Shown here piece by piece: positions 1 to 64,000 of a stretch of DNA of 64,000 bases. Where the stretch lies: contig OX467089.1 of the NCBI GenBank assembly GCA_950106755.1, positions 23,293,345 to 23,357,344 on the forward strand, written 5' to 3'. The position numbers and the translations under genes were made by a program. This DNA comes from Climacium dendroides (Eukaryota > Streptophyta > Bryopsida > Hypnales > Climaciaceae). The number at the start of each line of letters is the position of its first letter. Positions within the stretch are counted from its first letter, which is position 1. A model generated the notes under the pieces. It did no database searches. It was not told where the DNA came from and worked only from the letters and a program-made list of their open reading frames with translations.

Positions 1-880
1 CAAGATGAAAAATCTATTGAATTTATTGCTTCAGAATATTGAATTACAACATTTCAATGCTATGAATAAGTTGACAATGGATACATAATGGAAAAGCTTT
101 GGTGAAGAAATTGGCTAGATTATCTATTGATATAATCTTGTTGATTTCAAGTGCTTGGTTCATAATCAAGTCATGGATATAACTAAAATGTTTTGGATCA
201 ATATGTTTAGTTTGATCACCCTTAACAAAATCTACTTGCATTTGTGCAACATAAGCATTGTTGTCTTTATATAAGACAATTGGAGAATCATCATGTGGTA
301 ATCCGTGGTTCGTTGAAGTAAATTTATTAATAGATCTCAACTAGACGCATTCTTGAAATGTCTCATGTAAAGCAATAATTTTTGCATGATTGGATGATAT
401 TGCGGTTATTGTTTGTTTTGCTAATTTTTAAGATATTGTGTTATTGTTTGTTTTATTAATTTTCAAGATATTATAGTTCCATGTTGTACGAAAACATAAC
501 TTGTTTGAGATTTGGTCATTTGGCCGTTGCAAGATCAAATTTATAGCAAGCATTGACATATCCAACCAATTTGGGGTTTATTAATTGAGTGTAATGTAAT
601 CCCAAATCTTTAGTTTCCTTCAAATAACAAAGAATGTATTTAATACCATTCCAATGTCGTAGTGTAGGATGAGCACTATGTCTAGCAAGAATACTAATTG
701 CAAAAATGCAATATTAAGCCCTATAGATGTAATCAAATATAATAGTGCTCTAACCACAACGAAGTATAAATATTATTCACTCAATGGTTCCTCATTCTCC
801 TTGTAAAGGCAATGAAAATCATTACCTTTGTTGTTACAAGAAACCATAGGTGTGAAGAGTAGATAGGCATTTGTCATATT
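1..880 (-). pseudogene. Ty1/copia retrotransposon remnant, RNase H end of pol
   Basis: Reading the minus strand from about 860 down to 44 gives the C-terminal end of a copia polyprotein in broken frames. Recognisable pieces in order are ARHSAHPTLRHWNGIKYI (pre-RNase H segment), a NPKLVGYVNA segment, SSNHAKIIALHETFQECV, and YKDNNAYVAQ...KGDQTKHIDPKHF...IDNLANFFTKAFP. These match the known order of copia RNase H motifs. Several stops interrupt it. One is a TAG where copia proteins carry Trp (ECVWLRS), explained by TGG to TAG. The frame ends at 44. No LTR was found in the window, so the element is truncated or continues to the left. Family assignment is firm; the copy cannot encode a working enzyme. 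Confidence 0.88.
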
Positions 881-3800
881 AAATATATATAAGCCATTTG
901 TAAAAAAAAATGTTGCCATCTTTTAGATGAAGAACTTACAGGCCAATATAAAATGTAGTTTTGTTAAGTAATTTTATCTCAAACTTGCAAATAAGGAATT
1001 GAGTGATTGCAATACATGTAGATTTGATTCCCACAAGGTTCAAACCATCAATGTATACTACAATGATCACAAATTCGTATTTGTCTTGTTTGATAGAAAG
1101 ACATGGACTCATTGAATAATTTATATAGTGACCTTCAATAAGATAGACCTTTAATAGTTGATATTATATACATTCAAATTGTTTAAGATTATATAATGTT
1201 CGTGTAATTTGAAGCCACGGTGTTTGCTTGGAATGAATACAACTTAATTGGTACTTTTGGGACTAGGTGGAACTTACAAATAAATATGGATACTATAAGA
1301 GCCATATAAACAAGAAATTATTACATCCATGAAACACATTTTAAGGATGGTATATACTACCAATTCAATCAAATATAAAAAAATAATAGAATCTATAATT
1401 GATAAATACATAGAATCATAAACTTTCATGAATATGTAGAATCATAATCAATACTAAATTTTCGTGAATATATAGAATCATAATCAAAACCAAAACACAT
1501 GAGATATTTGATCGGTTTTTTTTACGTTTATTATAGTGTGGCTCTTTACAGAATGAAAACTTTTGGGCAACACCTTTAAGCTTCAATTCTAAAATCATGT
1601 GGGATTTCAATTGGTGATGCACTCACTATTGCATTAGTTTATGGATGGCATTTTTGTGGAAAAGTACAATTCAATGATAAATGGGCATACTTAACTATAT
1701 CAACAATGCACATTATTTTGACATAAGACTTAACCCTACATTCTTGATCTAATTTTTTTTTTACAAATGGAGTGTGTACTATGTTTTGTCCATTGCCATT
1801 ATTGCTATATGATTGTAATAATGAGTTTGGTATTACCAATTCTTATTTTGACTCATTACCAATGTTGCCATCATTGTCACATGTTTGTTTAACCAAAAAA
1901 GAGGTTTTAGTGTTGGCATTACATTACTAGTTGATTATGCTATTTGGAATAGCCACACATTTGATCCAATTGCAAAGCAAGTGGTTAATGCTACACAACA
2001 AGTTTGTGAAGGGAATTTAGACTTTAGAAGCCATTACATTGCATCAAATGAAGAAGATCATGTTATTTCTAAAATAGTTCAAAAAAATATTGGCAATCCA
2101 TTGAAGAGACAAAGGATTGCAAATATTCATATTCATGGCTTATTGGCTTAGAATGAAGTCACAACAAAAGGTTGGGTTCTCTTATTACACTTGGCAATCA
2201 CACATTTAGTGCCTCTAACAACCTTGCATTGTGGAATTCAATCATGGGCCTATTGCCTATGTTTAATCCATTAGCATGACAAGTTTTGTGATTTCTTGCT
2301 ATGCATTGTTTTACAAAAGAACCACTTTCTAACTTGAAAGATTTTCCACTCCAAGGTTTCAATTATAGTGTACTCTTTTGAGTTTGGGATGTATGCATTT
2401 CTACCATTCAACATATAGTGATTTCTCTTTCAAGGCCTATTTGTGTCCTATACCATTGCAAAGTTTAAAACAACAATTACTTGATATGGTTGCAATGGTG
2501 CAATTCCAAACTATATTTCAAATTACAATATAAACTTTAAGTATTATCAACATCCTTCATAAAAACAACTTTATACTTTACACAAGGAGAACAAGTTATG
2601 CAAGATATTGGTGCATCACATGTCATTCATAAAGAATAAAATGTACACATTTTTGAAATTACTATTATTCCTTCTGTGGCAAATGTTCTAGCTCCAACTT
2701 CACAATACTCTACATTATCACCGAATGAAGCACTATTGGCTATGGTAAAAGGTGAGCAAATTGGATCAAAGTTCATATGTAGATTCTGATTTTGGTACTT
2801 GCAAAGAATTTGAATCAACAAAAGGCAATGATGTTGGTTAATTTGCTATTATTTCAAGTTCAACTCGGGGCTCAATTTGCACTATAAGCTTTGCAATTGG
2901 TCTGGATTTGCAAAATAAATCTCAACTATAGGATATATTGTATGTGAGATTTAACACAATTCACAAATCCTAAATGTGAAATTTAACACATGATTGTTTT
3001 AGTATATATGGATTGTTAAATTTGTCAAGTTGCTCTACTAATTGTCTCTATTGCAATTAGATCAGTCAACTTGCCACCAACCACCAACTACTCTATCAAC
3101 TTGACCAACCTTATTGTAATCCATCAATTGCATAGGGCTAATATGTTTTCATTTCATGTAAGGAAATGTTTAGGTTTTATGACTGGACAATGATCTTATT
3201 TAGACATGTACAACAATTGGACTTGAGTCAATTAGATAATGGACCCAAATTCTAATAGAATTTAGACGTTACTAAATATTAATGGTATCAATTTTCCACC
3301 ATACTGGAGTGACAAATTGACTATGTTTCATTTTCAATTACAAACCTCTTAGACTTTATAATTGTTCACAATTAATTTTGTCAATTTGACCCAGTTGAGT
3401 TAAGCAATCAATCAAATTTCACATACATTCTTCAACATGACGGAATCCACATCACATGTATTCCACAATTTTACACTTGTGAAATTATTAATACAAATTC
3501 ATTGTTTCATGGTTCACTTACCTTCAAAGTGTTCAAAATTTCACTATGTCAAATTGATTTCCAACAATCTTACAAGTAATCACATAAATACATAATATAG
3601 GAATTTTGATTATCTTATTCTCTTTAAACCATTAATTCAAACAATTGGACTGGTGATTTACAATTCTTATTCATATTCATTCTCAATCAATTAGACACAC
3701 ATCTGTACTTGCTTCGATTCGACACACCAACTAGTTCACAGTTCGAGTTGACAATCAATTAAACACAGTATAGTAACATGATATTAATTCGACTAATCCA

Positions 3801-4083
3801 CAACTTAAATACAGCATATCGATCACGGAACACAAGATAATTTTCTGTCAACTTGACCATGCTCTCAGACATCAAAACATCAATGTATGATTATTGAAAA
3901 AAATGGATCAGCACAATCGCAACTGCTGCGACATATCACACAGTCAAATCGATAGACTACAAATCCATGCAACGAACTCACACACAATTCACAGCAATCA
4001 AATTAACATTTGCAGACATACATTAGTCAACAAGTGAGTGTGTTAACGCTATGCTTATCAAACTGCTTGCTGTCGATTTGCTT
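881..4083. other. AT-rich stretch without a recognisable gene
   Basis: Only short unsupported reading frames are present, for example an 88-codon plus frame at 1885-2151 with no recognisable motif. The right third (about 3650-4080) is richer in TCGATTTGAC-like words that reappear to the right of the CACTA element (22040-22260), so this is probably the sequence that the element entered. Confidence 0.5.
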
Positions 4084-4086
4084 TTG

Positions 4087-4102
4087 CACTGGGAACTTTG
4101 AA
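4087..4102 (+). repeat. Left terminal inverted repeat of the CACTA element
   Basis: CACTGGGAACTTTGAA, a perfect 16-bp match to the reverse complement of 22022-22037; identity stops at the 17th base. Preceded by the TTG target duplication. Confidence 0.9.
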
Positions 4103-4245
4103 GTGCCTAGCCGGGGATAGACACGGGTCTTCTAGCCCCATTTCTAGCCCCACTTAGCACTAGTTCAAAAAGGGGGTGGAGCTAGATTTTCTAGCCCCAT
4201 TTTCGTACCAGAGGCTGGGGCTAGATTTGTTGAGTAGTCGGGACT
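4103..4245 (+). repeat. Left subterminal repeats (CTAGCCCC words)
   Basis: The words CTAGCCCCA and GGGGCTAGA recur in both orientations at about 4129-4221, in a GC-rich block against an AT-rich background. Similar words (AGGGCTAGATTTTTGAG, TCTAGCCCAGGGG) occur in the opposite subterminal region at about 21960-22018. CACTA elements typically hold short subterminal repeats bound by their accessory TnpA-like protein; that role here is inferred. Confidence 0.6.
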
Positions 4246-4312
4246 AAACATGCAAAATAGTCAGGGATAAATCACAATTTTCAAAAAACAATGTAAATGT
4301 ATTTTAGACAAA

Positions 4313-4550
4313 TTGGATGAATTGTAGACCTTTGTGGATGAATTTTAGTCCTTTTTGGATGAATTTAAAACCTTTTTGGATGAATTTTGTTGGATATTTG
4401 GATCCAAAATTTTTAGAACTTGGATGAAAATTTTCTTGAAATGGATGAAATCAATTGCTTTGGATGAATTTCTTGATATGGATGTAGGAGAAGAAAATTG
4501 TACAATGGATGAATTAAAGCAAAGTTACATGATGAAATTGAATGAATGAG
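4313..4550 (+). repeat. TGGATGAA-type short tandem repeats
   Basis: TGGATGAA recurs about every 21-22 bp at first (TGGATGAATTGTAGACC, TGGATGAATTTTAGTCC, TGGATGAATTTAAAACC and so on), then irregularly to about 4550. The same octamer dominates two other loci (40790-41170 and 51410-51610). Confidence 0.7.
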
Positions 4551-4599
4551 TGGTTAAACAAAATTATATTGCAATTTGCACAAATCAGAGTACACCTTC

Positions 4600-7500
4600 T
4601 GGAGTCTACCTACAATAACATTAACTGGAGCAACATAAAACCTAAAAATGAAGAGAAACTCTTCAATTCTAAAAAACCTACGTGCACGATACTTGGTAAT
4701 TTTGCAAACAGCTTCATAATGAAGTTATCAAAATGATCTAGCACCTCCACCCGAGACTTGCTTTGCAGAACAAATGTACGTAAGCAATCTTGGTCGTTGA
4801 ACTGGCCATCATGTAGCACCTTTTGCATCTGCAATAATCGTGCAACAAATTTATTATTAAGTCTATCCACATGAAAACCTCAACAAAATCTTTACCCCTC
4901 AGTGAATTGGGGGTCTCTTGCTGCACTTTTAGTTCCTCTGTGGACTTCTGATGCTTGGGACCCAAACTAGCATATAAAATAGATTTATACCCAGAAAAAG
5001 CTAAAACAAAAGTCTGAAATAATTAACCAAGTTTCAGAGACATGTTTCAATGCTTTCTAGGGAGACAAAACAACACAAGGGATCACACCAAAAGATTCAG
5101 CAAATTTGTCAAGACAAACTCGTGAAGATAAAATTGAGGAATGAACCTGCACAAGAGTAAATGGAAGCGCAACACCCCCATGTAGACTTGAAGTATTATC
5201 CTGAGGAAGCCATTCATTGTAATACAACAAATTACGCAAGCCTATCATTTGCAAAAGTCCTCATACAATTGGTCACTAAAGTTGGAAGAAACTTGATTAG
5301 AATCCACCATCAAAGAAGGTTCCCACATACGAACTTATAATGTACATCTTACCTATAGAAATGCCAACAATTAGTGATGACTGACCACTTGGTAATGGAA
5401 ATTCAAAGCAAAATCAAATACCTGAGATTGCAAGTTGTGTACATAGGCTACACTTCCTAAAAACTCCCTCTTATTTGCATGCCTTCAGCTTGCAGTAATT
5501 TACTATTAGTTTCTACAGATGAGTCCTTTCCTATCCAATGTTTCTCGTAGAGAGGATCAATAATGCCTTCCACAAACTTCATAGTAGGAAACAGAAGGAT
5601 GTTGTTGAAAAAAGCAGCAGTAGATGATAGGAGAACTACAACAGCTAAGAAGCAACAAATAGAGTCACGGTCACTTTGAGGTTTGCCACATCGTCAACAC
5701 TGGCAGATGGAAGCTCCTTCCATTGAATATCTTTTTTGTCCTCAAAAATGATATTCATGGCCCTTAGCACATTAAGGGCATCAAAAACACACTGCCCTAT
5801 ATATTTTCTCATCATATTGTTCCTACCCAACACGGACACCAACACTGTTAGGTCCTGAAGAGAAAAGTCAAATAATCATAAGAGACTCAATTTTGTTGGG
5901 AAGTATGTACATTTCCACAAAATCATCCTAGATACAATTTTCAAAACGATAAAATCTATGTGTTATAAAGCATGGTCTCTCCTCTATTCCCATCAGTATC
6001 AAAAGTGGTAATTAAAAAAATTCTTAAATTCCACTCAGTTCGCAGCAAAATAGTATTGAATGCTTTGAAAGTTACTTTCTCTGTAAAAATCACGGGAACA
6101 TGAAACTGTCCGTCATATTGATAACCTGAGTTTGTTCAAAACTGAGATATGCATCACCTCACTACTCGATGGAAAACAATAAATAATTGCATAAGCATCA
6201 ACATAACACAAGGATCCATACAATTCTACATAACAGCTTAATGAAATGGGGACAAAAACTGATCAGGAGAGACGTGAGGACTATCCAGATTAGTAAATTT
6301 GGCAAGTAATTCATCTGCCACCTATAGAATGGAATAAGCACATTCAAAGTGGACTCATGACAAAAATACTTCCAATGTGGTCTACAAAACAAATATTGTT
6401 AATACACAAACAATATTTTAAGCATCTACAACATTTAAAACGTGAAGACAAGTTGATTTGAGATGTAACCTCACCTCATTGTAAGTCATCTGTCCCTTCC
6501 TCTCCACTTTTCCGCATTCTGGTTTGTTCCTAAAAAAAACAATAAAAGACCAAAATAGTACAAGGTATAAATCAAGAAAGAACATTGCATTACTTTGCAT
6601 ACCCTCATGTAATACCTACATGTACACACTTGTATCCTTCATCACAAATAAAAAGGAAGCAAAATTCCATTGCCAATACGATTGGATTTGGTGCAAGAAA
6701 ATGAGGTCAAATAATTCGGGCGGCGTGGGGTTCGTATGTCAAACTCCTCTTTGTACGAACGTCCCTATTCAATTAACAAATGCGCATGATATTAATTTTT
6801 TCTCAAAGTAGCAAAAGTAGAGGATGAACGCTCACCTTCCATACTGCAGTTATGAAGATCCTTCCCACACTTCCCACCGCCTGTAGTTATTTCACCTTGT
6901 TCCTTCTTCCCTCTTCAATCAAAAAAACGACAAAACAATGATGAGAAGAAATAGAAGAAGACCACCGTCCAAAAAATTATCAAAGGATACTAGCATGCCC
7001 ATCATGACTTCAAATTCAGGGCATGAAAACAATTAATACCCTAAAACTTGAAAGCTAATATAATCAACATCCACACTGCAACCCTCGAGAGTTAGCATTG
7101 CTATTGACCACATTCCAAGTTTTTGATAAAGTGCCCACAAGACCGGAAGCGGAAAAATGCTTTGGACCCAAAAAAATCTGAACATCAGCCATGCTAGTTG
7201 GTTTCGCAACTAGGTTAGCAATAAAGCTATCAATCGGCCTAGCCACCCTTCCAATACCATAGCCTCCAATAATGAGTGCGGTCCCAATCGATATTCTCAC
7301 CAGAATGTAAACCTGGATTTGCATCATTTCTGAAAAATAGCCCTTCAATCATAGAATACCTTATTAGAAGTTTAAAACTGTGACCGTCTGAAGTTGAATT
7401 CCTGGTCCCCATTGACACCACTGGTGCGAAGAGGCATATCTGCAAACACTCCAGCATCCCAACATACGAGGTTCACAATTACAGTCACATTAGCGGTCAC

Positions 7501-8014
7501 TGCCATTGCTTCGGCCAATTGCATAAACACATTTTTCATCTCAGGTTTAAGGAGGTAGTCATCTTTGATGAAATTGATAGGGAAGAACAAGGTCATTGAT
7601 TACCCTTCAAAACCTAGTAGATGATGTTTATATAAACAGCAGTAAACCTCAATGTTAGTGTAGCACATATTCAGTACAACAATTTGACCACATATAAACT
7701 ACCAGATATTGAGTACTTCGAAGATGGTTATATGAAGAATCAATCATATCCTGCATTGTTGGAATGGGTAGTACAGAGTGCACATTTTATGCTGAAATTG
7801 GATTCTACCACATACATGTGATGTCTATCCTTCATTCCAGCAAATAAAAGCTGTAAATTGTTCAAAGGAGCAAGCTTGCTTTGGTTCACCTGTGAATTAA
7901 CCACCAGTACTATTTATTAAGAAAAAAAACAAAAACCACAAAACAAACACATGAAACTCAAGTATCCTACATTTAAAATAGAAAAACCTTCCATGTCCTA
8001 CCATTTCATTTAGA
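4600..8014 (-). other. CACTA interior with minus-strand exon-like segments of unknown identity
   Basis: No single long frame exists, but several minus-strand open segments look exon-like: 7596-7372 (contains MKNVFMQLAEAMAVTANVT), 7348-7064 (contains ISIGTALIIGGYGIGRVARP) and 5845-5645 (contains VLRAMNIIFEDKKDIQW). They could be downstream exons of the gene starting at 9017, or a captured host gene. I do not recognise a family and cannot establish the splicing. Confidence 0.35.
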
Positions 8015-9017
8015 TTAAGATTGACTTTTGCTGCTCCATTGATGACCTTTGTCGCGAAAGTATTTAGCCACCAACACCAAACGTGCTTTGAAACTGAACT
8101 CCCTCAATGTTCTTGAAGTAGGGAAAGGCTTTGGATTTTGGGTCAAATTTTTCTGAGACATAAAAGCTTCCAATTGAGAATACATGTCATCCACATCGGT
8201 TAGTCCCATTTCATTTAAGACAAATGCCTCTTCATCGTCTTCAGAACCGTCCCCTCCCAATGAACCACCAATAGCTTCTTCAACTACGTCTTCACCACCC
8301 ACCCCTTCAGAACTTGCAAGGTGATCTTTCCCTACTGGTCTTTTGAAAAACCACATGGGTCCCAGTTGTGATTGGTGTCTTCCCCCATCTGCTTGAGCAT
8401 CATGGGATCCCTCCACGGACTCATCGGTCCCTGTTCTTTGTAGCCGTCTTGCTTTCTGTCGTTTATATTTCAAATGTTTCTTTAAACTCCTATAAACATT
8501 ATCTTTCGACCATTTAAAAGATTCATTTCTATCTTTGAACTTTAATTCTTGTAAAGCATTTATGTTGTCATCAATAATTTTATTTATAGCTTCCCTTATT
8601 CCTACATCTTCTAAAGAGAATGTGCCCTCGGGAAGAATACCATTTTTTTGTCCCTCTTCTATCCATTTTTAAATTTGTTTAATGTTATCTATTACTATGT
8701 TGAATAGGCCAATTTTTGCGTAATGACAACTTCCCATAAACCTTGTTTGCCTTTCTATTCTTCATGGGTGGGGGATTAAAAATAGTGTTATAACTTGAAG
8801 ACCTCAAGGTAGGGTTCTGATGGATAGATTCTATGTGAGCAGGACCTCTCAAATCTACAATGGTGTTAACTGGTACTTCTCTATTATGTTCCATCCCTTC
8901 ATTTCTCCTTGAAATAACCTCACATTCCTCTCTAGGAGTTCTACATTGCATACAGAAATTAGCTGCATTATTAGGAAATTCAAAACCACATTTCATGCAA
9001 AAACGCCCTCGTTCCAT
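8015..9017 (-). pseudogene. Zinc-ribbon accessory protein of the CACTA element (TnpA-like position), broken
   Basis: The start at 9017 gives MERGRFCMKCGFEFPNNAANFC, with a C-x2-C-x10-C-x2-C zinc-ribbon within the first 25 residues. After about 8720 the frame shifts and an in-frame TAA occurs near 8669. A coherent frame then runs to 8015: KWIEEGQKNGILPEGTFSLE, a lysine-rich helical stretch (FKWSKDNVYRSLKKHLKYKR), an acidic linker (EDVVEEAIGG...GSEDDEEAF), and a C-terminus with KARLVLVAKYFRDKGHQW. It is transcribed away from the transposase, inside the same element. By position it could be the second protein that CACTA elements carry to bind subterminal repeats, but no domain confirms that. Product unknown; coding nature likely. 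Confidence 0.5.
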
Positions 9018-11521
9018 GACTGGAAAAAAACCCTAAAATAAAACATTGAGACTTTAATCATAAAATACAGTGCATTTCCAAATGTTTTTTTACTATAATT
9101 ACTTGTTTTACTTCAATGATGCCAGACCTACATCTTAGTGTGTACCTGTCACGCAAAACTTGCTAATAATTGAAGACCTTCAACACTAACACCAACAATT
9201 GAAGTAAATAGATGAAGCTCACATAAATTCAAGTGCACACAACTTCAATTGCAAAATACACTTTGATTGAAAAAAAAACTTTCACTGCACCTGATGCTCT
9301 GCTGAATGCTGTTATAGTCACGGACTGGACTTTCAATTCCTAAAAATGTATAGCCGTATAGGTCCTACAGATGCAATATCTCAATTGCCTACAGTAGGCT
9401 CTAGCATAAACCTCAAATTTCGAAACCTATCAATAAAAGAGATAGTCAAAATCAGCTTAAAGCAAGTTCAACAAAAACAGTACATGAAGTATGTGTTCCA
9501 TGTTTCTCTTCCCATTGCTTTCTTTCTACCTACAGGGTGAAATAAACAAATTCTGTGGAAGTAAATTGTAAGGAATAAACCAAATTTGAAATAATATTGA
9601 ATGGGTATACTTTCTGTAATGCCTGTAATTGTACATCTTAGAAGTTGGAAATCTCTTCGATTACCTCCAAGTCCCTTCAAGGTTAAAGGTTGTCTTATTG
9701 ATCTTAGATAATCTCGCATAGGCAAGGATAATTTCCCTTGGCTTGAAAAGACCCTTCTATTGTATTGTCCGGAAGCATATAGAAAAGCACCTACATACTT
9801 ACTCTCTAATTTCCCGACATGTTGCACCTCTGCAAAAATTGTTTTGGAAGCAAATATTTTAGCCCGGAACCGTCAAAGCCTTCCCACCATCGACTTCAAT
9901 TAAATAAGTGAAACTCAATTTGTAATATGTGCAAATAAGAGAAACATGCAAAAATTCCTCCACAAGAACAGGTGACTAAAATCTTCATCTAATCTGCCAT
10001 AAGTGCGTAACCCACTGATTCAACAATATCGATTAAGACGCATCCCTCCTAAAATTGATAATTAGTTAATTGGCAAACATTAACAACTTTCACAGTGAAA
10101 ACTCAAATTTCTTGTTTGTGGCGACTTTAATAACCGTATGACAAGGTCATTCCTTCAATTGCAAAACCTAGTGGCCACTGGGATATATAATTGCCTGCAA
10201 GTTAGTAATTAATTGGCAAGCATTTCACAACGAAAGCAAAGGCGCAAAAAGTAAAATATCGCTCAACGTAGTGGAACGCAGACACCAGAAATCAAACATA
10301 CCAATCAGTCGAAAGCTAATTGGCGCTGCGCTAATTTGGCGTCGAGGTGTTCACAGTCCGGCCCAATGTCTGCAGTACAAACATTGAGAAACAAATTGGA
10401 AATAAGAATAGTACCGTCTATCCTTGAAAATCAACATGCCCTTGCCTTCTGTTAACGCAAACACTAAACCCCCTAAACGAAACCTTGCAAAACATAAAGC
10501 GAAAAAGGACTTACCTTTTAAGCTTTGGGAGTTGCCGCAACTCCTAATTTTGCTGCCTCAACATGGACAACTCTGTGTTTGCCTCCTTCATCAACATTGC
10601 ACGCAGGTTCATTCACAGATTAGTACTGAGCCACACAAATGATGGGCAAAATTTTTGGCTAAGCACGATGTTTATTACCAAACCACAAACCAACAGTTGT
10701 CTTCAAAATAGTGATTCCACTGATATCCTAAAGGAAAGGACGAGCAAAACTCGGGCGCCCTGTACCTGCCCTTCTTTCACTACTTGCCCCCGTCGCCTTC
10801 CCAGCATGGAGTGGCCGCGCAATCCTCCACGCTACCGATTGGCATAGCCCAGCCCTCCTCAAAATTGCCATCAATAGAAAAAACACATTTGTTGCAATAA
10901 CTTTTTGACCATGCAATCAAATGTTATAAATTAAATGGGCATTAGAACCACTTCCTGGGTACATGTTCTATGAAGATATCTAAGGAAATGAAAATAAAAA
11001 TAAATATTCAATTTGCACTGAGTTTCTTGAAAAGAATATTTTGCTGAAAATGGCGTTTGATCCTACAAGGATTAAGCCTTGGTTTTAATACATATGAAAC
11101 TTTGATGAGTATGTATGTGCCACCAAAAAAATTTATGACATTGAAATTTCTATGAATATGGTTTCCAATTTCATTTTTAATTGAAGGATGAATTTGTGAG
11201 TTCAACTCTTTTTACTTTTTGCATAATCACATGAGAAAATAGTCAAGGAATAGATGTACTAAGATTAAAAAAATGAAGTCCAATTAGAAAGTGAAAGATA
11301 CACTTAATTGTTGAATTATAAAACACTTTCTAAAAATAAAAGGTTGCTTAAATGTAAAAGATTTCAGGAATATAAAAGTTCTCTAATATATAAACTTTGT
11401 TTCAATATTGGTTCAGGCATATACTTTCATTGAACTCACTTTAGACAATCAACTATTTTACATTTATTAGTTTCTTAAACCTCTTATTATTTTCCTGTAC
11501 TTATAATTTTGCATCTCTATA
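9018..11521. other. CACTA interior between the divergent genes; no firm gene
   Basis: A minus-strand 119-codon frame at 9468-9827 (contains LPMRDYLRSIRQPLTLKGLG) is the best open stretch but matches nothing I recognise. A GC-rich patch lies at 10735-10855. The region should contain the promoters of the two divergent element genes; no specific site could be assigned. Confidence 0.4.
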
Positions 11522-14500
11522 ATGGATTCACAACGTGATCGGCAAGTGCGTTGTGAATGTCAAAAGTGTAGACGATTTACAATACGTGGTGTTCCAATTG
11601 ATTACAGAATGATTGATCACCGGACACAACGAGCTCATTAGAGAATTGAAGATTGTTTGCAAGAAGAAGTGAATGTGTAGGGAACAACTTCTATGGAACA
11701 TGATTTCCCTGTCAATGAGGACTTAGAAACACAGGAACCTACTGAATTTGAAAGGGAAGCATCTTCCCAACCCCCTTTGGATGTTGGAGAAGAATTGAAT
11801 GAAGATCCATTGATTCCTTTGAAAGAAGTATTAAAAAATAGAATAATTCAAGTGCAAGAAGTGTGGGACAACAAAGGAATGTCTATAGATTTGCAAGACT
11901 ACATATTAAAAGAATTATTTGGACACCTTCTTGACAACAATGATTTCTTCGACTTCAAATATGAATATGGACTCGGGGCGCTTCTTAGAAAGATGCCTTT
12001 AAACTGGACAGGCAATCTTGAAGGACCTTCATCAACTCCCTCATCTTTTAAGCGTTTGATTAATTTGTATAAAAGATGGGGTCTTGTAGGGCCAAATCGA
12101 TGGCGGATGTGCTTGGGTACCAAGGAATACAACCACGAGCCACTAAGTTTACCACCAACTGAAGAAGATATGTATGATGGTAGTGTATTCATACAATGTT
12201 CATGTGTTCTTTCAAAAGACAAACGTACTTGTGTGAATTGTATAGAACGTTGTACCCATTGTGGACAAACAAGGTTTCAGATGATTGCATTTGATTATCT
12301 TCCAATTGCAAAGCAACTATCGTCCATTATGGAATCAAGGACTTTATGTTATGAAATTTTAACAATGTGGAGAAACCGACACGCATGGTTGACTGCAAAC
12401 AAAGCTCCTCAATGCATAAGGAATTTCTGGGATGGTGAGAAGAGTAGAGAATACCAAGATTTCTGGAATCTTCATAGGCAATGGGAATTGCCGATAATTT
12501 ACTTGAATGACAAGTGTCGAATGTTGTATTGTGCCTTTCCAGAAAAATGTGATGAATTACGTCATGGATGGAATAATGAAAGGGGATATTACAAGTTCAT
12601 TTGTTGGAAGTGTAAAAGCATTATAGAAGCCCCCAAAGTCTTGGAAAATGGAGACCCTCGCAATATTGCTCTAGGAGCACATTGGGATGGCTTTAACGTC
12701 TCAGGTAAGAAGAAGCGAGGTTGTTGGGCTATGGAAATCAGTGTTCTAAATGCTAGAACTTCATCCAACATATCATTACTACCTGCTTTATTCATCCCAT
12801 TGGGAGGTCATGAAACATACATAGTTGAATGAATGAAACCAAATATTTCTGCTTTCATTCAACCTTTTGTTGAAGAACTTGAAGATTTGTTCTTGAAGGG
12901 TATAAACTGTCGATACAATTATCCAAGTCGGCGGATTAGCAACATTCTTTCTACAAATGAAACCCCAACCATTGGAGCTATATTGATGTTATTTATTGGA
13001 GATCATCTTGCACAATGCAAGATATCGAATTTCAAATCTTCAGGGAAGTCAACATGCAGAAGATGCAAAATGGATTCATCTGTAAATGAAGATGGAAGTT
13101 ACGCTTATGGAAACAACACAAGACAAGTACAAAGTCCACCTTTGAAACGAAGTGCTTCAGAACTTCATGCAAGTGTTCGATGTTGGCGAGTATTGAAAAA
13201 TGATCTAGAAGCAAGAACACAGCATAGTATGGAATCATGAATATTAGGTGATTCAAAGTTGTGGCAGTTGTTTCATTTGTATAGGTTTGACTTGTCACAG
13301 GACTTAGTGTTTGATGTGATGCATATTGCTGGCCTAAATTTATTTAAAAATTACACTGCGAAGTTGTTTGAAGATATTGAAAGGCATCAAAACAGACGTG
13401 CTCTATTCGAAATGGTTACATCATGCTGTAACTATGTCACAGAGGCTCGACCATTTGAATTGAGACAAGGACAATGGCCTTATGACCCCGTCAATGACCA
13501 TAGAAGATATACTGCTGAAGAATATCAACACTTTGTTCTTTGGATGCTTCCAATCATACTTAACAAATTGAATGGAAGACCCTCTGAAGAACGGTGTTTG
13601 CTAGGACACCTCCTTGTAGACATTGGTCATTACTTATTTGTTCGTACAAGAAGTGAAGGTTGGACAGAAGATAACCTCCATGTTGTTATGCTGCTTTTTC
13701 AAAAGTGGCGTGTGCACTCAGAAGCAATTGATGGGCCGAATGGAAGGTCGTTGGAGCATGTGGCGGGAGCAGGTCACATTTTGGATGATGTAAGACAATT
13801 TGGGCACTCGGATGTTTATTGGTGCTTTCCGTTTGAACGGGAGGTGCAAATTAGAAATCGGTGGAAGCTTCATTTATAAGGAATTGTTTGCGCCGGTTGT
13901 TTCAAAAGGTTAAAATTTGCATACAAACAGAAAGTGATGGATTAGAGAGCACTGAATGAGCATTGGCCAAAGTCCATGATGTAATGATGTTACTTGAAGG
14001 CACAACTCAAAATCATGAAGATGATTTCCCATGTCCAACTTGGCATCACAATTGTTGCTTACATGTAACTTCAAAATGGAAAACATTTGATGTGTCCAAA
14101 TCCTTGATGCAAGCACCTCAGGATTGCGCTTGTATTCTTTCAGCAAAAGAAAAAGGAATTCTTATCAGCAATAACATGAACAAGCATGTAGAAGCTTCCT
14201 CTATTATTTGGACTTATTTACGGAATCGTATATAAGGATTGGAAACTATTCGTCCTCCACTTGTCCTTTTTCATAAAAGGTGCATGCATGTTGGGAAGAA
14301 TCCTATACAAAAATGGCGATGATGTGGTTGTAGTGAACGATGAGGTACATGGAACCCCATATAAAGGTAGAATCATAGAAATTTTCAGTCATGAACACAA
14401 TGGAAAGATACAAGTATATTTCTCAGCAAACTACAATCAGCATTGTTTACAATTAGTAAATGGAGTGCAGATTGATAAGGTGGATCCGAGCACGGGCATG

Positions 14501-14671
14501 AATTTAATTAAGAATGATACCTTTGTTAGATTTGATGACAGGTGCATTAGACCCATAAATTGCATTATGCACAAATTTATGTGTATAAAAAACCCTAAAC
14601 AAGGTAGGAATCAGAATATAGCATATGAAGTGCAAGATTGTAGGAGACGGGATAGATTGATAACCATGTAA
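11522..14671 (+). pseudogene. Tnp2-type (CACTA/EnSpm) transposase, degenerate
   Basis: One reading frame runs from ATG 11522 to 14671, interrupted by TAG 11639, TAG 11678, TGA 12830, TGA 13238, TAA 13877 and two compensating frameshifts between about 13950 and 14250. Segments in order: an N-terminal CECQKC zinc-like motif; a Cys cluster CVNCIERCTHCGQTRF; the Tnp2-like core HWDGFNVSGKKKRGCW...; GDHLAQCKISNFKSSGKSTCRRC; DLSQDLVFDVMHIAGLN (the D-x-MH element); a DUF4218-like stretch FGHSDVYWCFPFERE; and a C-terminal part with YKGRIIEIFSHE that resembles a BAH-like domain. It lies inside the inverted repeats at 4087/22037, the expected place. All five stops can be explained by C-to-T change. Superfamily is confident; the KDZ class, which also has Cys clusters, is the alternative. 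Confidence 0.85.
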
Positions 14672-16139
14672 GGCACTGCAAGAGTGTCTTGGAAATTATT
14701 CTTTTTTTATGAATTCGAAGTAATAGAACTTTTGATCGTAAGTCACGAACTTGTTCACAAATGCCTGGTAAATTATTGAATTTGTTACATGTTGATTGAA
14801 TTTTGCAAATGAATGTTTAAAGTAACATTTAAAAAGCACAATTTGTGTTGTTAGTGAAGTTTAATGCAATTCCTTTATCTTAGAAGCTTAGACTTTGAAA
14901 GCCATTTTCAAATTGTGATTCTTAATTGCTAAAAAGTAGAAAACATACTTCTAAATATAGAAGGATTAGTCTGTTATTCTCAAATAGAAGAATATATTCT
15001 CTCCATTTTATATCAAATTGTTTCAATTCTAACCAATTCAAGTAAAATTATTTCAATTAAGTCAAATCAAGTGGCTTTTGAAGTGCCTAGTGATCCACAA
15101 CTCCACATTAAATTTTTTTCCCAAATAAGTATTCTACTATGCCTTAATGAAGTCTTGACTTGAGCTTTCAACAGAATTCCTTCAATTTGCATAACTATCA
15201 ATGTATTCAACGTAATCGACGCCTCCCACATAGGTTCAGAAGCCCTCTAGTACTCCATTTGGAAAAAGGGACTCATGTTGTCATCTTCCATCTCACATAA
15301 TTGATAAACTTAAGTGGTTATCGAGGGTAATTGCGTTTGGCAACTAGTGTCACTAGCCACTACATTGCACTTAATTGGAACAAATTAGGTTTGACATTTG
15401 GTCCAGAAAATGTCCACAACGATAGTCATTTAAACGGTAAATGTAGCCGCTGTGCAAGTTCAATCCAAAAAACATTTCAATTTCTCGATATGTTTGATAA
15501 AAGTTTTGAAGTACATCTTAAAAGTAAATGTAAATTGTTTACTATTTCAAGATAGCAGAAAAAAATCATTTTTCTTTTCGAAGCCAATTTTTGAACAAAT
15601 AAAAGGTAGTACAAATAATATACTTGTAGGCCATATAATTTGTTTCAATGTAGTGTACCATCTAAGCTAATATACCATCAGTATCATATGGTATTGTCTC
15701 AATCAAAATAAATGTAAAAATATTTTAAAATGTTTAATTCATTAAATATTAGGATGTCAACAACATCCATTCCACATGATCAAACATCATGGATTAAAGT
15801 GTTTGCACTTCTCTTTGCAAAAACTTTGCAATATTACTAGAGCAGCTACTAAAGGACATATAATGTAAGATATCTTGACATAACAAATAGAGAAATAAGT
15901 GGACTAAACAAAATAGAGAACCTAATTTAACTTCGGAAGGACTAGAGTCCTTTTTTTGGCAACATAGCAGATTTGGAAAACTCACTATGCATGGATTTTA
16001 TTTTTTGCTTTGAAATTTTCACACAACATGTGTCCAAGGAATAGCTTGAAGATCTAAAAAATTTCATAACTTTTGATTGCACGATTAAAAACTTCTTGTA
16101 GAAATCTTGTCATATTTTATTTGAGTTGGAAATTGTGGC
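14672..16139. other. CACTA interior, AT-rich, no gene
   Basis: Nothing beyond short random frames. A 14-bp word TTTGAAGTGCCTAG near 15076 repeats bases 4097-4110 of the left terminus, possibly a remnant of a related terminus. Confidence 0.4.
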
Positions 16140-16440
16140 ACTAAGGTAAGTGGCTCTAATCTGGACCCGCTTCTGAAACCGATTTGGTACATTTTACTTC
16201 TAAAATGTATCAATTGCGTACATTTCAGAAGGGGGTCGGTTTTAGAAACCACTGTTTTTCAGCTTCAAAAATTTGTAACTAATTCCACAAAGGTCCAAAA
16301 AATATGAAACAACTTGGATTAGATGCCAATTCCATCTTTCTTCCTATCAAAATTCACTGAAAATTGTTTTGAGTTGTTTAGCTTTCCCAAAAATGCAATC
16401 AGCTCTTAAAGGGTCGGATTAAGAGCCACCTACCTTAGTC
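16140..16440. mobile_element. MITE-like element with 28-bp imperfect inverted ends
   Basis: CTAAGGTAAGTGGCTCT... at 16141 is mirrored by ...AGAGCCACCTACCTTAG ending at 16439, extending about 28 bp with a few mismatches (both continue to GACCC). A second inverted pair is nested inside (GACCCGCTTCTGAAA at about 16164 against TTTCAGAAGGGGGTC at about 16223). No target duplication is evident, so the superfamily is open. Confidence 0.6.
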
Positions 16441-16749
16441 TATTGTGTTCATTATTAATGAATGCTCGAAACTGTACGTTGAAATTATATTTTATTCAAA
16501 TCAGCTTGTTATCATGTGGTTTACAATAGTATAACGAAGTGCCCCCCTTGTGGCTTAACCTTTCCAAGTGTGGATGTTAAAAGAAATCCTCAACTTTGGG
16601 CCATTCTAGGGTATATCATTGACATCATTATATCAATTTGGAATCTTTGATTGCAAGCATTTTTTTCAAAATTTGAAAAAAACATCAAGTGTGAAAAAGA
16701 TAATTCAAAGGGTTTGCACATAGGATTGAGTGAGTGGTCTATCCCCCTA

Positions 16750-18485
16750 GCCTTGTACAGTCAGGTCCAGTTCATTTATTAAATGTATATTTTTTCCGTT
16801 CACGCTTCCTTGCATAGCTCAGGAGAGTTTTGGAATTTCTCATCTTGCATTATTTACACTTAATTCTCTCACTATCCCACTAAAACCTACCAAACTTGAG
16901 CCTAAAAAAAGCAAAATTCCAGTTTTGGTGAATTTTTGAATTTAATTTTTGTGGTTTTACATAATATTTTATAGAATACCATTCGTGACAAATTTTTTAA
17001 ATTCAATTGCATGGATATGTGATTAACATCCAAACGCACATCTTTTATATTTAAAAACACCCCATTAGGTAACAAAAATATGAGCTACCAGTGTCTCAAT
17101 TAAGGCGTCACATGACGGAACTTTGTGAAATAGGTATCCCTATATTTTGAATTAGATTCTAGCAAAGAAATTGTACCACCATGAGCAAATGTACCAAATT
17201 AGTTACCACATGAGTGAGAAATAGAAAAAAATAGATATAATAAAGAAAAATCTATGTTAACAACATTTGGACATTGTCATCCTAACACTTAGAACTCTAT
17301 AGAAGGAATTGTCATATTTTTTTGATTGAATATGACTACAAAAAGTCATGCATAGGAATGTTCTCTACATATGCCAATAATCAAACTTTCGAAAATCACC
17401 ACCCATTGCTTGCAATAAAATATCTTGTAAAACTACGAAAACTATCTTTAAAAAATTCACCACAAATGGAGATTTGATTCTTTGAAGTTATAATTTCATA
17501 GGCTTCAGTGCAATTGCTTAAGGATGCAATGATGACTATCTCTTCCAAAATCTATCAATTGTATTCTACATTGTAAAACAAAATTTGAATGCCTCAAAAA
17601 CGCAATCCGTAAATGAACTGGATCTGACTATGTAGTGAGGTACCAGACACTTAAGAATTGCCTATTCCTGTTGTGTATATTTTCTTGCAGAGTGTACAGA
17701 AGAATTGGAATTTTTCATTGTGAATAATGAACACTCAATTCTCAGAGAATTCCACTGAACCCTATTGAATTTCAAATTCCACAAAAGAAAACTCTATTTG
17801 CGGTGAATTTTCAAAGACAATGTCAATGATTTTACAAAATATTTTATTGCAAGCAAATGGTGGTAAATTTTTTAATTTTGATTGCATAGATATATAGAGA
17901 TCTTTCATATGCACATATTTCATATTAAAAAACACCCCATTAAGTAACAGAATATAAGTTCCCAGTAAGGGCTAAATATGAAGTGTCCCATGACCGAACT
18001 TTGTGAAATAGGTATATCTATATTTTTAACTTAATGTTGTGTTTGTCACTCATGTGGTAACTGGTTTGGTACATTTGAACACGATGATATAATTTTATTT
18101 CCTAAATTTAATTATAATATAGAGATATCTATTTTTACAACATCTAGACATTGTCACCTCAACACTTAAAACTCTTTAGAAGACAAATTCTTGTAAAGGA
18201 ATTTGCCCATGGAAAGATGTGTGTGTGCATGTTCCCAACATACATCCACAATTGAACCTAAAAAAATTTCCACCAATTTTTTTCGCAAAAATATTTGGTA
18301 AAATCATGAAAATTGACTGTGGAAATTCACCAAAAATGGAGTTTTGGTTTTGTGAATCTAAAATTTGGTAGGCTTGAGTGGAATTGTGTAAAGATGCAAT
18401 GATAATTACATATACCAAAGTATACCAATTATACCCTACATTGTACAAGAAAATTTGAATGCCTCAAAGAAGCCAATTCTAAGAT
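16750..18485 (+). repeat. Diverged direct duplication, two units of about 860 bp
   Basis: Unit 1 (about 16750-17600) and unit 2 (about 17640-18485) share blocks in the same order: a CACTTAATTCTC block, AACACCCCATTAAGTAACA-like, CATGACGGAACTTTGTGAAATAGGTAT-like, ACAACATTTGGACATTGTCA-like, and CTACATTGTA...GAATGCCTCAAA. Unit 1 is bounded by an inverted pair, AGTCAGGTCCAGTTCATTTA at about 16759 and TAAATGAACTGGATCTGACT at about 17613, suggesting that the unit was itself an element with about 20-bp inverted ends. Confidence 0.6.
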
Positions 18486-18489
18486 TATT

Positions 18490-20495
18490 GTACTAGACTG
18501 TACAATACTAGGAAAATCTCTAGCGTCCACACTATTGTCGTCTAAAAGAAAATGTAGAACTGTATATGTATTTAACGTTTTTTGTATTACATACTGAATT
18601 TGGATCTTAAAAGAACGAAACTCCAACTTTTGGTGAATTGTTTCATTAAATTTTGCCAATTTCATACAATAATTGATTAAAAAATATTGATAATGAAGTT
18701 TTTTAAAGTTCCCATTGGCAATATGTGGGAAATATGCATGTACACATGTATCCTTCAAGAATCATGTCCGAAAAGTTTTAGAACTCGTTCATGAAGATTT
18801 TAGTTTGAAAACACTTTTCAAAGTGTAGTTGTCAAATAACCAAATATTATGAAGTTGATTTATTTGAACGTTCTTAACCCCTAAACACTCCGACGTGCAT
18901 TTTCTGGACAATGAACAGATTCAGTACCTTGGTTCTATCTCATTATTGTTTGGATGAAAATCATTCTAATTTTTGGTGATACTTTATCAAATTGTCGTCC
19001 TATCCAACGATTGGATTTAGGATTTAGAACACAGATGTTTTTTAAATTACAAATGTGGAAGTATGTGAAGTGGTCTACTTGCATTAACTCTAGTTCAAAA
19101 CTAGATGTGCAAAAATGAGGTCAAAGATGTGAAGGTCACAAAATTTTTAAAAAACCACCATATCAAGAGAGCCACATTTCGAATCCATTCCAACAAATGT
19201 TATTCAGAAATGATAGTGTTTTACTTGTAATTGAATTTGGATAAAAACTCTGAAATTTTTGTTTCAAAAATTATAAAATAATATTGGTGAAAGCATTAGT
19301 GGATCTTACCGTATGGATAGAACTTTAAAATCAAAATGTACAACTTCCATTTGTATACCAATTCCAAAATATTTTTTCAAATCCTAATTTATAATGGTTT
19401 TCCCCAAATCATCAATTCTGGAGATGAATTTAGACATTTAGGAGGTTAAGGAGCACCACTACTAGTGAATTTTTGGGTTCAAGGTTATCGTTTTTTAGAT
19501 ACTCAATGGTGGCAAAAGATCATAATGTGTGGACTTCTTTTTTACCTCACTCAAATTCATTTCCTTGAATTAGGTAGTGTTGTGGAGATTTTGGAAAAAA
19601 AAATAATAGGAAGTGTTGATTGACTCCTTTAGTCATTTCACTTTCTTTTCTTTTGTTCATAATGGCATGGATGCAAGAGGAACTACTATGATTGATTTTT
19701 TGTTTCCAAATACCTATTGGAAGCTAAAGTTGATAAATTAGTGATGTGGCCGAAGACAACAAGAAGATCCTTTTAGGATAGAAGAAGACTATAGTTTTAT
19801 TTGGTTTTTGGGCAATTCAAAAAATTCTTAAAATACTTTTAAAAAAAAATACCTTTTAGAATTTAGCATCATAGACTTGTATATAATTATATGCAAAACT
19901 TTAAATCAATTCATTTTGAGTAGTGAGGCAAAAGTTATGAGGACATGTAGATTGGAGCAATAATGGATCTCATACTCTAAAATAAATGTCAAAATGCTTT
20001 CTTGAATTCCAATTACAGTATTTTTGAAAGAAATAAAATGTTAGGGTGTACATTGTTTACCACAAGATTAAAGCCATTGGAATTGGCATTATTCAAATTC
20101 GTCATTGAATTCTTAACAATTTGGTACTTTGAGTCATTATGTATTCACATGTTCTCAAACCATCACACTAGAACATCATATAATTATATGTGTCCTAAAC
20201 TTTTGTTTCAGCAAATTTGGTACAGATAATAGAAATAGTAGTTTAGAGTGTTTTCGGTGAAAGCACAGTTCTAAATATGTAGGAATTAATCTATGGATCA
20301 CATCAACAATGTATTATAGCCATTTTATGTTCTTACCATATATGTTATGTTAGTTATCACCATAATGATGATGTTTATTTGAATTCAAGGTCAACAAATG
20401 AAGAGGTCCTTACCTAATATACTTGTACCTACAATGCATTGCATTTTCAAAATTGCTAAACTTTAATATTTCATGACAATACAAACTTAGAGCCT
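18490..20495. other. CACTA interior, AT-rich, no gene
   Basis: No frame with recognisable content on either strand. Homopolymer A/T runs are frequent. Confidence 0.45.
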
Positions 20496-21416
20496 TTAAC
20501 CCCTAAAGGACCAAGAGTCCCTCGAGGGGACTTTTAAGATTTTGGGTAGGTTCCCATGACCTCCTTCTTTGCTGATTTTTTAAAAAACTTTCTGATAAGA
20601 TAGAAAAACTTATCAGCTTCGTAGGAATCCAATTTTTATTTCAATCAGTACCCCAAAGCAAAAATTATGCTATCTTAAACATAATTTTCAAGTCGGTGGC
20701 AAAAAAAAAATCCACAAAAACTTGAAATTGAATTTGAATTTTTTTGCCCTTAAAGGTTCAAGCTTTATCTACATTTGAAGCTTTGATTCATTCCATTTGG
20801 ATTAATGATGTAATAGCTATGAACAATCTTGTATTTCAGGCAATGTAAGACCCTTCTTGCAAAAGTTACTTATAGGAATCAATTTTGAATGCAATTTTCA
20901 CAATTTAAAAAAAAAAATTGTTGGACAAGGTTAATTTTTCTTGATAGAACAAGTTCACCATTGAGGTTATTGTGTTCCAATCCCATTTTAGATGATTTAA
21001 GTTTTCTTTCAATTTTTGAATTACTCTTATTTAATAATTTAAAAAAAATGATAATCATGTGGGAGGGTTTTGAAATTTTTTTCTGGGACTTTCAAATCAA
21101 TTCTTCAACATAAGAAAATTCGAATTAAAATTATTTAGTGCAAAAATTTTCTACAAATGGTAGTCAAAGTCAACTAAAATTGCATGTCTTTATTCAAAAA
21201 AACTTTTTCTTTCAACTTTAAATGCTAATATCTTCCAATCCATATGGTCAAACTTCATGAAATTTTTACCACATGATCTCAAACAAGTACAGTACAAGAT
21301 CCTATAGTTAGATTCTAAAAAAGTTCACTTTTTGGGTTGTTTTAGGTGAATGCAGCAAAACTGGCAGTTGTGAGTAGTTTTTGACAGAAAAATGGCCTTG
21401 GTCCTCTACGGGTTAA
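20496..21416. mobile_element. piggyBac-like non-autonomous element in a TTAA site
   Basis: TTAA at 20496-20499 is followed by CCCCTAAAGGACCAAG. The mirror image CTTGGTCCTCTACGGG is followed by TTAA at 21413-21416. The 16-bp ends match at 14 positions and the body is 913 bp (20500-21412). TTAA target duplication with ends beginning CCC is the hallmark of the piggyBac superfamily. No transposase frame is present, so it would depend on a source elsewhere. It lies inside the CACTA element and is therefore younger than that insertion, or was carried with it. Confidence 0.72.
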
Positions 21417-21809
21417 CCATGGATTGTTGATTTCCTAATTTTGAATTGGCGTAGAAATTTTTGTCTCAACTATGATATTTTACAATACAATATTTTTGTG
21501 TCATGAATTTTTTTGGGGGGGGGTATTGAATATTTGATGTGAATTTTCTTAATTTTCCTTTTGAAGATATTCACAATAAATTTATGATTTTACTCCCCCA
21601 ATCACAAAATCATATGATTTGTAGTATACATCTGACTTCATCTTTGAAAAATAATCAAAATTTTTTTCATTCACATGTACCTATAAAAATACAAGAAATA
21701 GAGTGATGGATAGTGCCGTCCTTGGGGACCTTTGATTGCAACTATGAATTCAAAATTTACGAATTTTATCATGTCTAGAAAATAAAAAAATTTCAGCATT
21801 TTCCCAAGT

Positions 21810-22021
21810 GGCTGAGAAGGAGGTCGTTCAGTTCACACCGGCCCTCACGGCTTCCCAAGTCCAGAGGATCCAATGAGGCCTGCACCTGGAGAAACGTGTC
21901 ATGGCGGTCCACCTAGGCAGCTCTTTGATTTGGCGTACTTTCTCAGAAGGTCATCCAGGCCCGGCCAGGGCTAGATTTTTGAGTCTGGCCCCCAGTCTGG
22001 TCTAGCCCAGGGGTCAGACGA
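21810..22021 (+). repeat. Right subterminal GC-rich region of the CACTA element
   Basis: A sharp rise in GC just inside the right terminus, with GGCCAGGGCTAGA, GTCTAGCCCAGGGG and GCCCGGCC words echoing the left subterminal block. Probably part of the transposase/accessory binding region; inferred. Confidence 0.5.
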
Positions 22022-22037
22022 TTCAAAGTTCCCAGTG
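22022..22037 (-). repeat. Right terminal inverted repeat of the CACTA element
   Basis: TTCAAAGTTCCCAGTG, the exact reverse complement of 4087-4102, followed by the TTG target duplication at 22038-22040. Confidence 0.9.
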
Positions 22038-22040
22038 TTG

Positions 22041-23000
22041 TTACTGCACAAACAATGCAGGTGGAATTACTCCGTGCAGACAATCAATTCGACTTAGCAC
22101 CACTCACTCGACACTATTGGATTATTGTAGTCGATTTGACAAACACACCGTGAAATCCTAGAGCACCCATCGTCGTCACTTGCAAACTATGACAACTAGA
22201 TACTAGTCAAATAAATCACAACACATTCAGGCTCTACACATGGCCAAATTAACAAGTAACAATTTAAACTGTAACATATGATCAATTACACAATAACTGC
22301 ACACTATAAATACAAACTATAGCACTTAGTCAGATAGCCAGAAATTCCACACATAAACAAAGCCGTCTCTCACAGCCAAATAGACAATAGCTTCCTACTA
22401 CAAATTTATATAAACAATATCAAGTAGACAATTTGCAATAGCTAAAATTATATTAAAGAGCGAGAGCGCAAAGTTTTCACAGTGAGTCATACACTTGTAT
22501 GGACTAAAGAAAAAGAAAATAGACCTTTGAACTTATAGTCCCAAAACCGTGAAGATAACTCTTCACTTAAAAGTTGCATCTAGTCAATTTGACTCTTTTC
22601 ATATCTTGTTAATTTGCCTCTTCCATATATAAGAAAACTCACTGATTCAACTCTAAAAGTATATCTACATTCCTTTTAAGCCTGTTAATGGAAACATGAC
22701 AAATTTTACATCTCTATTTACACTTCTACAGCCAAATTGACAAAACAAAACAAAAATTGGCATTAGCAATACTGCAAACTTTTTCCAATCAATCAGAGTA
22801 CAATTTTTTAGTTTGATATGTTTCTTTTTATTTTGATGATGCAATAAATATGAAAACAATTGAATCGCTTTTTTAGAATCTACAGAGCCATAATACAAGG
22901 CTTTCTCTATAGAGTTGTGCAAACCTTGTAGCGCACCATGTGGAGAATTCCATTACTTGCCATCATTTGTTTTGTTCATAGAAGCTTGGCCGCCTACAAC
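22041..23000. other. Flank to the right of the CACTA element, no gene
   Basis: AT-rich sequence with CAATTCGACT/TCGATTTGAC words like those left of the element. No supported frame. Confidence 0.45.
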
Positions 23001-23032
23001 GTTTGAAATTTGCAGTGCCAATCGTACCTTTT

Positions 23033-23599
23033 CTACATTGTGGATTGCTTCACTTGTGCTTTTGATTGTTTTGTGGCACCTATAGTAAGAGGAAAGTCAA
23101 AGTCCAAATCAGAGTTAGACCCCTCCAAGTCATCCGCAATCTCCACCAAGTCTTTGTTGTTGATAGGGTCGAAATTTGAAGACACGACAATCAGTGGAGA
23201 TTTGCAACTTAAGATTCTCATACCATTTGAACTTGATGATGAACTCTACTTGTAGGACCTCATCTAGCCATTAGATTTTGTATTGGAGTATTGTTCAGTG
23301 GAATTTGGCTCCGCTCCAAGTACATCCGGAAGAGAGCTGGCAAATACAAAAACAAGCAGCTATCCCTCTCTTGCACCTCTGATAGATTCAAATTAAGACT
23401 TCATTGTCTTCTTTGCCAATTTGTTCTTGTAGAAGTTAAGGATTTTTGCCTTTTGCTTCATGTCCTTCTTTGTGAGTTTCAGTGCTTAGAAGGTAGCTTG
23501 CTCCACCTTCTTCTTCTTCACGTCCCTAGCAAAATTGGTAGCCCGCACAGCCTTTCTGACCACATCATTCCTAAAACCTTCATTAGTAGACCCCATCAT
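23033..23599 (-). pseudogene. Degenerate minus-strand coding relic, unknown family
   Basis: From ATG 23599 the minus strand reads MMGSTNEGFRNDVVRKAVRA followed by a lysine-rich helical stretch (FARDVKKKKVEQATF, then LTKKDMKQKAKILNFYKNKL), broken by two TAA stops. A later open piece ends NKDLVEIADDLEGSNSDLDF. It is more GC-rich and more protein-like than the flanks. I cannot assign a family; a transposon origin is likely from the context. Confidence 0.35.
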
Positions 23600-24260
23600 G
23601 AAAAGACAACAATAACAAACAAAAATTGAACCTCCAACCAAAAGCTAGAAAACATTGTAACATAGCAAACAAATTTTAATCACAATCAAAGACGGCAAGG
23701 CACAAAATTGCAATTGCACTCTTTATGGATAGTTGTTGCTAGACACATGAAGGCCACAAGTTCACAACATACAATGAAGAAGGAATTTACATTCATATAA
23801 GTTGGTCGATTTCTCTACTGGATTTCCCAACAAGTCCAATCGAGCTAATAGGAGCCAATTTTGACGTAACCATTGCTTTTTTTGGACCATTATTGATTAT
23901 GTAGGTCAATTTTTGTTAGATTTCTCCCAAACAAATATGACTCATGCTTCCTAAATGTTATAGTGTCATTTTCTATTATTACATAGTCTATAATGTCATC
24001 ATTACATATTAATTAAGGACAAAAAACTTCATGCAACTAGTGCTTAACATACTTATTGGACTATAAAATGGATGAAAGTGGTTCCAAATCAGATGTAGAA
24101 TAGACATTTTTCATTAGATCCATGGAGAATGAATTCTACTCGTGGGACTAAGGATGAGTATACAGGGATTGCATTTGCAGAATGAACAATGATATTTATC
24201 ATCCGGTTAGGGCAATGATCAACGGTCGTGGTTGTGTTGCACTCATTGGAGCATTTAAAC

Positions 24261-26216
24261 CAGGGTTGTCTTAGACAAACGTCCATCTAAAAATCGTGTC
24301 CAAAAACTGGACGTTCAAACGTGTGGATGTCATGTTTTAGAGGATACTCTAGACGTGGATCAACGGTGTTTGATCGGCGTCTGGTGGTTGGAAGGTCAGG
24401 CGGACAACGTGGACAATATAGACAGACGGTGTCTGGTTGGCATCCAGTGGTTGGGAGGTCAAACAGATGGCGTGGATGGGCGGACGGCCCCTTTCAAGCC
24501 GCAAAAAACTTCTTTTGGCATTTTCAACTTCATTTCTTGGATTTGAGAGGCGTAAAATATACCATTGGAAAGGTTTTGAGAATACCTTTCCAATGGTATA
24601 TTACATGCCCCCAAACACCAAGAATTCAATTTACAAATGACAAACAAAATTTTGTACTATTGAATGGGCAGACAGGCAAGCGGATGGGCTGACCGCCTAT
24701 GCCAAAAAAAAATTCAATTATTATGTGACAATTTTACAAATGTTAAACATGCGATTATAACCTAAAATGTTTTTTATGTTTGTTAAAAATGCATTGATAG
24801 TTTGAATTACTGAGGTATACTTAATATAAACAATTGTATTGTTTTGTTATTTTATCATAGGAATATATAGGATGCTATTCAAAACATTTTTATTTTTTCA
24901 TTTTTATTTAATTTAATTACTATGTAGGATTGCACAAGTTTCAATATGTATTGTTGTCATCACACACATATGTGATATTTAAATAAAATTTTATGCAATG
25001 TTACCATATAATACAAGTTTTTTGAACTAAGGCAAATATGTTTGCTTTGTTATTGATTAAGTGCAGGGTATTACCTCAAGAAATGGTTTTTTAACGGTTT
25101 AACTCCTAAATGCTCGAGGCACCAATCCCAAAATTTTGAAGTTAAATAAAACTTAATCAATTTTTTTTATATAGTGTATTTTTTGAACCCCTAAATGCTA
25201 TTCAAAATGTTATTATTTTTTCTCATATTTTTATACAAAATCATTTGTACATGCATTAGTTCTTGTTGTTATTACATTAAAGGTCTAGAAATTCTTGGCA
25301 TACATTTTAATTTTGTTTATGCAAAAATTTTGTTCTTTATACTTGATATTAACTATTGAAAATTGGGTAAGCTTTGTAAAGTTTAGAAAGTTTACCTCCT
25401 AAATGCTGAAGGCATATTTTGAGCTTCTTGAAATATCTTCTAAATTGAATAGAATGCCAATTTCTGTTAAATTGGTTCATTTTTTTTGGAATTGTAACCG
25501 TACAAATTCGAACTACAAATTTTTTGGGGAAGGCAAGCTACCGGCCTATTCGCCTGCTTGTTTGCCAATTCAATAGCACAAAACTTTGTTTGTCATTTGC
25601 GACTTAAGTTTTTGGTGTTTTAGGGCATGTAATATACCATTGGAGACCTTTCCAACAATATATTACACGTCCCAAAAATCCAAGAAATGAAGTTGCAAAT
25701 GCCAAAAGAAGTTTTCTATGGCTTGAAAGGGACCGTCCATCCACCTGCCATCCGCCTGTCCGCTTACTTGTTTGCCCATTCAATAGTACAAAACTTTGTT
25801 TGTCATTTGCGACTTGAATTTTTGGTGTTTTGGGGCGTGTAATATACCATTGGAAAGGTATTCTCAAGACTTTTTCAACAATATATTACACACCTCCCAA
25901 ATTAAAGAAATGAAGTTGCAAATGCCAAAAGAAGATTTCTGGAGCTTGAAAGGGGCCATTCACTTAGTTGTTGTCCCCTTGTCCACCAAAGTGGTCGGCC
26001 CGTCTGCCTCCACGTTCCACCCCGTCCGCCCATCCATTCGCCTACCCTATTCGCCATGTCCGCTCACTCATCCACGCCGTTCATCCACTCATCCGCCTGC
26101 TCGTTTGTCTACTAGATGGGATAAAGTTCAAATTTTCTATGTCCTTGGATGTTCATGAACTTGCAGATACTAATGTTGGACGTTTGTTCAGACATCCCAA
26201 CGTCCGTGCTACCCTG
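24261..26216. mobile_element. Non-autonomous hAT-like element, 1,956 bp, with foldback interior
   Basis: The left end CAGGGTTGTC...ACAAACGTCCA at 24261 is mirrored by the right end TGGACGTTTGT...GCTACCCTG ending at 26216. The flanks are ATTTAAAC (24253-24260) and ATTTAGAC (26217-26224), an 8-bp target duplication with one mismatch; 8 bp and CAGGG ends are typical of hAT. Internally, 24480-24700 is inverted relative to two tandem segments at about 25570-25760 and 25785-25975 (AATATACCATTGGA..., GACAAACAAAGTTTTGT words). GGCGGAC/GTCCGCC motifs cluster near both ends. No transposase frame is present. Confidence 0.75.
24556..24602. repeat. Perfect 19-bp-arm hairpin inside the hAT-like element
   Basis: AATATACCATTGGAAAGGT (24556-24574), a 9-base spacer, then its exact reverse complement (24584-24602). 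Collapsed relatives of the same hairpin occur at about 25633 and 25842. Confidence 0.85.
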
Positions 26217-26224
26217 ATTTAGAC

Positions 26225-27378
26225 CATTCATGCTATCTTCATAGAGCTAGGGTTTAAAGAAGCATTGTATATTGGAAAAGTGGCAGCTTTCTTGCAGTTA
26301 GCTTGTACTTCAAATTTTTGTGCAAATTGGGCTCGGATTGGGTTTTGCAAACATGTAATGCAAGTGCTAAAGTGTGGATATTGTAGATGTGTTATTTTGG
26401 AAGTTGTAGACACATTGAACTTGTCTAAGACGTGAGATCTAAATAAAAAAAATTTGCTTACATTTCCATAGTAGCTAAAAGGGAATCTACTGAGATTGCT
26501 ACTATTTAGGCATCAAAGGTGTGCTAAAGCTTTGCATAAACTCTCCTTTCCCATAGATAGTACAGATAGCACAACATTTGTATTTTCTTCAAATTTTGAG
26601 AGTAACGATCTATAGGTTTAGGTCTTTGTTGATTTTTGTAGTTTAGGGTTTGGAATACATGTGCATTTGGAGCAAACTATTTTGAAGTAAACACTTGAGG
26701 GAACAATGTGCATTCTGAACCCATATAATTGATACAAAGTGACTAGAGTTCGTACAAAGTTTATTTGTATGTTTAGGATTATCCTTTCTTGTTTCTCTTT
26801 CTAGTACTTTTTGTTGAGTGTCTAGTGTGTTTATATAAGTTTCTAGGTTATAGGGGGTTCACAGTTTAGGTCACACCGTGAAATTTTTTGGTGCGTTTGT
26901 TACATTTTTTATAATATCCATTGTGAAAGAACTGTAAGGTTTTTTAGTGTCTTGTGCACATTCTAACAAAGAAGTTTTACATTGTTGGTTAAAATTTCAA
27001 GTTGAAATGGCTTGTATGGCTCTTTTGACAGTAGGTATAGCAGACATAACTATTTGTTGTGGGTGTTGTGGTTTCAAGACTCGCAAATTGAAAAAGTATC
27101 TTAACCGCCCATCGCCTTAGAGTATCTTGACGTATATCTCGCATTTTGCTAATTTTTAGGTTTAACTCTATTGAAGACTCGAGAGTACTCACAAATTGAA
27201 GAGGAACCCTCATGTCATACAAAGAAATTTTGAAGCAAGTATTGTTTGATTTGTCTAAGGGTTTTGAAAGTTGAGAGGGCTTTAGGGTTTCTAGTCTGCC
27301 ATATAATCTTCATGGGCATCGATCTTAATACGTTTTTGTTATCTATGCACATTAGAAGACTTTTTCAAGGTTTAGAGT
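26225..27378. other. No gene recognised
   Basis: AT-rich sequence with only short frames. It may hold upstream parts of the broken frame that starts at 27379, but nothing is identifiable. Confidence 0.4.
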
Positions 27379-28162
27379 ATGGATCTAAGTGAAGGAGCTA
27401 GTGAGAATTGCCTTCAACGCTATAGATTGGATTATGTTGAGAAGAAAAAGGTTGAATATAGAGACACTACAAGAAAACAACGTTTGAATTGACACATCCC
27501 AATTGACAAAAAAATGTTTGAATTGACAAAAAGAATGGCCGAATTGATAGAAAATTGACAAAAAAAACATTTGAATTGACAAAAAATAACAGCATTCCCT
27601 TGTAGTGAGAGAGGATACATTGGTGTAGATCTAGAAAGGCAACTCAGCATGAATCTAAGGATTCCAGTATTGTTGTATGTATTCAAAATCCAAGCTTAGG
27701 GTCTACGAATGTGTCTCATTGCACAGCTCATTGCATAAGCACTACTTTGGCTAGAGAGTTTGCCATGATAGTTGCCACTTGCCTAAAAAGCTATGATCAA
27801 ATTATACGACAATTGACAATTGACAAGTTTTATAGGCAAGAAGCACTTGTTGGAATGGCTCTTGATTTTTTAGTTGACACTAGCAAAGTAAAACTAAGAC
27901 ATCCGGTTGTGAATAACTTAAAAGGGGGCATGATAGATTGATAGATCACCTTCTAGGAATGAGACAATCCAAGATTGTTATGGCCAAGGATATTGTTTGC
28001 ACATTCACATCTTCTTTAAATACGGATAGTAGTAAGAGGGTTGCTGACTTGATAGGAGTTGATAGGAAAAATCTTAGGAGAGCCATGGACAAAAGGTTGT
28101 TATTGGATGTGAACGCTTATTTATCCACCCTTGGCAAATTAACATGCACAACTTGGTTCTAA
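27379..28162 (+). pseudogene. Reading frame of unknown family split by a mini-CACTA insertion
   Basis: ATG 27379 opens MDLSEGASENCLQRYRLDYV... and is cut at 27464 by a 143-bp element. Skipping that element plus one copy of the AGA duplication restores the same frame, through 27711, to a stop at 27941. A -1/+1 shift near 27935 (a GATAGATTGATAGAT duplication) moves to the next frame, which continues MRQSKIVMAKDIVCTF...RVADLIGVDRKNLRRAMDKR and stops at 28162. The total is about 210 codons. I do not recognise the family; the RKNLRRAMDKR stretch is helical and basic, as in transposon-encoded DNA-binding regions. Three lesions make it a pseudogene. Confidence 0.6.
27465..27607. mobile_element. 143-bp mini-CACTA (MITE) with AGA target duplication
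   Basis: Begins CACTACAAGAAAACA and ends CCCTTGTAGTG, the classic plant CACTA terminus. It is flanked by AGA at 27462-27464 and 27608-27610. The interior is almost wholly short direct repeats of TTTGAATTGACAAAAA. It sits inside a reading frame (27379-28162) and breaks it. Confidence 0.88.
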
Positions 28163-29035
28163 TACTCACGGTTAATTCCTATGGGTGCTTAATATCGGTT
28201 CATTGTGCGTTTCAAGCAATGGATCTTTTCCTAATGTTGTGCTACTCTTTTATTTTGAAATTAACCAATGAAACTTAGCTAAATTGGAAGTGTATATTTT
28301 TTATTAACTTGTTTTTTAGTAAATTAAGCCACAACGTTTTTTAGTAAATTAAAAGATAGTCTAAATTTAGACATCCTAAGTGATAGAACACTTCATGCCA
28401 TTTCTAAAAACATAAAATTCACTCTATTCCGACTTTCTTAGCAAAAGTTATGGATGGATGAAGTTTAGTTTTTAAGAGGCCCTAAAAACTTCATCCAAGG
28501 TTTTATCCTTATTCCTTATTCCAATTTACCTTGAAATTTTACTCTTATTTTTAAGTTACTATGTTCTAATTAAATTCCAAGTTTTGACCTTAATGGATGA
28601 ATTTTGCCACAAGTCATCCAAATTCTAACCTAAACTTCATTCATCTATATCTTTCTCAATTTAGCTCTGATTCTTAAGTGTGATATAGTTTCGGAAATCT
28701 CTAACTACGATTTAGAGCTTTGCCTACCTAATTCTTGTAAAAGACCTACTCTAAGTACTCTGACTTAGCTTTGTAATTTGGACCTACTTTAAAATGTTTA
28801 ATTTTGATAATTGAAAAGTATGGGTAGTAGCTAGTAACTCACCTTGAAATTGGCATCATTGTTAAGGTAGTTGTATATCCCTTCAAACTTCCCATCATTA
28901 GTCATCCTTCAAGATTGATTGATATTTTTTGCCTACAGCTAAAGGGGTTGAAAAATACAAATTCAACTTCAAAATCTTTCAAGTTTCCATCTCTTTCCCT
29001 TATCACATCAACTTCTAAATAATAATTGATGTGGG
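28163..29035. other. No gene recognised
   Basis: AT-rich; a few GGATGAA words (28450-28610). No supported feature. Confidence 0.4.
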
Positions 29036-32000
29036 AATCCGAAATCCGGAAACGGATCAAGGATAAAAGAATTAGGTGAGAAAAATAGAGAAAAATCAAA
29101 AAAATTATAGTAGGAACGTGATTTTTTGTGTGAGAAAATCCAAAATAGAAAATAAGCGTTCCGGCAAAATCTGTAACTGGAACTTATCCGGATCCGGAAT
29201 CTGGATTTACCCGGAACACAGGAACCTACCGTATAGACCTCGTAGCTACGGGAATAGGATACCGTTAGTACAACGGACCTGTAGCCGTTGTCTTGATTTC
29301 CGTAGGGAGACGGTTTAGTATTTAAGCTGTTTGCTGAGGGTTTTCATCTTCACCTTCTTGTTTTGTTTTTCTGAGACTGTTCGTGTAAGTAGTTGAAAGA
29401 AAGAGTGGTGAGTTAGCGACTGAATTAGGGTTACTCTTCTCTCCTCTCGTTTTTACTTAGGTCTTATGGCATCCGGAGCGGTACGAAAGGTAGCGGTATC
29501 TGCCCGGATTATCTCCGGCTATTCCGGACAATCCGGAAACACACAAGCAGTTAGAGGAGGATTTGACTAAGTTAGGGTGTGTCGGTTTATTACACCGACC
29601 ATGGAACCTTAAGAGTGAGGTTATGATCTAGGAACTACTTTACGAGGTTCCGAATCAATATGAGCTCACTCTGAGAGGATGGCCGGTCACGTGGACGGAG
29701 GACATCTGGGCGAATGTATATCAGTTTCGGAAGAGCGGAAATGGGTTAGCGTCGAGGACGGACCGTTTTGTAGCTGGGAAGTTCACAGGGTCTGCAAACC
29801 CTAAGGACGGATTCGCTATTAGTGAATGCAAGGATGAGAGACATAGGCGAGTCCTAGAGTTCCTCATTCCCATCCTGTATCTGGAAAAACCTACACAGGT
29901 CACCGTTACAGTGGCCAATACTATTTTCGGGGCTATGGAAAATCGGGCCGTGCACTGGGGTAGAATCATAGCCGGGTTAGTTTCTAAATTAGCAGAGCAT
30001 GTAACCCGCGCCAAAGCAAGTCCGGTTAGTACCTACTTGTTCCATTTATACCACCAACAAGAACTTTTGAGCTCTGAAGAGATAATCCAGTACGACACCG
30101 GAAAGGCCATTCTTTCATACGGACTTTCTGGGGAGGAAGCAGAAGATTAGGTCGAGTCGGAACCAGAAGAACACCTCGAGGAACCCTTGACCGATCCGAG
30201 GAACAAGAAAAGAAAGTCAATAGATCCGGGTTTGCGAGCCAAACCACCGACGATGGAAAGAGGGAAGTCAAGCAAAGGACCGGAAGTGGAAACCGAATCA
30301 GCATTTTTCAATGCTGGATTCGAGTGGATACAAGAGGCCAAGGTACTCCACGACAGTCTGGCGGATTTGGTGCTAGACACGGCAGAAGTTTTGAAGGTGG
30401 AACCGGATCAGATTGTGGAAGCTGTCAAACAACTGCCCAAACTGGAAGATCTAAAGCAAAGGGAGGACCGGATTCAAGAGTTGGAGGCGGAACGGAATCA
30501 CCTCCAAGCCCAACTGAATTGGGTGGAAGGGGAGATGGCAACTTCAAAGGAGAAAGAGAAGGAGGCTCTCTCTCTTGTCAAAAACCTATCCGAAGCAATC
30601 GACATCAAGGCCAACGTCATCACAAAAGCGGCTTTATTTGATTCGAAGATGATATTGGAAGGCTACATCACCGGGACCAAGATAGTGACCATCCTCGTAG
30701 ACTTCACTGCAAAGATAGAGCGGGTTTTAGGAGAGCTCCGGCAGCTACTGGCGGCCATCGATCCGAATCAGGTGATGGATTTCTCAACCTTCTCGGAACT
30801 TCCTTTTGTCCGGGGTACTCCATGGAGACCAGTAGCGGATCGAGCAGCTTGGATGGAGGGACTGAGAGGGATACTCATGCCAGCTGAGCCTACTTCCAGC
30901 AAGATGCGAATGACGGAGTTAAATTTGAGGCCAGTTTTGGAACCGGAACCTGAGTCCAGTGTGAAATCGGTTCCGGTACCACCCAAAGTCTCAACTCAGG
31001 AAATTCCCAAGACGCAAACGGTACCGAACCTTTTGAGAGGGACATTCAAAATTCCAGGACAGCAGATTAGAGGAGATCTCATCAACCGGATCGGTGGAAT
31101 GACCAATCCGGCCCGGATGAATCCGGAAGGGTTCTCGCATATGCAAGAGACTACACCGAAAAAGAGAAGCGAACCCGCAACACTGGAGGAGACACTGCCA
31201 GAGAAGGAGAAGGAAGTTCAAGTTATTGAAGATTTCGAAGAAGAGAGTGCACACTCCACTTCCGGAACTGAGGAGGACAGTGATCCGTCTCCCGCGACGC
31301 GCCACATCCAGACTCAAGCAACAACGAAAATGACTCCAGTCAGAAGTACGAAGGGGACGCCAACCAGTCAAGCAAGCAGCTGCTTGAAGAAGGGTCGGAG
31401 GCCAAAACATTAGAATTCTTAGGAAGAATAGTATCGGATCCGGAACGGGTTTCCGAGCGTGGGCCCAGGTTCCGGAATCATAGGCATGTAGTTCGGGAAG
31501 ATCCGGCATTCTCGGGACAACAATAACTAGCCTTTCCGGATATTTCGGGGGTTCAGTGATTGGTGGCTGGATTTCCGGGTTTTTCCTATCAGGCTTTTAG
31601 AAGTTGACTTTGGATTTTCAATTAGTATTTTAATGACAGGCAAGTTAGTTGTCTTCCATTCCATTCCAATTCCATTTTGGTGCTTTCACGTATGTTATTT
31701 CAATTTCTTTCTTAATCTAAGTAAGCTGGGGTACTACTAGTTGCACTTTGCCTACGGAAGTTTATCTGGTGTATGCGTTTTTTTTGTTGTATCCTTGTAC
31801 TGGAGTAAGAGAGGTGAGGGAAAGGAAGAATCCAAATCTGGAGCTACGAATCTCTTGAGTGTTAAGTTAATCAGGAGGGGATGCAAGCTGAGTAAGGGAG
31901 TGTGAGCGTTACGTGCCTTTGCCGGAACGGCGATCCGGATAAGAGAGGTAGAGGTCCCTGCAAGTCCGGAACCAGGAGGGTTCTGCGCGGAGATAAGCGA

Positions 32001-32480
32001 CCGCCAGAGAAAAGGGACTCCCACTACTCCGGAAGGTCTACCAACCTCCCCCTTGGTACGTGTCTTCTCCTTGAAAATCTACTCCCTTGAGTCTATAAGT
32101 TCGGATCTGTCGTTGTAGTAAGAGAGGTGTGAGAAATTCTTTGTATGACCTGCTTCCGGATCGACCAATCCAGAAACTGTGAGAGAATACTCCTTCCTCC
32201 TCCTACAACTGCGTTGTCTAGGGTGTGTTGTTTAGTAGATTTAGAGTACAGAGAGGTTAGTTATACAAGTGGTGAGTCCCCACCCCTTCCTAGACCAAAG
32301 ACGGACCCTCTAAGGGTAAAACAGAGGTAACAAAAACTGGGAGTTAGAAAAGACGGAACTAGGTTCCGGAGGTGGTCCGGATCCGGATCGGATTCCGGAA
32401 CATACTAAGTTTCCGGAATGATGTAAGGAAGTGAAAGTGTGAAACAAGGAGAATTAAGGGTGTAGTTAAGACCCGGATAC
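29036..32480 (+). mobile_element. CpG-rich island with gag-like gene, probable non-autonomous retroelement
   Basis: Base composition shifts abruptly from AT-rich, CpG-poor to GC-rich with very many TCCGGA/CCGGAT words, and shifts back near 32480. The only long frame is gag-like (29546-31413). No reverse transcriptase, integrase or RNase H frame exists in the 1 kb that follows. I could not find long terminal repeats by eye. ACTTCTAA occurs just outside both edges (about 29018 and 32469) but is not a convincing target duplication. A retroelement of the gag-only kind is the best fit; a host-derived gene cluster is possible. Confidence 0.45.
29546..31413 (+). pseudogene. Gag-like / plant-mobile-domain-like protein with coiled coil, two in-frame TAG
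   Basis: A single frame of about 620 codons is broken only by TAG at 29629-29631 and TAG at 30148-30150, both explained by CAG to TAG. The N-terminal part (YELTLRGWPVTW..., GKFTGSANPKDGF, RHRRVLEFLIPILYLEKPT) resembles the globular N-terminal domain of plant transposon gag-like proteins. Then come a charged linker, a coiled coil (REDRIQELEAERNHLQAQL), and a disordered tail rich in E, P, S and T (30900-31410). The ATG at 29466 opens another frame that ends at TAA before this one, so the true start is unclear. Function as a capsid/nucleic-acid packaging protein is inferred only from resemblance. Confidence 0.55.
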
Positions 32481-33419
32481 TTCTAATTCATATGATATCA
32501 TACTAGAGTTCCTTGGAACGATAATTCGTGTCATCTTGCAACAATTTGTCGTTGTAAGGATACTTACGGCTAACTGCGCGTACGACAATTGACTTTTGAT
32601 ATTTATAAGTCAATTATTATTTTATCTAAGTTTTTGATGGTTCTAATTGGGTTTCCAAGATTTCCACCTAATCCTACCTTCTTTAATTTCTTCAACTATC
32701 GCTTGAACACTTTTATCTCTTAGAGCAGCTCCACGGCTCCCACATGAGAGAGGGGTGGCAAGTGGGGTTTAGCGAGCACTACATCTGCGGCTGGGCTCTG
32801 TGATATTACTATGCCCCCACAGTAACACGGTGAGAGAAGCACGGCATGAGTGGCCGGCACTTCCACCCAAAAATTCTCTCGCCAACTCATGAGCCACGTC
32901 ATGAAAGCCGACGAATTTGTCAACCCAATTGTGGAGCACTTTCTTCCTCAGCACTACCCTTAAACTCTCATGCTCTGATTTCTTATTTTACAAATCGATG
33001 TTCTTCTCTTTCAGCTTGACCATGCTATCTCTCTTTCAGCTTTTGAGGTTTCATTTCTACTCAGGAAATTTATTGTGTGAATGATTAGAAGATCATTTAT
33101 GAAAGCAGGTGCTTCATTGAATTGGTTGATGAGTTTTGAGGAGAGTGTAATCTTACTATTGCTGGAGTTGATCTAGAGCTTCAATTCAACCTTTCTAAGA
33201 AGAAATTTGCAGCAAGAGAAGTGATCATGATATCTGGAACTCATTTACTCTTGCAGGGTGTTTTACATGGAGTTGTTCAGAGATTTATTTTGTATGTTAT
33301 TTCTGGGTTTCCAATTTTGTGAAATTGGCATGAATTAGCAATTCTTTCAAAAGAGTTGCTTTTTTTTATTGGAATTGAAAGAGCTACTATAAGTATGTAT
33401 CTGTGATGAATAATCACAA
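32481..33419. other. No gene; small GC-rich patch
   Basis: A GC-richer segment at 32721-32985 begins AGAGCAGCTCCA and ends CATGCTCTG. These could be ends of a Tourist-like insertion, but the inverted match is too short to call. The rest is AT-rich without frames. Confidence 0.35.
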
Positions 33420-36400
33420 ACTTTAGCAAGTACCAAATTGTCGATGGGTTTACTCTTGAATGTGAAAGGCACCAAATTTTGTTGTCAAGAGTACTTTGAA
33501 GTTAAATAAAACCTAAACAAGTTCAACTATTTCTAGTACTTTATGTTTTGTTCACTTTTGTGTGTGTAGTCTAGTTTTAGCATCTAAAATCTGTTTTTGA
33601 AAATGATTTACAAAGAATTTTATATTCAAGTTTCTATGCAAGGATATCCATTGCAATCTTGACTTTTTTTTTATGTGTTGAGGACTCTTGAAAATGAAGA
33701 GTAAACCCAGAAATAACATACACTAGATCTTGGAAATATCACAATAGATTTAAAAAAAAATTGTAGAACATATTTTGAGAAGCCATGAATTGATTGGAGT
33801 TGCGTACACTAAAGGAGAGGCACCCAATGGTGTCCCTATACCTAGTGCCATCCAATTCTACAGGACATAATCACTTTAGGCTATAAATGTAGGTAGACAA
33901 GACAGGGCTTATCTCTTTTGACCTAAAATAATAAGCAATCTACAATCCCCCTATATTTTTGTTTTAGAATGAATGCTTGTTCTAGAAAGGGACGGCATTG
34001 GGTACACAGACGCCATTGGGTGCCTCTCCCATATGCCTTAGAAACTCATTTGTTTTGGGGACCTACTTTGTGGTCAAGACATGTGAAAAGAACATTGATG
34101 AACTTCAAATCACTTTCATAGTCATAATAACAACACTTTATGACCAAAAATTATAAATGATACTATCATCTTCCCATCCATAAGTGATACTATCATGTTT
34201 TCTTTTCCTACGTAATCTCTAACATACCTAGTTTGAATTTGTACAATTACAATTAATAAAAAATTGATAAAACTTATCAGAATGTTGATTTCTTATTCAA
34301 TTCATATTACATTTCTATAAGTTGAAAAAAGACCTTGGACATGAAAGGATTTACTTAACAGTATGCTAATGATGTGTGGAGCTTCCTTGTGGACCCCTAA
34401 ATGTTTGAGGCATGGAAAATTTGTTGTTATCAATATTTTCAAGTTCAAGTTACTTGTTCCATGCTATTATTTTTAATTATTCCTTTATATATTCTTGGTG
34501 AAGTTCACTATTAAAGTCTATAAACCAATCTTCAAAAAGAATAATCATTATTTTTCTATTCAAGATTTTGTGCAGGAGTGTTCATTGTAATCTTTTCTTT
34601 TTTTAATGTTGAAATCTCTTGAAAATGAGCCTCATATATAGAAGAACTTGTTGAAGTATTCACAATTAAAATTCTTTTAAGGAAACTGTAGAATACCTTT
34701 TGAGAAGCCGTGAATTAATTGGGGTTGTACATGTTATGCCTTTGAACCTCAAGTTTTTATTGGAACCTATTTTTTGGTTATGACACGTGAAAAGAGCATT
34801 GAAAAATTTCAAATCACTTTCATAACAACAACACCTTCATGATCATACATTATAATTTTTCCATCCATAAGTGATATTGGTGTACATTTTTTGCCATGTG
34901 TTCTCTAGCATGTCTAGTTTGAATTGGTATGGTTACAATTAATAAAAATTGATACAACTCATCAAAATGTTGGTTTTTTTATTTAATTTAGAACCAATTT
35001 CTAGAGACTTAGAAAAAACCTTGTGCATTTCAGGGTTCACAATATATTGAACATGTTTGGAGCTTCTTTGTGACCCCTTAATGTCTGAGGCAAGAAAATT
35101 TGTTATCCATAGTACTGATTTTGAAGTTAAATTTAGACTTAAGTACCATGTTATTATTAATATTATTAATATTTTTTAAAGATTCTTTCTAAAGTCTACG
35201 ATTACAATTTTTAAAACAATCTTTAAAAAAATGATCACAGTTTCCTATTCAAAAATTTGTGCAAGGGTGTCTTTTTGAAGTGTGACTTTTTAGAATGGAA
35301 GACTCTTAGAAATGAACCTCAAATACACTAGATTTAGTTGAAAAATTTACAATAGAAATTATTTTTTAAAAATTGTAGAATACATTTCGAGAAGACATAA
35401 ATTGATTGGGGTTGTGCAAGTTATACCTTTGTAGATAACCGAATCAAAATTATTTTTCAAGTCAAGAGTTGATGTCATGGTTTGGTGAATGTCCAAAATT
35501 GTGAGGTAGGTAGTGAAGTTTGCTTTAGTAAGTAGTGAATTTAGAGTTAAATGTTTGATCAGTCGAATTGGATGAATGCTAGCGGGTTGAGTGAAATTGG
35601 TATCGTTGTTGGTGTTGTTTCAAATCCAAATTGGAGGTTGTTGTCAGTTGGTTGTCTTCTCCAAGTAGTAATCGTCTTTGTGAGTCCTATTAGGTCCCAA
35701 ATTGTGTTCATTCTTCTTTACCCACAGCGAGTGAAGCTAGTGCGAGTCCCAGTCGGAGAGGCTGTGTATTTTGTTTTGTTGTTTGATTTCTTAGTTGGGA
35801 AGTGTGTGTGCCAATGTATGGCGGTGTGTGTTATTTGCAGAGGAAGTAAGAGAGGAGATTATCCAAGTCAGGAGATAATGGAGGAAGATACTAATTGTTG
35901 AATTTGTGAAGTTGTGTTGAGAAGATGAAATATAGTGATAGGAGCAAAAGTATTGAATCAAGCTTAGGTGAAGCAATGAAGAATTATTAGAGCCTAGTTG
36001 GAATGTCAAGAGTGTTGGAAATCTGGTTCCAATTAGGATAGCAATTAGAGTATAAAGAATAATTTGCAAGTTTAGTTGTGAGAGTGTATGGAAAGATTAA
36101 CTTGTGATATTATTGTTGAATCTGTAACGGTGATTTAATTACCAATTTGGGATTTCAATGGAAATGTATTTCAGCCGAATTGGTGTGGTGTGTATGTGCA
36201 ATGTCATTGTAGTCTTGTTTTTGGCTATGGATTTCCAAATTGGATTATTGAACTTATTAGCATAGATTCCCTACTTGACCGTCTCCCTCGGAACGAACTT
36301 ATTATACTAATAAATAATCTCCAATTTGGAATCATCCTTCTTCAACAACCTTTGAACTTCATAATTTTTTTGAGACCTTATTTTTAGTTCTCACATGTGA

Positions 36401-36660
36401 AAAGAGCATTGGAAAACTTCAAATCACTTTCATTGTAATAACACCTCATGATTAAACATTATAATCTTTCCATCCATAAGTGATATTGTCATGTTCTCTT
36501 TTTCCATGATTGCGTTCTCTATTATGTTCAATTTATATGGTTACAATTAGCAAATTATTAATAAAACTAATCAAATTTTTGTTTTTTATTTAATGTAGAG
36601 ATCATTACAAAAAGCCTTGGCAGGGTCTGGGCATTTAGTGGTTAATTTCTCTATTGTTGT
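33420..36660 (+). repeat. Three diverged tandem copies of a repeat unit of about 700 bp
   Basis: The blocks ATGTGAAAAGAGCATTG..., CTTCAAATCACTTTCAT, CCATCCATAAGTGATA, ATGGTTACAATTA...AATAAAA and CCCCTAAATGTTTGAGGCA recur in the same order at about 34080-34400, 34783-35100 and 36387-36640. The preceding halves recur from about 33440, 34390 and 35070. Related words (CCTAAATGCTCGAGGCACC) also appear inside the hAT-like element near 25100 and 25390. No coding capacity. Confidence 0.7.
35432..36347 (+). mobile_element. 916-bp insertion in the third tandem copy with a 7-bp duplication
   Basis: Copy 3 of the tandem repeat reads up to GTTATACCTTTG (ending 35431) and resumes at ACCTTTGAACTTC (36348), so ACCTTTG is duplicated around unrelated DNA. 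The insert has no terminal inverted repeats that I can see. It holds a 116-codon plus frame (35551-35901) with no recognisable motif and several CCAAATTGG/CCAATTTGG near-palindromes (about 35625, 36140, 36235, 36321). Superfamily unknown. Confidence 0.6.
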
Positions 36661-36838
36661 ATCCTTTAATAAATGACCGGAATAACTTCATGCGTGTGCT
36701 TCACAAAGTTTGAAATTGTTGGAGCTGATTTCCTACCATTTTGTAGTATTGACAGTGTTTTTGTTATTGTGTAGAATCAACAACTAGTAGAAGGTAAATT
36801 ATTGCAATTGAAAAGGATACTAGTGTTGTTCCAAAAAT

Positions 36839-38147
36839 ATGGATGCATGGAGAGCGAGATTAGCAGCACATCAACAAGGGATGTGCAAAGATGACAAAGA
36901 AGAAGACATCATCTTCAATAATTTCTTGGATCAGGTTTGTGATGATGATATTGATGAGCCAGAGATACATGCGAGAGGATCCAGGCCTGGACGACATGGA
37001 AATTTGAAGAGAGAGAAGCAAAAAGAACATAAAAGAATGTTTGCTGATTATTTCTTGGGGACTCTATTTTATGGACCTATGCATTTCCAACGGCACTTTC
37101 AAATGCAAAGACTGCTATTTCTATCCATTATGGATAGGGTTTGTGTTTGAGATAGATACTTTCTACAAAAACGTGATGCAATTGGGAAATTAGGTCTTTC
37201 TTCCATTCAAAAATGTACCGCAGCAATTCAAATGCTAGCATATGGAATTACAGTAGATGCCACAGATGAATATTGTAGAATTGCTGAATCAACAACCATG
37301 GTGGCGATGAAGCGATTTTGTAGTGCTATTCAAGCAAAGTTCGGCAAACAATACTTGAGGCAAACCACTAAAGTTAATTTCGAAAACAGCTAGCCATAAA
37401 TGTCGAGCGTGGTTGGCCAAGAATGTTTGCATCTATTGATTGCATGCATTATCGTTGGAAGAATTGTCTAGTGGCCTGGCAAGGAGATTATGGTAACAAG
37501 GATAAAACAAAATTCATTATACTTGAAGCCATAACAGACCAGGGACTATATATATGGTATGCTTTTTTTGGTTTGCCAGGTGGGAACAATGATTTAAATG
37601 TCTTGGACCACAGTCCCCTAATACAGAACATGCTAATAGGTGAAGGCTGTGATATGGGATTTGTAGTCAATGGTGTAGCATACAACCATTACTACTTACT
37701 TGCCAATGGCATCTACCCGCAATGGTCTTGCTTTATACAGACTATACATGCACCTGATGATGAAAAACAACGTCACTTTGCTCAACAACAAGGCAGTGCT
37801 CAGAAAGATGTGGAAAGATGCTTTGGTGTGTTGCAGGCATGATTTGCCATAATACAAAACCCTTGTAGACAATGGAGTCTCAAATGCATTTCTGACATCA
37901 TATATGCATGTTGTATTTTGCACAACATGATTTTGGAAGATGAAGAAGAGGCGGGCTTAGATTTCCTGTTCGATGTGGATAGAGTTCTACCGATACATCA
38001 GAATTTATCTTATGATGATTTAGTAATGGGTACAATGATTTAGTAATGGGTACAGTACAAATAGAAAACCAAGACACACACTATAGTCTTAGAAGAGACC
38101 CTGTAAAGCACTTGTGGAGATTGAAGGGTGCTGCAAGTCACAATTAA
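36839..38147 (+). pseudogene. PIF/Harbinger transposase (HARBI1-like nuclease), degenerate
   Basis: ATG 36839 opens MDAWRARLAAHQQG. The frame runs through LGLSSIQKCTAAIQMLAYGI and ATDEYCRIAESTTM, then after a frameshift near 37390 continues with MFASIDCMHYRWKNCLVAWQ (first catalytic Asp), ILEAITDQGLYIWYAFFGLP, GGNNDLNVLDHSP (second Asp), and QKDVERCFGVLQA (catalytic Glu). A C-terminal tail ending HLWRLKGAASHN stops at 38147. The DDE triad and flanking motifs are those of plant Harbinger nucleases. Lesions: TGA 37148-37150 and TGA 37840-37842, both where relatives have Arg (CGA), the frameshift, and a 20-bp microduplication at 38015-38054 that shifts frame. No companion Myb-like frame and no clear terminal inverted repeats were found. 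Confidence 0.9.
38015..38054 (+). repeat. 20-bp tandem microduplication in the Harbinger pseudogene
   Basis: ATGATTTAGTAATGGGTACA occurs twice in direct succession. Removing one copy lets the frame continue to the family's C-terminus, so the duplication is a lesion. Confidence 0.9.
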
Positions 38148-40630
38148 AAATGTGTTATTTCACTGTGACATGACTTTCATCTTTGCAATGACAAAAAAAA
38201 AATATATTTTCATTCTATGTGATTTTTTTATATTTTTATTAGTAAAGCATGATCTTGGTTTTGTAGTTTTTACTAAAAATGCTCCTACATTGCCATTTCT
38301 AGTATAAGTACCAAATTTTATAGAATTGTTTTTTGAATACATGTAACCATAATTAGGATCTTTGGGTATGCTAGTTTGAGAAGATGTAGAGAAAACTTTA
38401 GAACTTTTCTTCATTTTCTTTAGTGACCTTAGTGTTTAAATTGACAGAGAATCATCTTTAGGCCCTCTAAAGAATTGAGCAATTGTACTTCATAAGGTCA
38501 CATTTCTATGGTAAAATGTCCGAAATAGTGGTGCTTCTTTGAATTCATTCACTATATGCTTGAAAAAATTCAAACCAATTAGAATTGTAACAAATGTAGG
38601 GAAAAAATAGTTAGGAGAAAGAAGTATAAAATGATTTAATATACAAAAATATGAACAATTTATTTATAAAATTAAAAAATGTCAAGCCCAATTGTTGTAA
38701 TGTTGTAATACAAAATCTACACCTTGTGTCCTATTTTTTCCCCTAAAGATTGAAATATTGAAAAAATGAAATTTGTGCATATTCTATTTTTGAATAGAGA
38801 TTCCGTAACTACCTGCAAACTACCTCCAAACTAAAACTTGTCATCACTTTCATGTCATTAATTAAAATAAAATTATTCAAAGTTTTCCATGTATATATAA
38901 ATGTAGAAAATGTAAAAAATCAAGAAAACCTAGAAAATCCATGTTAGTATAGAGAGAGAGAAAATATATTTCAATTTTTGGGCATTTCTTAAAGAAGTGA
39001 TTTTCAAGGAATTCTTTTTAGCTTTCCAAGATACATGTTGAGCATTGAAAACTACATATTATACAATAACTATTAACCATGTAGTTGAAAGTTATGAAAA
39101 TTGTTAGGCCTTTAAAGATATTCCTTAGCCACATGTTGTGTGCAAACTTTAAGAAAAAAAATTCATAAGGATTAAGTTGCCTAAAATCGTTATGTTGCCC
39201 AAAAAAACTACAATTCATAGCTTTAGGGGTTAAGAAAATCATAAGAGCAAGAGGTGATGTAATTGTTGGTAATAGGGTTTATTAGTGATCAGTCTATATG
39301 TAAATAGTAGACTTACTAATGGACAAAATGATAGTGATTCCATGATTTGTGAAGGGTCAACAGCAAGAGGACTTGACCTTTTGTGAAATGATCAAATTTT
39401 GTGTAGGATCTAAATATAGCCTTCTTAACTCCATTGAAACTAAAATTATATATATTTAGTATTTGAAAATGTGAATTCAAGGTCATATTCATTAAATTGA
39501 GACTTTTTGTAGTCTCATTTTTATCCTCAACTCAAGGATAAATCGCTTTATCTCTTTACTAGTATTTTTTATAAATAGGTAATAACATCAACTTTTAGAA
39601 TTTCATTACAACATCACTATTTGAGCATTTTTTATTTTTGGTTTCAATTACTATTTTTTTAAATTAATTTTTCAATAACTAGCATTCTATCTCAAAATCT
39701 ACAAAAAGTCTCAATATAACAAATATGGCCTTTATTTGTATGTCACTATGAGAAATTTAAGTTTGTTTCATAAGAAATTTTAATTGTTATCATTTTTGTT
39801 GCAAAAAATGAACATACATAAGTTAAATTAGCAAAAAGAATCCTGATGATTTGAATTTCTTTCAACACGTAGTACAAGTAATATGGAGATTAGTATAGAC
39901 AATTTTCAATTGGTTATTTGTTTCTTAAATTTAAAAAAACAACTAAATTTTGATGGCAATTTGGAGTATTACACCAAACTTATTCTTTCATTTAATATGA
40001 GTATGAAATTGCGATATTTTTGGGTAGTGGAAATATGCATTTTCTATTTATGCTATTTTATCAATAATTTTGAGGGAAAAATAAAATTATTATAATTTTT
40101 TGAAAACTAAAACTGAAAATCAGATAATATCAGTATAATATATACTAAAATTATCATCAATTTTTAATGTGAATAAAGGTTATAATGGAAAATATAATTT
40201 CATTATTAAAATTTGGAATATTGAGAAAGAAAAAAGTATGTGAATGAAAAACTCACCGTAATGTGTGTTTCAAATTCTAACACATAGACCTTTCAATGGC
40301 AATAATTCTTTCAATTTTTTTCATTTTTTTCATTTTGAAATGGAATAGAAACAAAACTTGTCTAATTTCATTTTCTGAGATTAAATTGAATTCTAAAAAT
40401 AATTACCCTACATGTTGCAATTGAGGTCCACTTCTTGGATGTGTGCACATTCACAAATTTAACTCATTTTAACTCATTTAGAATGTGAGTAAGCAAGGAA
40501 GTTAAATCTTGGCATCAAAGTTTCAAAATATGCTAAACTAGTGAATGAATGGTGAATATGAGATGCAAGGACTAAAGATCTATTAGAAGCATTTAAGAAT
40601 CTACGCAAATGAATGCCAAATGGTGTCATC
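38148..40630. other. AT-rich stretch without genes
   Basis: Long A/T-rich sequence with only short random frames on both strands. The word CTTTAGGGGTTAAG at about 39223 is the mirror of the piggyBac-like end seen at 20496, but no partner end was found. Confidence 0.45.
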
Positions 40631-40637
40631 CATGGGG

Positions 40638-41330
40638 GAATGCTGATATGCGAGCGTAGAGCAGGAGCATAGAGCGCAGAGTGTAGAATATAGAGCGTGG
40701 AGCATGGATTTCTAAATTTTGAAAAAGAAATCTTGGTATATGTATTTGATGAAGTAGTTGAAAAGGGGATGAAAGAGTAGACGAAAAAGTGGATGAGGGT
40801 TTAGGGTGGATGAAAAAGTGGATGAAAAAATGGATGAACAATGTCATAAGTTGGATGAAATTTTGGGAAGTGGATGAAAAAGTAGGTGAAAAATGGATAA
40901 TGCTGGTAATAGTGTGTATAGTTGATTAGGGTGACTAGTGAGCTTCTATTTTTAAAAGGTAGGAAAAAATTTGAAGAACTTGAATAAAAGTTGGATGAAA
41001 GCTAGTGATAAATGGATGAAGGATGAGTTGAGAACTGTTAAATTTTTAGGGTAAAATAAGATGGAGTTGATAGTAGAAATAGATGAAGGGAAGGATGGGA
41101 AAAGGTGATGAAAGGGTTTAGGATGGAAGAAGTATAAGGAAGAAAGGATGAAAAGAATGGATGAAATAGAGATAAGAAAGAATTATTAAGAAAACATATT
41201 AGATGAAATGGAGTATAAAGGATGTATTGTAGAAAAATAAGCTCATTCAATCTCAAAAGATGCAAGAGAAATTGAAGATTCCTTTTCTGTGGGAATAACT
41301 TCTCCTATGACCGTGGAAGTGTTTAGGGTC
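40638..41330 (+). repeat. TGGATGAA-rich dispersed repeat, copy 1
   Basis: Starts GGGAATGCTGATATGCGAGCG, passes through GAGCRTRGAGC-like short repeats and a long run of TGGATGAAAAAGTGGATGAA-like units, and ends near TATGACCGTGGAAGTGTTTA. The copy at 51270-51730 has the same start and end words, which defines a repeat family with an expanded octamer core. Confidence 0.65.
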
Positions 41331-42035
41331 CGGCTACCGTGGCATTAGGGATTAGAAATAGCATTTCAGATTGGATTTGTCGGACTACAACATATACGTA
41401 GACTCTTACAGAATATAACAACGGTTCATGAGTGCTTGGAACAAGTTGGTAGTTGGGAAGGTTGGCCATGAAATGTAGGGCATGATACAAGGAGAAGGGT
41501 TGTTGAAGAGTTTTGTAGTTTGCAAGGGTTTACTATGGCACCTAGCAATTGTGGAAACGCTCGCAGAAAACGGAATTCCTCTGTCAATTTGAACATTGCG
41601 GTAATCTAAATTAATTAATTGCCAATATTGTAGAATAAAAATATGCCATTTTGTTCATTTTGCAAATGAATGTAAATGTCATATCAAGCGACATATGGAT
41701 TGGGTATTTCTAGCAATATAAACACGTAGTAATTATTAATCAAACATAATTATAGTGGATAGAAACTTTAATTTAGACACAAGTGAAAAGGAGATTCAGT
41801 AATCGCAGCAGCACACATGGTCTCCCAAGATACAGCAAGTGACTTGCCTAAACATGAAGAAAAGCATACTGCATGTAAGTAGATTCCAACTTCACCTGTA
41901 AGAAGCCGTACGAAGAGAAAACGAAAAAGGCACGGAATTGTAAGTTTTATAACCATGTGTTGAAACCACCAAGAACCCTACATGATCAGTTCAGACATAC
42001 TTCGCAGAGATCGAACTGCCCTCATTGTTTGATGC
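41331..42035. other. No gene recognised downstream of gene A
   Basis: Moderate GC near 41330-41600 with scattered short frames. The 3' untranslated region of gene A would lie just left of 42036. Confidence 0.4.
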
Positions 42036-45000
42036 CTATGAATCTGATTGTACTGCGAATTCATCTATAAAGTTAAGAGCACGGGGGTCAACTAGGTGGG
42101 CCCTAGCTCGTGGTCTAGGATTCAGGGTAGCAAATTCGTGAGCCAATGCATCAGCATATACGGGGAGGGTAAATGGCTTCGGTGGACTAGGAAAGAATTG
42201 AGGATGAGAAAAGAAAGGGACATTTGCCGCTGTTGTCACGCTGTGGGCTTGCCTAGAAAACGAAGTTATCCACATGTAAGTTAGATGGTTAGAAACTAAC
42301 GTATTTCATCATGCAAAGAGGAAAAAAGTCACAGGATGACTTACTTACGGAATCTAGTAGTCTTCACAATAGCTTGAATAGGGACTTCATCCTCATCCAA
42401 ATCGACTGGTACATCAGCCGGTTTCAGGTGGTTTAGGGTTGGGACCGACGACCGTGCGCATAATTGGAGCAATAAGTGCATCAAAAATAGCCTTATCCTC
42501 CTCGAATGCAAGAATATGTCGCAGTGTGGCACAACAAGCTTGGATGGTTGCACCTGAAAATATGAAATAAGTATAAGGAGGAGGACAAAGGGAAAACAAC
42601 CGAGTGCTGAAATTGATGATCCTGACAGTGGCAAGTTAATGCCAAAGTACCTGTAGCGGCTGTGCAGTCGACCACAACGTCCCCTGGTTTGCTGCATGCT
42701 TCCACAAGCATCTGCATGAATTCCCGAGATTTCTCTCGAGGTCCCCGCCATGGTATATCTCCATTCATGGTCACGTCATTCTTGTTGCAGAAATTCTGCA
42801 GAATGTCATCCTTACCCACATTAATACCCACAGCGTCGTGGAATTCCACGTATTGGAAGGGGTAGTCATCCTCGGACTTCGGTCCGTTCTCTTTTACAAC
42901 GAGAGATATGGAGAACCGCATAGTCTGCAACAACTAAGAAGTGAGGATTAAACACTATTGCAGGAAATCATTCAAGCACACATAGACGTGGGTCAGTACA
43001 TTACCGTCTTAGTATTGTCTGCTGGAGATGTTAGGTGAAGGCGGTTCATGCCGAACCATGTCCGAAGTATCTTGAATTTGTATCCTTGGCAACAACCAAG
43101 AAGTTGGCTTCTATGGGCACGAGAGAGGGCTAGATATATTACCAGAATACTTCCATAGTCATGGAGGTATGCTTTGGCAAAGTCAAAGATTGGCACTCAC
43201 CAATCATCTGCAAACACATTCTACTTTGGTATAGGTGCAGGAAGAGTCGAGAGTGTAGGAATATGAAGGCCATGAAGGAACATCCACAATGACCAAGTCC
43301 ACTGTAGCCTCACGCTTCAGGACTCCATTGAAGAAGCGTTGTTTGTCACTTGAATGCTGCAGGAAAACATGAGGGATAATTACAAACATAGTATAGGCAC
43401 ATAGAACTTCAGAAGGGAGTTGATGAAATTGCACTAATATGTGAATGATTACAAAAAAGCAAAAAATATATGAATGTAGGGCTTGCTTGAAATGTACCAT
43501 TGAAAGGAACGCATTCACGTCATCAAATGTTTTCTTCTGATTTCGTAAAGCGGACAGCAATAGGTTCAATATGCACTCGTCTACATCATGCATAGGGTAG
43601 TGAGATGACGGAATAAGCTCGTGGACCAAGCGCTCTTGAGTAAGCAAAAACCCTGAGGACCCTTCTTTCACCTCAGCTGCACTTGTAGCTGGTTCGGGGT
43701 TAGGAGTTTCGGCCTTCCTCTTGGTACCCTTCTTTTCCCCCTTCTCAGATTGGGTTGCCTGTCACTTTTTCTTGATGTCGTCGGACTTCCTCTGTGCTTC
43801 TTCAAGCTTCTCTAGCTTTTTTCTATCAGAGACCTCCCGCCTTTGGATGCATCTTGCTCGCATCTCTGGATCAAGATGAGCAAACTCATCGAATTCAGCA
43901 TCAACAATAGCAGTATCCTTCAAGGTCTGGAATAGAGCCTCTTCCTCTAGCAGAGTAGTCCCAAAGATGCATTCTATATACCAAAGACACGCTTGCAGAT
44001 GTGGACTTGTCCACTTCGTCAATTGTATGGGAGAAAACATGCAGTCCGGAGAAGACCGATCTAACCAAGTAGTCAAAAACGGTGGTAAATCTGCCTTCGC
44101 AATTGCCTTCTTGTTGTACAGCTCAAACTTGAAATACCTGCGTTCAATGCAGGATTAGTCAGCTACCTATATAAGAATAAGTGACGGTACAATAAACTAA
44201 GTCACGCTGACCTTGAAATGTATGAAAATGAATGAACCTAACTACCTGCAACTATGTCGTATGAGAATGAAGTCCAGCCTCTACTTCTACAATAGTGTAG
44301 AGGGTGAGAGGGAAAGAAATACTAGGTCTAAATCATGTCCCACTTCATCTAGGGAACGCGAGAACGTTTGCAACATATTCATAAGAGGAAAGAATGAAGG
44401 CAAAAGGGTAGTGCATTGGACCCTCCAAATATGATTACAACATGATTGTCCCAATGAATTAAAATGCCACAAGATGTTCTAGACAAGGACAAACACCTGT
44501 AAATCACACGCTTGACAACCAACGCCGACCCTCTGAATTCCTTGAAACTGTCTGACTTCTTGAAGGGGTCAGCACCCTTGAAAACACCGGTAAAAGCAAT
44601 ATCCCAAAGCTTCATCCGCCAGCTCTCAATGTACTCAAGCAATGTCATTGGTTCGCTTGGAATGCTCATATCGATTGGAATATTGTCAGCCCGAATGATT
44701 GAGTCAAACATGTCGTTGGCTGACTCCTCGATCTGAAAAAGTAAATGTAAACACATTGAGACCAAGTTGTGCAACACAAAATGTGAAATAGTAATGTATT
44801 AATTTCAATAATGAAATTATGAGATATAACTCTTACTCCAACATACCAACACGCTCTAGCAAGAAATTGAGTCAACCTCTCCTCATTCACAGGACGAGGT
44901 GGAAATCGGCGGGCCTCACGAGAGGGACCGGAAGCATTCATCCACTTGAGCCACCTGACTTTTAAGTCCGGAGAGACGTTTGCTGTTGCAATCAACTGTA

Positions 45001-48000
45001 ACTTCTCTAGAGTCAACTCATGAACAGCAAAAAGGCTCCAATGTCGCTCTATCTGCATCAAGAAATAAAAAGGCATCGTCACTGAAGAAGAGACAAAAGG
45101 ATGAAGAGCAAAACCAATGGTTCTATGAAAATACCTCTTTCAACCAGTCAGGTCCCAATGTCGGATTTGCAACGGCTACAATTTTTGAGAGCTTCTTGTA
45201 TAGCTTCTCTGTAGAATCCTTAATCGATGCCCTCATAGCATGGGCAACTCCCTCTCTTGTAACCTCATCTTCAGGAGTGTCCTCATGATACTTTCGGATT
45301 GCCGCATCAACAGCTGTGGCTATCTCTTACTGAACAAACATAGAGGACTCCACAATCGTTATCAATTGAATGCATGATACTAAGTTTGAGTGCTTCATGA
45401 AATTTGAATATGAGTTCATGTTACTAATCACATTCATACCTTAAAAATAAATGATGTGAAGACATCCAAGGGCATAGAATACCACGACTTTCGTGTATTC
45501 TGTTGACATTTTGCCTTCTCCTCAGGACTCAGCATTTCATGGAATTTCTCAAGCTCAAGTACCCCATATTTCTGGACGCGGTAGAGTGTATGAACCAGGT
45601 TGGTCTTGACATGTGAGTTCTCGGTATGCCTGCAGTAAATAAAAATTTAAGATTAACTTGAGGAATAACTCCAGAAAATAGAGCATTGTCGAAGAAAATT
45701 ATTTTGATAGATGATTGCAAACGATAACAATGAGGTTGGTGTATACTCACTTGTTAATATCGTGCATTGCCTGCATTGCAACTCCAATCCGATGCCTTGT
45801 GTCTAAGACTATTGAGTCCACACAAATGTGCCAATCGCGATCTGCTCTGTGGAGGCGCTCAATGTGATTCATCCAGATGATTCGTCTATGATTTCCATCG
45901 CAGACAAAAAACTTGTAGTCCACCAAATGCTTCAGGACAGTCTGCTCAAGCTTCTCGTTGAATTCATCATTCACTGCATTCCATGTAGGTCCCCATTCTT
46001 TCTTCTCAACATCGGTAAATACTGCCATTTCACCCGCCTCATTCGATATTGAGACATAGAAGACTCTTGCGCCCTCTTCGTATCCCCGACTGAATTGGTT
46101 CTTCAACAACGTCAAATTGCACAAGAGTGTATGCTGTACCATGGGCATTGGAACTAGACGACATAAAGGTATCTTCAATCTTGATTGGTCACTGGATGTC
46201 AATCTCAAGCTATGAATGATGGACACAATGTCCATCGTCTGCGATTTTCGAATTTCATCTTCCATGTAGTGCGGTTGAACCCCTGGAATTGATATCTCCT
46301 CAGCTTCACCCTCATCATCCTCCCTGTCACCTATAGGCGCATGAGCCCTAGCAGTCATAGACAATACTCTTGATGGTGATTTCTGGAATGCAGGCTCCTG
46401 CAGATTGAACAAGACAATGGAGTTGCAAATGTCATATACATTTCATATACAAATGCAATGAGAGGTATCTTGTAATGTAAATTAGTAATTGACAACAGGA
46501 TTTTCAATCAGAGTGATTTAGAATGGAGTCCGACATTTTGAATATAATAGAACGAGTAATTTATGAACGTTACATCATCAAACACATGTCCACAAACCGC
46601 ACTCTCTAGTGAACACAATGTATCTTTCAAATCAATATAAAATGATATCCTCTGGGGTAGTAAGCCTGGATGACACATCATCAGTAAATATAAGATCCTG
46701 GTCCCCGGACCCAACAGACGTACAACAGGACTCTGAAGTATCCGTCAGCCCCAAACTGTAAAGGTCATCTACTCCCTTCTGAAGTTCCAGAATCAAAATT
46801 TGAAGATCGTATGGTACCCTTGGTTGCTTCTCTCGGAATCGAATGTCGGCATCTATATCTACCATTACAATCTCCATGGCCGCAGGAGCAGGATCTAGAA
46901 CGTTTTGAACTTCAACAACGCTCTCATGAATTTCAATCTGGAGATGGAAATAAGTAGAATCCGGGCATAAGAAAGACAATCAATCATCCCAACAAATCAA
47001 GACAAATCTACTTCAATGCAATTATCTATTCATAATGTGATGCAGTTGTACTTGTAAGATTCACACTAGTGTGAGTGCCATCAATATCATACCACACTCA
47101 GGGATCATCACTTTGCAGGATAAAGATAATGCCAAGACTGTCTATAACTGATGTTCCATGTTTAGACGATTGGGATTTAAATCCTATTGGGTCTGGGATA
47201 GTATTTATAAGGACTTGACTATGCGTAAAGCATCAAGGGGAGGAAATTGCGTAAAGCATCAAAGGGGAGAAAATTGCGACTACCATGATATCCATGCATG
47301 GCTTTAGACCCGCAGAGGATGTCTCGGGACCGAGACAGGTGTCCGGATGACGGAGCCATACATGGTTCTGACTAACCTAATCCGAAGGCCTCTGACTTCG
47401 GGACCCAAAATGCCATATCTCAGCTTATCAAGAACCTTTGTGTTCATAAGCAAGACTATCACTGTTGGATGTGGGGCGACTCGAGAATCATAGATACGGG
47501 AGTCCTGTTATAAGCCAGGCATGATGCCAGGCATGATGCCAGGCCCTCAGAAAACGTCTCGGGACTGAGACAAGGGCCACGGTCAGAGAGCCATGCATGG
47601 TTCTGACTTACCTAATCCAAGGCCTCCGTCATCGTGACCCGAAATGAAATATCTCGGCTTACCGAGAACCTTTGTGCTCATAAGCAAGACTAATCACTGT
47701 CGGAAGTGGGGCGACTCGAGAATCATAGATACGGGAGTCTTGTTATAAGCCAGGCATGATGCCGGGCCCGTAGAGAATGTCTCGGGACCGAGACAAGGGC
47801 CACAGTTAGGGAACCATATATGTCTTTTACCTACCTAATCCAAAATCCTCCATCTGTGGGACTCAGGGTGCCATATCTCCGCATACTGACACTCCTGTGT
47901 GTACACAGCACTAGACTGAGACGGCTACGGGGAAACGCAACAGTGAACAATACAGAGGTCCTGCCTAGAACCATGCATGAGACTCGGCTTGCATGAGACG

Positions 48001-48376
48001 TCTCGGGACCGAGACTGAATCCACGGTGAGGGAGCCATGTATGAATTTTACTTACCTAATCCAAAATCCAAAACGTACTCTCGATTGAGGGTGCCATATC
48101 TCCGCTTACCGCCTCACTCAACGATACGAAGGTCCTGGTAACATTCAGGCATGGTAATCGGCCGTAAAGAGCGTTCTCGGCCCCAAGACGGAGGTCCTGG
48201 ACACTGAACTGTGTGTGCCGTGTGAAACTTTACACAAACCTAGAATGGTTCCACTTGTTCCGAGAGAGGATTAGGGTTCAGAGTACCTCAACTGCGGCGG
48301 CGGGGCGTTCTTGCGTGAGAGCAATATCAATCTTCTTTCCACCTTGATTTCTTCGAGGACACAAAACTCGATCCAT
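42036..48376 (-). pseudogene. Gene A: ParB-like / permuted DNA-methyltransferase-like fusion protein, pseudogene
   Basis: Exons on the minus strand: 48376-48287 (MDRVLCPRRNQGG...), 46937 to about 46677, 46397-45751, 45629-45440, 45329-45135, 45052-44837, 44732-44497, 44137-43498, 43356-43005, 42924-42651, 42553 to about 42356, and about 42261-42036 (stop). Exon 3 holds a ParB/sulfiredoxin-like domain with CDGNHRRIIW (45902-45873). The middle is helical and charged. Exons 9-11 hold the methyltransferase-like domain: DVPS in place of DPPY (about 43284), then WRGPREKSREFMQML, VVVDCTAATG and RHILAFEEDK, i.e. motif IV before motif I as in beta-class enzymes. Lesions: TAA 45329-45327 where gene B has CAA, TGA 43764-43762, a 1-bp insertion near 43272 (exon 352 bp against 351 in gene B), and a frameshift near 42430. 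The splice pattern matches gene B. Confidence 0.82.
47281..48190. repeat. Tandem array in intron 1 of gene A, unit about 220-235 bp, one near-palindrome per unit
   Basis: GTCTCGGGACCGAGAC stands at 47321-47336, 47779-47794 and 48000-48015. One-base variant GTCTCGGGACTGAGAC is at 47556-47571, and a decayed copy (GTTCTCGGCCCCAAGAC) is near 48173. Between them the units share GAGCCATGCATGGTTCTGAC, CTTACCTAATCCAA, GGGGCGACTCGAGAATCAT and AAGCCAGGCATGATGCC words. Arms GTCTCGG/CCGAGAC can pair around a 2-base centre. The array lies between exon 1 (ending 48287) and exon 2 (starting 46937). Confidence 0.9.
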
Positions 48377-49793
48377 CACTGATGACCTTCAAGAAGCACA
48401 AAAGTGTTTCCACATATCAGAAATCCAAGAGTAATCCATAATACTGAATATCAAAATGATTTAGATAAGTAACGTGAGAGTGGTGGAGGACCTACCAAAC
48501 TCTCCACAGAGTGGACGACGAGGCGGGGATCACGATCAAGGCGGCAGTTGCGTGTAGAGGGGAGTGGCACGACCTTCTCCTTAGTGGTAGTGGAGTCGCT
48601 CGCCGGGCATGGCAGTTGACGGGCTTCTGCTTTCAGGGTTAGGGTTTAGATGGAGACTCCGCTATTGCTGGGGAAGTCTATGGACGGTATCTACGTACAT
48701 GATACAGTTGGGATACAGTTGGAGTATAGTCGCGATACAGTCACACTGATGATTTAATTATCTCAAACTAACAAGAGAACCACCTCGTTTTCCATCCCAG
48801 CAACAAATATCGGGAGGAGCAAAAAATTGCATGAGCAATTGATACCATAATGATGCACCAGAATCTAAATCAAGAATGACCAGCATAATAAGGGACCAAG
48901 TTGGGCTAATTCTCTTTTCATTGGACCGTTAGGCATGTTCATGAGGAATACACCTATGGGGTGTCCTTCGCAATATCTATTATGTAACCTTGAATCCGTC
49001 ATTCAGCGTACCTCAGTTTGCTTGCCAACATTGGTTTTGCTGAAGTCGTCCAATCTGTGCCTTCTCACTTCATCAAGTCTCAAGTACAGGATTTAATAAA
49101 TTCTCCATTTTCATTGTGTCTAGAACGTGGAAACCGCATGTTCATTGCCGCACATATCAAGGTCATTTGTTTAGGGGCCTGGAAGGGGTTCAATATTGGG
49201 ATCAGTATGAAGTATCTCTGTATATTTAGAATATAAAATTCATTTGCAGTTCTTCAAAATGCTCCATAATCACAAGATTATATATGATATCCTTTTATAT
49301 TATTTGGTAGGTGACTTAGATTGTGGTCAGTGTGTTCGTCTACCTATAACGGGTATATTTGGCTTGAAAATGTTAATGATTATGATGAATCTTGAGATTC
49401 TATTTCACTGTACTAAGCGGACTATGCTTCCTTGCTACAGACTGCTCTCATAAATATCACCATAGTAAGTAATACTTATATAGACGTCCCTGACTCAGTA
49501 TTAATGGAATACCCAATACATTTAATTCCCTATTTAATCTTTGTTTCTCTGACATTTCTCAATTTATGAGACGCCATTTTCATACTACATTGTACATGTT
49601 CAGTTATTGCTAATATTCACTGTTCACATGCTGAATTTATGGTTTTATGATTTTCAATCCTTTATTCAGAGCATTTCAGTTCGATTGCGCTAATGTTCTG
49701 TATGAAATATAGTCTCTGGTTATAGTGTCATTTCACCCTTAGATTGTTAAACCTTAGGAGGTGCAGGGATGATGCATTGCTTCGACTGATAGC
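48377..49793. other. Upstream of gene A; no firm gene
   Basis: GC-richer up to about 48700 (probable 5' leader and promoter of gene A), then AT-rich. A plus-strand open piece at 49018-49236 (IGFAEVVQSVPSHFIKSQ) and one at 49244-49453 have no recognisable content. Confidence 0.4.
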
Positions 49794-51326
49794 ATGACAG
49801 GATCTTCAATGGCAATTGTGAGGGCACATGGAGAGTGTATTCCGATTTCATTTCCTGTGGGCGAGTTGGGATATGCTATTGTCAGTTTGTCTCGATTGAG
49901 TGCCCATTTCCTACTGGCGGATAACTCATTAGATATTGACGAGGAAGTATTTGATAGTATAAGTGGTGACCTGACGCATACTATAAGTCAAGAGCCCTCT
50001 GTGTGTGGCCTTGTTAGGCAATGGCATTTGCGTAAAGGTCGGTATTTAACATATGGATTACCGCAATCGTGTGCAGGAGCATCCAATGCAGAGGGATCTG
50101 TTAGAGTTTCTAGGGCTAGTACTTTCAAGAATACTGTAAAAATTGAGCCTGATGTGGAGGTAATTACCATTGGAAGTGACAACTCTGATGGTTCATCTCC
50201 ACCCTGCAAACTTTTGAAACCGACATTGTCGCCTGCAGTTGGTAGGGCATACTCATCCATCTCGCCTTCTCCAGATATGGTGACACCATCATCATCTTCC
50301 CGTGCGCCATCAATTGTTTCATGTTTGCAAAAGCTATGCCACACGAAGGGTTCTAGGAATCCATTCAAGAGGATCAATTGGAACTCAATTAGAATTTGTA
50401 GTGTCCAATTTGTTCCACCTGAGTTCAACGGTGATGTGATATTTGAGTTACCACCCGTCAGAGATGTTTCAGGAACTCACAGTCAGGCTAAGCTTCTCAC
50501 TGGAATGGAGAAACACTATGATGGTTACGTTTGGACAAATCTTCATACGACAAATATAAAGAATGCAGACAGCCTGACATTTCGGTTGGCATCTTGCGTG
50601 GGCCACCTACGATGTGACAACCTGAGTTGCGACTATTTAACTCGAAAGCACCATGTAGCTCTCATCAACGAGACTGAATGGGATGGTTGTTCTCCTGTTC
50701 CATTTGAGGTTCATGATATTCCTCCAGTTGGTTCCAGTATCACATGCAAGATTTGTTCGACTGCTCCATCGTGTATTGGTAGTTGTCCTGCGAAAATCTA
50801 TTATGTTGTTGGGTCACAAGACATGACTCGGGCTTGTGTTCATTTCGGTATTCACAACCACCCTGTGAAAGATGGAGACTGCCGGGACTCCATGGATAGA
50901 ACTCGGTCCTTGATATCAGACCAAGTTGAGCAGAACCCATCTGGAACAAATTCTGCTATTGTCTTGGAGGCTAGCAAGGAATTCCTTGGAGAAATGCTAC
51001 TTCGACCCGAAGGAGCTACACCTACCCTATTTGGTCTCCAGGAATTGATGCCGATTCTGGAGAAATGCAAATTCATGAGTTCCCCAAGTATTTGAAATGA
51101 AGTCAGTACGTTCAAGTACTTCCGGCGCTTTGGAGTCATGGACAGCATCACAAAGCTTCGTGGCTGTAGCAATTGGGCTTTTGTGCAGGAAAACAAATTC
51201 CCTGGTCAGGAATCCGACTCTGACAAAGTATTTGTGTTCAAAATGTCCGAGGTTGGCCCCGAAAGTGGGGAGAATGCTGGTATGCGAGCGGGGGTCTGTG
51301 AGTGGCGAGCTGGAAGCGGGCATTAG
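49794..51326 (+). pseudogene. Transposon-like protein with Cys/His-rich DNA-binding-type region, truncated
   Basis: A 433-codon frame from ATG 49794 ends at TGA 51093-51095. The same frame stays open past it (TFKYFRRFGVMDSITKLRGC...) until it runs into a dispersed repeat near 51268. The protein has a Ser/Pro-rich acidic middle (VEVITIGSDNSDGSSPP...) and a C-terminal Cys/His region: RCDNLSCDYL, SITCKICSTAPSCIGSC, then RACVHFGIHNHPV. The final C-x-H...H-x-H pattern is reminiscent of the WRKY-GCM1/FLYWCH zinc fingers found in Mutator-like and related transposases. No DDE domain is present; the repeat insertion removed whatever followed. Transposon origin is inferred; the exact family is unknown. 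Confidence 0.5.
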
Positions 51327-51730
51327 TGAGCAAGGAGTGGTAATATTGGAAGAAAAAAGAATGGGTTTAAGAAAAAAGTAGGATTAAAAAAATGAGATAG
51401 TGGATGAAAGAAGGAATGAAAGCGGATTTGAAAAATGGATGAAAAAGTAGATGACAATGGATGAATGTAGTTGGATTTTTGGATGAAAGTGGATGAATGT
51501 AGTTGGATTTTGGATGAACATGGATGAGAAATGGATGAAAGTTATTGGGATTTTGGATGAATGTGGATGAAAAAGTGGGTGAGTGTGATTGAAAATTTGG
51601 ATGAAAGTATATAATAAAATAGATGAAAATCAGTCAAGGTTAAAGACATTCCCATTGTTGAATTTAACTTGGTGTTTTTTATACTACAAGGCCATAGTCC
51701 ATAGTAATATAGGATCCTATCACCGTGGGA
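51270..51730 (+). repeat. TGGATGAA-rich dispersed repeat, copy 2
   Basis: Starts GAGAATGCTGGTATGCGAGCG, matching copy 1 at 40638, continues with many TGGATGAA units (51410-51610) and ends near TATCACCGTGGGAATGTTTA. It truncates the frame of the gene at 49794. Confidence 0.65.
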
Positions 51731-54042
51731 ATGTTTAACCCCTAAAGGTTCTTAACTATGTTTTTATCAAAACCACTTCAGAATTGTCATTTCTACTACA
51801 AGTACCAAATAGTTTTTTAAATTTACTATTGGACACATGTGACTATAGGAACTTGTAGTACACTAGTTTTAAAAGGTGAGGAAATTTCTACTATATAGAT
51901 TTCAAGATATTAACATTTGAATTGCCAAAGTACCTTTTGTAGTCCTTGCAAAAACTTGAGAAGCTTGCACTTCACAAGGTCACATTTGAATGAAAAAAAG
52001 TCCAAAATGGTTGAATTCTTTTGATCTATTTTAGAAAATTGGGTAGTTGCTCCAAAAATTCCACAATATTTAGGATTGTGAAACATATAGGAAAAAAATA
52101 GAGAATAGATAGAAGTAGAGAATGTTTCAAAATACTAATTTCTTAAGAATTCAATTATGGAATTGAAAAATGCCGAACCCAATGGTTGTGATGTTTTAAT
52201 AAAAAATCAAAACCCAAAGACTTCAAATTTTGAACAAATATTAAAAATTGAGTTAAATAAAGAACTCCAAAGTTCATTTTAGAGTGTAGAATCCTTATCT
52301 ACCCGCATACTAAAAATGCTCATAACTTGTGACTTGCATAGACTTAGAGGAAATAAAATAATATATTTTTAGATGCCCTTTGGTAGGCCTATGCCTACCT
52401 TTTGTGGAAATAGACTACTAAAATTTCAAATCTAGATCATTCAATTTAAATACAATGAATGTAGTAAGAACCTCTAAACCTCAAATTGTTATAAATTATG
52501 AATATTCAATTATAGTTTTTAAAAATATTATTTAAGAAAATAAGGGATGTGAGTGCCATCAAGTTAGACAAGTCCACTAATTATTTCATGTTCTTGAGAC
52601 TTAGGATTCAAAAGTTATAGCAGAAGAGAAAAATCACTCCAACTATGATGAAGAATAGGACAAGTGTTTCTTGCAATGACCACATGGACCATAGAAAGAT
52701 TTGTGTCATCATATGTAGTATATATAATGTTGGAAAAAACATGTAAATTTTCAAAGAATAAGTGCTCCATTCCATGTTAAGATCAATGATCTACTTCATT
52801 TTTATGGAAACTGAAGTTTGATTGCATAAATTTCTATACTAACAAAAAGCATTAGACCAAAATTGTGTTTGAGAATCTAAATACATTGCCTAGATCTTTC
52901 ATTGACAAGTTATAACCATAATTGTAGTGAAGTCTTTAAGGTACACATTACAAATTTGGTCAAACTTCATGAGATATTGGACTGCCTTTATGAATAGCAC
53001 AGTCAAAAGCCAATCCAAAGAAGTACTTCAAATCATACAAGTAACAATACAAGTTCTTTCTGAGTTCTTGAAAGGATCAGTGGATTTAGAATCCAAGGTC
53101 ATTTTCACCACCAATGTGCAATACTCTGCCAAAGTTTGCTTGCAAGGGTCAAGAATACTAATCTACCATGTTGTGACATACTTAATGATTTCCCTCCTTG
53201 TTTCCATGAACTCCAAGTGTTGTTTTGATGAAGTTTTGAAGTTTCTAGGGACTCATTCTATGCAAATTTTGCATACTACTTGCATCCAAAGGGTATTTCA
53301 AGGGGATATTATTATTATCTTTAATATTATATAAAGTACCTTTTTGTTATATAAAATGCTAAAATTGCATAATTAAAAGTGAAGGTTTGTTTATTTGTTT
53401 GAATTTTGAATTTTCCAATATACAACTTCACTACAAAAACAAAAACACTAATTTTCCAATATATAACTTTACTATTAAATTTGCATATGTATTTTGATAA
53501 TATGGTGGTAGTTTTATTACAATTCTAAATCATTTGTAGATTTGCCTTATCCTCCATTGAGCAATTGATGACTACAACATCATACATTCAATGTATAAGA
53601 TTACCCCCCTCCAAACCCAATTTTCATAGAAAATTATTAACCTTAGATGATGTCAATTAACATTTTTGAATGAAATGGTTGCTTATAAAATTTGAAAAAC
53701 AACATCTATTTAAAATACCCTTTGTAAGTTGTAATTGTATGAATGGCTTTATTGGTACTTTTGGATTAAAAAAATAGTTTTCAAATTTTTTCCACCATTT
53801 CTTTATTGGGCCCCTATGATTGGACATATGTATTTTCTAAGCCTAACATATAGGGAGCCCCCCAAGCTTATAGTAGCCATAGCTTACCTTGACCTTGCCT
53901 TGGTCTTTCCTGGAGCGATTTGCCTCGAGTCTGTTTACTTTCCCCCAAAGCCCTAGGGTTATCGCTAGACTCTGCACAGGAGCTGTCAACTGTAATGAAA
54001 ACGAGATGTTGAGTAGAAGAACAACATCCTAAAGTAACATGC
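51731..54042. other. AT-rich stretch without genes
   Basis: Starts TTAACCCCTAAAGG, the same word as the piggyBac-like end at 20496, but no matching right end was found. A 135-codon plus frame (52927-53334) has no recognisable motif. Confidence 0.4.
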
Positions 54043-54911
54043 TTTTGCGATAGGGCCTTGGTTTCCGTGGGTCACATTTTCTCTTCTAACGAGAGAGAGG
54101 CTGCCTCTCTGGTTGGAGCTGGGACACCTCTGGAGCTGATCGAGCGGCTATCAAAACTGGGTGCTGAGGTGCACTTCTATGCAATCTCTGCCACTTTGGC
54201 TCTCAATCATGTGTATGGATTTCTTAAGTTGGATAATGAGCTTAGTCGACGATGCCTGAGGTTTTATGGAAGCGAGTGTACTGTACAATCCAGTTTCATT
54301 AGTCCCGTTCTGCAGTTTAATTCTTCCATTTAGTCCGGCCAGGCTTCCCACAATTCTATTAATTGATTGATTGTATACACTTGAGCATACCCTAGTGAAG
54401 AGCCCATAATTAATACTTTTGCAGATTGTTGTGTTACGACGGGGACATCTGGGCAGTATTGTGCACCGGTAAGAGCATACGTGTGCTACTAGTTTGGAAA
54501 CAAATCAATACACATTCTTGTTAGTCCTCCTCTCTCTCTCTTAATATCTGATGACTTGAATTGGTCTCTTTGGTTATCTGAGAAATGAAATGTAGTCCAG
54601 CCTAGTCTAGCCCCAATATATACCCTGAAATATTGAGTTGATGAGATTGGTGGGTGGTGTCAGATCGGATACTAAAGAGACGTGGGATGTTCTGGCATTT
54701 CATACAATATTCTCTGACACGAGGGAGGAGAATGGTGACATGCACATGACCCAATTGGAAACTGAGGCCAGTCTGGAAGGAATGGACGTGAAGGCCATTG
54801 TCGATCCTACAGGATGTGGAAACTCCTTCTGTGGAGGCTTTCTTATAGGATGGTACAAGACCCGGAACTTGTTAACCGTAGGTCTCTGGGGAAGTGTTTT
54901 CGCCAACTTCA
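54043..54911 (+). pseudogene. pfkB-family carbohydrate kinase fragment (MAK32-like), three exons
   Basis: Exon a ends at 54168 (SVGHIFSSNEREAASLVGAG, phase 0), exon b is 54425-54468 (IVVLRRGHLGSIVH, phase 2), exon c is 54664-54911 (SDTKETWDVLAFHTIFSD... then VDPTGCGNSFCGGFLIGWYK). The phases join cleanly. D-P-T-G-C-G-N-x-F is the pfkB C-terminal signature with its catalytic Asp region (many relatives have D-T-x-G-A-G-D), and GCGN variants occur in the MAK32-like branch of plants. The N-terminal half with the substrate-binding GG motif is missing and no following exon was found. It lies tail to tail with the CSTF77 fragment. Most likely a captured or relict gene piece rather than a working kinase. 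Confidence 0.75.
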
Positions 54912-55846
54912 GTAAGCCGTTCTTTCATCTACTTCTCTCCATCTGCCACTCGTGCAAACCCCTGTTGAAAGCGCTCATGTTGAGAAAACAAATAGCATCT
55001 AAGAACAGAGTTTGCAATAAACTGGAGTTTTGTAGTAATAGTATTATAAATTGTTTCAAGAACTACCAATTTCACTATAGAAAGCATCCTCGTTATGATT
55101 CACGTGATCACTCTACTGATACGAAGACCTATGCATGAAAATCATGGGAAAACATAGCTTCCAGCCTTCTACTTTTTGGAAACAATGCACCTTCAATGAA
55201 AACTGAAAATCATGTTCACTTGCTAGTAAACCCTCAGTCTGTTGAAATAACTCTTAAAATCACAACAATTCATCTAGAATTGTTGTCATGTATTGTTGGT
55301 GTCAAGTGTCCCTCTATCTTCAAGGATACTCAAGAAGCGAGTTCTTTGTTTGAGGAGGCGGGTCTATGTGTCGAAATCTGAGTTTCCCAATATCCAGAGT
55401 TGCCGAACTTATCATACGTCTAAGTTAATTGCAGCATCTAGAGCATAAGTTAAGTGATATATTCTTGTCATTTATAGTTTCTGAGCTCTTGAACTTGATG
55501 GATAGAAGGTGAAAATAGGCCAGATAAAAGGTGAAAAATGTTCAGCCATGAGTCATTGAGGTACAAAGACAAGTTATACAATACTCAAAATCAGAACAAC
55601 AAGCATTCATAAACTGCACAGTGAACGAGTCATCCACAATTCACAAAAAAATCTGGCACTCTGATTGACAAGACATCTCATACCACCACCCTGACAAGCC
55701 ATGGTACCCCCGTATTGAAGCATGTACAACCCAGACAAAGGATGGCCATTTGAAAAATTCAATTTTATTGAACCCCATAAGTGCATCACAATTGGTGGTT
55801 GTTTCACTCCTAGACTTTGACTCTCATAAAAGGGCAAGCAGCCAAC
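54912..55846. other. Gap between the pfkB and CSTF77 fragments
   Basis: No further exon of either gene could be recognised. Short frames only. Confidence 0.4.
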
Positions 55847-57654
55847 CAGGGCACGGCTGACGAAATTCTCAAAACTTTCATATTCCTTCCAAATCTGCTC
55901 AACCATGTGAACAGGGGCCAAAATAGCTTTCTGATAAGCCTTACGCACTGTCGTCATCCTGAATGACTCTTCTTGCGGAGTCACAACCTGCTCATCACAT
56001 TGATCCAGTACCAAGATCAGATTTGTGAGGTAGCTAAAATCCCTACATCGGGATAATTAAGAAACCAGAAATGGATCTCAAGCTACTTGACGAGAAGTGG
56101 AAACAAAGAGAAAAGTTAAGAAGAACCAAAAGAAATAGTCAAACCACTTTCAAGCAACTGTGAACTTACAGGGGAAGCTTTCAAAAATGATATATATTCA
56201 AGCCAAACGGGACCTGCATTAATATCAAACCCTGTTTCACATCCACATATTATTTTGGTCAGAATATCCCACCGTACGCCACCTTGGTAAAGTTTCTATT
56301 CCAGAACTGGAAACATGATATTCAAGTATATTCAGATGCCTGAGAAAAAAACATCGAACTTGCAAAGATGAAGAACGCACCACTATGGCCAAGCATAAAC
56401 TCGAATGCCTTTTTCATCTCGTCGCGCCCTTCGGTACCTCTACTGTCGTTCACTTTCTGCATATACCGCAGATACACTCTCCTGGAATACCATCAAATCA
56501 GTAATTCACTTTCCCTCATTCAATAATTGCAAGACGCCCCAAACAACATTAATAATACTCATATCCAAGGTTTAGAGTTGAAGGTCCAATTCTGACTTGA
56601 ACTTCTATGAATAATTCAAACGGAAAACACTCGGGAACTTGCCATATCAAACCACTCTAGCAGACCCAGGTCGCTAACAAAAAATATGGCTGATAAATTC
56701 AGAAGAGGAGGTTCTTAAAACAGCGACACAACTTCTAGGACAGGCAATGCTAAGCGTTAATCTGAAAGATCTAGGAACGTGCTTCGGCCATACCTAGTTC
56801 ATACTCCATGACAAACGTTCATCTACAAACATCGTCACACATCGTAGACCTTGAAACCTAATGATTTGGAGTAAGCTTCATACGAGTAGTTCAGAATTAG
56901 ATTTCACTAAGTTAAAGGGAAAATTGGAGAACGGAACTAACCAAAGGTCCACGTACAGACACTGAAGCAAACATCGACTAAAAATCTGCTTGACAGCATC
57001 GTCATCGTTTGTTGCAAGTTGAGCTTCCACATAAAGTCTCCAGAACTTCGCCTGCAAATAAACCTTTGTAAGTCTCATCTAATCTCCACTTTTTCTAAAA
57101 CAAGTAGCTGCAAGTGCTCTTCCAAGAGTTCATGCGAGTACTTCTAAGGTCCAATCTCTGATAATGTTTGCTGCTGAACAATCTCCTCAAATAATTGCTT
57201 ATTGAATCGCAGACTTTGGACATGACAGGTGCATGGTAAAATATGTAGAACTGTACCGATGTTGGGAATCTGGAAAGCAACTCCTCGTAAATTGGAGCAG
57301 CATCACCAATTGCCTTTGTCTGCTCAGACACAACATTCGAGTTGTCACGACCAAAACCTCATCAAATCAAAAAAGATGCGCGAATTACCTCTCGAATACA
57401 TTATAAATCACGAACAAATGCTCGTCAAATCCGGCCAGGAGTGGGATGCAATGGCACAATCGTTGGGTCTTAAGTGCGCGCACACTCTGAATTTAGCCCA
57501 CTACAAAGCCCCAAAAACGGCCAAACGGCACAGCTCACCAGTCACTCAAATTCATAGCAATGTTCAAATCTCTTACCTGAGCTTCGCTACAATGTCCATT
57601 CAAGGCCTCCAAATCGTATAGGTTTGCTTCAAGAGCCTCCCGAGCACGACGCTC
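55847..57654 (-). pseudogene. CSTF77: CSTF77-like N-terminal HAT-repeat exons (cleavage stimulation factor subunit), fragment
   Basis: Six minus-strand exons join in frame: 57654-57577 (ARRAREALEANLYDLEALN-like), 57319-57257 (IGDAAPIYEELLSRFPTS), 57051-56942 (KFWRLYVEAQLATNDDDAVK...), 56481-56381 (RVYLRYMQKVNDSRGTEGR...), 56231-56170 (GPVWLEYISFLKASP) and 55987-55847 (TPQEESFRMTTVRKAYQKA...). All have GT and AG borders. These are the HAT (half-a-TPR) repeats of the polyadenylation factor CSTF77, which scaffolds the CstF complex that binds GU-rich downstream elements. The exons show no stop, yet the rest of the protein (usually about 700-plus residues) is absent on the left, where the pfkB fragment begins. 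The start exon lies somewhere in 57655-58480 and was not resolved. A truncated gene copy is most likely. Confidence 0.8.
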
Positions 57655-59046
57655 CTACCATAACCAGAAGCAAAAACACCAGATTATGAACCAAACTGAT
57701 TACCTATACCTCCAGCTTACTCAGTAGTTTTGCTCAAATAAAATCCGCACAAAATTCATAAAAATTCACAAAATCTCCAATCCGTTCCACATTCAAATAA
57801 TAGTTTCTTGAAAATTAAAAGTTGTACAAAATAAAGACCTTTGAGCGCCGCTCAAACTAGAACCAAAAGCAACCACGAAAAACACACAAACCAACTTATC
57901 AACACAATTATTACACACCTCCAGCTCATTCAGTACTTCTGTGACTCAAAAATCCTCACAAAATTCAGCAGCTTGACAGAGAAACTAAGCCCTCGCACAT
58001 TAAAATCAGAAACTGCAACTCACATTTTATGACATGTAAGTCGCGCTGTTCGACACGACAGAAGCTCCTCCACTCGGCGCCAGGCAACTTTTTGCTTATG
58101 AGAATGAGAAACATGAAATAGACTTTGCGGTTTAACGCAAATCCTCGCACCTGTTCCTGCTTGATCACCCTTAACCTTCCCTAAACGTACTCGCACAGCC
58201 CAAATCCCAAAGTCCTTGGTAACAAGATCCAACGCAAACCTGAGAGATCACGACCGATCTATAAACTAAAATTGATAATTCCTGCAATTCAAACAAGAGA
58301 CTGAATCCGTTAGTCACTCAATCCAAAGAATACCCTAGCCTCTCGACCTCTGGTTCTCGCGAAACCTGCGATGAAACCTTGCAAGGATAAGTCCCAATCT
58401 CTTCCAAGCCCTTCATCCCTTACCCTAGGAAACAAGCAAGGGTTTAGGGTCATCGCCGAGGTCGCGGACAAGCGACATTAAACATGAGAAACGGGCAGAA
58501 GATGACAGAAGATGCAGAAGCTGAAGCGGGCAGGGAAATTCTTCACTTGTTGATAAGACATGCTACTAAACACAAAACAAGGCTCCACCATCGCCGGAGC
58601 TTGCTCTCCTCGAAAATGAAAGCTCCACTTCCGTGTGAGCTGATTCTGCTCCACTATCCCAGCCAGACCGCGGCCCAACCTTCCGCCATTTTTGGCTTCA
58701 CCTAAACCCAAAATGCAGCAACCGAGTAGACACCACAAATCGTGCTCCACAAACGCTGAAATGTTGAGATGTAATCACTGTGCTGTTGCAAAAATGTGGA
58801 TTGAACTCAAGCTGTAGGAATCGTAAGATACTGCAATAAGACGTGGGACAAACTTCATCCATTTTCAGGTAACCCTAACCTCATGCGATGATTACGGCTT
58901 GACTTACACTTGCTCTGCCGCCCTTCCCCACCTCTTTCTTCTTCTCTTGCACCGACTCTACTTTGGCCATCAAAATTCAACTGCGGACTGCCGTGTACAT
59001 GCTCCAAATTTCTCGAATAGGGCTAGTTGTGGATATTTTCCTGAAG
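57655..59046. promoter_or_regulatory. Divergent upstream region shared by the CSTF77 fragment (-) and gene B (+)
   Basis: Composition rises in GC/CpG toward 58330-59140, as expected around transcription starts. CSTF77 reads left from 57654 (plus unresolved 5' exons), gene B reads right from 59047. No TATA element or named site can be defended. Confidence 0.4.
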
Positions 59047-62000
59047 ATGGCGGAGAGGGTCCTGAGGTCGAGGAGCGCGCAACGAGGGGAAACTTCCGGC
59101 GGTGAAGCGGAGAAGACTGCTCCCAGCATGCTATTAGAGGTAAGTGGGATCGATGATGCGCAAAGTCTACTGCCCTGAGGTTACCGTCTCGGGACCGAGA
59201 GGGCTCTCTCGGAGAGTTGGGCACGGACAACCTTGTCTCATGAAATGTCCTTCTCAAAATATAAAGAACCTTCGATAGAGCTACATGATTGGTTTCGGTG
59301 CATTGGAATATAGTAACAAATTCTTTTTAAGCTTCTAGTTGCGAAATGCTCGAAGGTAGGAGACAGTAAAGTATCCTCTCGGTCCAGAGAGGGCTCTCTC
59401 TAGGGGTCTGCCTCAACGCACACTCTCTTCTGCATCTGTCTATGAGATGTGAGGTCTTAGATGAGAGCCTTGTCATAGCGTCAAATGTAGCACAATATTG
59501 ATGATCGGAGCTTCATATACAACATCAAAAAAATTAATTCTCAATCTGATTTCAGTCCATGCGTAAACACTAATGACCATCCAATATCGTCTCGGGACCG
59601 AGAGGCCTTTTTCGGGAGGCGTAGTTTCGGAGAATGTGTCTTGTTTGATTAATGTTGAAGATTCTAGCTAAGGTGGAGCTTTGAAGGTGCTGAAAGCTTG
59701 TGTTGTGAACGTCATTGGAGCTTCACTAGATGTTTATGGATTTATTTGGATCATTATGTAGAGCTTGAAAAGTAATTATTGTTAGTTTGAAGCCTTGATA
59801 TGTGCAAAGGGTAGTGTCCTTTGAAAACCCTCTCGGGCCCGAGAGGCCTCTTTCGGAGAAGACTATTTGAAACACCTGATATTTGCATTTGTCCAAGATA
59901 ATCACAAATAGGCCAATGATTTGTTTTGGATTGTGTTGTAGGTTGAAGCTCTAGTGGCCGAGGAACATCCAGTAGTACTTATTGATGTGGTACCTGAAGC
60001 AATGGTGCATGATGGATGCCCCGAAGACTCAGAAGTAATGCCAATTTCTCACCAAGTGTCTGGATCTATATTGCAAGAGGGTAGTCTCCAACCGGAGATT
60101 ATTTCCGATGATGAGTTAGAGGACTATGAGATTCAAGGAGTGCCCAAGGATGCAATGGAAGATGACATCAGGCGGTCCCAAAAGCTTGACACTGTGTCCA
60201 TCCTTCATGGATTGAGATTGACATCTAATGATACTTCTCGGATGAAAATTCCTTTATGTAGATTGGTTCCGATGCCAATGGTGCGACCTACTCTTGCTTG
60301 TGACTTGACTTTGTTGGAAAATCAATTCAATGGAGGTTACGAGGAAGGAGCTAGAGTCTTCTATGTTTCTATATCAAACAAAGATGGCTAGAGTGGTGTT
60401 TTCACACCTGCCGAGAAGGACGAGTGGGGACCAATTTGGAATGAAATCAACCATGATTTCAACACTTACCTCATGTCACAGGCAGCATTGCGACATTTGG
60501 TGGATCACAAGTTTTACGTATGCGATGGAAATCATAGAAGAATTGCATGGATGAATCACATTATGCGATTGCATGCAACAGAGAAAATATGGCACATCTC
60601 TGTGGATTCAATCGTTTTAGACACACGGAATCGAATTGGTTTGACGATGCAGGTTATGCATGATATTAACATGTGAGTGTTCCATTCTCCACTATGCTTG
60701 CATTTTTATGATGTACTCAAATTCTATGAATTGTAATATGATATAATATGATTTTTTTCCATGGTGTGAAAGGCAAACAGAGAGTTATCATGTGAAGACC
60801 AATCTCGTACACACGTTATATCGAGTTCAGAAGTATGGTGTCATGGACATTGAGAAGTTTAAAGAACTTCTATCACCGGAAGATGTAAACACCTGTTTGA
60901 TGGTTACCCGGTCTAAATGGTACTCTATGTCCCTCGAAGTCTTCACATCATTCATTTTCAAGGTATTACTTCCACCATGTTTTTGTAATGATTTCAAGTG
61001 TTTTTATATGAATTTTTATATGTCGATATAAAAATGTTTATGTTTATGTTCTTTTCGTGTCTATTTGCAATTTTGTAGCAAGACATATCTGCAGCAGCCG
61101 ATATTGTTGTTCGTAAATACAAAGAGAACACTCCTTGTGAAGAGGTGACGTCAGATGGTGTTGCAGCCGCAATGAGGAGCTCTATCAAAGATTCCACCGA
61201 GAAGTTTTATAAAAAAATGTCAAAGATGGTGGCTGTTGCTAATCTGGCTCTGGGAAAAGACTGGCTTCTTGAGGTATGCCTAAACCATCATTGATCAAAT
61301 CTGCTCATATCTTCATACATGATGTATATTAAATTCTAATTCTCATGCATTGCATTCTTGCAGATCCAAAGGCATTGGAACCTTTTTGCAACTCCGGAAT
61401 TAACCTTAGAAAAATTACAAATGATAGCCACAGCCTCTACAAGTGCAGAAAACAAGATTAAGTGGCTCCAGTGGATGAATGCATCTGGTCCTACTAGAGA
61501 GGCCCGACGCTTTCCTTCTCGTCTTGTCAATGAAGAAAAATTAATGATTTTTTTGGCAAAGGCTTGTTGGTATGCTGGGGTAAGTTTTCTTTTGATAAAT
61601 TATTAATTATATTTTATTTCAATATCCTTCAATTATATTAGTATGATTGTGTATAACGTACAGGAATGACCTAAAATTGATGTCTAACTTTGTATTTAGA
61701 TGGAAGAGGCATCATGCGAGATGTTCGACAATATTGTTCAATCTGACAATATTCCAATCAACATGTCCGTTCCTGCCGAGCCAGAATCATTGATGGAGTA
61801 TATTGAAGGTTGGAGAATGAAACTTTGGGAGACAGCTTACACAGGTGTTTTCAAGGGAGGAGATACTTTTAAAAAATCCGATAATTTCAAAGACTTCAAA
61901 GGGGCTATGCTCGCTGTCAAGCGCTTGATATATAGGTTTGAAAACTTGCCATTTTACTTACTTATGTTTTGAGGCTGATGTTATGGATTACAAGCACATC

Positions 62001-64000
62001 TAGATGAACTAGCTAGTAGGACGTCAAATTGTAAGAAATATCGTCTGGAATATAGATTCTGATTTTTTAACCAATGTAGCTTTCATTGTTTAATGTAGTT
62101 CTTGTCTTTCATATTCTTGGAATAATTATGTTGGAATCTCTATGGACTTTATATACTATTTTATTTAGGTAATTGATTTTGAATTTAATATGAATAGGTA
62201 TTTCAAGTTTGAGTTGTACGCCAAGAAAGCTATCGAGAAGAAGGATTTGCCACCTTTTCTTACAACATGGTTAGATAGATCATCATCGGATTGTATGTTC
62301 TCGGCTTATCAGCTACGGAATTGGACGACTCCACATCTCCAAGCTTGCCCATGGTACTTGGAATGCAATATAGGATGTACTCCTGCTGAAGAAGAAGCTC
62401 TCTTCAAGACATTGACAGAGAATGCTATTACAGAGCCGGAGTTCGATGAATTTGCTGGATTGGACCCAGAGGCCAAAGCCAAAGCTATAATGAGACGAGA
62501 AGTAGCTGACAAGAAAAAAGTGGATCGATTGGAGGAGACAAAGAAGCGGATGGAAGAGAACAAGAAGAAGCGCTTGGCCAAGAAGGTTGATAGAGAAGAG
62601 GAGAAGTCCAAGAAAAAAGGCACAAAACGAAAGGCAGAGGAGTCGGTGCATGAACCAGCAACAAGTGGCATTGGAATGAAAGATACTTCATCCGGATTTT
62701 CCCTCACACATGATCTTTTAGTACATGGTCTGACAACAACCATTCAAAATTTCGGCCCTATACCTGATATTGACGAGTGCATTCTCAACTTATCGGTGGA
62801 GAGTCTCCCAAGTGATAATAAGGCCTTTGATGCTGTCTTGACATTCTTAGACATGGTATGTTTCTATTTCGTATACTTTTAATATTGTGTTCTAATTTGT
62901 TGTCAAGTAGTTTCCAAATTCAATTAGAATTCAAATGTGCTTTATTACATATTATTTTAGTTTCTTATTCATTTGGAACTAACGATATTTAAACATTAAT
63001 GTCTTCTACAGCATTCTAGCGATAAGGATAGATATTTTGATGGTATGTTAAACACGAAGCAGGCGGTGGACCTCATCATCGTGGATGTCCCCAAAGGCCT
63101 TCATGTTCCAACTGTTTCAGCTCCGCCGAGCCCTATTCCAAAATGGAATGAGTTCAAAAAAGATTCATTGGTTCCTATTTTCGACTTTGCTCAGGAATAT
63201 CTCCATGACAAGGGGGGCCTTCTTATCATGTATCCAGCAGCTTCTATTCGTCACAAAAGTTTTCTTCTTGGTTGTTGTGAAACCTACGGATTTAGAATAA
63301 TCATGACATGGTTAGGGATGAATCATCTGCATTTGACATCGCCAGCCGATCCAAAGAAGACGGTATGATTAATCCTAACCTCATATTTTATTTCCTTTGA
63401 TTTACAATTGATTTGCATTTGTACTACTTTCTAACTTCTGAATTTTTGTAGACGATGCGATTTTCTATCTCTCTTCTTGTGAGGGAATCTGGGCCAAAGA
63501 CTGATATTGATTTTCCATTCCAACATGTTCCTTCCCATGAAGAGGTAGGTGTCAATATTGCTCGTGATGACATCTTGCAAAACTTTTGCAACCGCGATGA
63601 TGTAACCATGAATGGAGACATTCCGTGGCGAGGTCCTCGGGAAAAATCTCGACACTTCATGCAAATGCTTATAGAAGGGCTATCACAACCAAGCGACGTT
63701 GTTGTGGATTGCGCAGCAGCTACAGGTAATTCCTTCTTTGAATTTAATAATTGTGGGACTCTTATATAATTTGAAATGTGTTCATACTATATTTTTCTTA
63801 TATGTGTTTGGTTCATTTCAGGTTCAACTATTCAAGCATGTCGTGCAACTCGACGACATATACTAGCCTTTGAGGAGGATAAATTGATATTTGATGCCCT
63901 CATTGCACTTGTCATGCGCAAAACTATGGTATCTCCCGAACCAGCCCAATCAAATCCTTCAACATTTGACGTGGATGAAGAAGTGGTTGTTCCTGATCGT
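59047..64000 (+). CDS. Gene B: ParB-like / permuted DNA-methyltransferase-like fusion protein (runs off the window)
   Basis: Exons: 59047-59139, 59942-60672, 60773-60962, 61079-61273, 61364-61579, 61700-61935, 62198-62855, 63012-63362, 63452-63725, 63822 to the window end; all borders GT/AG and all phases consistent (over 1,000 residues so far). Exon 2 holds the ParB/sulfiredoxin-like domain (IPLCRLVPMPMV near its start; CDGNHRRIAW at 60521-60550). Exons 3-6 are helical. Exon 7 ends in a Lys/Glu coiled coil with a basic KKKGTKRKAE stretch that may be a nuclear signal. Exons 8-10 give a methyltransferase-like fold in beta-class order: IIVDVPK (63084, motif IV place), GFRIIMTWLG, WRGPREKSRHFMQML (motif X place), VVVDCAAATGST (motif I place), RHILAFEEDK (motif II place). 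One TAG at 60389-60391 falls inside the ParB-like domain. Start chosen by match to exon 1 of gene A; an in-frame ATG also exists at 58963. Confidence 0.82.
59186..59846. repeat. Palindrome array in intron 1 of gene B
   Basis: Four copies spaced about 190-240 bp: GTCTCGGGACCGAGAGG at 59186, a decayed CCTCTCGGTCCAGAGAGG near 59376, GTCTCGGGACCGAGAGG at 59589, and the perfect 18-bp palindrome CCTCTCGGGCCCGAGAGG at 59829-59846. Most are followed by a second arm-like word (CTCTCTCGGAGAG or TTTCGGAG). The array fills intron 1 (59140-59941), the same position as in gene A. Confidence 0.9.

Follow-up and report, generated by a model that had tools for sequence, protein, structure and literature searches.

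Divergent ParB–methyltransferase-like genes with upstream palindrome arrays in Climacium dendroides, probable remnants of a giant DNA transposon

Gene structure and state of the two copies

The window, the whole 64,000-nucleotide stretch of Climacium dendroides DNA that was analyzed, carries two copies of a gene in which a ParB-like domain and a methyltransferase (MTase)-like domain are joined by a long middle region. The copies were described as head-to-head in a sequence-only reading, and this divergent orientation was confirmed, with copy A on the minus and copy B on the plus strand. In copy B a single frame starts at 59942 and stays open in register through nine exons until the window ends, apart from one in-frame TAG, and its eight introns are all GT–AG. 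Nine exons homologous to those of B were traced in copy A from 46397 to 42345, with GT–AG joins. Exons 2, 3, 4, 5, and 8 have equal lengths in the two copies (190, 195, 216, 236, and 274 nucleotides).

Copy B (plus strand)
59942..60672, exon 1, ParB/Srx-like domain, TAG at 60390
60773..60962, exon 2, middle region
61079..61273, exon 3
61364..61579, exon 4
61700..61935, exon 5
62198..62855, exon 6, Lys/Glu-rich
63012..63362, exon 7, MTase-like domain, DVPK at the motif IV position
63452..63725, exon 8, MTase-like domain up to motif I (DCAAATG)
63822..64000, exon 9, cut by the window end

Copy A (minus strand)
45751..46397, exon 1, ParB/Srx-like domain, uninterrupted
45440..45629, exon 2
45135..45329, exon 3, in-frame TAA at its start
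44837..45052, exon 4
44497..44732, exon 5
43498..44137, exon 6, in-frame TGA
43005..43356, exon 7, motif IV region, frameshift and stops
42651..42924, exon 8, up to motif I
42345..42553, exon 9, second frameshift

Ten to twelve exons had been proposed; nine could be traced per copy, and a tenth in A (about 42250–42036) was recognized by eye only. A tenth exon was likewise recognized by eye in the tail of a copy that is stop-free over exons 1–8. The divergent pair, the exons, and the domains of the sequence-only reading hold up, but both window copies are broken, since A is interrupted by stops (exons 3, 6, and 7) and by two or more frameshifts (exons 7 and 9), and B by one in-frame TAG. Copies that are stop-free over exons 1–8 are present elsewhere in the genome.

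A homologue from another source, L009, was the single match in the genome collection; it is a contig of 4.7 kb assigned to a cyanobacterial MAG. It has the domain order of the window copies and is about 32% identical in the ParB exon. Judged by eye, introns 1, 2, 3, 4, and 8 of the window copies have counterparts at matching positions in L009, and for this reason L009 is very probably eukaryotic DNA. Introns kept at such distance agree with the suggested long eukaryotic residence. Carriage by viruses was rejected since protein scans of viral contigs gave no relative.

The ParB-like domain

Of 2070 candidates searched with the ParB-like exons, 352 were related at E ≤10, and the top 120 of these have E-values of 3e-96 to 2.5e-57. 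An AlphaFold model built from only three sequences was uninformative (pLDDT 32.5); with these relatives the pLDDT of the domain was 77.5. Among the 31 solved structures listed in a structure comparison, 29 bear the names ParB, Noc, KorB, PadC, sulfiredoxin, SerK, or SbnI and two are uncharacterized. Foldseek alone ranked ParB at the top with an E-value of 0.15. Among the best 120 of the 352 relatives the signature reads DGNHR in 112 and NGNHR in one, and none was found in seven. The predicted fold, together with the GxxR signature contained in DGxHR, places the domain in the ParB/Srx fold superfamily, as had been proposed from the DNA. The catalytic cysteine of sulfiredoxin sits in GCHR. This position is an asparagine in DGNHR, so the sulfiredoxin cysteine is lacking here.

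Sequence profiles do not reach the ParB family. The Pfam check that had been suggested for both domains gave N6_N4_Mtase for exons 8–9 (E 9.2e-5, under the curated cut-off) but no ParB match in either copy. Pfam ParBc (PF02195) was found at E 1 in none of 123 ParB-like members, nor in copy A or B, and the same scan (123 members, 23 families) gave six members with DUF1015 (best 0.002) and a single one with DndB (0.094). A profile of the 123 sequences found no ParB chain in the PDB, the only hit being a KMP-11 chain at E 0.12. In tblastn the ParB-like part matched two phage records at chance level and no plasmids. A search with the full-length protein gave no relatives, presumably because candidates were limited to proteins of similar length.

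Palindrome arrays upstream of the gene

New here are palindromes of the form TCTCGGNNCCGAGA located 5′ of the ParB–MTase gene. Allowing up to two mismatches, nine occur in the window where 0.56 are expected, a number reached in none of 100 shuffles, and all are upstream of A or B.

47322..48188, unstranded, five TCTCGGNNCCGAGA palindromes 5′ of copy A (47322, 47557, 47780, 48001, and 48175; 0–1 mismatch)
59187..59844, unstranded, four TCTCGGNNCCGAGA palindromes 5′ of copy B (59187, 59377, 59590, and 59831; 0–1 mismatch)

L009 carries three exact TCTCGGNNCCGAGA sites upstream of its gene, the only three in its 4.8-Mb MAG, and the reversed pattern is absent there. When all exact 6-2-6 palindromes were collected, only one half-site, TCTCGG, came up more than once, accounting for 6 of 33 palindromes in the window and 3 of 5 in L009; we estimate that such agreement would arise by chance in about 1 of 4096 cases. 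Between arrays the palindrome core is 83–86% alike and the flanks 26–30%. The spacing is 107 bp in a full-length copy of the repeated element described below and about 107 in L009.

Across the genome TCTCGGNNCCGAGA occurs 422 times and its reverse 33 times. Among the 50 sites listed, all on contig C1, 30 lie within 2.5 kb upstream of 17 ParB matches on that contig, near which 0.19 would be expected; two further ParB matches beyond the last of these sites were excluded from the tally. Another 11 are within 5.5 kb downstream of ParB matches and nine are elsewhere, five of these forming one array without a listed ParB match. In the subfamily of A (30 loci including A, up to one mismatch) 71 sites are upstream of the gene and none elsewhere in the 3.4-kb stretches, with at least one upstream site in 28 loci and at least two in 25.

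Ranking of exact 5-n-5 palindromes also put TCTCG-N4-CGAGA at the top, with five occurrences in the full-length copy and three each in window A, window B, and L009, although in window A GGCAT-N-ATGCC ties at three. It also ranked first in two copies of subfamily C (10 and 11). Throughout, overlapping names of the same sites tie with it. In 22 control window stretches no GC-rich palindrome occurred more than once, the GC filter being applied to controls only. The variant in subfamily C is TCTCGCCACCGAGA (two copies read). Of two subfamily D copies, one contains GTCGGNNCCGAC three times, whereas in the second only two imperfect sites occur; such few or imperfect sites, with an unrelated palindrome repeated twice in each copy, make this subfamily weak evidence. 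A palindrome-pair scan of viral contigs returned only a phage-like contig, L010.

As in ParB–parS loci, palindromic sites are thus found near the gene of a ParB-like protein. It is unlikely that they are instead promoter or enhancer sites of host transcription factors, or hairpin repeats, with a different role for the ParB-like domain. Their position in the 5′ region of the gene would suit such sites, and those of array A contain TGTCTC/GAGACA, which we take to resemble an auxin-response element. However, the TG preceding TCTC is absent from B and L009, so that an auxin-response site was rejected, and the palindromes recur between unrelated flanks at a homologue from another source. Their dyad shape and size, which resemble those of parS, likewise argue against host sites.

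The methyltransferase-like domain

The permuted arrangement claimed for the second domain was borne out, as motif IV precedes motifs X and I. PHROGs assigned it to methyltransferases (4.4e-6). In the proposed tblastn comparison with phages, 135 records matched at E ≤1. The 20 of these that were listed are MTases or a putative methylase (E 0.01 to 0.2), nearly all aligned across exons 7 to 9. When a profile was built from copy B and a portion of A, its alignment to five phage proteins of this kind covered 192 columns, with an E-value that is flattering because the proteins were picked for matching.

Copy B has DVPK at motif IV in place of DPPY and AAATG at motif I in place of MGSG, and a stop-free copy has DVPE. 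Searching with exons 7 and 8 gave 51 relatives among 351 candidates at E 1e-3, and the catalytic [DNS]PP[YFW] was found in none of the 51. In 34 of them the motif IV region reads DVPEGL(P/H)V or close to it, with no aromatic residue, in a count for which the search expression itself requires the DVPEGL shape and 17 fragments are unscored. Contigs of size 4168, 555475, 63784, and 1021 are common to the lists of ParB-like and MTase-like relatives, which suggests that the two kinds of exon share a contig in these cases.

The change at motif IV points to binding rather than methylation by the MTase-like domain. An active N6-adenine or N4-cytosine methylase, directed to the element's own DNA by the ParB-like domain, was proposed by the authors describing an Ectocarpus protein with these two domains (PMC12477816), and would be consistent with the beta-class motif order and the conserved PWRG-REKS and motif I region. 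Nevertheless, we regard it as quite unlikely here in view of the motif IV data above, the more so since L009 at 32% identity likewise reads DVPE.

A repeated element and the history of the pair

The genome scan covered 412.6 Mb, with the window located on contig C38. The ParB-like core has at least 150 dispersed matches (954 candidates) that are 57–100% identical and spread over many contigs, many of them near-identical. Eight near-identical matches are clustered on C38 in alternating orientation. Two copies on C1 are about 99.2% identical over 20.8 kb, with sharp ends and unrelated flanks beyond. On a single strand this unit contains the palindrome array, the ParB–MTase gene (exons 1–8 stop-free, 950 aa), a palindrome pair, and a second long gene. 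Translation of the second-gene region in one copy gave ORFs of 524 and 734 aa, which, judged from their position and our own reading, resemble a transposase whose front part is rich in Cys and His; Pfam found no family in the second gene except one match at E 0.14, and the 734-aa part had no match in the PDB. Parts of the element are found in the window:

58499–59238, adjoining stretch 85% identical to the element
59157..64000, plus strand, 97.1% identical to the 20.8-kb element
49808..51268, plus strand, fragment 83.6% identical to the second-gene region, putative transposase-like

Near-identical, dispersed, multi-gene copies with sharp ends, as in DNA transposons, are therefore present (two full copies compared). 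No TIR or TSD was seen at the ends of these two copies, and a scan of the window for TIR with TSD gave nine pairs, fewer than the 19, 13, and 15 found in controls made by block shuffling.

Over 820 codons (exons 1–6, 8, and part of 9, excluding three stop-containing codon pairs) A and B differ with a saturated pS of 0.79 and a pN of 0.22; the bootstrap range of pN/pS is 0.25–0.32. Identity at third codon positions is 44%. For six of eight introns the similarity does not exceed that of shuffled sequence, and introns 5 and 7 are slightly above the best of 10 shuffles. The saturated synonymous sites next to this pN rule out a recent tandem duplication. Together with the intron divergence and the lesions, these values indicate that A and B are old paralogues whose protein was long under selection and which were disabled later.

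The sequence-only reading had an acquired gene that was kept and duplicated. Its domain architecture, intron-rich structure, and long eukaryotic residence find support, but a retained host gene pair does not: instead there are dispersed matches, a repeated unit with a second long gene, and two broken window copies. Copy number and saturated divergence also disfavor a tandem host gene pair. Spread of a host gene family by segmental duplication rather than transposition is very unlikely. It could explain the unit ends lacking TIR or TSD, the C38 cluster, and the strong purifying selection between A and B, but not so well the near-identical matches across many contigs, the sharp ends, unrelated flanks, and second long gene of the two compared copies, or the same architecture in published transposons (PMC12477816).

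Possible role of the arrays

In view of the above, we propose, with a probability of roughly 0.6, that A and B are decayed remnants of a large mobile element present in many copies, most likely a giant DNA transposon, whose ParB-like protein acts on parS-like arrays to mark or bundle the element's own DNA. The reading builds on the fold, the architecture, the copy number, the size of the repeated unit, the array placement, and the conservation of sites between unrelated flanks. The accessory gene would encode a clamp domain of the ParB-like kind, then a long charged middle region, and finally a domain derived from a beta-class MTase with a catalytic motif that is altered in the relatives examined. 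By analogy, the element's protein is taken to bind the palindromes because arrays of 14-bp palindromes beside a ParB-fold gene have the look of a parS locus. The ParB-like domain would recognize TCTCGGNNCCGAGA arrays in the 2 kb or so upstream of the gene that encodes it; full-length copies have a further palindrome pair on the 3′ side. The protein could load there in dimeric form, perhaps as a sliding clamp that depends on a nucleotide, putatively CTP. Marking or bundling might then serve control of its own promoter, resistance to silencing, or gathering of element DNA for transposition, which we infer as well.

A bolder version, which we put forward tentatively, is a working ParB/parS-like system for segregation or self-marking in a eukaryotic transposon family, with a clamp, an MTase-derived reader, and arrays that co-vary with the protein from one subfamily to another: A, B, and L009 would go with TCTCGGNNCCGAGA, C with TCTCGCCACCGAGA, and D with GTCGGNNCCGAC, of which it has few sites. 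We know of no other partition-like system on mobile DNA in a nuclear genome. With the conserved array beside the gene as a concrete candidate target, a role in binding, sliding, silencing, or transposition becomes open to direct test. Should the MTase domain act as a reader without catalysis, the current guess of self-methylation for these transposon proteins would have to be revised.

Comparison with known systems

That ParB–MTase proteins occur in eukaryotic transposons has already been noted, and the published text, where accessible, names the transposon's own sequence as target and nothing further; in the open-access literature no paper was found on a palindrome target of such proteins. 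The closest case is Sola1-1_Ec32 of Ectocarpus, a transposon with a ParB-like and N4/N6 MTase accessory protein (PMC12477816). Compared by description rather than by sequence, and as far as the accessible text goes, it has the same two domains in about 1000–1100 aa and a transposase gene in about 21 kb. There the accessory gene is opposite to the transposase strand, whereas here both long genes are on one strand, and that portion of the text has no mention of a palindrome array or a lost catalytic motif.

ParB-like domains fused to DNA methylases are also found in phages and bacteria, such as Bce_0392 (cited in PMC5512222) and the DNA methylase of Mycobacterium phage Vincenzo. These examples are annotated or described as methylases, whereas the present gene is rich in introns and has a changed motif IV. 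The available part of PMC5512222 treats ParB-like nuclease/NTPase domains in mobile elements, and that of PMC3493329 has no bearing on this case. With beta-class N6-adenine/N4-cytosine MTases (PF01555) the protein shares the permuted motif order and the motif X/I region, but DPPY is typically DxPE, the GSG of motif I is xTG, and the score is just below the Pfam cut-off. Bacterial ParB–parS systems (ParB, Noc, KorB) are similar in fold, in a GxxRxxA-like motif, and in palindromic sites clustered near the gene, and differ from the present eukaryotic case, which has another palindrome, an MTase-derived tail, and regularly spaced arrays.

Other elements in the window

Besides the two decayed ParB-MTase genes, the window holds these other matches:

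37378-37839, PIF/Harbinger-type transposase (Plant_tran, E 7e-58)
54629-55138, PfkB-like fragment, weak (E 0.061)
55607-56056, Suppressor of forked-like fragment (Suf, E 3.2e-10)

Perfect 16-bp inverted ends, CACTGGGAACTTTGAA, with a TTG duplication bound positions 4087-22037, and within them lies a Transposase_21 (tnp2) match at 12833-13237 that is below the cut-off (E 5.2e-5). This interval is likely a CACTA/EnSpm element. Positions 34032-35431 and 47306-48109 are direct repeats that have diverged from each other, and the latter contains most of array A, the palindromes 5' of copy A.

Related copies and palindromes elsewhere

On C38, the host contig that holds the window, eight near-identical ParB matches (92-93%) span 0.7 Mb at about 16.09-16.79 Mb, in strictly alternating orientation. 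In the full-length copy L059 the palindromes are spaced by 107 bp. In L009, the distant homologue, the spacings are 106 bp followed by 216 bp, and a degenerate site between the spaced palindromes was recognized by eye. The L009 contig is intron-bearing and eukaryote-like and is filed in a cyanobacterial MAG, where its presence is probably due to contamination.

TCTCGG-NN-CCGAGA occurs as 15 exact palindromes, nearly all of them TCTCGGCGCCGAGA, in 14 kb of the IMG/VR contig L010. No ParB-MTase relative was found there; the contig is apparently a phage or plasmid.
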